DNA from: Bacillota bacterium
GTDB lineage: Bacteria; Bacillota; Sulfobacillia; JAIMAT01
Direction: 5' to 3'
NCBI GenBank assembly: GCA_029961055.1
Contig: JASBVM010000031.1
Location: 1 to 44,047 of the forward strand
Length of the DNA: 44,047 nucleotides
This document shows positions 1 to 44,047 of this stretch, one piece after another (position 1 is the first letter of the stretch; each line of letters starts with the position of its first letter). A model generated the notes under the pieces. It ran no database searches. It was not told the origin of the DNA and saw only the letters and a program-made list of their open reading frames with translations. The position numbers and the translations under genes are program-made.

Positions 1-4
1 GCCC

Positions 5-562
5 GTGCTCCTGGGCGACCCGGCCCGCCTGGGCGGCGCGACGCCGCCGTCCGGCGCCGCCTGGCTGCTGCGCGACGCCGGGATGACGGCGACCCGTCAC
101 CTGCTGGAACGGACCTTCGCCCCCGGGCCGGCGGGCGAGCTGGTGACGGGCGAGGTCTGGGCGAACATGGCTCCGGGCACGGTGCAGGGCGGCTCGCTCC
201 GCATCCGACAGCCCATCTTCTACGGCCAGGGTCGCCTCTTCATCCTGGCCGAGCCGCCCTTCGCCGAGGGCGAGCGATACTGGGCGCAGGTGCCGCTCTG
301 GGCGGACGGGACCACCTACCGGCTGGCCTTCTTCCGCCGCCTGGGCGGCGACGCCGGCGAGGCCACGGTGGTGCGGACGGAGGTGCAGCGCCGCGCGCCG
401 GACGGCTCGGCGACGGTCGCCCTGGAGGCGCTCCTGCCGCCGCCGGAGGGGTCGCCTGCGACGGCGCGCCAGGAGGGCCGCTTCACCTTCCACCTGGTGC
501 CCGCCGGCGACGGGACGCTCCGCATCGACGACGTCCAGACGCCGCCCTGCAACTGCGAGTGA
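5..562 (+). CDS. C-terminal part of an unrecognised protein
   Basis: The reading frame is open from the left edge of the window, so the GTG at 5 is only the first visible start and the true gene probably begins upstream. About 185 residues are visible. They read as a soluble, beta-rich segment with alternating hydrophobic stretches and no membrane helix, and the protein ends in a short Cys-containing tail (PPCNCE). I recognise no family motif and do not assign a function. A strong GC palindrome follows the stop codon directly, which suggests that the transcript ends here. Coding character is good: third positions are nearly all G or C, as in the neighbouring genes. Confidence 0.6.
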   Translation: MLLGDPARLGGATPPSGAAWLLRDAGMTATRHLLERTFAPGPAGELVTGEVWANMAPGTVQGGSLRIRQPIFYGQGRLFILAEPPFAEGERYWAQVPLWADGTTYRLAFFRRLGGDAGEATVVRTEVQRRAPDGSATVALEALLPPPEGSPATARQEGRFTFHLVPAGDGTLRIDDVQTPPCNCE

Positions 563-568
563 AGGCGT

Positions 569-594
569 GCCCCGCCGGCCGCGGCCGGCGGGGC
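569..594 (+). terminator. perfect 26-bp GC palindrome after the first gene
   Basis: A perfectly self-complementary GC-only sequence lies 7 bases after the stop at 562 and can fold into a 12-bp stem with almost no loop. No T-run follows, so it is terminator-like by position and stability only. The rest of the gap up to 724 shows nothing I can name. Confidence 0.4.
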
Positions 595-724
595 GGCGGT
601 CCGGGCGTCGGAGAGCCCGAAGCCCCGTCGGACTGTCGGCGGCCGCATGCCCGGCCCTGGCCAGCCCCCCACCGACCCCATGCGGACGGGGGCGCACAGT
701 TGTCCAAGGCCGCGGCCAAGCAGG

Positions 725-767
725 TGGACGGCGCGGGTGACGGCTTTAGACTGGTCTTCGACCAGTC
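725..767 (+). promoter_or_regulatory. promoter and inverted-repeat operator of the antitoxin gene
   Basis: A TGGACG box (725-730), a 16-base spacer and TAGACT (747-752) form a plausible sigma-A promoter. The -10 overlaps a perfect inverted repeat, GACTGGT-CTTCG-ACCAGTC (749-767). Phd/YefM antitoxins bind palindromes of this kind at their own promoters, so this is a likely autoregulatory site. The ribosome binding site (a GGGGGGAG run, 771-778) and the ATG at 790 follow directly. The promoter call is inference; the repeat is seen directly. Confidence 0.5.
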
Positions 768-789
768 GAAGGGGGGAGAGACGGCGGGC

Positions 790-1032
790 ATGTCGCGACA
801 GGTGGGAGCCTACGAAGCCAAGGCCAAGCTCTCCGAACTGCTCGACCGTGTCGCGCGGGGCGAGCGGTTTACCATCACGAGGCACGGCGTGCCCGTGGCC
901 GAGTGGGTGCCGGTGGCGCACGGGCGGCCCGCAGAGGAAGTCGCCCGGGAGATCCGGGAATTCCGCAGGGGACGGCGCCTGGGGAAGGATCTGACGCTCC
1001 GCGAGCTGATCGAGACGGGGCGCGACGCATGA
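790..1032 (+). CDS. Phd/YefM-family type II antitoxin, orphan
   Basis: This 80-residue protein has the Phd/YefM layout. An N-terminal DNA-binding part carries the family pattern (VGAYEAKAKLSELLDRVARGE, then the ITRHG-PVAEWVP strand), followed by a charged C-terminal arm (residues 45-80) of the type that wraps a toxin. The start at 790 is chosen because the family motif begins there and a G-rich ribosome binding site precedes it; an in-frame extension upstream has no homology. In such operons a PIN/VapC or RelE-type toxin normally follows. Here an ATG overlaps the stop (ATGA, 1029-1032), but the frame it opens is not toxin-like and runs into the convergent cbiO gene. The antitoxin therefore appears to have lost its toxin. 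Confidence 0.8.
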   Translation: MSRQVGAYEAKAKLSELLDRVARGERFTITRHGVPVAEWVPVAHGRPAEEVAREIREFRRGRRLGKDLTLRELIETGRDA

Positions 1033-1057
1033 GGGCGCCGGGCTGCGTCCGGCCCCG

Positions 1058-2134
1058 CTACCCCTCCCCCGAGAGGAGGCGGCGGAGCGCTTCCTCCTCG
1101 ATGCGGCCGGCCAGCACGTCGCGCCCCTCCACCCGCACCACCGGGATCTCCAGGAAGTAGCGCTCGTGCAGCGCGGGATCCTCCTCGATGTTCCGCACCT
1201 CCAGCGCCAGCAGCCGCCCGCGCCGCTCCAGCTCGCGCGCCAGCCGGCCGAGGAGCGCCTCCGCCTCCTCGCAGAGATGGCAGCCCGGCCTGCCGAGGAG
1301 CGTCACGCGCATCGTCCCCCGCATCCCGGGCTCCCCTGCGTCCCGCGGTCTCGAGCCTCCTCCCCTCGCCCGCGTCGCGGCGCGCCGCCCCGAGACCAGG
1401 TTGGCCCCGACCAGCATCTCCTCGTCTTCCAGCACCCGGTCCACCGGACCTGCCGCCACCAGCCGGTGGTCCTCCCCCAGGACCGCGGCCCGGCCCGCCA
1501 GGAAGCGCGCGCTCTCCAGATCGTGCGTCGCCACCACCAGCGTCTTCCCGGTGGCCGCCAGCGTCCGCAGCAGGTCGATCATGGCGTCCTGGCTGCGCGG
1601 GTCCAGGGCGGTCAGCGGCTCGTCCAGGAGGAGCACCTCCGGGTTGGAGGCGAGCACGGCGGCCAGCGCCACGCGCTTCTTCTCGCCGCCGCTCAGGCGG
1701 AAGGGCGGGCGGTCGGCCAGCTCCTCCAGCTCCAGCAGGCGGAGCACGTCGGCGACGCGCCGCTCGACCTCGGACGCGGGGAGACCCAGCTGGACCGGCC
1801 CGTAGGCCACCTCCTCGCGGACGGTGGCGTTGAAGAGCTGGCTGTCCACGTTCTGGAAGAGGACGCCGACGCGGGCCCGGAAGGCCGGTCCGAAGGCGAC
1901 GTCGTCGAGGAGCGCCGGCGTCAGCTCCCGCCCCCAGGCCAGCACCCGCCCGCCCGACGGGAAGTCGAGTCCGGCCAGGAGCCGGAGGAGCGTCGACTTC
2001 CCCGAGCCGTTGGCCCCCAGGAGCGCCAGTCCCTCGCCGCGCCGGATCTCGAGCGTCACGCCGTCCAGCCCCGGGAAGCCGCCCGGATACCGGAACTCCA
2101 CCGCCTCGGCGCGAAAGATCGCGCTCTCCGTCAT
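1058..2134 (-). CDS. cbiO: CbiO-type nickel/cobalt ECF ATPase fused to a glutaredoxin-like domain
   Basis: The first ~250 residues are a CbiO/EcfA ATPase that powers the CbiM-CbiQ metal importer encoded just upstream. From the ATG at 2134, Walker A (GANGSGKST) is near residue 40, the signature (LSGGEKKR) near 147, Walker B (VLLLDEP) near 167 and the H-loop (THD) near 203. After an Arg/Gly-rich linker, residues ~275-358 form a glutaredoxin-like (DUF836-type) domain: MRVTLLGRPGCHLCEEAE with a CHLC motif, then an IPVV cis-Pro-like segment. No stop separates the parts. An in-frame ATG at 1324, preceded by AGGGGAG, could allow the redox domain to be made alone. The start at 2134 has a GGGAGGA site; a GTG at 2167 overlapping the cbiQ stop (GTGA) is an alternative with poor spacing. 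The fusion is unusual for this family. Confidence 0.88.
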   Translation of the reverse strand: MTESAIFRAEAVEFRYPGGFPGLDGVTLEIRRGEGLALLGANGSGKSTLLRLLAGLDFPSGGRVLAWGRELTPALLDDVAFGPAFRARVGVLFQNVDSQLFNATVREEVAYGPVQLGLPASEVERRVADVLRLLELEELADRPPFRLSGGEKKRVALAAVLASNPEVLLLDEPLTALDPRSQDAMIDLLRTLAATGKTLVVATHDLESARFLAGRAAVLGEDHRLVAAGPVDRVLEDEEMLVGANLVSGRRAATRARGGGSRPRDAGEPGMRGTMRVTLLGRPGCHLCEEAEALLGRLARELERRGRLLALEVRNIEEDPALHERYFLEIPVVRVEGRDVLAGRIEEEALRRLLSGEG

Positions 2135-2163
2135 CCCGTTCGTCCTCCCGCCACCGCCGCCGC

Positions 2164-3072
2164 TCACCCTTTTCGCAGCCCGTACCCGCGCGCCTTCATC
2201 GCCAGGTAGACCTCCTCCGCCACCTGCTGCGACCGGAGGAGGAGGACCGTCGCCGCCGCGGCCACGAAGCGCTGGCCCGCCCGGGCCGAGCGGGTGGCGC
2301 CGGCCACGCCTGCCGGTGGCGGCGCGACGGGCCGCGCCCGCCGCGCCAGGAAGAGCTCCTCCACCAGCCCCGCCAGCACCACCAGGTAGCGCTGGCTCAT
2401 GGTGAGGAGCGTCACCAGGAGCCCGGGCACGCGGAGCGCCCGCAGCCCCCGCCCCAGCTCCGACCAGCGCGTGGTCCAGCTGAGGAGGAGCGCGAAGGCG
2501 AGCGAGTCGCCCACGCGCAGGAGGAGCAGGAGCGCCCCCTCCACGCCCGGGCGGGTCAGCGCCAGCGCTCCGGGCAGCGCGACGGGCCCCAGCCGGAGCG
2601 GCGCCGCCCCCGCGGCGCCCCAGAGCCGGAGGAGCGGCTCGCCCGGCGTCACCCAGCTGGTGGCGGCCGGCAGCACCGTGACGGCCGTCAGGAGCGGGAG
2701 GCCCAGCCAGACGCGGCGCAGGAAGCGCCCCACCGCCAGCCCCGAGCTGGCCGCCAGCACCGCCGCCAGCAGCTGGAGCGCCAGCAGCGCCGGCACCTGG
2801 TGCACGAGCCCCACGAGCAGGACCAGGGCGAAGAGGCCGACCAGCTTCCAGCGGGCGTCCACGCGGGCCAGCCAGCCGCCCCCCAGCTCGCCGCCCGCAG
2901 GCCCGCCGCCGAGCATGTCGACGAGGAAGGCGCGCGCCGCCTCCACCGTCTTCTCCGCGAAGCGCTGCCCGCCCATGCGGCGTCCCGCCACGGGCGGCGC
3001 TTCCTCGGGCGCGGCGGCGCCCCGGAGCCAGTGCGGAAGGGCAGGCGGCAGGCCGGTCGCCGGGTCGCTCAT
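2164..3072 (-). CDS. cbiQ: CbiQ-type transmembrane (EcfT) component of the nickel/cobalt ECF importer
   Basis: This 302-residue membrane protein couples the CbiO ATPase to the CbiM substrate-binding subunit. The first ~85 residues are soluble; several hydrophobic helices follow. The C-terminus carries the family coupling motif (LAMKARGY), which contacts the ATPase. The ATG at 3072 overlaps the TGA of cbiM (ATGA), so the two genes are translationally coupled. The cbiO ATG lies 29 bases past its stop. The N-terminal soluble stretch is longer than in typical CbiQ, but it lies in the same frame with no better start inside. The substrate is probably Ni2+, because nikR heads the operon. Confidence 0.88.
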   Translation of the reverse strand: MSDPATGLPPALPHWLRGAAAPEEAPPVAGRRMGGQRFAEKTVEAARAFLVDMLGGGPAGGELGGGWLARVDARWKLVGLFALVLLVGLVHQVPALLALQLLAAVLAASSGLAVGRFLRRVWLGLPLLTAVTVLPAATSWVTPGEPLLRLWGAAGAAPLRLGPVALPGALALTRPGVEGALLLLLRVGDSLAFALLLSWTTRWSELGRGLRALRVPGLLVTLLTMSQRYLVVLAGLVEELFLARRARPVAPPPAGVAGATRSARAGQRFVAAAATVLLLRSQQVAEEVYLAMKARGYGLRKG

Positions 3073-4082
3073 CGCGCCGTCCCGGACCCCGGGTGCGCCA
3101 CCCGCCTCCTGCGGCCGGCGAGGAGCAGGCGGACGGCCAGCGCCACCAGGACGATGCCCAGGAGGACCACCAGCCAGGTGCCGGCCACCTCCCCCCAGCC
3201 GTGGCCGAAGCCGGGCAGCGCGTAATCGGGCAGCAGGCCGTGCCACGCGGAGGCCGCCTGGCGGATCCCCTCGGGAACGTAACCCAGCTGCGCCTTCAGC
3301 TCCTCCGCCCCCCACTCGCCCCAGGCGGTGCCGTGGGCGAGGAGGCCGAGCGGCGTCGACAGGACCAGGAGCCCGAGCCCCGCCCAGGCCCAGCGGGGCA
3401 GGCGCGCGCCCGTCGCCGCGTGCGGCTCGTAGAGCCCGGCGCCGCTCCGCACCAGGAAGCCGACCACCAGCCCGGTGACCACCGCCTCGACCGGCCCGGC
3501 CACCAGGAGGTGCGCCAGGAGCATGGCCGGGACGGCGACCTGGAGCGGGTAGGGCGCATAGAGCGGGGTACCGCTGGCGGAACGGAAGAGGAGCGGCTGG
3601 ACTCCCAGCTCCACCCCCGTCGCCAGCGCCGCCAGGTTGATGCCGACGAAGGCGCCCAGCGCCGCCGCCCAGGGACGCCGCCCGGGTCGGCGGGCGCTGA
3701 GGAGCCGGTAGACCGCGTAGCCTGCCAGCGGCTCGAGCACCGCCATGTTGAAGACGTTGGCCCCCAGGGCGAGGAGGCCGCCGTCGCCGAAGAAGACCGC
3801 CTGCACGATGAGGACGACGGTCACCGCCAGCACGGCCGCCCAGGGTCCCAGCACCACCGCCAGGAGCGCGCCGCCCACCGCGTGGGCGGTGGTCCCGTCC
3901 GGCACCGGCACGTTCAGCATCATCAGCGCGAAGGCGAAGGCCGAGCCCAGGGCGATGGCCGGGACGTGGCGATCGCCGCTCTCCCGGCGGACGCGGGAGA
4001 CGGCGTGCGCCACGAAGGGCGCCGCCGCGGCGCCCATCACCGCATACGTGGAGGGGCTCATGTACCCGTCGGGGATGTGCAT
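3069..4082 (-). CDS. cbiM: CbiM/NikM-type substrate-specific subunit of the nickel/cobalt importer, with NikN-like C-terminus
   Basis: The protein begins MHIPDGYMS, the hallmark of CbiM/NikM, in which the amino terminus and His2 help coordinate Ni2+ or Co2+. Residues ~1-230 contain the multi-helix CbiM core, including MMLNVPVPDGTTAHAVGG. The last ~110 residues hold two further helices around a periplasmic loop (GLLPDYALPGFG), which matches the NikN part of fused NikMN proteins, so a separate CbiN is not needed. It lies 43 bases after nikR and overlaps cbiQ by 4 bases. An AAGGAAG site precedes the ATG. The adjacent NikR regulator argues for nickel rather than cobalt; this is inference. Confidence 0.92.
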   Translation of the reverse strand: MHIPDGYMSPSTYAVMGAAAAPFVAHAVSRVRRESGDRHVPAIALGSAFAFALMMLNVPVPDGTTAHAVGGALLAVVLGPWAAVLAVTVVLIVQAVFFGDGGLLALGANVFNMAVLEPLAGYAVYRLLSARRPGRRPWAAALGAFVGINLAALATGVELGVQPLLFRSASGTPLYAPYPLQVAVPAMLLAHLLVAGPVEAVVTGLVVGFLVRSGAGLYEPHAATGARLPRWAWAGLGLLVLSTPLGLLAHGTAWGEWGAEELKAQLGYVPEGIRQAASAWHGLLPDYALPGFGHGWGEVAGTWLVVLLGIVLVALAVRLLLAGRRRRVAHPGSGTAR

Positions 4083-4125
4083 GGGGGTCCACTTCCTTTC
4101 CGGTCATGGTCCGGAGAGGGTCCGG

Positions 4126-4551
4126 TCACGGCATGTCGTCGCCCACCGCCGTCACCAGCACCCGCCCGTGGTGGACTCCGCGCACCGTCCGCAACTGCTC
4201 GGCCACCTCCCGCACCTCGGCGGCCGGTCCCCGGAGGATGACCACCTCCAGGCAGTTGGCGGCGTCCAGGTGGACGTGGCTGGTGCTGACCACGAGCCGG
4301 GCGTGGTGGTGCTGGATCTCGGTGAGCTCGTCGGAGAGGCCGCTCTTCCTGTGGTCGTAGAGGAGGATGGCCGCCCCGGCCACCTCGCCCGACTCGTTGC
4401 GCCAGGCTTCTTCCACCAGGCGGTCGCGGACCAGGTCGCGGAGGGCCGCCGAGCGGTTGGCGTAGCCGTGGTTCCGGACGTAGGCGTCGAAACGGCCGAG
4501 AAGCGCCGCCTCCATCGAGACGCCGAAACGCTGCACGGGTCCTGTGTCCAA
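4126..4551 (-). CDS. nikR: NikR nickel-responsive ribbon-helix-helix repressor
   Basis: This 141-residue protein has an N-terminal ribbon-helix-helix DNA-binding domain (VQRFGVSMEAALLGRFDAY, then NRSAALRDLVRD) and a C-terminal ACT-like nickel-sensing domain. The high-affinity Ni ligands of E. coli NikR (His76, His87, His89, Cys95) are matched in spacing by His81, His92, His94 and Cys100. The start is a TTG at 4551, chosen because a GGGAGGT site sits 7 bases before it and the family homology begins a few residues later; an upstream ATG (4612) lies inside the palindrome/promoter region and is unlikely. It is the first gene of nikR-cbiM-cbiQ-cbiO and probably represses its own operon when nickel is plentiful. 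Confidence 0.93.
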   Translation of the reverse strand: MDTGPVQRFGVSMEAALLGRFDAYVRNHGYANRSAALRDLVRDRLVEEAWRNESGEVAGAAILLYDHRKSGLSDELTEIQHHHARLVVSTSHVHLDAANCLEVVILRGPAAEVREVAEQLRTVRGVHHGRVLVTAVGDDMP

Positions 4552-4601
4552 TCGGCGGACCTCCCTGCGGGCGCGAGGGGCCCTCCCGCAGGCCCTTCGC
4601 G

Positions 4602-4632
4602 TAGCACGAATCATCTCATTCGTGTTATAGCA
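4602..4632 (-). promoter_or_regulatory. promoter with overlapping palindrome, likely NikR operator
   Basis: On the minus strand an extended -10 box (TGCTATAAC, 4632-4624) leads into an inverted repeat, TAACACGAAT-GAGATG-ATTCGTGCTA (4627-4602). The arms match at nine of ten positions. The palindrome covers the expected transcription start, about 50 bases before the nikR TTG, so a bound repressor would block initiation. Its half-sites do not match the E. coli NikR box (GTATGA-N16-TCATAC), but NikR boxes differ between lineages. The -35 region is poor, which fits an extended -10 promoter. Confidence 0.6.
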
Positions 4633-4787
4633 GGGTTTTCGCGGCCCGGACAGCGGACCCTGCGGGCTGTCGCTTGAGAAAGAAACGACGGCTGAAGGCG
4701 TGCGCAACCGCTCGGCGACCTCGCCTGGCCCCGCCGCTCCTGCATCCTCGCGTCCCAACCGAGATCGGCCCCGACGCGCGCCCGCCG

Positions 4788-5405
4788 TCAGGGCACACTG
4801 CCAGCCGCCACGGGCACGAGCGCGGCAGCCAACCCCATCAGAAAGCCGACCACCAGCTGGGCGGGCGTGTGCCGCCGGAGGGCGAGGCGGCTCGCAGCCA
4901 CGGCCACGGCCAACGCGGTGCCCAGCGCGACCGCCGCCAGGCGCGGGACCGCGCCGACCCCGGCCGGCATCCACGCCGCCACGCCGGTCATCAGCCCGAT
5001 CGCGCCGGTGTGGAGGCTCACCTTCCAGGCCAGCGTCAGGAGGGCCACCGCCGCCAGCCACGCCGCGACCGCCTCCAGGCTGGCCGCCAGGAGCGAGCCC
5101 GGCGCCCAGCGGCGGGCGATCAGCCAGCCCAGGGCCGAGCCCGCCCAGCTGACGGGCAGGTAGGAGAAGCGCTCGGTCCGGCTGACCAGCTCGGAGCCAC
5201 CCCACCAGCCGCGGCGCTTCCCGGCGAGGAGGGCGGCCACCGGCAGCGCGACCGAGGCGACCCAGGCCGCAGCCGCCACGCGGGCCTCCCCGGGGCGAAG
5301 GACGGCCACCAGGAGAAGCCAGTAGCTCAACACCGCGTAAGGCTGGAAGAGCACCGAGAGGAAGCGTGCCCAGAGCGGACCGCCGGACGGATGCAGGACC
5401 GCCAC
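4788..5405 (-). CDS. PAP2-type (phosphatidic acid phosphatase-like) membrane protein
   Basis: A ~205-residue polytopic membrane protein with about six hydrophobic helices. Near the C-terminus it carries RRHTPAQLVVGFLMG, which resembles the third motif of the PAP2/undecaprenyl-pyrophosphate phosphatase superfamily (H-TP-Q-vlaG). The first His-containing motif is also plausible (KVSLHTGAIGLMTG, a SGH-like S-H-T/A pattern). These enzymes remove phosphate from lipid phosphates, but several members without complete motifs have other roles. The start is uncertain: the GTG at 5405 is used because the hydrophobic region begins right after it, but the GGAAGGAAG element abuts it too closely, and a CTG slightly downstream would be better spaced. 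It is not clearly in an operon with its neighbours. Confidence 0.65.
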   Translation of the reverse strand: MAVLHPSGGPLWARFLSVLFQPYAVLSYWLLLVAVLRPGEARVAAAAWVASVALPVAALLAGKRRGWWGGSELVSRTERFSYLPVSWAGSALGWLIARRWAPGSLLAASLEAVAAWLAAVALLTLAWKVSLHTGAIGLMTGVAAWMPAGVGAVPRLAAVALGTALAVAVAASRLALRRHTPAQLVVGFLMGLAAALVPVAAGSVP

Positions 5406-5446
5406 CTTCCTTCCACCCGCACAGCGTACTCCTGCCGGGCCGGGAT

Positions 5447-5496
5447 GGGGGCGTCCCCGTCGGCGCCCGTCCGGGCGACCGTCGCGCCGACGCCCC
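5447..5496 (-). terminator. GC-rich imperfect hairpin after the peptide-permease operon
   Basis: Nested complementary blocks (GGGGCGT with ACGCCCC, and TCGGCGC with GCGCCGA) can form a long stem between the dppC stop (5551) and the PAP2 gene. There is no T-run. It is terminator-like by position only. Confidence 0.25.
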
Positions 5497-5550
5497 TGTC
5501 CCCGAGCGCGGAGATCGGATCCGTCGCGACGCCGGCGCGGGGCAGTCCCC

Positions 5551-6486
5551 TCACGCTGCCCGGTGGTCCACCGCATTCGGGTCCAGGGCGTCGCGCAACC
5601 CGTCACCCACGAGGTTAAAGGAGAGGACGGTCAGGAAGATCATCAGCCCCGGGAAGAGAGCCAGCCAGGGAGCCGACGTGACGTACGTCTGGGCGTCCGA
5701 GAGCATGGAGCCCCAGCTGGCCGTCGGCGGTTGAATCCCCAGGCCGAGCCAGCTCATCACCGACTCGATGATGATCGACTGGCCAACCGCCAGCGTGGCG
5801 TTGACCAGGAGCGAGGAGAGCGCGTTGGGCAGGATGTGGCGGAGGATGATCCGGCCGGTGGGCGCTCCCAGCGCCCGCGCGCCCTCCACGAACTCCCGTT
5901 GTTTAAGGGAGAGGAACTCCGCTCGCAGGATGCGAGCCGGATACATCCACTGCGTCAGGCCGATGATGACGATCAGGCCGGGGGTGGAGGGCGTGATCAG
6001 GACGGAGAGCACCAGCAGGACGAAGAGGTAGGGGATCGAGAGCGCCGCGTCGGTCACCCGCATCAGCAGGTTGTCCACGAGGCCCCCGGCGAAGCCCGCC
6101 ACCGCGCCCACGGTCCCCCCCACCAGGATCGCCACCACCATGGCGAAGAAGCCGACCGCCAGCGAGATCCTCCCCCCGTAGATCACCCGTGAGAGGAGGT
6201 CGCGCCCCAGGTCGTCGGTGCCCATCCAGTGCTTCGGACTGGGCGGCACCAGCATGGCGCCCAGGTCCTGGGCGTCCGGCTTGTACGGGGCCACCCAGGG
6301 GGCGAGGACGGCGGCCAGCACCAGGAGGAGCAGGATCAGCCCGCCCGTGAGGGCCAGGCGGTGGCGGACGAAACGCCGCCCCACCTGCAGCCAGAGGGGC
6401 CGCCTCGATACGCTTCCGAGGGAAGGCGCCGTCGCCCCGACGGCCCCGGGTACTCCCGCCGGCTCCCGGATCGGAGTCTGCGCCAT
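5551..6486 (-). CDS. dppC: DppC/OppC-type peptide ABC transporter permease
   Basis: This 311-residue inner-membrane permease has an N-terminal OppC-N segment (HRLALTGGLILLLLVLAAVLAP, then a YKPDAQDL extracytoplasmic part with the family GTDDLGRDLLSR box). The BPD_transp_1 domain follows, with the EAA loop that docks the ATPase (EFVEGARALGAPTGRIILRH). About six helices are visible. A strong AAGGAGGGG site precedes the ATG at 6486. It is the last gene of an operon with the substrate-binding lipoprotein and the DppB partner. No DppD/DppF ATPases follow, so ATP hydrolysis must come from subunits encoded elsewhere. The exact substrate (di-, oligopeptide or other) cannot be told. Confidence 0.93.
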   Translation of the reverse strand: MAQTPIREPAGVPGAVGATAPSLGSVSRRPLWLQVGRRFVRHRLALTGGLILLLLVLAAVLAPWVAPYKPDAQDLGAMLVPPSPKHWMGTDDLGRDLLSRVIYGGRISLAVGFFAMVVAILVGGTVGAVAGFAGGLVDNLLMRVTDAALSIPYLFVLLVLSVLITPSTPGLIVIIGLTQWMYPARILRAEFLSLKQREFVEGARALGAPTGRIILRHILPNALSSLLVNATLAVGQSIIIESVMSWLGLGIQPPTASWGSMLSDAQTYVTSAPWLALFPGLMIFLTVLSFNLVGDGLRDALDPNAVDHRAA

Positions 6487-6561
6487 GTTTCCCCTCCTTC
6501 GCGGCCAAGATGGTTCCAGGTCGGAGCGCGCTGCCCCGGCCGGCGCAGGCCGTACGAGGCG

Positions 6562-7515
6562 CTACTCGTACTGGATCCTGGGGTCCAGCAACCCGTAGAG
6601 AACGTCCGCCAGCAGGTTGAAGACGACCACCAGGAAGGAGACGAAGACCAGGATCCCCATCAGTACCGGATAATCGCGCTTGGTCAGCGAGACGTAAAAG
6701 AGGTTGCCCATGCCGGGCCAGGCGAAGACGGTCTCCGTGATCAGGGCGCCGGAGAAGAGCGTCGGCATGTCCATGGCCAGGACCGTCACCAGCGGGATGA
6801 GCGCGTTCCGCAGCGCATGGCGCAGGACCACCGTCGCCTCCGCCAACCCCTTCGCCCTGGCCGTACGCACGAAGTCCTTGCCCAGCGTCTCCAGCAGGCT
6901 GGAGCGGAGATACCGGCTCCAGCTGGCGACGGAGTAGAGCGCCAGCACGGTCATGGGCAGGATCAGGTGGCGGAGGAGATCCGTCCACGAGAAGCCCATG
7001 CCCGGCGTCAGCCAGCCCTGGGCGGGCAGCCAGCCGAGGCGAACGGCGAAGAAAATGACCAGCATGATCCCGAACCAGAATGTCGGCATGGCGATGCCGA
7101 AATAGGCGAAAATCGTGAGGAGATAGTCGATCCAGGAGTACTTCCTCACGGCACCGACCACCCCGATGGGCACCGCCAGGATCACCGACAGCAGGAAGGA
7201 CGGCAGCATCAGCGCCAGCGTGGCCGGGATCCGTTCCAGAATCCGCCCCAGCACGGGCTGACCGTTGACGAAAGAGGTGCCCAGATTCCCCTTCACGAGC
7301 TCGCCGAGCCAGGAGAGGTACTGGACATAGAGCGGCCGATCGAGGCCGAAGTAGTGCTTGAGGCGCGCCAGCCCTTCCGCCGTCAGGCCGGGGCTGTTCA
7401 TGTAGGCGGCCAGCGGCCCGCCCGGCATCAGGTGCATCACGAAGAACGTGATCAGGCTGACGATGAAGAGGACCGGCACCGCCTGGATCAGCCGCCGAGC
7501 CAGATAGCGCCCCAA
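6562..7515 (-). CDS. dppB: DppB/OppB-type peptide ABC transporter permease
   Basis: This 317-residue permease starts with the characteristic helix (RYLARRLIQAVPVLFIVSLITFF) and MPGGPLAAY region. It has the large periplasmic loop with YFGLDRPLYVQYLSWL and GNLGTSF, then the transmembrane domain with EAA loop (KDFVRTARAKGLAEATVVLRHALRNA, split here for length as the KDFVRTARAKG and RHALRNALIP parts). The start is a TTG at 7515 with an AGGAGG site 7 bases upstream. It pairs with DppC, 75 bases downstream, to form the translocation pore. A hairpin separates it from the upstream binding-protein gene. Confidence 0.92.
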   Translation of the reverse strand: MGRYLARRLIQAVPVLFIVSLITFFVMHLMPGGPLAAYMNSPGLTAEGLARLKHYFGLDRPLYVQYLSWLGELVKGNLGTSFVNGQPVLGRILERIPATLALMLPSFLLSVILAVPIGVVGAVRKYSWIDYLLTIFAYFGIAMPTFWFGIMLVIFFAVRLGWLPAQGWLTPGMGFSWTDLLRHLILPMTVLALYSVASWSRYLRSSLLETLGKDFVRTARAKGLAEATVVLRHALRNALIPLVTVLAMDMPTLFSGALITETVFAWPGMGNLFYVSLTKRDYPVLMGILVFVSFLVVVFNLLADVLYGLLDPRIQYE

Positions 7516-7578
7516 TTCTCCACCTCCTCCCTGACCGGTTGGTGGAAAGCCCCCGCGTCAGCACGCCGCAGCGCGGCG

Positions 7579-7603
7579 GCCGGGCGGCGCGAGGCCGCCC
7601 GGC
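7579..7603 (-). terminator. intra-operon hairpin between binding protein and permease genes
   Basis: A perfect 10-bp GC stem (GCCGGGCGGC / GCCGCCCGGC) with a 5-base loop lies between the binding-protein stop (7628) and the dppB start (7515). Hairpins here often stabilise or attenuate the message so that more binding protein than permease is made. No T-run follows, so full termination is unlikely. Confidence 0.4.
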
Positions 7604-7627
7604 GTCGTCGCGCCCCCGTTGTTCGGG

Positions 7628-9331
7628 CTACTTCGTCTTCAATGCCCACTCCCACGAGTTCCAGGTGTCAGGAAGGACCGGACCGGGCTTGTAGCCGTCG
7701 ATCCCGCGCGAAACGTCGATCTCCATGGGCGAGTAGTAGAAGAGCGCGGGCGGATCCTCGTAGGCCAGGATCCGTTCGAGCTGCGCGTAGATCGCCTTCC
7801 TCTGCGCCTGATCCGGCGTCCGCAGCTGCATGGCCAGGAGCTGGTCCACCTTGGCGTTGCTGTACTTGCCGAAGTTGCTCGGCGCACCTGTGGCGTACTG
7901 CACCTGCGTGCCGAAGTACGGATCGTAGGCGTTGGTGTACATATACTCGCCGATGTCGAACTGGCCCTTGGGCAGGATGGTGCCGAAGTAGGTGGTGGCG
8001 TCGTAGTTCCGAATCTGCAGGTTGACGCCGAGCTGCTTCCACTGTGCCTGGGCGATCTGCTCCGTCTGCGCCCGCCATGGGTTCTTGGCCGTGGTCGAGT
8101 ATGTCAGCTTCAACTGCTGGCCGTTCTTGTACCGGTAGCCGTCCGCACCCTTCTTCCAGCCGGCCTCGTCCAGGAGCTGGTTGGCCTTGGCGGGATCGTA
8201 GGGAAGCGGCTTCAAGCCCGGGTCATAAGCCCAGGATCCGGGCGGCTGGTCGCCTGCCACGGTCGTACCCATCCCCTTCCAGACGTCCTTGACCAGCACG
8301 TCCCGGTCAAGCCCATACTCCAGCGCCTGGCGGACGCGCACGTCCTGCAGGATCGGGTTGCGCAGGTTGAGCACGGCGCTCTCGTAGGCCAGCTGAGGAT
8401 GGACCACCACCTGGGCGCCGGGGATCGCCTTCAGCTGGGCGAGCTGCGTGATCGGCGCGAAGTAGTAGACGTTGACCTCTCCGGACTGCATGGCGGCCAA
8501 GAGGCTGTTCTGGTCGGGGATGATCTTGAAGACGATCTCCTTGGCCTTGGGCGCGCCCCGCCAGAAGTCGGGGTTGGCCACCACGGTGATGTGATCGCCC
8601 GACTTCCACTCCTTGAACTTGAAGGGGCCCAGGGTGACGGTGGGGGCCTTGTTGTAGGCCGCGGTCATGTACTGGTCGGGAGAGAGATCCTTGAACACGT
8701 GATAGGGCAGGATGAGCGGCGCCACCCAGGCGGAGGCGAAGGGCGCGAACGGCTCCTTCAGCCGGAACTGGATGGTGTGGTCGTCAATCATCTTGCTCGA
8801 GGCGATGTGGTCGAATCCCGCCGTCGTCCGGGGCGCCACCTTGGGGTTCATGATGAAGCGCCAGGTGAAATCCACGTCCTGGGCCGTGAAAGGCTGGCCG
8901 TCCGACCACTTGGCGTCGCGCAGGTGGAAGGTGTAGGTCAGGCCGTCCTTGGAGATGCCACCGTTCTGGACGGTGGGCACCTCCGTGGCCAGGTCCGGGA
9001 TCAGCCGGCCGTGGTCGTCGACGGTGAAGAGGCCTGGGAACATCGTCAGCTCCACCAGCGTCGAGTAGGTCATGTTGGCGCCGATGGTCGGGTTGAGCAG
9101 ATCCGGCTCCTCGTAGAGCCCGTCCACGATGGTACCCGCACCCTGGGCGGCTCCTCCCGCTCCGCCGGCCGGGCTGCCGCCCGTCGCGGGCGGGCTGCCC
9201 CCACCGCAGGCGGCGGTGGCCAGCGCCAGCGCCACCAGGAGCACCATCCCGCCCAGAGCGCCTCGCAGCCCTCCCCGGCGCGGCTGACCGTCCTTTCGCC
9301 CGTTTCCACGCAGCTGCACGTCCCCCACCAC
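7628..9331 (-). CDS. peptide-type ABC transporter substrate-binding lipoprotein (SBP family 5)
   Basis: This 567-residue extracytoplasmic receptor belongs to the DppA/OppA (SBP_bac_5) family. A signal peptide (VLLVALALATAAC) ends in a lipobox whose Cys would be lipidated, followed by a Gly/Ser/Pro-rich flexible tether. Family landmarks follow: EPDLLNPTIG, DLATEVP, the FHLRDAKWSDGQPFTAQDV motif (the strongest signature), PNQSLLAAM-type and DVRVRQALEYGLDRDV blocks, and a C-terminal TWNSWEWALK. Several in-frame GTG codons crowd the 5' end (9331, 9328, 9319); all lie before the signal peptide, so the mature protein is unaffected. It is the first gene of the minus-strand operon with dppB and dppC. 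An inverted repeat sits just before the start. Confidence 0.93.
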   Translation of the reverse strand: MVGDVQLRGNGRKDGQPRRGGLRGALGGMVLLVALALATAACGGGSPPATGGSPAGGAGGAAQGAGTIVDGLYEEPDLLNPTIGANMTYSTLVELTMFPGLFTVDDHGRLIPDLATEVPTVQNGGISKDGLTYTFHLRDAKWSDGQPFTAQDVDFTWRFIMNPKVAPRTTAGFDHIASSKMIDDHTIQFRLKEPFAPFASAWVAPLILPYHVFKDLSPDQYMTAAYNKAPTVTLGPFKFKEWKSGDHITVVANPDFWRGAPKAKEIVFKIIPDQNSLLAAMQSGEVNVYYFAPITQLAQLKAIPGAQVVVHPQLAYESAVLNLRNPILQDVRVRQALEYGLDRDVLVKDVWKGMGTTVAGDQPPGSWAYDPGLKPLPYDPAKANQLLDEAGWKKGADGYRYKNGQQLKLTYSTTAKNPWRAQTEQIAQAQWKQLGVNLQIRNYDATTYFGTILPKGQFDIGEYMYTNAYDPYFGTQVQYATGAPSNFGKYSNAKVDQLLAMQLRTPDQAQRKAIYAQLERILAYEDPPALFYYSPMEIDVSRGIDGYKPGPVLPDTWNSWEWALKTK

Positions 9332-9338
9332 CTTCCGA

Positions 9339-9373
9339 ATTCTGGAACGACGGCCTGCCGCAAGTTCCGGAAT
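9339..9373 (-). repeat. inverted repeat in the leader of the peptide-binding-protein gene
   Basis: Arms ATTCTGGAAC (9339-9348) and GTTCCGGAAT (9364-9373) pair at nine of ten positions across a 15-base spacer, ending 8 bases before the GTG at 9331. It could be a regulator operator or an mRNA hairpin near the ribosome binding site. No regulator is encoded beside it. The rest of the divergent gap up to the rib promoter shows nothing clear. Confidence 0.45.
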
Positions 9374-9460
9374 GTAGCGGCTCCAATACCACGCGGACCG
9401 GTCGATGTCCTCCTTGGTGCCGGCGATACGGGTTCCGCCGGTTTGCCGCCGAACCCACCG

Positions 9461-9489
9461 TTGCCATCCCCGGCCCCTTCGACTAGGAT
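9461..9489 (+). promoter_or_regulatory. sigma-A-like promoter of the rib operon
   Basis: TTGCCA (9461-9466), a 17-base spacer and TAGGAT (9484-9489) match the -35 and -10 consensus at five and four of six positions. The predicted start near 9496 lies just upstream of the FMN aptamer, as expected for a riboswitch-controlled transcript. Confidence 0.6.
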
Positions 9490-9511
9490 GACGACAAACC
9501 TACTCAGTACC

Positions 9512-9666
9512 TCCTTCGGGGCAGGGTGAGGGCGAAGGCCCAATTCCCGACCGGCGGTGAGGCGTCCGAGGCCCCTCGGGGCCGGGGCGACGAGCCCGCG
9601 ACCCGCGCGAGCGGTGGAGTCCGGTTCAATCCGGCGCCGACGGTAGAGTCCGGATGGGAGAAGGAG
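9512..9666 (+). promoter_or_regulatory. FMN riboswitch (RFN element)
   Basis: The conserved RFN blocks appear in order: CTTCGGGGCAGGGTG (from 9514), ATTCCCGACCGGCGGTGA (9543-9560), AGCCCGCG (9593-9600), then TCCGGTTCAATCCGG and GCCGACGGTAGAGTCCGGAT with GGGAGAAGGA closing the aptamer. These are the FMN-binding junction sequences of the class. One variable arm is enlarged by a GC hairpin (around 9570-9590). The aptamer precedes ribD-ribE-ribBA-ribH, so high FMN would switch riboflavin synthesis off. A strong hairpin ~50 bases downstream is the probable expression platform. Confidence 0.96.
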
Positions 9667-9713
9667 GGCTCCTGAGGCGTGCATCCGCACGTCCGGGTCC
9701 CTGTGCTGGAACC

Positions 9714-9746
9714 GTGCCCCGGCAGGAAACCTCCTGGCCGGGGCAC
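9714..9746 (+). terminator. hairpin downstream of the FMN aptamer, probable expression platform
   Basis: GTGCCCCGGC (9714-9723) and GCCGGGGCAC (9737-9746) form a perfect 10-bp stem, with AGG/CCT able to pair inside the loop. It lies between the aptamer and the ribD ribosome binding site (~9837). The following bases (GCTCCTT) are only weakly T-rich, so the mechanism could be termination with help from Rho or a structural switch. Confidence 0.5.
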
Positions 9747-9848
9747 GCTCCTTCACGAGAGCGGGCGGGCTGCGTCTCGCCCTCTCCCCCGCCGGCTGTC
9801 CCTCTGTGGCCTTGCTCTCCCCTCCCCGAAGCCCGAGGAGGTGGCACC

Positions 9849-11030
9849 GTGGTCGAAAGCCCCGGCGACGAAGCCGGGCGCCGCTGGATGCGCCGGGCGC
9901 TCGAGCTCGCCGAGCGCGGGCGCGGGAGGACCCGGCCCAACCCGATGGTGGGGGCGGTTCTCGTCCGCGACGGCGAGGTGGTGGGCGAGGGCTTCCACGA
10001 GCGGGCCGGGGCGCCGCACGCGGAGGTCCGGGCGCTCGGGGCGGCGGGTGACCGGGCGCGGGGCTCCACGCTCTACGTGACGCTGGAGCCCTGCCGCCAT
10101 TGGGGCCGGACGCCTCCGTGCACGCGGGCGCTGATCCGTGCCGGCGTGCGGCGGGTGGTCGCGGCCATGGAAGACCCCGATCCCCGCGTGGCCGGGCAGG
10201 GCCTGGCCGAGCTCCGCGCAGCCGGGGTCGAGGTGGCCGTGGGGCTGATGGGGGAGGAGGCCCGCCGGCTGAACGAGGCCTATCTCACCCACCGGCGGCT
10301 CGGGCGGCCCTTCGTGACGATGAAGTACGCCATGACGCTGGACGGGCGGATCGCGACCGCCGCCCGGGACAGCCGCTGGGTGAGCGGCGAGGCCGCCCGG
10401 CGGCGCGTCCACGAGCTGCGCGCCCAGGTGGACCTGGTGGCGGTGGGCGTCGAGACCGTCCTGGCCGACGACCCGCTCCTCACCGTCCGCCTGGCGGAGG
10501 AGGGGCCGGAGGGCAGGCCGAACCCCATCCGCCTCGTCCTGGACAGCCGGGCGCGCACCCCGCTCGAAAGCCGGCTCCTCGGGACGGCGGCGGAGGCGCC
10601 CGTCTGGATCGCCACCACCCGCCACGCGCCCGCCGAGCGGCTCGAGGCGCTCCGCGCCGCGGGCGCCGAGATCCTGCTTCTACCGGACCGCGACGGGCGC
10701 GTCGACCTCCGGGCGCTCTTCGCCGAGCTGGGGCGGCGGGGGCTTCTCCACGTGCTCCTGGAGGGGGGCGCCACGATCCACGGCGCCGCCCTGGCCGCGC
10801 GCGTCGTCGACCGCCTGATGGTCTTCGTCGCCCCTCGCATCGCGGGAGGAAGCGCGGCGCTCGGACCGGTGGGCGATCCGGGCGTCCGGCGGATGGCGGA
10901 GGCGCTCCGCCTCCGTCCCGTCGCCTGCGAGCCGGTGGGCGAGGACTGGCTGATCGTCGCCGAGCCCTTGGGAGAGCCGCCGGGAGACGGCACCGCGGAA
11001 GGGGGAGAGCCTGTATGTTCACAGGACTGA
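9849..11030 (+). CDS. ribD: RibD bifunctional pyrimidine deaminase/reductase of riboflavin synthesis
   Basis: This 393-residue enzyme deaminates 2,5-diamino-6-ribosylamino-pyrimidinone 5'-phosphate and then reduces the ribosyl side chain with NADPH. The N-terminal deaminase has the zinc motif: HAE (His57, Glu59) and PCRHWGRTPPC (Cys82, Cys91). The reductase domain starts near 150 (RPFVTMKYAMTLDGRIAT, SRWVSG) and continues through VGVETVLADDPLLTVR and LLEGGATIHGA. Length is normal. The GTG at 9849 has an AGGAGG site 7 bases upstream and fits the family N-terminus. It is the first gene of the riboswitch-controlled operon and overlaps ribE by 16 bases. Confidence 0.96.
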   Translation: MVESPGDEAGRRWMRRALELAERGRGRTRPNPMVGAVLVRDGEVVGEGFHERAGAPHAEVRALGAAGDRARGSTLYVTLEPCRHWGRTPPCTRALIRAGVRRVVAAMEDPDPRVAGQGLAELRAAGVEVAVGLMGEEARRLNEAYLTHRRLGRPFVTMKYAMTLDGRIATAARDSRWVSGEAARRRVHELRAQVDLVAVGVETVLADDPLLTVRLAEEGPEGRPNPIRLVLDSRARTPLESRLLGTAAEAPVWIATTRHAPAERLEALRAAGAEILLLPDRDGRVDLRALFAELGRRGLLHVLLEGGATIHGAALAARVVDRLMVFVAPRIAGGSAALGPVGDPGVRRMAEALRLRPVACEPVGEDWLIVAEPLGEPPGDGTAEGGEPVCSQD

Positions 11031-11614
11031 TCGAGGAGCTGGGCCGCTGCCGCGCGGTGGAGGTCGGGCCGGGCGGCGGCTTCCTGGGGGTCGAGGCGCC
11101 CGGCTTCGGGGCGCACCCGGGCGAGAGCGTGGCCGTCAACGGGGTCTGTCTCACGGTGCTCGAGGCCGAGCGGGGTCGCCTCGCCTTCGAGGTGATGCCG
11201 GAGACGCTCCGCGTGACGACGCTGGGGCGCCTCCGCCCGGGCGCGCCGGTCAACCTCGAGCGGGCGCTCCGGCTCGGCGACCGGCTGGGCGGGCACCTCG
11301 TCCAGGGGCACGTCGACGGCGTGGGGGAGGTGGTGGCGCGCGAGCGCCAGGGCGATGCCTGGTGGCTCCGCATCCGCGCGCCGGAGGAGCTCCGCCCCTT
11401 CCTCGCGCGGAAGGGCTCCGTCGCCGTCGACGGCGTCAGCCTGACCGTCGCCGCCCTGGAGGAAGAAGTCTTCGCCGTCTCCCTCACCCCGACCACCGCC
11501 CGGAGGACCACGCTGGGCGAGCGCCGCCCGCGCGATCCGGTCAACCTGGAGGTCGACCTGCTGGCGCGCTATCTGGCGCGCCTCCTCGCGGGCGCGGAGG
11601 TGGTCCGGCCGTGA
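11015..11614 (+). CDS. ribE: Riboflavin synthase alpha chain (RibE)
   Basis: This 199-residue enzyme dismutates two 6,7-dimethyl-8-ribityllumazine molecules into riboflavin and the pyrimidine precursor. It begins with the invariant MFTGLIEELG and consists of two lumazine-binding repeats, each with its hallmark (VAVNGVCLTV and VAVDGVSLTV) and a matching hinge block (GGHLVQGHVDGVG in the first). The ATG at 11015 lies inside the ribD 3' end after GGGGGAG, and the TGA overlaps the ribBA GTG (GTGA), so translation is coupled on both sides. Many species call this gene ribC or ribE. Confidence 0.96.
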   Translation: MFTGLIEELGRCRAVEVGPGGGFLGVEAPGFGAHPGESVAVNGVCLTVLEAERGRLAFEVMPETLRVTTLGRLRPGAPVNLERALRLGDRLGGHLVQGHVDGVGEVVARERQGDAWWLRIRAPEELRPFLARKGSVAVDGVSLTVAALEEEVFAVSLTPTTARRTTLGERRPRDPVNLEVDLLARYLARLLAGAEVVRP

Positions 11615-12831
11615 GCGTCGGCGAGAAGCTCCGGCAGCCGGCGTACGACCCGGTGGAGAGCGCGCTGGCCGCGCTCCGCCGGGGCGACCCGGTGATCGTC
11701 GTCGACGAGGCGGAACGCGAGAACGAGGGCGACCTGGTCCTGGCCGCCGAGGCCGCCAGCGCCGAGAAAGTCGCCTTCCTGCTCCGCCACGGGAGCGGCC
11801 TGATCTGCCTGCCCCTGACGGAGGAGCGTTGCGCCGAGCTCCGCCTGCCGCTGATGGTCGACCCGCCCGGGGACCCCATGGGCACCGCCTTCACCCTCTC
11901 GGTCGACGCCCGCGAGGGCGTCCGGACCGGCATCTCGGCCGAGGAGCGCGCCCGCACCGTCCGCACGGTGGTCGATCCCGCCACCCGCCCCGAGGATCTG
12001 GTCCGGCCCGGCCACGTCTTCCCGCTCCGCGCCCGTGCGGGCGGCGTGCTCACCCGCCGCGGGCACACGGAGTCGGCGGTCGACCTCACGCGCCTCGCCG
12101 GGCTCCGGCCCGCCGGCGTGATCAGCGAGATCCTCCGCCCCGACGGCCGCGTGGCGCGCGAACCCGAGCTCTTCCGCCTGGCCCGCCGGTTCGCCCTGCC
12201 GATCGTGCGCGTGGCGGACATCGTCCGCTACCGCCTCCGCCACGAGCGCGCCGTGCGGGAGGCGGGCTCGGCGGCGCTTCCTACGGCGCACGGCGAGTTC
12301 CGGGTCTACGCCTTCCGGGAGCTCTTCGCGCCCCGGACCCACCTGGCGCTGGTCCGCGGCCGCGTGGACGACGGGAGGCCGGTCCTCGCCCGCCTCCAAA
12401 GCGAGTGCCTGACCGGCGAGGCGCTCGGCTCGCTCCGCTGCGACTGCGGCCCCCAGCTGGATGCGGCGATGGAGGCGGTGGCGCGCGAGGGGCGTGGCCT
12501 CCTCCTCTATCTGCGCCAGGAGGGGCGCGGCATCGGCCTGGCCGAGAAGATCCGCGCCTACGAACTCCAGGATCAGGGGCTGGACACCGTGGAGGCCAAC
12601 CTGGCGCTCGGCCATCCCGCCGACGCCCGCGACTACGGCGTCGCCGCCCAGATCCTCGGGGCGCTGGGCGTGCGGGCGGTCCGCCTGATGACCAACAACC
12701 CGGCCAAGGTGGAGGGGCTGCGCGCCTACGGGGTGGAGGTGGTCGAGCGGTTGCCGCTCCGGGTGCCGGCCTCGCCCTGGGCCGAAGCCTACCTGGAGGC
12801 GAAGCGGCGGAAGCTGGGGCACTGGCTCTGA
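11611..12831 (+). CDS. ribBA: RibBA bifunctional 3,4-DHBP synthase / GTP cyclohydrolase II
   Basis: This 406-residue fusion supplies both entry substrates of the pathway. Residues ~13-212 are the RibB domain (ribulose 5-phosphate to 3,4-dihydroxy-2-butanone 4-phosphate), with DEAERENEGD (32-41) and the RRGHTESAVDL (149-159) active-site blocks. Residues ~225-406 are GTP cyclohydrolase II, with zinc ligands Cys266, Cys277 and Cys279 in CLTGEALGSLRCDC and the RQEGRGIGL motif (302-310). The GTG at 11611 overlaps the ribE stop. Domain order and length are normal for Bacillota. A 238-base gap with a palindrome separates it from ribH. Confidence 0.96.
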   Translation: MSVGEKLRQPAYDPVESALAALRRGDPVIVVDEAERENEGDLVLAAEAASAEKVAFLLRHGSGLICLPLTEERCAELRLPLMVDPPGDPMGTAFTLSVDAREGVRTGISAEERARTVRTVVDPATRPEDLVRPGHVFPLRARAGGVLTRRGHTESAVDLTRLAGLRPAGVISEILRPDGRVAREPELFRLARRFALPIVRVADIVRYRLRHERAVREAGSAALPTAHGEFRVYAFRELFAPRTHLALVRGRVDDGRPVLARLQSECLTGEALGSLRCDCGPQLDAAMEAVAREGRGLLLYLRQEGRGIGLAEKIRAYELQDQGLDTVEANLALGHPADARDYGVAAQILGALGVRAVRLMTNNPAKVEGLRAYGVEVVERLPLRVPASPWAEAYLEAKRRKLGHWL

Positions 12832-12914
12832 GCGCTGGGGGGCGGGGCGGCTGGCGGTTGGCGGGGGCGGAGCGGAGGCCAGGGGGGTGTCCCCGGTGGC
12901 AGGACACGAACTGC

Positions 12915-12944
12915 TATCATGATGGCTCTGGTGCCATCATGATA
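12915..12944. repeat. perfect 12-bp inverted repeat between ribBA and ribH
   Basis: TATCATGATGGC and GCCATCATGATA form a perfect 12-bp inverted repeat across TCTGGT. It stands out as an AT-richer island in a GC-rich gap and contains nested TCATGA palindromes. It could be an operator, an intra-operon RNA hairpin or a terminator stem; a short TCGTTT follows but no T-run. The rest of the 12832-13069 gap shows no gene. Confidence 0.6.
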
Positions 12945-13069
12945 TCGTTTGCGGTCCCCCTTCGTATGGAACCCTCATGGCGCCCGCGACGCCGTCCCCG
13001 CGCACCGGCCGGCGCCCCCGACGTCGTCCCCGCGCGCCAGCGGCTGCAAACCAGAGAAGGAGGAACGCC

Positions 13070-13567
13070 ATGGCGACCTTTGAAGGAAGCCTGACCGGCG
13101 ACGGCCTGCGCCTCGCCGCGGTCGTCTCCCGCTTCAACGATCTGGTCACCGCCCGGCTCCTGGCCGGCGCCGAGGCGGAGCTCCGCCGGCACGGCCTGCC
13201 CGAGGAAGCGCTGGACGTCGCCTGGGTTCCGGGCGCCTTCGAGTTGCCGCTCGTCGCCCGGCGCCTGGCCGGCTCCGGCCGCTACGACGCCGTCATCGCC
13301 CTGGGCGCCGTCCTGCGCGGCCAGACCCCCCACTTCGACTTCGTCGCGGGCGGCGCCGCCCAGGGGCTCCTGCAGGCCTCCCTCTCCACCGGCGTCCCCG
13401 TGCTCTTCGGGGTGATCACGGCGGAGACGGTGGAGGAGGCGCTGGACCGCGCCGGCCTCCGGGCCGGCAACCGCGGCGCCGAGGCGGCCCGCGCGGCGCT
13501 GGAGATGGCCAACCTGATGCGGACGCTGCCGCCCGACCCGCGAGGCGCGGCGGCTGCCGGGGGGTGA
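13070..13567 (+). CDS. ribH: 6,7-dimethyl-8-ribityllumazine synthase (RibH)
   Basis: This 165-residue enzyme condenses the pyrimidine intermediate with 3,4-dihydroxy-2-butanone 4-phosphate to give the lumazine used by RibE; the family assembles into pentamers or 60-mer capsids. Landmarks: VVSRFNDLVT near the start, WVPGAFELPLVARRL, VIALGAVLRGQTPHFDFV with the catalytic-type His, and FGVITAETVEEALDRAG followed by NRGAEAA. An AAGGAGG site precedes the ATG. The C-terminal tail is slightly longer than usual and ends in Ala/Gly. It completes the riboflavin operon but has a long gap before it, so it may also have its own promoter. Confidence 0.96.
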   Translation: MATFEGSLTGDGLRLAAVVSRFNDLVTARLLAGAEAELRRHGLPEEALDVAWVPGAFELPLVARRLAGSGRYDAVIALGAVLRGQTPHFDFVAGGAAQGLLQASLSTGVPVLFGVITAETVEEALDRAGLRAGNRGAEAARAALEMANLMRTLPPDPRGAAAAGG

Positions 13568-13654
13568 ACGCGGCCGCGACGACCGCTTGCACCGCTTCCG
13601 ACCGCGGCGCCGCCTTGCCGGGCCACGTCGAGCTGCGGGGCGCTGGCGCCGGGC

Positions 13655-14185
13655 GTGGAGGTGCGGAAGGCCGTGTGCCTTCCTCTGGCGCAGGCGGCTG
13701 GGATGGAGGCGGATCGGCGCGCGGGCGCCGTGCTGCCGGGGACGCGCTTCCTGCTGCTCGACCTGCCCTTCTCCCACGACCTGAAGGCGCCGGCGCGGCG
13801 CATCGGCGACCTGCGGCGCGGCGGCTGGCAGCCGTTCCTCTTCGCTCCGGAGCGGCACCCGGAGGTCCGTCGGCAGGCGGAGCTGAGCCGCTACCTGCGC
13901 CAGGCCGGCGGTTGGCTGGCACTGGACGTCAACAGCCTGCTGGGCCGGAACGGAAACGGGGCGCGGGTGGCCGCCCTCCGCCTGGTCCGGCTGGGCTGGT
14001 ACTCGTTCTGCGCGCCCTTCCTCGGCCACCCCGAGGGGCCGGTGGCGCCGCAGGAGGTCGCCGAGATCCTCCGCCGCGCCGAGCGCCGGCCATCCTGGCA
14101 GCCCGGCGAAGTGGAGACGCTGGCGACAGGGCGGCTGGCGCGGCTCTTCGGATTCACGGGGTCGGGCAGGTCGGAGGAACCGTAG
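13655..14185 (+). pseudogene. degenerate C-terminal part of a CpsB/CapC-type PHP phosphatase
   Basis: The 176-residue frame aligns by eye with the second half of CpsB/CapC (YwqE) tyrosine phosphatases, from GVEVRKAV (family GxEVYL) through the GTRFLLLDLP strand, the helix region and the C-terminal AEILRRAE segment. The family N-terminus with its metal-binding HCHILPGxDDG is missing; the in-frame sequence back to the ribH stop (same frame) has no resemblance to it. The LAHPER motif reads FAPERHPE, so its metal-binding His is gone, and the SDAH motif reads APFLGH. It is either a dead remnant or a repurposed fold. No capsule or exopolysaccharide genes are nearby. The start is uncertain. Confidence 0.5.
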
Positions 14186-14346
14186 CCTGCAGTCCTGCCC
14201 GCGCGTGGCTGCACAGGGTCGACGCCGTCCCGCGGCACGCGGCGCGAGGCCTGAACCGCACCGGCGTTGGACGGGTTCCCTCTCTTTTCCTCTTGACCCA
14301 CGCTCCCCCACAGGTTCAAGCCTACAGCCCTACAGCTGTTGACCGC

Positions 14347-14376
14347 TTGACGAAAAGATCTACCACATGATAGCAA
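14347..14376 (+). promoter_or_regulatory. weak candidate promoter in the 330-base gap before the ADH gene
   Basis: The gap 14186-14518 contains no gene and is less GC-rich than its surroundings. TTGACG (14347-14352) with an 18-base spacer to TAGCAA (14371-14376) is the best promoter-like pair, with a good -35 but weak -10. It lies ~145 bases before the GTG at 14519, leaving a long leader in which I see no known riboswitch. Confidence 0.3.
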
Positions 14377-14518
14377 TAACCTGACGAATGTGCGCGGTCG
14401 TCGCCAATCGCCCTCCACCTCGTACGGAGCGGTGACCTCCTCACGGCACGGCTTCTGGTTGTAGGCAACAGATTGTCGCACTTCACCGCTCCCACTCAAA
14501 AGCAGGGAGGTGCAGCCT

Positions 14519-15613
14519 GTGAAAGCCGCTGTTCTGAGGGAACCCAACACATCGCTGCAAATCGAGGACCTCGACTTGGCTGATCCGGGTCCGGGCGAGG
14601 TCCGGGTCCGCATGGTGGCCACAGGCGTCTGTCACACAGACGCCAGTGCCATCTCCGGTGCGATTCCCGTTCCCATGCCCATCGTGCTGGGGCACGAGGG
14701 CGCCGGAGTCGTCGATGCGGTGGGCCCCGGCGTGACCACTCTCCACGTGGGGGATCACGTGGTCCTCTCGGTCATGCCGTCCTGCGGCAAGTGTGCAAGC
14801 TGTGTCACCGGACAGCCGTGGCTCTGCCAGGTAGCGGCTCCCGTCCTGTTTGCAGGGAAGATGCTCGACGGGACATACAGGCTGAGGCAGGACGGCAGCG
14901 CTGTCAATCACTTCTTCGCGCAGTCCTCCTTTGCCGAATATGCGGTCGTGACCGAGCTGGGAGCCGCCAAAGTCCGTGACGACGCCCCTCTCGACGTTGT
15001 TGCACCGCTGGCCTGTGGAGCATCTACCGGGATCGGCGCGGTCCTGAACGCCGCGCATGTCGAACCCGGTGCCAGTGTGGCCGTGTTCGGGTGCGGTGGG
15101 GTGGGCTTGAGCGGCATCATGGCCGCACGCCTTGCCGGCGCCGATCCGATCATTGCCGTCGACGTTCTGCCGAACAAGCTCGAGATGGCAGCCTCATTCG
15201 GCGCTACTCACCTGGTCAATGCGGCTCAGGCCGACCCTGTCCAGCAGATACGCGATCTGACCCATGGCTTCGGCGTGGACTATGCCTTCGAGTTCATAGG
15301 CCGCAAGGATACCATGGAGCAAGTGATCGAGGCCATCCACCCCGGCGGGCACGCCTACATCGTCGGCGGCGCGCCTGTAGGAACGCGCTTCAGCGCGGAT
15401 GCGTTGGGCTTTCTTTTTGGAAAGAACGTACACGGTGTGGTGGGCGGGTTCACGCGGCCGACGGTCGACATACCGCGGTTCGTCAACCTGTACATGAATG
15501 GGAAGCTTCCTCTGGATCGTCTCGTCAGCCGCAGGTATTCGCTCAGCGAGATCAACGACGCGTTCGAAGCCATGCACCACGGTGAAGTCGCACGCAGTGT
15601 CATCGTGTTCTAG
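14519..15613 (+). CDS. Zinc-dependent alcohol dehydrogenase (MDR family)
   Basis: This 364-residue medium-chain dehydrogenase likely interconverts an alcohol and its aldehyde. Catalytic zinc ligands are Cys38 (GVCHTD), His59 (GHEGAG) and Cys166 (LACGAST). The structural zinc site is the four-Cys loop Cys89, Cys92, Cys95 and Cys103. The Rossmann motif is GCGGVG (191-196), and Asp215 (IAVDV) at the end of the next strand indicates NAD rather than NADP. The GTG at 14519 is chosen because an AGGGAGG site is 8 bases upstream and MKAAVL is the usual family start. It sits 22 bases before the AOR gene, so its aldehyde product or substrate is probably that of AOR. The exact alcohol is unknown. Confidence 0.93.
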   Translation: MKAAVLREPNTSLQIEDLDLADPGPGEVRVRMVATGVCHTDASAISGAIPVPMPIVLGHEGAGVVDAVGPGVTTLHVGDHVVLSVMPSCGKCASCVTGQPWLCQVAAPVLFAGKMLDGTYRLRQDGSAVNHFFAQSSFAEYAVVTELGAAKVRDDAPLDVVAPLACGASTGIGAVLNAAHVEPGASVAVFGCGGVGLSGIMAARLAGADPIIAVDVLPNKLEMAASFGATHLVNAAQADPVQQIRDLTHGFGVDYAFEFIGRKDTMEQVIEAIHPGGHAYIVGGAPVGTRFSADALGFLFGKNVHGVVGGFTRPTVDIPRFVNLYMNGKLPLDRLVSRRYSLSEINDAFEAMHHGEVARSVIVF

Positions 15614-15635
15614 AATCTCAAGGAGGTCTCGAGGC

Positions 15636-17486
15636 ATGAGCCACGCGCGTCGCTATCTACGGGTCGACCTCGGTACCGGGCAGACCGAGATCTCGGAGGT
15701 TCCGGAGCGCTATCTCCGCCAATACGTCGGGGGAAGAGGACTCGCCGCCCGTTTCCTCTTCGACGAGGTCAAGCCGGGCACGGATCCTCTGGGACCCGGG
15801 AACAAGCTTCTCTTTGCAGCCGGTCCGCTGGCGGGAACGAGCGCATCGTCATCCTCCCGGTGGATGGCGGTGACCAAGAGCCCTCTCACGGGAGGTTATG
15901 GTCGGTCCTCCGGCGGCGGTGACTTCGGCGGTTACCTCAGGCGCAACGGGTACGACCTCGTCATCGTCGAGGGTCGGGCGGAGCGCCCGTGCTACGTCGA
16001 GATCGACGGCACCCACGTCCGGATCCACGACGCCGCGGATCTCTGGGGCAAGAGCACGACCGAGGCCCAGCAGCTCCTGCGCGATCGGCACGGCAAGGAA
16101 GTACGGATCGCATGCATCGGTCCGGCCGCAGAGCGGCTCGTGCGGTTCGCCGGCATCGTCAGCGACCGGAGGATCGCCGGCCGCAACGGTGTGGGTACCG
16201 TCATGGGTTCGAAGAACCTCAAGGCGATCGTCCTCCACCGGGGAGAGACTCCGAAGGTCCAGGACCGGCCGGAGTTTACGTCGGCTGTCAAGGAGCAGCT
16301 CGCCCACTATACGGGCGAGGTGTTTGAACAGTTCTCCGAGATGGGTACATGCATGGCGGAGTTCACCAACGTGACCGGAATCTTCCCCGTGAAGAACTTC
16401 CGTGAGGGCCAGCTCCCGAACTACGAGCAGACCATCGCTGGCCCCAACTACGTGCCCTACAAGAGGGGCAACAGTGGATGCCTGTCGTGCGCGATCCAGT
16501 GCGGGAACGTCTTCGAGGTCACGTCGGGGCCGTACGCCGGAGCCGTCAGCGAGGGTCCGGAGTATGAGTCGATCTGGGCGTTCAGCGGCATGGTCGGCGC
16601 GGACAACCCGGAGGCCACCATCCTGGCCGACCAGCTCTGCGACGACTACGGCCTGGATACCATCAGCACCGGCGCGACCATCGCATTCGCCTTCGAGCTT
16701 TACGAACGCGGCATCCTCACGCCGGAGGACACGGGCGGCCTCGAACTGACTTGGGGCAACCACGAGGTGATGATCGAGCTGATCCGCCAGATCGGCGAAC
16801 GGAGGGGTCTGGGCGACCTCCTGGCGGAGGGCTCGCTGCGGGCTGCGCGCAGGATCGGCCGCGGAGCCGAGTCCTACGCCATGCATGTGAAAGGCCAAGA
16901 GCTCCCCGCCTACGACCCACGGGGCGCCAAGGCCCATGGCCTCAACCTGGCCACGGCCGCCACCGGTGCCAACCACAACATGGGATACGCGTCCCAGGAG
17001 GTGTTTGGCGTCCCCGTCCCCTACGCGGTGGACCGCTTCGAGGAGTCGGGGAAAGGTGCCCTCACCAAGTTCAACCAGGACATGACCGCCCTGTTCGAAA
17101 CCGGCATCGCCTGCACCTTTCCGGTCTCCTTCGGCTGGATCGACGTTCCCATCTTCGGTCGCCTGATGAAGGCGGCTACAGGGATCGAGGAATTCGCCGA
17201 AGAGTCCTTCCTGTGGCAGGTCGGCGAACGCATCTGCAACCTGGAGCGGGCGTTCAACGTCCGCGAGGGGTTCGGGCGTCAGGATGACTACCTCCCGCAG
17301 CGGCTCCGTACCGAACCGCTGCAGAGAGGACCCGCCGAGGGGCATCGGGTGGAGAACATGGATCTCATGCTGGACGAGTACTATGCCGCCCGCGGCTGGG
17401 ACAAGTTCGGGGTGCCCACGCGGGAGAAGCTTGCGCAGCTCGGCATGACGGACGTGGCCGAGGCCTTGGCGGCGGCACGCGCCTAG
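15636..17486 (+). CDS. aor: Aldehyde:ferredoxin oxidoreductase (tungsten bis-pterin enzyme)
   Basis: This 616-residue AOR-family enzyme oxidises aldehydes to acids with ferredoxin, or reduces acids when ferredoxin is strongly reduced. The N-terminal domain shows RVDLGTGQTEISEVPE, YVGGRGLAAR and SPLTGGYGRSSGGGDFG. The [4Fe-4S] ligands are Cys282, Cys285, Cys289 (GCLSCAIQC) and Cys493, with spacing almost identical to Pyrococcus AOR (288, 291, 295, 494). DTISTGATIA and ELPAYDPRG fit the pterin-binding and active-site regions. A textbook AAGGAGG site precedes the ATG. It forms an operon with the upstream ADH and a downstream MoaD-like gene. Tungsten uptake and pterin synthesis genes are not in the window. 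Substrate range is unknown. Confidence 0.95.
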   Translation: MSHARRYLRVDLGTGQTEISEVPERYLRQYVGGRGLAARFLFDEVKPGTDPLGPGNKLLFAAGPLAGTSASSSSRWMAVTKSPLTGGYGRSSGGGDFGGYLRRNGYDLVIVEGRAERPCYVEIDGTHVRIHDAADLWGKSTTEAQQLLRDRHGKEVRIACIGPAAERLVRFAGIVSDRRIAGRNGVGTVMGSKNLKAIVLHRGETPKVQDRPEFTSAVKEQLAHYTGEVFEQFSEMGTCMAEFTNVTGIFPVKNFREGQLPNYEQTIAGPNYVPYKRGNSGCLSCAIQCGNVFEVTSGPYAGAVSEGPEYESIWAFSGMVGADNPEATILADQLCDDYGLDTISTGATIAFAFELYERGILTPEDTGGLELTWGNHEVMIELIRQIGERRGLGDLLAEGSLRAARRIGRGAESYAMHVKGQELPAYDPRGAKAHGLNLATAATGANHNMGYASQEVFGVPVPYAVDRFEESGKGALTKFNQDMTALFETGIACTFPVSFGWIDVPIFGRLMKAATGIEEFAEESFLWQVGERICNLERAFNVREGFGRQDDYLPQRLRTEPLQRGPAEGHRVENMDLMLDEYYAARGWDKFGVPTREKLAQLGMTDVAEALAAARA

Positions 17487-17542
17487 GGTGAGCGCCGACG
17501 CCGGTGGTCTTCGGGTGCGAGCTCTCGGGGGGGCTGCCTGGG

Positions 17543-17842
17543 ATGGACGATCGGATCCCGCCGGCTGTGATGCAGGTCACGGTCTACCTGCATGGTGCCT
17601 TCCGCGCCCGGGCCGGATTCCGGTCGACCGTCTGCGACGTTCCGGCAGGTACGGATGTGCGCGGCCTCCTTCTCAGGCTCGACGAGCAGGCGTCTGAACC
17701 GATCTCCGAGCTCCTGACCGGAGCGGGCCACGACGCAGCCCGCGTCATGGTGAACGGGCGGTGGCTCACCGGTTCGGACTTGGGGATGCCCCTGGCGGAC
17801 GGGGACCGAGTCGACCTCCTGATGGCCTTGGCAGGTGGTTGA
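17543..17842 (+). CDS. MoaD/ThiS-like small sulfur-carrier protein
   Basis: This ~99-residue beta-grasp protein ends in Ala-Gly-Gly, the C-terminal Gly-Gly that is thiocarboxylated to donate sulfur during molybdopterin/tungstopterin synthesis. Visible parts are the VTVYLHGAFRARAG strand pair, a RVMVNGRWL strand and the DGDRVDLLMALAGG ending. It follows the AOR gene by 56 bases; AOR operons often carry a dedicated MoaD, which suggests pterin supply for AOR. The ATG at 17543 after a G-run is preferred; an ATG at 17570 would also leave the whole fold, and a GTG at 17504 would add 13 residues. Confidence 0.85.
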   Translation: MDDRIPPAVMQVTVYLHGAFRARAGFRSTVCDVPAGTDVRGLLLRLDEQASEPISELLTGAGHDAARVMVNGRWLTGSDLGMPLADGDRVDLLMALAGG

Positions 17843-17873
17843 CGACAGAATGCCCGCTCCCCATGCAAGAATG

Positions 17874-17909
17874 CTGCCCCGGGCTTCCACGCGGCTGGTC
17901 CCGGGGCAG
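17874..17909 (+). terminator. stem-loop after the ADH-AOR-moaD block
   Basis: A perfect 10-bp stem (CTGCCCCGGG / CCCGGGGCAG) with a 16-base loop lies 31 bases after the moaD stop. There is no T-run. It probably ends the three-gene transcript. The remaining gap up to 18216 (about 300 bases) holds no convincing gene or clear promoter. Confidence 0.45.
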
Positions 17910-18216
17910 TAGTGTGCGTCCGCCGCTCGCCTTCGATGCGGCAAGCTCGCCCACCGGATCCGCGAACCCCGCCGCGATGGCACCAGCAATCCCCGATGGG
18001 GTGCCCCTCCTGCGCAGGACGGCGCCGCCCGCCGCCTGACGGGGGCGGGATGGCCGGGACCGGCGTACGGCCGGCCCCAGCAGGCGTAGCGGCGCGGGCC
18101 TGAAAGGCCGCATGGGATTGGGTCCGTGGCGGCTGCGGGCGCATCCGTCGGGCCCGCTTCCCGCCCGGCCGGCCGTAGTGTACGTTGGCAGGGACACGGA
18201 GGAGGTGGGGATCGCC

Positions 18217-19101
18217 ATGCGCATCCTGGTCGCCACCGACGGCTCGGAGACGGCGCTGGCCGCGGCGAGGTGGGCGGCTCTCCGCCTCCCGGACCTGGAC
18301 GAGGCGGTGGTGCTCTCCGTCTGGCGGACGCTGCCGGAGGTGGCGCGGGCCGCGGTGGAGGCGGCGGCGGCGCCGCTGGAGGCGCGGCTGCCCGGCCGCG
18401 TGAAGACGGAGACGAGGCAGGCGCGGGCGCTTCCCGGCGTCGTGGGCGCCATCCTCGAGGCGGTGCGGGCGCACTCGGCCGAGCTGGTGGTGATGGGCAG
18501 CCGGGGGCTGAGCGAGCTGCAGGGGCTGATGCTGGGCAGCATCTCCCACGGCGTCGTGCAGCGGAGCCCGGTGCCGGTCCTGGTCCTGCCGCTCTCGGCG
18601 GAGGCGGCGGGGGCGCGGCCGGCCGCGGCCGCGCAGGCCGGCGGGACGCCGGAGCGCCTCCGCCTGGTGGTCGCCAGCGACGGGTCCCCCACCTCCCTGG
18701 CGGCCGCCCGCTGGGCGGCGGACCACCTGACCGGCGCGGAGGCGGCGGTCGTCTCGGTCGCCCGCTTCGCCGGCCCTACCGTCGCCTCGGGCCTGGCCGG
18801 CTACGAGGCCTGGGAGGAGGCCCACCGGCGGGCGCTCCGGCGCGCGGGCGAGGCCGCGCAGGAGGCGGCCCGGGCCTTCGGCGAGGGCCATCCTCCCGCC
18901 GAGGTGCACGCCCTGGAGCTGCGCGAGGCCTCCGTGGCCGAGACGCTGGTGGACTTCGCCACCGGCTGGGGCGCCGACCTCCTGGTGCTCGGGAGCCGGG
19001 GCACCGGTGAGCTGGCGAGCCTGGTCCTGGGCAGCGTCACCTACGCGGTCCTGCAGCGCTGCCCGACGCCGGTGCTGGTGGTGCCGGCTCGGCGCGCGTA
19101 G
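18217..19101 (+). CDS. Tandem-domain universal stress protein (UspA family)
   Basis: This 294-residue protein consists of two Usp domains (about 1-127 and 147-294) joined by an Ala-rich linker. Each begins with a strand and an Asp-Gly-Ser turn (VATDGS, VASDGS). Each ends with the ATP-binding G-x2-G-x9-G-S pattern: Gly94/Gly97/Gly107-Ser108 in the first and Gly259/Gly262/Gly272-Ser273 in the second. Both domains should therefore bind nucleotide and may form an intramolecular dimer. A GGAGGAGG site lies before the ATG. The last 65 bases overlap the 3' end of pyc on the other strand. The physiological role is unknown beyond stress adaptation typical of the family. Confidence 0.92.
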   Translation: MRILVATDGSETALAAARWAALRLPDLDEAVVLSVWRTLPEVARAAVEAAAAPLEARLPGRVKTETRQARALPGVVGAILEAVRAHSAELVVMGSRGLSELQGLMLGSISHGVVQRSPVPVLVLPLSAEAAGARPAAAAQAGGTPERLRLVVASDGSPTSLAAARWAADHLTGAEAAVVSVARFAGPTVASGLAGYEAWEEAHRRALRRAGEAAQEAARAFGEGHPPAEVHALELREASVAETLVDFATGWGADLLVLGSRGTGELASLVLGSVTYAVLQRCPTPVLVVPARRA

Positions 19102-22100
19102 CTTCCTCCGGCTGGAGCAGGAGGAGGAGGTCGCCGGGCTCGACTTCCTCGCCCTCCCGGAGTTCGACCCGGGCGACGCGCCCGTCCATGGGCGCGGTCA
19201 GCGTGGTCTCCATCTTCATCGCCTCGAGGACGAGCAGCGGCTGGCCGCGGTGGACGCGGTCGCCCGGCTGGACGCGCAGGCGGGCGAGCCGGCCGCGCAG
19301 GGCGGCGCCCACCTGGGCGGGGTCGGCCGGGTCCGCCTTGGCCCGCGGGGTCCGGGCGGGCGCGCGCTGCAGGTCGGTCACCCGCGTCTCGCGGGGCGAG
19401 CCGTTCAGCTCGAAGAAGAGCGTCCGCTCCCCCCGGTCGTCCGCCTCGCCCACGGCGTTGAGGCGGATGGCGAGGAGCTTCCCCGGCTCGATCTCGGCGG
19501 TGGTCGCCTCGCCCGGGGCGAGGCCGTAGAAGAAGACGGGCGTCTCCAGGACGGAGGTCTCGCCGTAGCGCTGCTGGTGGGCCACGAACTCCTCGAAGAC
19601 CTGCGGGAAGAGGAGCCAGGAGAGCACCTCGCGGGAGGTGGGGATCCGCCCCATCAGGCGGGCGAGCCGGCGCGAGGCCGCCTCGAGGTCGGCCGGCGGC
19701 AGCGCCGCGCCGGGCCGCTCCTCCAGCGGCGGCTGGCCCTTGAGCACCGCGCGGCGGAGGCGCTCCGGGTAGCCGTACGGCGGCCGGCCCAGGAGGCCGC
19801 GGAAGTAGTCGACCACCGAGGCGGGGAAGTCCAGCTCCTCCGCCCGCTCCTCCAGCTCCTCGGGCCGGATGCCCCGCTGGACCAGCCAGAGGGCGAAGTC
19901 GCCCACCATCTTGGAGCTGGGCGTCACCTTGACCGGTTCGCCCAGGAGCCGGTCGACGGCCGCGTAGGCCTCCAGCACCTCCTGCCAGCGGTCGCCCAGG
20001 CCGAGCGCCTGGGCCTGCTGTCGCAGGTTGGTCAGCTGGCCGCCCGGCACCTGGAAGCGGTAGACGGAGGCGTCGGGGCCGCCCGGCTCCGCCTCGAAGG
20101 GGGCGTAGGCGCGGCGGACGCTCCGCCAGGTGCCGTCCCAGGCCTCCAGGTCGCGGGGCGAGAGGCCGGGGTGGCGCCCGCTTCCTTCCAGCCCGGCCAG
20201 GATCGCCTGGAGGCTGGGCTGCGAGCTGCCGCCCGCCATGGCGCCCACGGCCGCGTCGGCCAGGTCGAGGCCGGCCCCGGCCGCGGCCAGCACCGTCGCC
20301 ACGCCGGTCCCCGCCGTGTCGTGGGTGTGGAGGTGGATGGGCAGGTCGACCGCCTCGCGCAGGGCGGTGACCAGCCGCCGCGCGGCCTCGGGCTTGAGCA
20401 GCCCGGCCATGTCCTTGATGGCGAGGAAGTGCGCCCCCGCCCGCTCCGCCTCCCGCGCCAGGCGGACGTAGTAGGCGAGGTCGTAGCGCCGCCTTCCCTC
20501 CTCCAGCAGGTCGCCCGTGGTGCAGATCGCCACCTCGGCCACCTTGCCCGCCTCGCGCACCGCCTCCACGGCGACGCGGATGTTCTCCAGGTCGTTCAGG
20601 CTGTCGAAGATCCGGAAGAGGTCGACCCCCGCCCCGGCCGCCTCGCGGACGAAGGCGCGGACCAGGTTGTCGGGGTAGGCGCCGTAGCCCACCAGGCTCT
20701 GCCCGCGCAGGAGCATCATGAAGAGCGTCTCGGGCAGCTCGCGGCGGAGCGCCTCCAGCCGCGCCCAGGGATCCTCGCGCAGGAAGCGGTAGGCGCTGTC
20801 GAAGGTGGCGCCGCCCCAGACCTCCATGGCGAAGAGGCGGCCCGCCGCCGGCGCCGCCGCCCGCGCCAGCGCCACCAGGTCGCGCGTCCGCACCCGGGTG
20901 GCCAGGAGCGACTGGTGGCCGTCGCGCAGGCTGGTCTCGCAGAGGAGCAGCTCCCGCCGCTCCCGCGCCCAGCGGGCGAGCGCCTCCGGGCCCTCTTCCT
21001 CCAGGAGCCGGCGCGGGGAGCGCGTGGATTCCTCGCGCGCGGCGCCGGGGGTGCGGGCGCGGCCGGCCTCCCCGGGGCCCGCGGCGCCCGCGCTCCCCGC
21101 CCGCGGGCGGGGAGCGCCCGCCGGCACGCCGGCGAAGGCGGCGCCGTTGACCGTCACCTCGCCGATGTACCGGAGGAGCTTCGAGCCCCGGTCGCGCCGG
21201 ACCGGGAAGCGGAAGAGCTCCGGGTGGCTCTCGACGAAGTCGACCGTCGCCCGCCCGGCGAGGAAGTCGGGATGCCGGACCACGTTCTCCAGGAAGGGCA
21301 GGTTGGTGCGCACCCCGCGCACGCGGAACTCGCGCAGCGCCCGGTCCATCTTGGCCGCCGCCTGCTCCAGGCTGCTCCCCCAGGTGCTCACCTTGACCAG
21401 GAGCGGGTCGTACCAGGGGGTGACCTCCGCCCCGGGATGCCCCGCGCCCACGTCCAGGCGGACGCCGAAGCCGCCCGGCGCGCGGAAGGCGGTGATCCGC
21501 CCCGTGTCGGGCAGGAAGTCCCGGGCCGGATCCTCGCTGGTCACCCGGCACTGGATCGCCACCCCGCGCGGCTCGACCCGCTCGGGGTCGGGCAGGATGC
21601 CGCCCAGCTCGCCCAGCCTCCAGCCCTCGGCGATGCGGATCTGCGCCTGGACCAGGTCGACGCCGGTCACCAGCTCGGTCACCGTGTGCTCCACCTGGAT
21701 GCGCGGGTTCACCTCGAGGAAGGCGAAGCGGCCGTCCGCGCCGACCAGGAACTCGACCGTGCCGGCGTTGACGTAACGCGCGCGCCGCATCAGCTCCACC
21801 GCCGCCTGCCGGAGCTCGCGCCGCAGCCCCGGGTCGAGGCCGACCGCCGGCGCCATCTCCACCATCTTCTGGTGGCGCCGCTGGACCGAGCAGTCGCGCT
21901 CGCCCAGGTCGATCACCGCGCCGGAGGCGTCCGCCAGGATCTGGACCTCCACGTGCTTCGGCCGCTCCAGCGCCACCTCGAGGTAGAGGTCGGCGCGCCC
22001 GAAGGCGCCGGCCGCCTCCCGGCGCGCGGCGGCGAGCGCCTCGCGCAGCTCCTCCGGCGTCCGCACCAGGCGGATTCCGCGCCCGCCCCCGCCCGCCACC

Positions 22101-22594
22101 GCCTTGACCATGAGCGGGAAGCCATGTTCCCGGGCGAAGGCGAGCGCCTCCCCGTCGCCCGTCACCGGCTCCTCCGTGCCGGGAAGGACGGGCACCCCCG
22201 CCTCCCGGGCCAGGCGCCGGGCGGCCAGCTTGTCGCCGAAGAGCTCCAGGTGCCCGGGCTCCGGCCCGATGAAGGCGATCCCCTCCCGGCGGCAGGCGCG
22301 GGCGAAGTCGGCGTTCTCCGACAGGAAGCCATATCCCGGATGGATGGCGTCCACCCGCTTCTCCCGCGCCAGGCGGACGATCCCCTCGATGTCCAGGTAG
22401 GCCGCCACGGGCGAGCGCCCCGCGCCCAGGGGATAGGCCTCGTCCGCCTTGACCCGGTGGAGCGAGGCGAGATCCGCCTCGGCGTAGATGGCGACGGTCC
22501 TCTTGCCCAGCTCCGTGCAGGCCTGGAAGACGCGGGTGGCGATCTCCCCGCGGTTGGCCACCAGGACCCGGTGGAAGTCGCGCTTCCTCTCCAC
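19037..22594 (-). CDS. pyc: Pyruvate carboxylase
   Basis: This 1185-residue enzyme carboxylates pyruvate to oxaloacetate using biotin and ATP, replenishing the TCA cycle. The order is biotin carboxylase (~1-450, with LVANRGEIA, HPGYGFLSEN and the ATP-grasp loop GGGGRG at 168-173, and EVNPRIQVEHTVTE), carboxyltransferase (from ~535: ETSLRDGHQSLLATRVRT, with the carboxylated-lysine motif AIKDMAGLL), then the biotin carrier domain with EAMKM, where Lys1127 is the biotinylation site. After the carrier fold an Ala/Pro-rich tail of about 25 residues overlaps the usp gene antiparallel. The start is a GTG at 22594 with an AGGGGG-type site. It is a single polypeptide, as in most Bacillota, and is transcribed divergently from an MFS gene. 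Confidence 0.96.
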   Translation of the reverse strand: MERKRDFHRVLVANRGEIATRVFQACTELGKRTVAIYAEADLASLHRVKADEAYPLGAGRSPVAAYLDIEGIVRLAREKRVDAIHPGYGFLSENADFARACRREGIAFIGPEPGHLELFGDKLAARRLAREAGVPVLPGTEEPVTGDGEALAFAREHGFPLMVKAVAGGGGRGIRLVRTPEELREALAAARREAAGAFGRADLYLEVALERPKHVEVQILADASGAVIDLGERDCSVQRRHQKMVEMAPAVGLDPGLRRELRQAAVELMRRARYVNAGTVEFLVGADGRFAFLEVNPRIQVEHTVTELVTGVDLVQAQIRIAEGWRLGELGGILPDPERVEPRGVAIQCRVTSEDPARDFLPDTGRITAFRAPGGFGVRLDVGAGHPGAEVTPWYDPLLVKVSTWGSSLEQAAAKMDRALREFRVRGVRTNLPFLENVVRHPDFLAGRATVDFVESHPELFRFPVRRDRGSKLLRYIGEVTVNGAAFAGVPAGAPRPRAGSAGAAGPGEAGRARTPGAAREESTRSPRRLLEEEGPEALARWARERRELLLCETSLRDGHQSLLATRVRTRDLVALARAAAPAAGRLFAMEVWGGATFDSAYRFLREDPWARLEALRRELPETLFMMLLRGQSLVGYGAYPDNLVRAFVREAAGAGVDLFRIFDSLNDLENIRVAVEAVREAGKVAEVAICTTGDLLEEGRRRYDLAYYVRLAREAERAGAHFLAIKDMAGLLKPEAARRLVTALREAVDLPIHLHTHDTAGTGVATVLAAAGAGLDLADAAVGAMAGGSSQPSLQAILAGLEGSGRHPGLSPRDLEAWDGTWRSVRRAYAPFEAEPGGPDASVYRFQVPGGQLTNLRQQAQALGLGDRWQEVLEAYAAVDRLLGEPVKVTPSSKMVGDFALWLVQRGIRPEELEERAEELDFPASVVDYFRGLLGRPPYGYPERLRRAVLKGQPPLEERPGAALPPADLEAASRRLARLMGRIPTSREVLSWLLFPQVFEEFVAHQQRYGETSVLETPVFFYGLAPGEATTAEIEPGKLLAIRLNAVGEADDRGERTLFFELNGSPRETRVTDLQRAPARTPRAKADPADPAQVGAALRGRLARLRVQPGDRVHRGQPLLVLEAMKMETTLTAPMDGRVARVELREGEEVEPGDLLLLLQPEEATRAEPAPPAPASGSAAGPRR

Positions 22595-22644
22595 CCCTCC
22601 GCCCCCTCGCGACGAACCGCGGAAGTCCGGTTCCGGTTGCCCGG

Positions 22645-22674
22645 ATTCTCGCGGGTCACCTTACTCCAAGTCAA
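22645..22674 (-). promoter_or_regulatory. candidate pyc promoter
   Basis: On the minus strand TTGACT (22674-22669), an 18-base spacer and GAGAAT (22650-22645) match the sigma-A boxes at five and four of six positions. They lie ~50 bases before the pyc GTG, inside the 223-base divergent gap. No regulator site is obvious. Confidence 0.45.
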
Positions 22675-22817
22675 TACCCCCCGCTCCTCCGGCTCCGTCT
22701 CCGAGGCACCGCGCGCCCTTGCCGGGAAGCCGGCGGCCGGTGTACGTTACTTCCTACTCTTTCACTGGAACTCGTGCGACCTGTGCCATCACCTGGACGG
22801 AGCCCGGCGGCCAACCG

Positions 22818-24044
22818 GTGCTCCCCGCGGAAGGAAGCGAGCCTACGAACGCCACCTCGGCCGCCGTCGACCGGCCCCTGCCCGCGACCCGGGTGCCGCG
22901 CGCCGTCTGGGCGCTGAGCGGCGCCCACCTGCTCAACGACCTGATGCTCGCCGGCGTCGTGCCGGCGCTCCTCCCCCTCTACCGGTCCGCCTTCCACCTG
23001 AGCTACGCGCAGGCGGGCGCGGTCCTCCTCGTCTCCAACCTGACCTCGTCGGTGATGCAGCCGCTCTTCGGCTACGTGACCGATCGCCTGCCGAGAAGCT
23101 GGTTCCTGCCGCTGGGGGTCTCCCTCTGCGTGGCGGGGGTGGCGCTGACCGGGGCCGCGCCCTCCTACGGCTGGGTGCTCGCCCTGGTGACGCTGGCGGG
23201 GCTCGGCTCGGGCCTCTTCCACCCGGAGGCCTCCCGGGCCACCCACCTGGCGGCCGGCCCCGCCCGGGGCGCCGCCCAGGCCGTCCTCCAGGTGGGCGGC
23301 AACCTGGGGATGGCGCTGGGCCCGCTGGCGGTCTCGCTCCTCATCCTGCGGACGGGGCTCCGCGGCCTGCTGGGCTTCCTGATCCTCGCCCTGGCCGCGC
23401 TCCTCCTCACCGGCGCGGTCCTCCCCTGGTACGGCCGGCTGCTCCACCGGGAGGCGCTGCAGCCCGCCGCCCGCGCCGGCCGGAACCGGCCCTGGGCGCT
23501 GGCGCTCCTGGTGCTGGTGGTGGTGATGCGCTCCTGGTCCCAGATCGGCGTCGCCGGCTTCCTGCCCATGCTCTACAGCCAGCGCCACATCCCGCTGGCG
23601 CGGGGCGAGCTCCTCACCTTCGTCTTCCTCCTGGCGGGCGCCGCCGGCACCTACCTGGGCGGACTCCTCTCCGACCGGATCGGCAGGAAGTGGCTTCTCC
23701 TCGGCTCGATGCTCCTCTCGATCCCCTTCGCCTGGCTGGTGCCGCAGGCCAGCGGTCTGCTGGCGGTGGCGACGCTGGTCGCCTTCGGCTTCAGCATCCT
23801 CTCCTCGTTCGCCGTCACGGTGGTCTACGGGCAGATGCTCCTGCCCTCCAACGTCGGCCTCGCCTCCGGCCTGATGGTCGGCTTCAGCGCCGGCATGGGC
23901 GGCCTCGGTGCCATGCTCCTCGGCTCGCTCGCCGACCGCGCCGGCCTCGGCGCCGTCTTCACCGTCCTGGCCTGGCTGCCCGTGGCCGGCGCCCTTCTCA
24001 CCCTGCCGCTCCCGCACGACCGGACGCTGGCCGGGGCAGCGTGA
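22818..24044 (+). CDS. MFS transporter of the fosmidomycin-resistance (Fsr) type
   Basis: This ~408-residue 12-helix major facilitator has the Fsr-family start (WALSGAHLLNDLMLAGVVPALLPLY) and the loop 2-3 motif (FGYVTDRLPRSW). FHPEASRATHLAAG in the first half is also typical of Fsr, and the second-half loop reads GGLLSDRIGRKW. Fsr proteins export fosmidomycin in E. coli, but most homologues have unknown substrates, so an efflux role is only likely. The start is uncertain: the GTG at 22818 is used because no ATG lies near the first helix. A strong GGAAGGAAG element inside this segment (22829-22837) has no standard start codon after it. It is divergent from pyc. Confidence 0.85.
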   Translation: MLPAEGSEPTNATSAAVDRPLPATRVPRAVWALSGAHLLNDLMLAGVVPALLPLYRSAFHLSYAQAGAVLLVSNLTSSVMQPLFGYVTDRLPRSWFLPLGVSLCVAGVALTGAAPSYGWVLALVTLAGLGSGLFHPEASRATHLAAGPARGAAQAVLQVGGNLGMALGPLAVSLLILRTGLRGLLGFLILALAALLLTGAVLPWYGRLLHREALQPAARAGRNRPWALALLVLVVVMRSWSQIGVAGFLPMLYSQRHIPLARGELLTFVFLLAGAAGTYLGGLLSDRIGRKWLLLGSMLLSIPFAWLVPQASGLLAVATLVAFGFSILSSFAVTVVYGQMLLPSNVGLASGLMVGFSAGMGGLGAMLLGSLADRAGLGAVFTVLAWLPVAGALLTLPLPHDRTLAGAA

Positions 24045-24047
24045 CGT

Positions 24048-24073
24048 GCCCGGCCGGGCGACCGGCCGCGGGC
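24048..24073 (+). terminator. GC hairpin after the MFS gene
   Basis: GCCCGGCCGG pairs with CCGGCC-G-CGGGC across a short loop, starting 4 bases past the stop at 24044. It is terminator-like without a T-run. Confidence 0.35.
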
Positions 24074-24120
24074 GCCTTCACGGAGCACGCGGGCGCCGCG
24101 CCGCAGGCCTTTGACCTTCC

Positions 24121-24206
24121 TTGACTTTCATCGGCCGCCGGTCCAGGATGGGAGCACATGGAGGCCCCGACCGGCTCCGTGAACGGCACGTGACGACACG
24201 TGACGA
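24121..24206 (+). promoter_or_regulatory. leader of the HtrA gene with a perfect tandem 10-bp repeat
   Basis: CACGTGACGA occurs twice, head to tail (24187-24196 and 24197-24206), each copy holding the palindrome CACGTG, just before the ribosome binding site. Upstream, TTGACT (24121-24126) is a good -35 box, but its partner (CAGGAT, 24144-24149) is weak. A related TTGACC lies 10 bases further upstream. The tandem repeat could be a dimer-of-dimers operator for a stress regulator; that is inference. Confidence 0.45.
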
Positions 24207-24224
24207 AAGGAAGTGACCCTCTCC

Positions 24225-25187
24225 ATGACCTCCCTCCCCGATCCCGAGCTCGACGAGCTCTCGCAGGCGATCAGCGGCGCCGCCGAGCGCGTCGGCCCGG
24301 CCGTCGTCCAGATCCGGAACCGCTTCCTGCGGGCGGGCGGCCGGAGCGGCGAGGGCCTGGGCTCGGGCATCCTCTGGCGCGAACCGGGGCTCGTGCTGAC
24401 CAACGCCCACGTGGTGGAGAACGCGCGCTCGCTGGAGGTGAAGCTCCACGACGGCCAGGGCTTCGCCGGGCAGGTGCTGGGCGCCGACCCGCTCTACGAC
24501 CTGGCGGTCGTCCGCCTGCAGGGCGCCCTGGAGCCGCTGCCCCTGGCGGACTTCGCCTCCGCCGCCCACCTTCGGCCCGGCCGCCTGGTGGTCGCCGTCG
24601 GCAACCCCTTCGGTCTCTCCTGGACCGTCACCTCGGGCGTGATCAGCGCCGCCGGGCGGTCGCTCCCGGTCGCGCGCGGCGTCTTCCTCGACGGCCTCCT
24701 CCAGACCGACGCCGCCATCAACCCCGGCAACTCGGGCGGCGCGCTGGCCACGCTGGACGGGCGGGTCGTGGGCGTCAACACGGCGATCCTCGCCGCCGGC
24801 CAGGGGCTCGGCTTCGCCATCCCCTCGGACATCGCCCTCCCCCTGGCCGAACAGCTGATCCGCCGCGGCCGCGCCTTCCACCCCTGGCTCGGCGTGGAGG
24901 CGGAGGAAGCGGTCCTTCCCCCCGCCGTCGCGCGCGCCCTGGGGCTTCCCGCGCACCGCGGCGCCCAGGTGCTGACCGTCCTGCCGGGCAGCCCGGCCGA
25001 CGAGGCGGGGCTGATGCCGGGGGACCTGATCTACAAGGCCGACGGGCGGGCCGTCTCCTCGGCCGCCGAGATCCGGGCGCTCCTCTACGGCCGGGCCGCC
25101 GGCGAGCGCGTGGAGCTGGAGCTGCTCCGCGACGGGACGGTCCTGCGGCGCGAGGTGCGCCTCGCCGAGCTGCCGATGGCGCGCTGA
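24225..25187 (+). CDS. HtrA/DegP-type serine protease without membrane anchor
   Basis: This 320-residue S1C-family protease has a trypsin-like domain with catalytic triad His62 (TNAHVV), Asp92 (YDLAVV) and Ser170 (NPGNSGGAL), then one PDZ domain (~220-310; VLPGSPADEAGLMPGDLI). Bacillota HtrA proteins usually carry an N-terminal transmembrane helix and an extracytoplasmic protease; here the chain begins with a short acidic segment and goes straight into the protease fold, with no signal peptide. The ATG at 24225 is 10 bases after AAAGGAAG; a GTG at 24213 would directly abut that site, and neither choice adds a helix. It is therefore predicted to work in the cytoplasm on misfolded proteins. It is a monocistronic unit convergent with the liv cluster. 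Confidence 0.92.
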   Translation: MTSLPDPELDELSQAISGAAERVGPAVVQIRNRFLRAGGRSGEGLGSGILWREPGLVLTNAHVVENARSLEVKLHDGQGFAGQVLGADPLYDLAVVRLQGALEPLPLADFASAAHLRPGRLVVAVGNPFGLSWTVTSGVISAAGRSLPVARGVFLDGLLQTDAAINPGNSGGALATLDGRVVGVNTAILAAGQGLGFAIPSDIALPLAEQLIRRGRAFHPWLGVEAEEAVLPPAVARALGLPAHRGAQVLTVLPGSPADEAGLMPGDLIYKADGRAVSSAAEIRALLYGRAAGERVELELLRDGTVLRREVRLAELPMAR

Positions 25188-25432
25188 AGGCGGGCGGGTC
25201 CGAGCGGCTTGGGGGCGCCGGGGGTGGTTCAGGCAAGCTGCGTTCCGACGGTCTGGACGTACCGGTAGGTTCGGAGCGGCAGGAAGAACCCCGTACCCCA
25301 CGACCACCGCACCTGTTGCGCACCCGGCCCGGACCGCCCCCTACCCCCCGACTCCGCGGGCACGCGCCGCCCCCCAGGTTCCGGGACACAGGCCCGCACG
25401 CGCTCCAACACGCTCCACCCGGCCGCCGCCGG

Positions 25433-25462
25433 CCCTACAACCCCTGCAGCCCCTACAACCCC
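25433..25462. repeat. direct repeat at the livF 3' end
   Basis: CCCTACAACCCC occurs twice (25433-25444 and 25451-25462), the second copy covering the livF stop codon. The rest of the 265-base convergent gap between htrA and livF holds no gene and only weak GC hairpins. Confidence 0.3.
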
Positions 25463-26211
25463 AGGTACGCCTCCCGGATGCCCGGGTCGCCGGCCAGCTC
25501 GGCGGCCGGGCCGGAACGGACGATCCGCCCGTGCTCGATGACGTAGCCCCGGTCCGAGATCTCCAGCGCCTCGAGCACGTTCTGCTCGACGAGCAGGACG
25601 GTGACGCCGCGGGCGGCGATGGAGCGGACGGTGGCGAAGACTTCCTCGGTCACCCGGGGGGCGAGGCCGAGCGACGGCTCGTCCAGGAGGAGGAGCCGCG
25701 GCTCCGACATGAGCGCCCGGGCGATGGCCAGCATCTGCTGCTCGCCGCCGGAGAGGGTGCCGGCCGCCTGGTGCCGCCGCTCGCCCAGGATCGGGAAGAG
25801 GTCCACCATCCGCTCGAGGTTGGCCTGGCGCCGCGGGCGGACCCGCGCGATGCGGCCGCCGAGGAGCAGGTTCTCCTCCACGCTCATCTGCGGGAAGAGC
25901 TGCCGCCCCTCGGGGACGTGGGCGATGCCCAGCTCGACGATGCGGTGGGCAGGAAGGCCCGTGATCTCCCGGCCCGCGAAGCGAACGCCGCCCGAGGGCG
26001 GGCGGAGGAGGCCGGAGATGACCCGGAGCGTGGTCGTCTTGCCGGCGCCGTTGGCGCCCAGGAGCGTCACCACCTCGCCCTCGCGCACCTCCAGGTCGAC
26101 GCCCCAGAGCGCCTGGAACTCGTCGTAGAAGGCGGTGACGCCGCGCACCGAGAGGAGCGGGCCCGGCCGCGAGGTCGCCGACGGGGGCGGGGTCGGAGTC
26201 GAGAGGGTCAC
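25453..26211 (-). CDS. livF: LivF-type branched-chain amino acid ABC transporter ATPase (cluster 1)
   Basis: This 252-residue ATPase is the last gene of the first Liv importer. After a Pro/Ser-rich start it has Walker A (LLGANGAGKTT), the LivF-specific HVPEGRQLFPQMSVEENL block, the signature LSGGEQQMLAIARALM, Walker B (LLLLDEPSLGL) and a QN-type switch region (LLVEQNVLEAL), ending in the family EAYLGL. The GTG at 26211 overlaps the livG stop (GTGA). It works with LivG on the LivH/LivM pore. The substrate may be branched-chain amino acids or another amino or amide compound. Confidence 0.93.
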   Translation of the reverse strand: MTLSTPTPPPSATSRPGPLLSVRGVTAFYDEFQALWGVDLEVREGEVVTLLGANGAGKTTTLRVISGLLRPPSGGVRFAGREITGLPAHRIVELGIAHVPEGRQLFPQMSVEENLLLGGRIARVRPRRQANLERMVDLFPILGERRHQAAGTLSGGEQQMLAIARALMSEPRLLLLDEPSLGLAPRVTEEVFATVRSIAARGVTVLLVEQNVLEALEISDRGYVIEHGRIVRSGPAAELAGDPGIREAYLGL

Positions 26212-26924
26212 GGCGCTTCCTCCCTCCGGGCGAACTTGGTGCCGAGGTAGGCCTCGACGACGGCCGGGTCGCGGACCACTTCCTCGGGGCGGCCGGCGGC
26301 GAGCCGCGTCCCGTGGTCGAGGACGATGACACGGTCGGCGATGGAGACGACCACGCGCATGATGTGCTCCACCCCGCCCACGGCGGTGACGCCCATCTCG
26401 GGGAGGCGGCGCAGGATGCCGACGAAGGCGTCGGCCTCGGCGGGGCTCAGCCCCGCCACCACCTCGTCCAGGAGGAGGAGCTCCGCGCCGGTGGCCAGCG
26501 CCCGGGCCACCTCCAGCCGCTTGAGCGAGGCGACGGGCAGGCTGCCCGCCTCCACCCGGGCCAGCTCCCGCATCTCCAGCCGTTCCAGGACCTCCAGCGC
26601 CCGCCGCTCCGCCTCCGCGTAGGTGCCGGCGCGCAGGAAGGCGCCCAGCATCACGTTCTCGACCACGCTCAGGTGGGCCAGCGGCTTCGGGATCTGGAAG
26701 GTGCGCCCCACCCCCATGGCCGTGATCCGGTAGGGGGGCAGCCCCTGGATCGGCAGGCCGCGGAAGCGGATCACGCCGGCGTCCGGACGGAGGTAGCCGG
26801 TGATCAGGTTGAAGAGCGTCGTCTTCCCGGCCCCGTTGGGCCCGATGATGAAGACCACCTCGCCCCGCTCGACGGTGAAGCTGACGTCGTGGGTGGCGAC
26901 GAGGCCGCCGAAGCGCTTCGTCAC
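26208..26924 (-). CDS. livG: LivG-type branched-chain amino acid ABC transporter ATPase (cluster 1)
   Basis: LivG ATPase with TKRFGGLVATHDVSF, Walker A (GPNGAGKTT), the FQIPKPLAHLSVVENVMLG segment typical of LivG, Walker B (LLLLDEVVAGLSP) and EAYLGTKF near the end. The signature reads LPVASLKRLEVARALA, a known LivG variant lacking LSGGQ. The GTG at 26924 overlaps the livM stop (GTGA), but the first family beta-strand (TPFLELEH) lies before it in frame. An AGGAGG site sits 7 bases ahead of an ACG at 26948, with no ATG, GTG or TTG available there. Translation may therefore begin at a rare start about 8 residues earlier. The function call is firm; the start is not. Confidence 0.88.
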   Translation of the reverse strand: MTKRFGGLVATHDVSFTVERGEVVFIIGPNGAGKTTLFNLITGYLRPDAGVIRFRGLPIQGLPPYRITAMGVGRTFQIPKPLAHLSVVENVMLGAFLRAGTYAEAERRALEVLERLEMRELARVEAGSLPVASLKRLEVARALATGAELLLLDEVVAGLSPAEADAFVGILRRLPEMGVTAVGGVEHIMRVVVSIADRVIVLDHGTRLAAGRPEEVVRDPAVVEAYLGTKFARREEAP

Positions 26925-27937
26925 GTGCTCGAGCTCGAGGAATGGCGTGGCGATCCCTCCTCCCCACTCAGGCTTCCGGCGAAGGGGCCGGGCTCCCTCT
27001 GCGCGCGCCGCCGGCTCCGCCTCCCGAAGAAGCCGATCACCCCCCCGGGCAGGAAGAGGACGACGAGGATGATCAGGATCCCGTAGATCAGGAGGTGCGC
27101 CGTCTGGAAGACTTCCTTGAAGAGCTCGGAGGCGGTGGTCAGGATGACCGAGCCGAGCACCGGCCCGAGGGCGGTGCCGGCGCCTCCCAGCATGGCCACG
27201 ATGGCCGCCTGGTTCGAGATGTCGATGGAGAAGATGTAGTCGGCCTGGATGTAGTGGAACGAGCTGGCGTAGAGCGAGCCCGCCAGCGAGGTGATGGCGG
27301 CGCTCGGCAGCAGCGCCAGCAGCTTGGTCCGCGCCGGGTTGACGCCCACCGCCATGGCCGTGTCCTCGTCTTCGCGGATGGCCATCAGGTAGTAGCCGAA
27401 GCGGGAGCGGTCCGCCCAGAGGTTGAGGGCGTAGGCCACCGCCGCCAGCAGCACCGCCGCCGCGTAGAAGGCCCGGTCGGTCGACGCGCCGGCGAAGAGG
27501 GCCGGCGTGGGCAGGCCGACGGCGCCCCCGGTCAGGTCCTTCAGGTTGAGGACGAGCAGGCGGAGGATCTCCGCCGTGGCGATGGTCGCCAGCGTGAAGT
27601 AGGGGCCGCGCAGGCGGAAGGTGATCGAGCCGATCAGGAGAGCGGCCACCACCGAGAAGCCCACCCCGCCCAGCACGCTCCACCACGGGTTCCAGTGGAG
27701 GTCCCGGACGAGCAGGGTGAAGGCGTAGGCGCCCACGCCGAAGTAGGCCACGTGTCCGAGGCTCAGCTGCCCCGCGTAGCCGCCCACCAGGTTCCAGGCC
27801 AGGCCGAGCGCCGCGAAGACGAAGATGCGGAAGAGGACCTGGAGGTAGTAGCTGTTCTGCACCCCGAAGGGGACGAGCAGCAGCAACAGCAAGGCCACCA
27901 GGCTGCCCAGGTAGAGCCGCCGCCGCCCGCCGCTCAT
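26921..27937 (-). CDS. livM: LivM-type branched-chain amino acid ABC transporter permease (cluster 1)
   Basis: This 338-residue membrane protein has the LivM landmarks: ALGLAWNLVGGYAGQLSLGHVAYFGVGAY (read in parts), the RGPYFTLATIATAEILR loop, and the cytoplasmic coupling region GYYLMAIREDEDTAMAVGVN. The end of the translocation domain is GGAGTALGPVLGS. The ATG at 27937 overlaps the livH stop (ATGA). The C-terminal ~30 residues are a Gly/Ser/Arg-rich tail encoded by sequence that also carries the livG translation signals. It forms the pore with LivH. Confidence 0.93.
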   Translation of the reverse strand: MSGGRRRLYLGSLVALLLLLLVPFGVQNSYYLQVLFRIFVFAALGLAWNLVGGYAGQLSLGHVAYFGVGAYAFTLLVRDLHWNPWWSVLGGVGFSVVAALLIGSITFRLRGPYFTLATIATAEILRLLVLNLKDLTGGAVGLPTPALFAGASTDRAFYAAAVLLAAVAYALNLWADRSRFGYYLMAIREDEDTAMAVGVNPARTKLLALLPSAAITSLAGSLYASSFHYIQADYIFSIDISNQAAIVAMLGGAGTALGPVLGSVILTTASELFKEVFQTAHLLIYGILIILVVLFLPGGVIGFFGRRSRRRAQREPGPFAGSLSGEEGSPRHSSSSST

Positions 27938-28797
27938 GCCCGCTGCCTCCCCAGCAGCCCGCTCGGCCGCAGCAGGAGGATGGCCAGGAAGAGGACGAAG
28001 TCGACCACCTGCGAGTAGCTGTCGGTCCAGAAGTAGCCGGTCAGGCCCTCCGCCACGCCCAGGATGAGGCCGCCCAGCGCCGCCCCCTCCACGCTGCCCA
28101 TGCCGCCCAGGACCACCATCACGAAGGAGCGGAGCAGCAGCGGGTCGCCCACCGTCGGGTAGAGGTAGAAGAGGGGCAGGAGGAGCGCCCCGCCGGCGCC
28201 GGCGCAGGCCGCCCCCAGGCCGAAGGCGGCCGCCGAGACCCGCTCCACGTCGATCCCCATCAGCGGCGCCACGTCGCGGTTCTGCGCCACCGCGCGGATG
28301 TCCCGCCCCAGCTCCGTGCGGTAGAGCACGACGTAGACGAGGCCGATCACCACCGCCGCCACGGCGAAGGAGAGGAGATAGCCCGCGCTCAGCCGGAGCG
28401 TCCCGACGCGGACGACGGCGTTGGCCATGGCGAGGTTGATCTGGCGGTAGTCCGCGCCGAAGAGGAGCTGCGCCAGGTCCACCAGCGCCAGCCAGATCCC
28501 GGTGGTGAGCAGGATCTGCATGAAGTCGGACTGGCCCATCACCGGCCGGACCAGCCCCCGGTAGAGGAGCCAGCCGAGGGCGAAGAGCGCCAGCGCCGCG
28601 AGGAGCCAGCCCCAGTAGGGGTTGATGCCCAGGAGCGTGAAGGCGAAGTAGGCCGCGTACATCCCGACCATGACCAGCGCGCCGTGCGCGAAGTTGACGA
28701 TGCGCATGACGCCGAAGACGACCGCCATGCCGATGCCGATCAGCGCGTAGAGCCCGCCGGTCAACAGCCCGTTGAGCACGGTCTGAAGGATGACCAA
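27934..28797 (-). CDS. livH: LivH-type branched-chain amino acid ABC transporter permease (cluster 1)
   Basis: This 287-residue permease begins LQTVLNGLLTGGLYALIGIGMAVVFGVMRIVNFAHGAL (read in parts), the typical LivH opening, and contains the coupling loop TELGRDIRAVAQNRDVAPLMGID and VVLGGMGSVEGAALGG. It starts with TTG at 28797, supported by a GGGGGAGG site 7 bases upstream. It is coupled to livM by ATGA. A LiaF-like gene lies 52 bases upstream, between it and its binding-protein gene. Confidence 0.93.
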   Translation of the reverse strand: MVILQTVLNGLLTGGLYALIGIGMAVVFGVMRIVNFAHGALVMVGMYAAYFAFTLLGINPYWGWLLAALALFALGWLLYRGLVRPVMGQSDFMQILLTTGIWLALVDLAQLLFGADYRQINLAMANAVVRVGTLRLSAGYLLSFAVAAVVIGLVYVVLYRTELGRDIRAVAQNRDVAPLMGIDVERVSAAAFGLGAACAGAGGALLLPLFYLYPTVGDPLLLRSFVMVVLGGMGSVEGAALGGLILGVAEGLTGYFWTDSYSQVVDFVLFLAILLLRPSGLLGRQRA

Positions 28798-28849
28798 ACG
28801 CCCGCCTCCCCCGCGCCCGGCTCGGAGTCTCCGTCCCGCCGGGTGCTTC

Positions 28850-29518
28850 TCAGTTCTGGATCACGATCCGGCCGAAGACCGGGAAGCAGGTCACCCGCAG
28901 CGTGGCACCGGCGGTCCCCGGCTGGTCGGCGAGACGGGTCTCGTTCCGCCACCCTCCGAAGACCTGGAGCCCGTCGGCCACCACCCGCCACGATTCCGGA
29001 ACCAGGAGCCTGACCCTGCCGAAGACGGCCACCAGGTCCATCTCCGCCCCCTCGGCGGCGAGCCGGGCGCGGCGGAGATCCAGCACCGAGCCTCCGAAGA
29101 TCGCGGTCACGCTGCCTCCCCGAAACGCCTGCGACAGGATCGGGGTTTCGGTGCTTCCGAAGAAGCCGATCAGGTCCACCGTGTCGAGCGCGAGGCCGGC
29201 CCATCGGCGCGACCCCCCGCGCCCCGCCAGCAGCCAGAGCCCGGCGACGACCAGGACCGCCGCCCAGAAGAGGCGGCCCACGTCGACGCCCAGGAGGTGC
29301 AGCGCGTCGACCTGCAGGTAGAGGCCGACGGCGATCAGGATGAGCGACAACCCTCGCGAGGCTGGCCGCGTCACCAACTGGACGAGGCCGAAGAGGACGA
29401 CGGCCGACGGCCAGTAGGTTCGGAAGACCACGCCGAAGTCCCAGACCCCGAGCGCGTCGAGAAGGTAGCCGACTCCGAGGGCCAGCAGGAAGAGGCCGAT
29501 CCATCGCCTTGTCGTCAT
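28850..29518 (-). CDS. LiaF-like membrane protein (cell-wall-stress response type)
   Basis: A ~222-residue protein with about four N-terminal transmembrane helices (DUF5668-like, residues ~5-115) and a C-terminal soluble beta-rich domain like that of LiaF/VraT (FRGGSVTAIFGGSVLDLR, then MDLVAVFGRVRLLVPESW and LQVFGGWRNET). LiaF proteins restrain LiaRS-type two-component systems that sense cell-envelope stress, but no such kinase or regulator is in the window. It lies between the Liv binding-protein gene (116 bases upstream) and livH (52 bases downstream) on the same strand. The ATG at 29518 is preferred although its GGGAGG site is 14 bases away. Its insertion in a transporter operon is unusual. 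Confidence 0.8.
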   Translation of the reverse strand: MTTRRWIGLFLLALGVGYLLDALGVWDFGVVFRTYWPSAVVLFGLVQLVTRPASRGLSLILIAVGLYLQVDALHLLGVDVGRLFWAAVLVVAGLWLLAGRGGSRRWAGLALDTVDLIGFFGSTETPILSQAFRGGSVTAIFGGSVLDLRRARLAAEGAEMDLVAVFGRVRLLVPESWRVVADGLQVFGGWRNETRLADQPGTAGATLRVTCFPVFGRIVIQN

Positions 29519-29633
29519 CGACGCCGTCAACGCCTCCCTCGCACGCCCGCGCCTTCCTTCCCGAACCACAGAGGAAGCGGGTGGCGCTCCGGACCCCTTC
29601 CGCCGGCGCCACCCACTCTCCTCGGCCCGCGCG

Positions 29634-30890
29634 TCAGCGCTGGTTCCAGGCCGGCGTCGGGTAGATCGGCTTGGCCGAAGCCGCGTCGGTCGGCCAGACG
29701 GTTGCGAACTTCCCGTTCTGCACCTGCGAGATCAGGACCGGGTGCGGGTTCTGGCCGCTCTCGCCGAAGCGGACCGGACCGAAGGCCGTCTGGATGTCGA
29801 TCTGGTGCAACGCCTGCTGGATCTTGGCCGGGTCGAGCGAGCCGGCCTTCTCGATGGCCGCCGCCGCCGCGTAAAGCGAGGCGTACGCCTCGGTGGCGTG
29901 GTAGGCCGGGTGCGAGCCGTACTTCGCGAAGAACTTCTGGTCGAACTCCTTGGCGCCGGGCCAGCTGACGTCCGGCAGCCACTGGTTGACCGAGAAGGTG
30001 TACTCGGCGTCCTTCCCGGCACCCTTGTCCGGCGTCGGGAACTCGGCCGCGCTGAAGCCGGTGCCGGCCGCCGTGAAGTACTTCGCGTTCAGGTCCACCT
30101 GGCGCGCCTGGTGCATCAGCGTCACCGCGTCGAGGAGGTAGCTGGCGAAGTAGATGGCGTCCGGATGCTTCGCCTTCACCTTCTGGAGCATCGCCTTGTA
30201 GTCGGGGGAGCCGGCGTTGTACCCTTCCTCGTCGATCACCCGGATGCCCCCGTCGGCCGCCGCCTTCCGCATGGACTTGTCGTTGGACTGCCCGAAGTTG
30301 GTGTTCTCGTAGATGATCGCCATGGTCTTGGGATCGCCGTTATGCTTGAGGAAGTCGACCATGGCCCGCGCGTAGTCGCCCGACCCGGCGCAGATGCGGA
30401 AGATCCAGGGCGAGCCGCTCTGCATCACGTTGTCCGCGACCGCGGTCGGGATGATCAGGGGGATCTGCTTCTGGGTCATGACCGGGACGATCGCGTACGT
30501 GCTCTCGCTCGAGTAGGACCCCATGATGAGCGGCACGTGGTCCTGGTCGACCAGCTTGGAGACGCACTGGACCGCCTGGTCGGGCTTGGACGTGTCGTCG
30601 CACTTGTCCAGCTCGATCTTCTTGCCGAGCACACCGCCCTTGGCGTTGATCTCTTCGAGCGCGATCTCGTAGCCGCGTATATGCGCCTGGCCGAAGGCGG
30701 CCTGCGAGCCGGTCTCGGAGGTGATGAAGCCGATCTTGATGGTGCCCCCGGAGGCTCCGGCGGAACTCGAGGAGGACGAAGCCGGGGACGCAGAGGACGA
30801 GGGCTTCGATCCGCCCTGGCCGCCGCACGAGGCGGCGAGGAGCGCCGCGGCGACGAGGACGACCCCCGCAAGACGGGCGTGTCGGAGCAA
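29634..30890 (-). CDS. Liv-type ABC transporter substrate-binding lipoprotein (cluster 1)
   Basis: This 418-residue periplasmic-binding-protein-like receptor (Peripla_BP_6) has a signal peptide (AGVVLVAAALLAASC) with lipobox and a Ser-rich tether. The family strand IKIGFITSETGSQAAFG follows, with GYEIALEEINAKGGVLGKKIEL, the hinge region with GSYSSESTYAIVPV, and YENTNFGQS in the second lobe. The start is a TTG at 30890: a GGGAGGG site lies 8 bases upstream, whereas the nearby ATG is out of frame. Two Cys pairs could form disulfides (CDDTSKPDQAVQC). Ligand is amino acid or amide-like but not determinable. It serves the LivHMGF genes downstream. Confidence 0.93.
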   Translation of the reverse strand: MLRHARLAGVVLVAAALLAASCGGQGGSKPSSSASPASSSSSSAGASGGTIKIGFITSETGSQAAFGQAHIRGYEIALEEINAKGGVLGKKIELDKCDDTSKPDQAVQCVSKLVDQDHVPLIMGSYSSESTYAIVPVMTQKQIPLIIPTAVADNVMQSGSPWIFRICAGSGDYARAMVDFLKHNGDPKTMAIIYENTNFGQSNDKSMRKAAADGGIRVIDEEGYNAGSPDYKAMLQKVKAKHPDAIYFASYLLDAVTLMHQARQVDLNAKYFTAAGTGFSAAEFPTPDKGAGKDAEYTFSVNQWLPDVSWPGAKEFDQKFFAKYGSHPAYHATEAYASLYAAAAAIEKAGSLDPAKIQQALHQIDIQTAFGPVRFGESGQNPHPVLISQVQNGKFATVWPTDAASAKPIYPTPAWNQR

Positions 30891-31192
30891 GCGCGCATCC
30901 CTCCCGGATGGACGACGTGGCGTACAAGCGCTGATTGGACACTTTCCGTCTCTTTCCTCCCGCAGCAAGCCCGTTTCGCCTTGGAACGCGGCGCAGGTTG
31001 TGCGGTTCCCTTCGGGGCGCCCCGCGGCGTTCCCCGGCGCCCCGCGGCATCGCTTCCAACGAAGCGGGGGCCACCGCCGGGTGAGGAAGACGTGGGTGGT
31101 AAAGGCCAGGATCGCTCGACGGGTGCTGGTTTCGGCCGCCGGCCACCCACGGGTATGCGGAAGACGGACGAAGGAACCCGCTACCGGGCATG

Positions 31193-31220
31193 GTCGCCGC
31201 AGAGCCCCCCGGGCGGCGAC
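31193..31220 (-). terminator. hairpin in the gap after the ECF ATPase gene
   Basis: GTCGCCGC and GCGGCGAC form an 8-bp stem just past the ECF ATPase stop (31229). No T-run. The gap 30891-31228 is otherwise without a gene; it must hold the promoter of the binding-protein gene, but no clear -35/-10 pair stands out. Confidence 0.35.
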
Positions 31221-31228
31221 ACCGTCCC

Positions 31229-33058
31229 CTACCCCCCACCTTGGCCTCTCCCGGGACACGGACCTTTTCCAGGAGAGACATGCCCGGGGCGCCCTCCACC
31301 GCGCAGGAGGCCCGTCACCTCCTCCACCAGCCGGGCCACGGTCGGCGTCGGCGCCGCGAGCCCGAGCCGCGCGCCCAGGATCGCCGGCTGGGGCGGCTCC
31401 AGGCCGGCCCGGGCCAGGAGCTCCGCCTCGCCCAGCAGCGCCTCGGCGGAGCCGTCGGCCAGCACCCGGCCCCGGTGGAGCACCACCACCCGCTGCGCGC
31501 AGCGGGCCACGAACTCCATGTCGTGGCTGACGAGCAGCACGGTCCGCCCCGCCCGGACCAGCCCCCCGATCAGGGCGAACAGCCGTTCGAGCCCGCGGAA
31601 GTCCTGGCCGATGGTCGGCTCGTCCAGGAGCAGGGCGGGCGTCTCCATGGCGAGGACCGAGGCGATGGCGACCAGCTTCTGCTCCCCGAGGCCGAGGTCG
31701 TAGGGGTTGAGCTCGGCCGCCCACTCCAGGCCCAGGGAGGCCAGCGCGTCGCGGGCGCGGCGGCGGGCCTCGGAAGGCGCCACGCCCAGGTTGAGCGGGC
31801 CGAACATCACCTCGTCCAGGACCCGGGGCTTGAACAGCTGGTCCGAGGGGTTCTGGAAGACGAGGCCGACCCGGCGGGCCAGGCGGGCGACGGTGGTGGT
31901 GCGCGTGTCGACGCCCCCCACCTCCACCGTCCCGGCCACCGGCTTGAGGAGACCGTTGAGGAGGCGGAGGAGCGTCGACTTGCCGGCGCCGTTCTGGCCG
32001 ACGAGCGCGGTGGCGCCGGGGCCGAACTCCAGTTCGAGGCCGTCGAGGACGGGCTCGGACGGGTCGTAATGGAAGCGGAGGCCGCGGAGCCGGATGACCA
32101 GGCCGGAGCCGTCCGGCTGGCCCTCCCCCGCCCGCGCCTCCCCGGCCCCGGCGGGACCCGCACGGGAAACGCCGGCGGCGCCGGCGCCGGCGCCGGCTGC
32201 CGGAGCCTCGCCCAGAACCTCCCTTCCCAGGTCCGCCGCCTCCTCCACCGTCACCGGGTAGAGCCCGTCCCGCGCGCGCCAGCCCAGGGCCCGGCAGGCG
32301 GCGGTCACCGGTGGGCGGGCGACGCCCCGCGCCTCCAGGTCCTCGCGGGAGAAGAGCTGGCGGGGACTCCCCTCCGCCACCAGCCGCCCCGCGTCGAGGA
32401 GGAGCAGCCGGTCGGCCCAGGCGGCCAGGCGCTCGACCTTCTGCTCGGCGATGAGCACGGTGGTCCCGCCGCGGCGGATGGTCTCCAGCGCCTCGAAAAC
32501 CTCGCGCGTCCCGGCGGGGTCGAGCTGGGAGGTGGGCTCGTCCAGCACCAGCACCTCGGGCTCCAGGACCAGCACCGAGGCGATGGCCAGGCGCTGCATC
32601 TGGCCGCCCGAAAGGGTGAAGGGGTTGCGCTCGGCCAGGCGGTCGAGGCCGAGCAGGCGCAGCACCCGGTCGATCCGCCGGCGCATGGCCTCGCGGGGGA
32701 TGCCCGCGTTCTCGAGGCCGAAGGCGACTTCCTCGTAGACGGTCAAGCGGGCGCCGGTGATCTGGGTGAAGGGATTCTGGAAGACGAGGCCGGCGTGGCG
32801 GCTGAGTTCGGCGACGGGCGTGGTCTGGGCGTCACGCCCGAGGAGGCGGACGCTGCCGCCCACGGCACCCCGGTAGAACTGCGGCACCAGCCCCACCAGC
32901 GCCTGGCAGAGCGTCGACTTGCCGGCGCCGGTGGGGCCGATCAGGCCGACCACCTCGCCGCGGCGGAGCTGGAGGCTGACGCCGTCGAGCGCCGGCTTCG
33001 CGGCGCCCGGGTACCGGTAGCGGAGGTCGCGGACCTCGACCACGGCCTCTACGGCCAT
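31229..33058 (-). CDS. Double ECF transporter ATPase (two fused EcfA domains)
   Basis: This 609-residue cytoplasmic protein joins two ATPase domains. Domain 1: Walker A GPTGAGKST (41-49), signature LSGGQMQR (149-156), Walker B VLVLDEP, and Gln206 in place of the switch His. A Gly/Ala-rich linker follows (285-318). Domain 2: Walker A GQNGAGKST (354-362), a degenerate signature LGLGEQK (455-461), Walker B LLLDEP and switch His512. One composite site is consensus (domain 2 Walker A/His with domain 1 LSGGQ) and the other is degenerate. Single-chain double ATPases occur in ECF systems such as YkoD. It overlaps the ecfT stop by 10 bases. It powers the EcfT/S module upstream. Confidence 0.92.
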   Translation of the reverse strand: MAVEAVVEVRDLRYRYPGAAKPALDGVSLQLRRGEVVGLIGPTGAGKSTLCQALVGLVPQFYRGAVGGSVRLLGRDAQTTPVAELSRHAGLVFQNPFTQITGARLTVYEEVAFGLENAGIPREAMRRRIDRVLRLLGLDRLAERNPFTLSGGQMQRLAIASVLVLEPEVLVLDEPTSQLDPAGTREVFEALETIRRGGTTVLIAEQKVERLAAWADRLLLLDAGRLVAEGSPRQLFSREDLEARGVARPPVTAACRALGWRARDGLYPVTVEEAADLGREVLGEAPAAGAGAGAAGVSRAGPAGAGEARAGEGQPDGSGLVIRLRGLRFHYDPSEPVLDGLELEFGPGATALVGQNGAGKSTLLRLLNGLLKPVAGTVEVGGVDTRTTTVARLARRVGLVFQNPSDQLFKPRVLDEVMFGPLNLGVAPSEARRRARDALASLGLEWAAELNPYDLGLGEQKLVAIASVLAMETPALLLDEPTIGQDFRGLERLFALIGGLVRAGRTVLLVSHDMEFVARCAQRVVVLHRGRVLADGSAEALLGEAELLARAGLEPPQPAILGARLGLAAPTPTVARLVEEVTGLLRGGGRPGHVSPGKGPCPGRGQGGG

Positions 33059-33840
33059 CGGCCCACCCCGCCCGCCACCCGCAGCAGGAGCGCCAGGAGA
33101 AGGAAGAGCGCCGCCAGGCCGCGGAGGAGGAGCGCCCCGCGCCCCACCGCTTCCTCGCGCAGGAACGTCCGCGGGCCCCGGGCGGAGAAGCCGCGCACCT
33201 CCAGCGCCAGCGCGCGCTCGTGGGCGGCGAGGAGCGAGCCGGTGACGAGCGGCGTGACGAGAGGAAGCAGGGCGCGGAGGCGGACGGCGAGGCTTCCTTC
33301 CGTCTCCATGCCGCGCGAGCGCTGCGCGTCGAGGATGGTGGAGGCGGTGGCCACCATGGCCGGGATCACCTGCAGCACCGCCACGATCACGTAGCCCAGG
33401 CGCGGCGAGAGACCGCGCCGGACCAGCGCCTCCACCAGGTCCGAGGGCCGCGTCGCCATCACCAGGAGGGCGGTCGCGGTCAGGATGTCGAAGAGGCGGA
33501 GCGCCAGGAGGAGCCCGAGGAGGAGCCCCTCGCGGTAGAGGACGAGCGGCCCGGCCCGGAGGACGGGGTGGAGGTTGCCCGGGTAGACCAGCCCCTGGAC
33601 GACGAAGAACGTCACCGCCAGGAAACCGGCGCCGGCCAGGACGGGCAGGAGCGCGCGCAGGAGGCCGGCCGAGCCCAGGACCGCCGCCAGAAGGAGCCAC
33701 AGGCCGAGACTGGCCGGCGGGGCCGGCAGCACGAAGACCAGCGCCACGGCCGCCAGCGCCAGCCCCAGCTTGGTCAGGGGGTCGAGCCGGTGGAGCCAGC
33801 TGTCGCCGGGGACGTAGAGGCTCGAGCCGCGCGCCCTCAC
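33049..33840 (-). CDS. EcfT transmembrane component of an ECF-type vitamin/micronutrient importer
   Basis: This 263-residue CbiQ/EcfT-family protein has the opening WLHRLDPLTKLGLALAAV, about six helices and the two cytoplasmic coupling motifs with XRG cores (AQRSRGME and LEVRGFSAR) that bind the two ATPase domains. The GTG at 33840 overlaps the S-component stop (GTGA), and its 3' end overlaps the ATPase start, so the three genes are tightly coupled. It transmits ATP-driven motion to the S subunit. Confidence 0.92.
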   Translation of the reverse strand: MRARGSSLYVPGDSWLHRLDPLTKLGLALAAVALVFVLPAPPASLGLWLLLAAVLGSAGLLRALLPVLAGAGFLAVTFFVVQGLVYPGNLHPVLRAGPLVLYREGLLLGLLLALRLFDILTATALLVMATRPSDLVEALVRRGLSPRLGYVIVAVLQVIPAMVATASTILDAQRSRGMETEGSLAVRLRALLPLVTPLVTGSLLAAHERALALEVRGFSARGPRTFLREEAVGRGALLLRGLAALFLLLALLLRVAGGVGRWP

Positions 33841-34442
33841 AGCCGCTCGATCTCGCGGACCGGTCCGAACGACCGGACGAAGCGCTCCGGCAGGGCCCGG
33901 TAGACCAGGTAGGCGACGAAGACCGTCACCACCTTGTCGGGCAGGTCGACCGCCGCCTCATCGACGAAGGAAGCCAGCCAGACCGGCCAGCCCGACCGGA
34001 CCAGGACGGCGTAGATCGCGTCCCCCCAGACGTTGCCGGTCTGGCCGTGCCAGAGGAGGACGTTGATCGGCGTGGAGACGACCGCCGCCACCGCGGCCAC
34101 GATCAGGCCGGTCACCAGCGCCCGGGCCGGCGTCCGGATCCAGCCGGCGAAGGCCAGGTAGCCGGCGGCAAGGCCGATGCCGAGGCTCGTGATCAGGTAC
34201 CAGAAGGAGACGGGGTCCGCGGTCAGGCCGTAGATCGCGTTGTTGACGGCTCCGGAGAGGGCGCCGATCCAGGGCCCGGCCAGCATGCCGGAGAGGATGG
34301 TGCCGACGGAGTCCAGCCAGAGCGGAAGCTTGAGGGTGGCGGCGAAGAGCTTGCCCACGTAGTTGATCCCCACCGCCACGGGGATGAGGGCGAGCGAGAG
34401 CGTGGTCAGGCGAAACGACCAGACCTTGCCTTCCTGGGCCAT
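33837..34442 (-). CDS. ECF transporter substrate-binding (S) component, substrate unknown
   Basis: This 201-residue membrane protein has about six helices and an S-component-like core (LPLWLDSVGTILSGMLAGPWIG, AVNNAIYGLT). It is a member of the small S proteins that capture vitamins or related micronutrients with high affinity. It lacks features that would let me name thiamine, riboflavin, biotin or another ligand. It sits first in a dedicated S-T-AA operon, and the adjacent upstream gene is an aminotransferase. An AGGGGGT site precedes the ATG at 34442. No vitamin riboswitch is visible in its 5' leader. Confidence 0.82.
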   Translation of the reverse strand: MAQEGKVWSFRLTTLSLALIPVAVGINYVGKLFAATLKLPLWLDSVGTILSGMLAGPWIGALSGAVNNAIYGLTADPVSFWYLITSLGIGLAAGYLAFAGWIRTPARALVTGLIVAAVAAVVSTPINVLLWHGQTGNVWGDAIYAVLVRSGWPVWLASFVDEAAVDLPDKVVTVFVAYLVYRALPERFVRSFGPVREIERL

Positions 34443-34463
34443 GCGCGGGCACCCCCTGGGCGC

Positions 34464-34485
34464 CGGGCCGGCTCGGCTCGGCCCG
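34464..34485 (-). terminator. small GC hairpin between the aminotransferase and the ECF operon
   Basis: CGGGCCG and CGGCCCG form a 7-bp stem with an 8-base loop, 22 bases before the S-component ATG. It may end the aminotransferase message or shape the ECF leader. Confidence 0.25.
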
Positions 34486-34563
34486 CCTGCCCTGATTTGA
34501 GAGGGAGTATTGGCCGGACGCCGCCCCGTTCCCTTGCGGTCTCCCCCGCCCCGCCGGCTCCGG

Positions 34564-35898
34564 CTACTCGCCGTGGAGCACCATCTCCTCGGCCACCCGG
34601 GCGGCCGCCTCCACCACCCGCTCGATCTCCTCCTCGCCGTGCGCCGCCGAGAGCGCGCCGCCCCCGTTGACCAGGTAGACCCCATGGGCGAGCATGCCCA
34701 GGCGGAACGCGTGGTCGCGGCGGAAGAGGTCCGTCCTCCGCTCCACGTCCTCGTTGTTCCGGATCTCGGCCTCGGGCGGGTCGGGGAAGGCCACCGAGAA
34801 GAGCGAGCCGACGCCGAAGACGCGCGCCGGGAGGCCGGCGGCGGCGAAGGCTTCCTCGAGGCCGCGGCGGAGGCGCTCCCCCTTCGCCTCCAGCTCCTCG
34901 TAGAGCGCCGGCGCGCGCTCCTCCAGGTGGCGGACCATGGCCAAGCCGGCCGCCATGGCCGCCGGCATGGCGGAGAAGGTGCCGCCCCCCGCCAGGACCG
35001 CCTCCCCCTTCCGGCGGCCGCTGGTCGGGCTGGCCAGCTCCAGGATCTCTCGCCGCCCGGCGATCGCCGCCACCGGCATGCCGCCGCCGACCACCTTCCC
35101 CAGCGTGAAGAGGTCGGGCCTCACCCCGTAGCGCCCCTGGGCGCCGGTCAGGCCGAGGCGGAAGCCGGTGATCACCTCGTCCAGGATGAGGAGGGCCCCG
35201 GCGCGCTCGGTCAGCTCCCGGACCCGCTGGAGGTACCCGGGCTCGGGCGGGACGAAGGCGTTCTGGACCGGCTCGAGGATCACCGCCGCCAGCTCCGAGC
35301 CGTACCGCTCCACGGCGCGCCGGGTGTCCTCGAAGTCGTTGTACGAGAAGGCGTCCACCGCCTCGTCCACGCCCGGCGGCAGGCCCGCGCTCTCCGGCAG
35401 CTCCATGGGCGCGTGGACCGCCCGGGCCAGGTCGCTGTTGCCGCCGTGCCAGCCGCCGCGGGCCTTGAGGACCACCTTCCTGCCGGTGAAGGCCCGGGCG
35501 AGGCGGACCGCGTACATGGTCGCCTCCGTCCCGCTGACGCAGAAGCGGACCTCCTCGGCGGCAGGAAGCAACCGGACCAGCGTCTCCGCCAGCTCCACCT
35601 GGAGCGGGTGGACGATCCCCCAGTGCGCCCCCTCCGCCGCCTGGGCGAGGAAGCGCTCCATCACCGGCCGCGGCCGGTGGCCCAGGATGTGGGCGTAGTG
35701 GCCCATCCAGAGATCGACGTAGCGGTTGCCGTCCACGTCCCAGACGTAGGCGCCGTCCGCCCGCTCGACGAAGAGCGGGTAGGGGGCGAAGTAGCGCAGG
35801 TTGTGGCTGACGCCGCCCGGCGTCACGCGGCGCGCGCGCTCGTAGAGCCGCCTCGAACCGGGGGTCATCTCCCGGTAGCGCTCGGAGAAGAAGGACAA
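34564..35898 (-). CDS. Class-III PLP aminotransferase of the glutamate-1-semialdehyde aminomutase type
   Basis: This 444-residue enzyme has the class-III fold and HemL-like features: RRVTPGGVSHNLRYF near the start, SGTEATMYAVRLARAFTGR (PLP phosphate site, 122-126), Asp240 in LLILDEVITGFR (binds the pyridine nitrogen), and the PLP Lys268 in DLFTLGKVVGGGMPV. True HemL makes 5-aminolevulinate, but no other haem gene is near and many paralogues are amino-acid or amine aminotransferases, so the reaction is left open. It starts with TTG at 35898 after a GGAAGGAAGG stretch; an ATG ten residues later is an alternative. It lies between a Liv importer and an ECF importer on the same strand, which suggests work on an imported compound. 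Confidence 0.88.
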   Translation of the reverse strand: MSFFSERYREMTPGSRRLYERARRVTPGGVSHNLRYFAPYPLFVERADGAYVWDVDGNRYVDLWMGHYAHILGHRPRPVMERFLAQAAEGAHWGIVHPLQVELAETLVRLLPAAEEVRFCVSGTEATMYAVRLARAFTGRKVVLKARGGWHGGNSDLARAVHAPMELPESAGLPPGVDEAVDAFSYNDFEDTRRAVERYGSELAAVILEPVQNAFVPPEPGYLQRVRELTERAGALLILDEVITGFRLGLTGAQGRYGVRPDLFTLGKVVGGGMPVAAIAGRREILELASPTSGRRKGEAVLAGGGTFSAMPAAMAAGLAMVRHLEERAPALYEELEAKGERLRRGLEEAFAAAGLPARVFGVGSLFSVAFPDPPEAEIRNNEDVERRTDLFRRDHAFRLGMLAHGVYLVNGGGALSAAHGEEEIERVVEAAARVAEEMVLHGE

Positions 35899-36003
35899 GG
35901 CTCTTCCACCTTCCTTCCCTCAGGATGGGGGCACCCGCTCGGTCCGGGCGCCCGCTCGGGCACCTTCTCAGGCACCGGCTCGGACACCTGCCCGCGCACC
36001 CCT

Positions 36004-36737
<734 letters not shown>

Positions 36738-36750
36738 CTCGCCCGCCGCC

Positions 36751-38913
36751 TCAACCCGCGCTCCGCCCGAGGTAGGCCTCGATCACCCGCGGGTCTCGCC
36801 GCACTTCGTCGGGCGTCCCCTCGCAGATCTTGGCGCCGTGGTCCAGGACGGTCACCACGTCCGAGATGCTCATGACCACCTTCATGTCGTGCTCGATCAG
36901 CAGGATCGTCAGCCCCATCCCCGAGCGGAGCTCCTCGATCAGCTCCAGGAGCGAGCCGGTCTCGCGCGGGTTCATGCCCGCCGCCGGCTCGTCCAACAGG
37001 AGCAGCCGCGGCTCCGAGGCGAGGGCGCGGGCGATCTCGAGCCGTCGCTGGCTCCCGTAGGGCAGGTTCCGGGCCAGCTCGTTCTCCAGACCCGCCAGGC
37101 CGACGTAGCGGAGGAGCTCCGCCGCCCGGTCGACCGCCTCCGACTCCTCCCGGCGCATGCGGGGGGTGCGGAAGAGGACGTCCACCAGGCCGGAGCGGAG
37201 ATGGATGTGGCGGCCGACCAGCACGTTCTCCAGCGCCGTCATCTCGCGGAAGAGGCGGATGTTCTGGAAGGTGCGGCTGATGCCGCGGAGCGCCACCTCC
37301 TCCGGCTGGAGGCCGGCGACGGGCCGCCCCTGGAAGAGGATCTGGCCCGCGTCGGGCCGATAGACCCCGGTGATCATGTTGAAGAAGGTGGTCTTCCCCG
37401 CCCCGTTGGGCCCGATCAGGCTGTGGATCTGCCCTTCCCGGATCACCATGTCCACCGCGTCGATGGCGACCAGTCCGCCGAAGCGCTTGGTCACGCCGCG
37501 GGCATCCAGGAGGACCTCCTCCCCGGCCCCCTGGGGGCTCTCCTCCTGCCCGCGCCCGCCTCGGGGATGCGCCTCCGCGCCGGCGGCCGGCCGGCGCGAA
37601 CCGGCCGGCGCGGGCGCCGGCGGGTCGGCCAGCACCGCCCCGGCCGCCTCGAGCGGGGCGGTCGCTCCGCCCGCCGTCGCGGCGCCGGCCGCGGTCAGCC
37701 GGACGTGGCGGCGGCGGGCCGGGATGAGGCCCGAGGGACGCAGGATGGCCATCACCACCAGGATCAGGCCGAAGACCAGCTGGTGGTACTGCGCCGGGTT
37801 CAGCTCCGGCGGGATCGTGAAGCCGAAGCGCGCACCCAGGCCGTTGAGCCAGTCCGAGAGACCGCCCAGCACCTGGACGTTGAGGAGCGTGACGATCGCA
37901 GCCCCCAGGGCGACGCCCGGGAGACTCCCCATGCCGCCCAGCACGATCATGGCGACGACGCCGATCGACTCCATGAACGTGAAGCTGGTCGGGTCGACGT
38001 ACCCCTGCTTGGCGGCGAAGATGACGCCCATCACGCCGGCGAAGGAGGCGCCGGAGGCGAAGGCGAGCAGCTTGGTGGCGACCAGGGGGATGCCCATGGC
38101 CCGCGCCGCCGGCTCGTCTTCGCGCATGGCGGTCCAGGCGCGCCCGATGCGCGACTCCTCCAGGCGCTGGGCCACCAGGATGATGACGCCCACCAGCACC
38201 AGCGTGATGAAGTAGTAGTCGATGGGCTGCCCCAGCTGGACCGAGAAGAGCTGGGGCGGCCGGACCCCGGGGAGACCGATGGAGCCGTTGGTGATCTTGT
38301 TCAGCCCGGCCGCCAGGAGCCGGATGATCTCCCCGAAGCCGAGGGTGACGATGGCCAGGTAGTCGCCGTGCAGGCGGAGCACGGGGATGCCCAGCGCCGT
38401 CCCCATCAGCGCCCCCACGGCCAGCCCGAAGAGCAGGAAGGGCCAGAACCAGCCGCCGCCCAGCGGCCCGTGGATGAAGGGCAGGAAGTGGGCCGCCTGG
38501 CCCGTGGAGAAGATCGCCCAGAGGTAGGAGCCGGTGGCGTAGAAGGCGACGTAGCCGAGGTCGAGGAGCCCGGCCAGCCCGACCACGATGTTGAGCCCGA
38601 GCGCCAGAGCCACGTAGATGGCGACGGTGGTGGCGACGCCGACGAAGAAGGGGTTGGCCCCGGCGACCAGCGGGAAGACGACCGCCATCTCCACCGCCGC
38701 GATGCCGACCTGCCAGCCGGCGGGCAGCGCGCGGGCGCCGAAGACCAGCGCCAGGTTGGCCAGGAAGAGCAGAAAGGCGATGATCGACTGCGGGAAGACC
38801 TGCAGCAGGAAGGTGCTCAGCGCCAGGTAGGCGGCGAGCGTCACCAGCTGCCCGGTGCGGCCGCCGGGAAGCGGCAGCCGGTAGCGTCCGAGGGAACGGC
38901 GCATCTCGGCCAC
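36751..38913 (-). CDS. LivM-LivG fusion: permease joined to ATPase (cluster 2)
   Basis: This 720-residue protein carries a LivM permease (~1-400; LGLNIVVGLAGLLDLGYVAFYATGSY read in parts, RLHGDYLAIVTLGFGEIIRL, AMREDEPAARAMGIP and GGMGSLPGVALG). An Ala/Pro/Gly-rich linker follows (~400-465). A complete LivG ATPase then runs from ~466: TKRFGGLVAID, Walker A GPNGAGKTT near 502, signature LPYGSQRR near 617, Walker B LLLLDEP near 637, and switch His675 (IEHDM). No stop or start is needed between them. The GTG at 38913 lies 4 bases after the livH stop. Such fusions are known but uncommon; here the stand-alone LivF partner is frameshifted. It pairs with LivH to import amino-acid-like compounds. Confidence 0.92.
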   Translation of the reverse strand: MAEMRRSLGRYRLPLPGGRTGQLVTLAAYLALSTFLLQVFPQSIIAFLLFLANLALVFGARALPAGWQVGIAAVEMAVVFPLVAGANPFFVGVATTVAIYVALALGLNIVVGLAGLLDLGYVAFYATGSYLWAIFSTGQAAHFLPFIHGPLGGGWFWPFLLFGLAVGALMGTALGIPVLRLHGDYLAIVTLGFGEIIRLLAAGLNKITNGSIGLPGVRPPQLFSVQLGQPIDYYFITLVLVGVIILVAQRLEESRIGRAWTAMREDEPAARAMGIPLVATKLLAFASGASFAGVMGVIFAAKQGYVDPTSFTFMESIGVVAMIVLGGMGSLPGVALGAAIVTLLNVQVLGGLSDWLNGLGARFGFTIPPELNPAQYHQLVFGLILVVMAILRPSGLIPARRRHVRLTAAGAATAGGATAPLEAAGAVLADPPAPAPAGSRRPAAGAEAHPRGGRGQEESPQGAGEEVLLDARGVTKRFGGLVAIDAVDMVIREGQIHSLIGPNGAGKTTFFNMITGVYRPDAGQILFQGRPVAGLQPEEVALRGISRTFQNIRLFREMTALENVLVGRHIHLRSGLVDVLFRTPRMRREESEAVDRAAELLRYVGLAGLENELARNLPYGSQRRLEIARALASEPRLLLLDEPAAGMNPRETGSLLELIEELRSGMGLTILLIEHDMKVVMSISDVVTVLDHGAKICEGTPDEVRRDPRVIEAYLGRSAG

Positions 38914-38917
38914 GACC

Positions 38918-39862
38918 TCACGTCCTCTCCTGGACCCGCTCGCCCAGCAGGCCGGACGGCAGCAGGACCAGCACCAGCACCAGCACGCTGAAGGCGACCA
39001 CGTTCTGGAACTTCGTGCCGATGAAGCCGCCGCCCACCTGTTCCAGCACGCCGAGCAGGATCCCGCCCAGGAAGGCGCCGGGGATGTTGCCGATCCCGCC
39101 CACCACGGCCGCGGTGAACGCCTTGATGCCGATCTGGAAGCCCATGTAGGGCGTCACCAGGGTGTACTGGGTGGCGAAGAGCGCGCCGGCGGCGCCCCCC
39201 ATGGCCGACCCGACCAGGAAGGTGAGGGCGATGATGGCGTTGACGTCGACCCCCTGCAGCGCCGCCGTGGCCTGATCCTCCGCCACCGCGCGCATCGCCT
39301 TCCCCGGCCGCGTCCGCCCCACGAAGAGCGTCAGCCCGACCATCATGAGGATGGCGGCCACCACCACCACGATGCTGTTCAGGCGGAGGGTGAGGGGGTT
39401 GGACAGCCCGGCGAGGTGAAAGCGGTAGACGGTGGCGAAGACGGTGGGGACGGGGAGGACGAACTTCCCCAGATGGATGCTCTCCACCAGCCGGACGAGA
39501 TCTTCCAGGACGAAGGAGACGCCGATGGCGGAGACCAGCACGATCAGCGTGGGTGCGTGCCGGAGCGGGCGATAGGCGATGCGCTCGATGCCCACGCCCA
39601 ATATCGCCGTCACCACCGCGGCAGGGACCACCGCGGCCAGGAGAAGGAGCCAGGGCGAGAGCGGGTGCCCGCCCGCGGTGAGCGCCTGGAGCACTTCGGT
39701 GCCCACGAAGGCGCCGACCATGAAGACGTCCCCGTGGGCGAAGTTGATCAGCTTGAGCACCCCGTAGACCATGGTGTAGCCGACCGCGATCAGGGCGTAG
39801 ACGAAGCCGACCACGAGCCCGTCGAGCACCAGCTGCGGCAGCGTCTGCAGTGTGGTGGACAT
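38918..39862 (-). CDS. livH: LivH-type branched-chain amino acid ABC transporter permease (cluster 2)
   Basis: This ~314-residue permease opens with LVLDGLVVGFVYALIAVGYTMVYGVLKLINFAHGDVFMVGAF (read in parts), the typical LivH start. It continues with RIAYRPLRHAPTLIVLVSAIG, the coupling loop TRPGKAMRAVAEDQATAALQGVD and VVGGIGNIPGAFLGG. The ATG at 39862 fits the family N-terminus (MSTTLQ); an in-frame ATG at 39883 with a G-rich site 4 bases away is equally possible. The LivM-LivG gene follows after 4 bases; the binding-protein gene is ~120 bases upstream. Confidence 0.93.
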   Translation of the reverse strand: MSTTLQTLPQLVLDGLVVGFVYALIAVGYTMVYGVLKLINFAHGDVFMVGAFVGTEVLQALTAGGHPLSPWLLLLAAVVPAAVVTAILGVGIERIAYRPLRHAPTLIVLVSAIGVSFVLEDLVRLVESIHLGKFVLPVPTVFATVYRFHLAGLSNPLTLRLNSIVVVVAAILMMVGLTLFVGRTRPGKAMRAVAEDQATAALQGVDVNAIIALTFLVGSAMGGAAGALFATQYTLVTPYMGFQIGIKAFTAAVVGGIGNIPGAFLGGILLGVLEQVGGGFIGTKFQNVVAFSVLVLVLVLLPSGLLGERVQERT

Positions 39863-39979
39863 TGCGAACCGATCGCCTCCCATCGATCCCCCGTCGATGC
39901 GGGGACCACGCCGGGGGCCTGCGGAAGGGGGCCGGAACGTCGCCCGGCCTCCTCCCGCAGGCCGCCCGGCCTCATCCCC

Positions 39980-41218
39980 CTACTGGCCGACCCGATGGCC
40001 TTTCGGGTCGTACTGGGCCAGCAGCTTGGCGTCTCCGGTCGTGGAGGCGTTGGCGCTGGTGATCTGGTAGACGTAGTAGCCCGCGTACATGTTGTCGCCG
40101 ATGTCGTCGAAGCCGACCTTGACCAGCGCACCCTGGTAGTCCTTGATGGCCCGGATCGCATCGCGCACCTGGGCCCGGGTGGGGAGCTTGCCGCCATTCT
40201 TCTGGATGGCGTCCTTCAGCCCCTGGAGGACGACGCCCATGGCGTCATAGCCGTAGATGGCGTAGGGGTCGGGGTTGTCGCCGTACTCCGCCTTGTAGGC
40301 GTCGATGAACTGCTTCCCGCCGGGCGTCAGGTCGGTGGGCGCCGCCACCGAGGTGGCGTAGACGCCGATCGCGTTCTCCTTCGCCGTGGCCACGAGACCG
40401 TTGGAGAAGACGCCGTCCGGTCCCATCCACTTGGTGTGGATCCCCTTGGCCGCCGCCTGGTTGAGCATCAGGGCGAAGCCCTGGTAGAGACCGCCGTAGT
40501 AGACCAGGTCGGGCTTCTTCTGCTGGATCTGGGTGAGCACGTTGGAGTAGTCGGTCTCGCTCTTGTCCACCGACTGGGAGCCGACCACCTGCAGGCCCAG
40601 CTCCTGGGCCTTCTGCTTGAAGGCGTTGGCCACGCCGGTCCCGTAGGCCGTGATGTTGTCGATGACGAAGACCGTCTTCACGCCCAGCTGGTCCTTCGCG
40701 AAGATGGCGCCCACGGGTCCCTGGACGTCGTCCCGGCCGCAGATCCGGCTGATCTCGGGGTACTTGTACTTGCTCGTCACGTCGGGGTTGGTGTTGGCCG
40801 GCGAGACGATGGGCAGCTGGGCCGGATGGTACTGCGCCTCCGAGGGGATCATCACGCCGGAGTCGAGGTGCCCGACCACCGCCAGCACCTGCGGATCGGC
40901 CGCCAGCTTCTGGGCGTTGGCCACGCCCGTGTTGGGGTCACCCTTGTCGTCCTGCGGGTCGAGCCGGACGTCGAAGCCCATCGCCTTGAACTGGTCGTAC
41001 TCCTGCTTCAGCTTGAGCGCAGCGCCGTTCTTGAGCGCGATCCCCTGCACCGACTCGTCGCCGGAGAGCGGGCTCTGGGTGGCGATCTGGATCACCTGGA
41101 GCCCTGAATTCCCGCCGCCGTTGGCCGACTGTGCGCCGCCCCCACAGGCGGCCGCCAGCAGCAGGGCGGCGAGAAGGCCGGCGGCGCCGAAGGCGCGGTT
41201 CCAGCGAAGGTGAGGCAT
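39980..41218 (-). CDS. Liv-type ABC transporter substrate-binding lipoprotein (cluster 2)
   Basis: This 412-residue Peripla_BP_6 receptor has a signal peptide (AAGLLAALLLAAAC) with lipobox and Gly/Asn-rich tether. The first-lobe pattern is IQIATQSPLSGDESVQG, followed by AVVGHLDSGVMIPSE, SPANTNPDVT, YYGGLYQGFALMLNQA and GYDAMGVVLQGLKDA. It is typical in length. The ATG at 41218 has a GGGAGG site 11 bases upstream. It heads the second Liv operon (livH, livMG, livF remnant). Its ligand may differ from that of cluster 1, since the two receptors are clearly diverged in sequence. Confidence 0.93.
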   Translation of the reverse strand: MPHLRWNRAFGAAGLLAALLLAAACGGGAQSANGGGNSGLQVIQIATQSPLSGDESVQGIALKNGAALKLKQEYDQFKAMGFDVRLDPQDDKGDPNTGVANAQKLAADPQVLAVVGHLDSGVMIPSEAQYHPAQLPIVSPANTNPDVTSKYKYPEISRICGRDDVQGPVGAIFAKDQLGVKTVFVIDNITAYGTGVANAFKQKAQELGLQVVGSQSVDKSETDYSNVLTQIQQKKPDLVYYGGLYQGFALMLNQAAAKGIHTKWMGPDGVFSNGLVATAKENAIGVYATSVAAPTDLTPGGKQFIDAYKAEYGDNPDPYAIYGYDAMGVVLQGLKDAIQKNGGKLPTRAQVRDAIRAIKDYQGALVKVGFDDIGDNMYAGYYVYQITSANASTTGDAKLLAQYDPKGHRVGQ

Positions 41219-41432
41219 GAAGTCACCATCCTCCCAACGATGTGGAACTGCTGTTCTAACCGGGGCCCGCGCCCAGGGTCTTGCTCCCTTGTGCGCCTGC
41301 TGAGCCGGTATTGGCGTGGCATATACGGCGGGGTTGAGCTTTTTCCTGCAACGCCTTGTGTTGAAACCCGTCTGATTCGTCCGCTTGGACCTCTCCATTG
41401 ACGCTTTGCGTGAATGCCGTTTCGCCTGTCGC

Positions 41433-41587
41433 GACGGGGTTGCGCCCAGTCCTGCATGGTCCTGCTTCCTCTGGGCGGCGATGGCTAAACTTCGCCCTGG
41501 CGCCGACGGACCTCCTTTCCGACCGCCTGGGCTTCGTGAGGCCTCTCAGGAGCGCTTCGCTCCTCGGCGTGATGAGCGGCGGCTTCC
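41433..41587 (+). pseudogene. inverted, diverged partial copy of the neighbouring MFS gene
   Basis: This plus-strand segment matches an internal part of the minus-strand MFS gene (about 42221-42385) read on its coding strand. Two exact 30-base runs are shared: 41488-41517 with 42319-42290, and 41557-41586 with 42250-42221, at the same spacing in both. The translated fragment keeps NFALAPTDLL and SASLLGVMSGGF in the frame of the parent. The rest is scrambled by small indels, so it is a non-functional remnant. The surrounding gap (41219-41596) contains no other gene and should hold the promoter of the Liv cluster 2 receptor; a TATATG near 41314 is a weak -10 candidate. Confidence 0.8.
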
Positions 41588-41596
41588 GCCGTCGCC

Positions 41597-42997
41597 TCAG
41601 CAGGGCGGGCGCAGCCAGAGGAAGCCGTGGCGCGCCCGCAAGTCCGCGGCGCCGGACCGCACCGCCCGGGTGGGCACGGGCCCGGCGGCATCCGCAGCAG
41701 GCAGCCCTGGCCCCGCCCCGTCCGGAGCCGGCCTCCAGGAGGACGTCCCGTTCCGGCGGCTCCTGCCCAGAGCCGCCAGCCTGACCCCGGGCGCCTGGCT
41801 GTTCACGACCCGCTCCAGATCGTCCTCCACCGGGGCGACCAGGCCGAGCCCCGCCGCCGCCGGGATGGCACCGAGGACGAGCCAGAGCAGCGGCAGCGGC
41901 AGACGGACCATGAGCGCGCCGAAGACCGCCACGCCCAGGGGCACCATGGCGGTGCTCAACCCGTTGACGATGCCGGTCATCCTGCCCAGCATCGCCTGGG
42001 GGACGGCGCGCAAGAACCAGGCGGACAGCGCCCCGCTCGCGAGACCGGCCCCCACCCCGACGCCGACGGTCGCCCCCGTCCCCCAGACGGCGTCGGCCCA
42101 CGCCCCCAAGGCTGCGGAGAAGACGCCGACCGCCAGCAGGCCGGCCGCCACCAGGCTCCTGGTGCTCCGGCGCCTGGCCAGCCGGCCCAAGAGCACCCCG
42201 CCGGCCATCATGCCGGCGAAGAAGCCGCCGCTCATCACGCCGAGGAGCGAGGCGCTCCCGTGGAGGGGCCCCCTGACCCAGGCGGTCAGAAGGAGGTCCG
42301 TCGGCGCCAGGGCGAAGTTGCTCACCATCGCCGCCAAGAGGAAGCGCCGGACCATGCGGGACCGGGCCACGACCCCGAACCCCTCCAGCCACTCGGCCAG
42401 CAGGCCGCCCGCGCCGCGCGCCGTCCCACCTGCCTCGTCCACCCGGAGGAAGAGCAGGCTGCCGGCGAAGACCAGGAACGAGATCCCGTCCAAGAGGAAG
42501 AGGAGCGGCGCCCCGAGGACGTCCACCAGCACCCCGCCCGCCAGCATCCCGCCCAGCTGCGCCAGCGCCGTGCCGGACTGGAAGAGCCCCGTGGCCGCCG
42601 GGAGCTCCCCGGCGGGCACCACCCGTGGCAGGAAGGCGCCGAACGCCGGCGTGGCGAAGGCGCCCACCAGCTGCAGGCCGAGGACGAGGGCGAGGATGCC
42701 GGCCACCGGGGCCGCCCCGGCCGTCGCGCCGAACAGGACGACGCAGAGGAGGCCGCGGAGGACGTCTGCGGCGATCATGGTACGGCGCTTGGGCCAGCGG
42801 TCGACCCAGACGCCCGTGACCAGCCCGGCCAGGCGGGGCAGGGTCGCCGCCAGACCGGCCAGCGCCAGCGCGGCCTTCGAACCCGTGCGCGTGTAGACGT
42901 ACCACGGCAGGGCGATGACGAAGAGGTTGTCACCGGCCTGCGAGACCAGCTGGCCCGCAAAGAGGACGGCGAAGTTCCGGTGCCTGAGGACCGACAT
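41597..42997 (-). CDS. MFS exporter (EntS/MFS_3 type) with an unusual C-terminal tail
   Basis: This 466-residue, 12-helix major facilitator starts SVLRHRNFAVLFAGQLVSQAGDNLFVIALPWY (read in parts), the usual opening of the EntS/macrolide-efflux-like MFS_3 family. It has the loop 2-3 motif GVWVDRWPKRRTM. Such proteins typically export siderophores or drugs by proton antiport; the substrate here is unknown. Helix 12 ends near residue 388, after which comes a ~77-residue Arg/Ala/Pro-rich tail without family homology. The stop at 41597 is at the edge of the inverted MFS remnant, so the tail may read through rearranged DNA. The ATG at 42997 has a GGAGGGG site. It follows the DUF4097 gene by 49 bases, probably in one operon. 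Confidence 0.88.
   Translation of the reverse strand: MSVLRHRNFAVLFAGQLVSQAGDNLFVIALPWYVYTRTGSKAALALAGLAATLPRLAGLVTGVWVDRWPKRRTMIAADVLRGLLCVVLFGATAGAAPVAGILALVLGLQLVGAFATPAFGAFLPRVVPAGELPAATGLFQSGTALAQLGGMLAGGVLVDVLGAPLLFLLDGISFLVFAGSLLFLRVDEAGGTARGAGGLLAEWLEGFGVVARSRMVRRFLLAAMVSNFALAPTDLLLTAWVRGPLHGSASLLGVMSGGFFAGMMAGGVLLGRLARRRSTRSLVAAGLLAVGVFSAALGAWADAVWGTGATVGVGVGAGLASGALSAWFLRAVPQAMLGRMTGIVNGLSTAMVPLGVAVFGALMVRLPLPLLWLVLGAIPAAAGLGLVAPVEDDLERVVNSQAPGVRLAALGRSRRNGTSSWRPAPDGAGPGLPAADAAGPVPTRAVRSGAADLRARHGFLWLRPPC
42221..42383 (-). repeat. source arm of the inverted MFS duplication
   Basis: This segment inside the MFS gene is the intact counterpart of the inverted copy at 41433-41587. The arms are ~630 bases apart and could pair in single-stranded DNA or RNA. 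It encodes the cytoplasmic loop and helix around the middle of the protein. Confidence 0.75.
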
Positions 42998-43046
42998 GGG
43001 CCTGCCCACCCCTCCGGACGCCTGGACGCGCCTGAGCGACCTCGGC

Positions 43047-44039
43047 CTACATCTCCCGCAGGAGGCGGTCCGCCTCGTCGGTCGTGATCTCGCCGCGGGC
43101 CAGGGCCTCCAGGACCTCGCGGGCGTCGCCGAAGCGCCTGGCGGGCGCAGCCGGTGCCCGTGGTCCGGTCGGCCCGGCCTCTGCGGCCGGTCCCGGCGGC
43201 CCGGCCGGCCGAGCCGGCGCAGCCTCCGCCGCCCGCGGCTCGCCGTGGAGCCGGATGCTGCCCGCACCGGTCGTCAGCCGGATGCGCCCGGACCCGGGGC
43301 CGAGGACGTCCGCCGAGTGGACGCCGATCCCGCCCCGGCGGCCGAAGCGGATCCCGACGTCTCCGTCGATGCTTCCCGCCCCCGTCTGCATCTCGAGACG
43401 GCCGCCCCGGACCCCGTCCAGGTGGAGCGAGATGTCGCCGAACCCCGACTGCACCTCGATCTCGGCGTCACCGTCCGTCTCGGGCCGAAGCGTGACGCTG
43501 CCCGCCCCGGTATGGATCGTCGCCTGCCGGGAGATGCGCGCCGCGCAGTCGACGTCGCCGGCGCCCGAGCGGAGCTTCAGCGTCTCGAGGGTCCCGTCCC
43601 GCACCTCGATGTCGCCGGCGCCGCTCTGGATGGTGAGCGATCCGCGGTGACCGACCACCTCCACGTCGCCGGCGCCGCTCTGGATCACCAGCTCCCCCGA
43701 GCAGGAGTCCGCCCGCACGTCGCCGGCCTTCACCTCGACGCGCCCCGAGGCGGCCAACCCGGTCAGCCCCACGTCGCCCGTGGTCCGGACGTAGTAGCCG
43801 GCGAGCGTGGCGGGCACCGTCACCTCCAGCTCCGCCGCCTGCAAGGCCGCGAAGAGGAGGCCTGCGCGCCGCGGCATCTGGATCCGGACCCTGGAGCCCT
43901 CCTGGGACACCTCGGCCTGGGGCGGGAGGTCCAGGCGCCACGCATCGCCCGCGCGCACCCGCACGTCGGCGCGGCCGGCCCGGATCTCGAGTTCGCGGAC
44001 CTCTCCATGGATTCCGTACGCGGCAGGCTGTTCCGCCAT
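43047..44039 (-). CDS. DUF4097 beta-repeat protein with C-terminal SHOCT-like motif
   Basis: A 330-residue soluble protein built mainly of repeated beta-strand units with SGAGD/TGAGS cores. At least seven are visible (for example QSGAGDVEV, QSGAGDIEV, RSGAGDVDC, TGAGSVTL, QSGFGDISL, TGAGSIDG and TGAGSIRL), as in DUF4097/YvlB proteins that form a beta-helix. An Ala/Pro/Gly-rich linker (~265-300) leads to a short SHOCT-like end (VLEALARGEITTDEADRLLREM in parts), a motif that marks oligomerisation or membrane-stress proteins. YvlB-type genes usually belong to envelope-stress loci. The ATG at 44039 overlaps a TGA (TGATG), which may be the stop of a gene beyond the window. No signal peptide is seen. 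Confidence 0.85.
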   Translation of the reverse strand: MAEQPAAYGIHGEVRELEIRAGRADVRVRAGDAWRLDLPPQAEVSQEGSRVRIQMPRRAGLLFAALQAAELEVTVPATLAGYYVRTTGDVGLTGLAASGRVEVKAGDVRADSCSGELVIQSGAGDVEVVGHRGSLTIQSGAGDIEVRDGTLETLKLRSGAGDVDCAARISRQATIHTGAGSVTLRPETDGDAEIEVQSGFGDISLHLDGVRGGRLEMQTGAGSIDGDVGIRFGRRGGIGVHSADVLGPGSGRIRLTTGAGSIRLHGEPRAAEAAPARPAGPPGPAAEAGPTGPRAPAAPARRFGDAREVLEALARGEITTDEADRLLREM

Positions 44040-44047
44040 CAGGTCGC

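Follow-up and report, generated by a model that had tools for sequence, protein, structure and literature searches.

Does the ATPase of a nickel importer that runs on, in a single reading frame, into a glutaredoxin-like domain represent a new redox switch or an accident of gene rearrangement? The question is raised by a 44,047-nucleotide stretch of DNA from an uncultured Bacillota bacterium (contig JASBVM010000031.1; hereafter the window), in which a minus-strand frame of 358 amino acids with zero internal stops encodes both parts. A sequence-only reading had described one unbroken frame joining a nickel-type CbiO to a CHLC-containing DUF836-type domain, and had proposed redox control of nickel uptake, thiol chemistry near the metal channel, or simple gene fusion. 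Our analysis of the stop-free frame, in which both the ABC_tran and PF05768 Pfam matches are in-frame, bears out this description and the naming of the two domains (Table 1).

As NikR, CbiM, and CbiQ are encoded upstream on the same strand, the fused frame closes a NikR-linked CbiMQO/NikM(N)QO operon. Among prokaryotic nickel and cobalt importers, Cbi/NikMNQO systems are the most common, with M, Q, and O as their universal parts (PMC2667541). The nikR gene is adjacent upstream, and the substrate may be nickel rather than cobalt. The ATPase part resembles the CbiO/NikO proteins of these ECF importers (PDB 5x3x, 5x40, 3gfo) both in its position as the last gene after nikR-cbiM-cbiQ and in being a complete ATPase. 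Pfam places ABC_tran at residues 23-174 (E 1.2e-31), the best solved relative is 5x3x/5x40, a 'Cobalt ABC transporter ATP-binding protein' (E 4e-51), and alignment with 36 relatives revealed that the Walker A (GANGSGKST), signature (LSGGEKKRVA), Walker B (LLLDEP), and H-loop (ATHD) motifs are all intact. CbiO is encoded alongside CbiM and CbiQ in the same order as in class relatives. An end soon after the ATPase domain is usual for CbiO, albeit not strictly defining, and neighbouring CbiO proteins end near residue 250-265; the fused protein instead runs approximately 105 residues further, into the redoxin domain.

The C-terminal part matches the Glrx-like/DUF836 family at residues 276-354 with E 1.9e-17 and 63.8 bits, against a gathering cut-off of 26. 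The two domains were aligned and folded separately. All 33 aligned DUF836 proteins share the C-x-L-C motif and the Pro of IPVV, and the redoxin domain modelled alone has a mean pLDDT of 92.7, with Foldseek returning thioredoxins, 1ttz, mycoredoxin-3 (8pr6), and 1wjk. Its likeness to PF05768 proteins (PDB 1ttz, 1wjk, 2fgx; by fold also 8pr6, from Corynebacterium glutamicum) thus lies in CxLC, in IPVV with its invariant Pro, and in the thioredoxin fold, whereas these proteins usually stand alone at about 80-110 amino acids and here the domain is C-terminal to an ABC ATPase. The DR_0057-type thioredoxin-like proteins of Deinococcus, whose CxLC has been likened to that of DUF836, have the GCHLCE motif in common with it; they are stand-alone proteins, and their function is also uncharacterised (PMC8945050). 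Literature searches for ABC-ATPase/glutaredoxin fusions and for mycoredoxin-3 yielded nothing useful.

Table 1. Features of the fused gene and its operon in the window
Feature	Position	Strand	Basis
Fused ORF: CbiO/NikO ATPase, linker, and DUF836	1058..2134	-	ORF reading and Pfam
CbiO/NikO-type ECF ATPase, residues 1-250	1385..2134	-	Pfam, solved relatives, alignment
Linker, residues 251-274 (~25 residues)	1313..1384	-	Past the end of homologous CbiO proteins
DUF836/Glrx-like domain PF05768, residues 276-354, thioredoxin fold	1073..1309	-	Pfam, model, Foldseek
CHLC redox motif, C285 and C288	1271..1282	-	Alignment of DUF836 proteins
AGGGGAG, ribosome-binding-site-like, 6 nt 5' of internal ATG	1331..1337	-	Sequence
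Internal in-frame ATG, residue 271	1322..1324	-	Sequence
TGA in +1 frame, overlapping the ATG at 1312 by a few bases	1303..1305	-	Sequence
CbiQ/NikQ permease, no cysteine	2164..3069	-	PF02361
CbiM/NikM with C-terminal PDGLE (N-like) domain, no cysteine	3069..4082	-	PF01891, PF13190
NikR nickel repressor, first gene of the run	4126..4587	-	PF08753 NikR_C, E 1.3e-28

The linker differs from both of its flanks. GC content by codon position is 0.77/0.86/0.82 in the linker (residues 251-272), compared with 0.80/0.46/0.96 in the ATPase and 0.85/0.44/0.97 in the redoxin, such that the GC periodicity typical of coding sequence is missing from the linker in the fused frame. As this profile is unlike that of either domain, the linker resembles either once non-coding sequence or a tether of low complexity, although its high GC at the second position could also reflect a true R/G/P/A-rich flexible linker. 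It is predicted to be disordered, with AlphaFold assigning pLDDT values below 50 to residues 259-272 and above 90 to nearly all of residues 11-250. The absence of a stop is barely beyond chance and is by itself weak evidence: at the 72.5% GC of the window, 80% of 22-codon stretches drawn at random contain no stop, a figure that is 68% for shuffled sequence, and among ORFs of at least 150 amino acids 29% would run on for at least 100 codons after loss of their stop.

The architecture was not found elsewhere. In five clusters from the same class, cbiM, cbiQ, and cbiO occur in the same order, with nikR also seen in three, and CbiO stops within about 2-20 residues of position 247-250. The CbiO C-termini of the closest class clusters (ANLAEP, ANLIEPPGAP, TNLAEPRGSEP, ANLISARDRRGAGARE, and ANLISARGRRSRD, each followed by the stop) fall at the point where the linker starts, and no DUF836 gene was detected in the fetched stretches of these cbiMQO clusters. 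Among 80 CbiO loci from public genomes, none has DUF836 in frame or in the fetched flank. A DUF836-like match is present in 28 of 154 genomes of the class, and only that of the window is fused to an ATPase; across 398 genomes of the phylum, the open frames that hold the other strong PF05768 matches (about 59 bits or more) are 80-172 amino acids long. The domain also occurs in 136 of 396 genomes of the actinobacterial phylum (that of L012, an Acidimicrobiales record), where long open frames around DUF836 genes were considered as candidate fusions and rejected, as none of the 33 such loci examined contains an ABC ATPase in frame. As neither the CbiO loci nor the class nor the samples of two phyla (~800 genomes) yielded a further member, a conserved fusion family was rejected, and the earlier suggestion that such an extension of CbiO is rare holds in all of these sets, where the architecture is unique. 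The sequence-only reading had further proposed that separate genes in close relatives, with a stop codon in the linker, would imply a local mutation or a sequence error. This was found in part: in relatives cbiO stops at the linker point and DUF836 is separate elsewhere, but separate cbiO and DUF836 genes lying next to each other were seen in no relative.

Comparison within the genus, for which the sample is three genomes, places the junction in a region of altered gene order. In one of these genomes (G002) the DUF836 gene stands alone and has 83% amino acid identity to the window domain, with 88% nucleotide identity over 244 bases. This nucleotide homology starts at GTG 1306, which is codon 277 of the domain-bearing frame and the start of the G002 gene itself, ends with the domain, and is lost upstream of GTG 1306. 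In G002 the DUF836 gene lies ~0.8 kb from a block of pyruvate carboxylase and universal stress protein (usp) genes that matches window positions 22513-18197 at 83%; the sole gene in between is phospholipase-D-like, a name given by eye from the sequence. In the window the same block and DUF836 are separated by 17 kb that include the nickel operon, and no cbiM match was found in G002 or in the third genome, G001. The cbiO-DUF836 border is thus the border of stretches with differing neighbourhoods in two species, which accounts for the fusion with no need to invoke a function, and gene order identifies the junction as a lineage-specific rearrangement boundary. The 17-kb difference from G002 may represent either gain here or loss in G002.

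Several further features of the region were observed. The part of the 17 kb at window positions 5551-17486, missing there in G002, encodes an OppBC and SBP_bac_5 oligopeptide-type ABC transporter, a riboflavin biosynthesis cluster, an alcohol dehydrogenase, and an aldehyde:ferredoxin oxidoreductase. In G001 (C133; L212/L222), a PAP2-like gene with 79% identity to window positions 4974-5386 lies ~1.5 kb from pyruvate carboxylase, 15 kb nearer to it than in the window, a further sign of regional rearrangement. In all three genus members a contig ends no more than about 1 kb from the fused gene or its neighbour: the window contig begins inside a gene (20-543) sharing 93% identity with the final 0.5 kb of G001:C101, G002:C15 ends ~50 bases past DUF836, and the G001 contigs break at places relevant to the ancestral gene order. 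On the plus strand, a Phd/YefM antitoxin gene at 790-1032 ends in ATGA, as though a toxin gene should come next, while the frame from ATG 1029 closes after ~43 codons within antisense DUF836. It looks like an orphan antitoxin gene and may mark a second breakpoint next to the fusion.

We consider it likely that the fusion is real but passive, an ordinary cbiO/nikO and an ordinary DUF836 gene having been joined by rearrangement and being in frame by accident. With separate genes in relatives and an altered neighbourhood, simple gene fusion is the best fit among the three original proposals. An unlikely alternative is that a sequence or assembly error has joined two separate overlapping genes through one missing or extra base in a linker G-run. 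cbiO would then end at the TGA at 1305-1303 and DUF836 would start at ATG 1312 or 1324; as this +1-frame TGA overlaps ATG 1312, a normal overlap for genes of an operon, an error of one base in the G-rich linker would be enough to mask an ordinary pair of overlapping genes. The G-runs AGGGGA and CGGGGGA, the lack of coding periodicity in the fused frame, and the nearby contig ends in all three genus members agree with such an error. However, the +1-frame cbiO tail would still exceed the tails of relatives, and single-base indels at runs of G4-G5 are uncommon in short-read assemblies, which we count against this explanation.

A functional fusion, in which the redoxin controls uptake by thiol-disulfide exchange or passes on nickel as a thiol ligand at the cytosolic exit, appears very improbable. 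The frame is single and open, CHLC and the ATPase are both intact, and comparison with the free G002 gene (one pair only) gave dN 0.10 and dS 0.25, a ratio that shows the DUF836 part to be under purifying selection, as expected if it kept an activity of its own. This selection is common to the stand-alone copy and thus carries no information on the fusion. CbiM, CbiQ, and the ATPase part contain zero cysteines, leaving C285 and C288 as the only thiols in the predicted transporter, the linker is predicted to be disordered, and the fusion is conserved in no relative. The lack of cysteines is not unusual in itself, as 11 of the 36 aligned CbiO relatives are also cysteine-free, but it means that thiol switching by the protein's own domain is not possible in the usual sense. 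Redox control via disulfide exchange within the transporter was rejected for lack of partner cysteines, and the proposed redox control of nickel uptake is unsupported, as is thiol chemistry near the metal channel, where the CHLC pair would be the sole thiol. There is only a slight chance that this is a recently born ECF ATPase with a tethered thiol oxidoreductase conducting redox chemistry at the cytosolic mouth of the nickel channel, for example if CHLC bound nickel transiently or the domain acted on cysteines of a protein that receives nickel.

The internal start signals allow another reading. AGGGGAG does precede the in-frame ATG 1324, as had been noted earlier, and ATG 1312 and GTG 1306 are further in-frame alternatives; a free DUF836 protein could be made from either ATG. 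That the gene is a deliberate dual-product one, yielding full-length ATPase and free DUF836 in a fixed ratio through internal initiation, is nevertheless extremely unlikely. The site 6 nt upstream of ATG 1324, the second ATG, and the start of free-gene homology at codon 277 are compatible with it, but identical signals are expected as leftovers of a formerly separate gene, and the proposal finds no comparative support.

Returning to a passive fusion, a rearrangement in this lineage would have set a nikR-linked cbiO/nikO and a stand-alone DUF836 gene head to tail, the new boundary by accident keeping the reading frame with no stop. If translated as it stands, the frame would yield an ordinary ECF ATPase to which a predicted CxxC thiol oxidoreductase, folding independently, is attached by a flexible tether of ~25 residues. 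Both activities would presumably be retained, and free DUF836 would probably also be made from ATG 1324 or 1312. The DUF836 part would most likely keep its former cellular job and not regulate nickel uptake.

Taken together, our analysis indicates that an accidental gene rearrangement, and not a new redox switch, is the probable explanation of the fusion. As the unfused redoxin gene, the usual end of CbiO, and the altered neighbourhood are all visible in relatives, the locus offers a clean example of a domain fusion near its birth, and cautions that, in GC-rich genomes, an unbroken frame across two domains says little about whether they are functionally coupled. Should the cell indeed produce and use the fused protein, no other ECF importer ATPase in the sets searched would have such a built-in redox domain.
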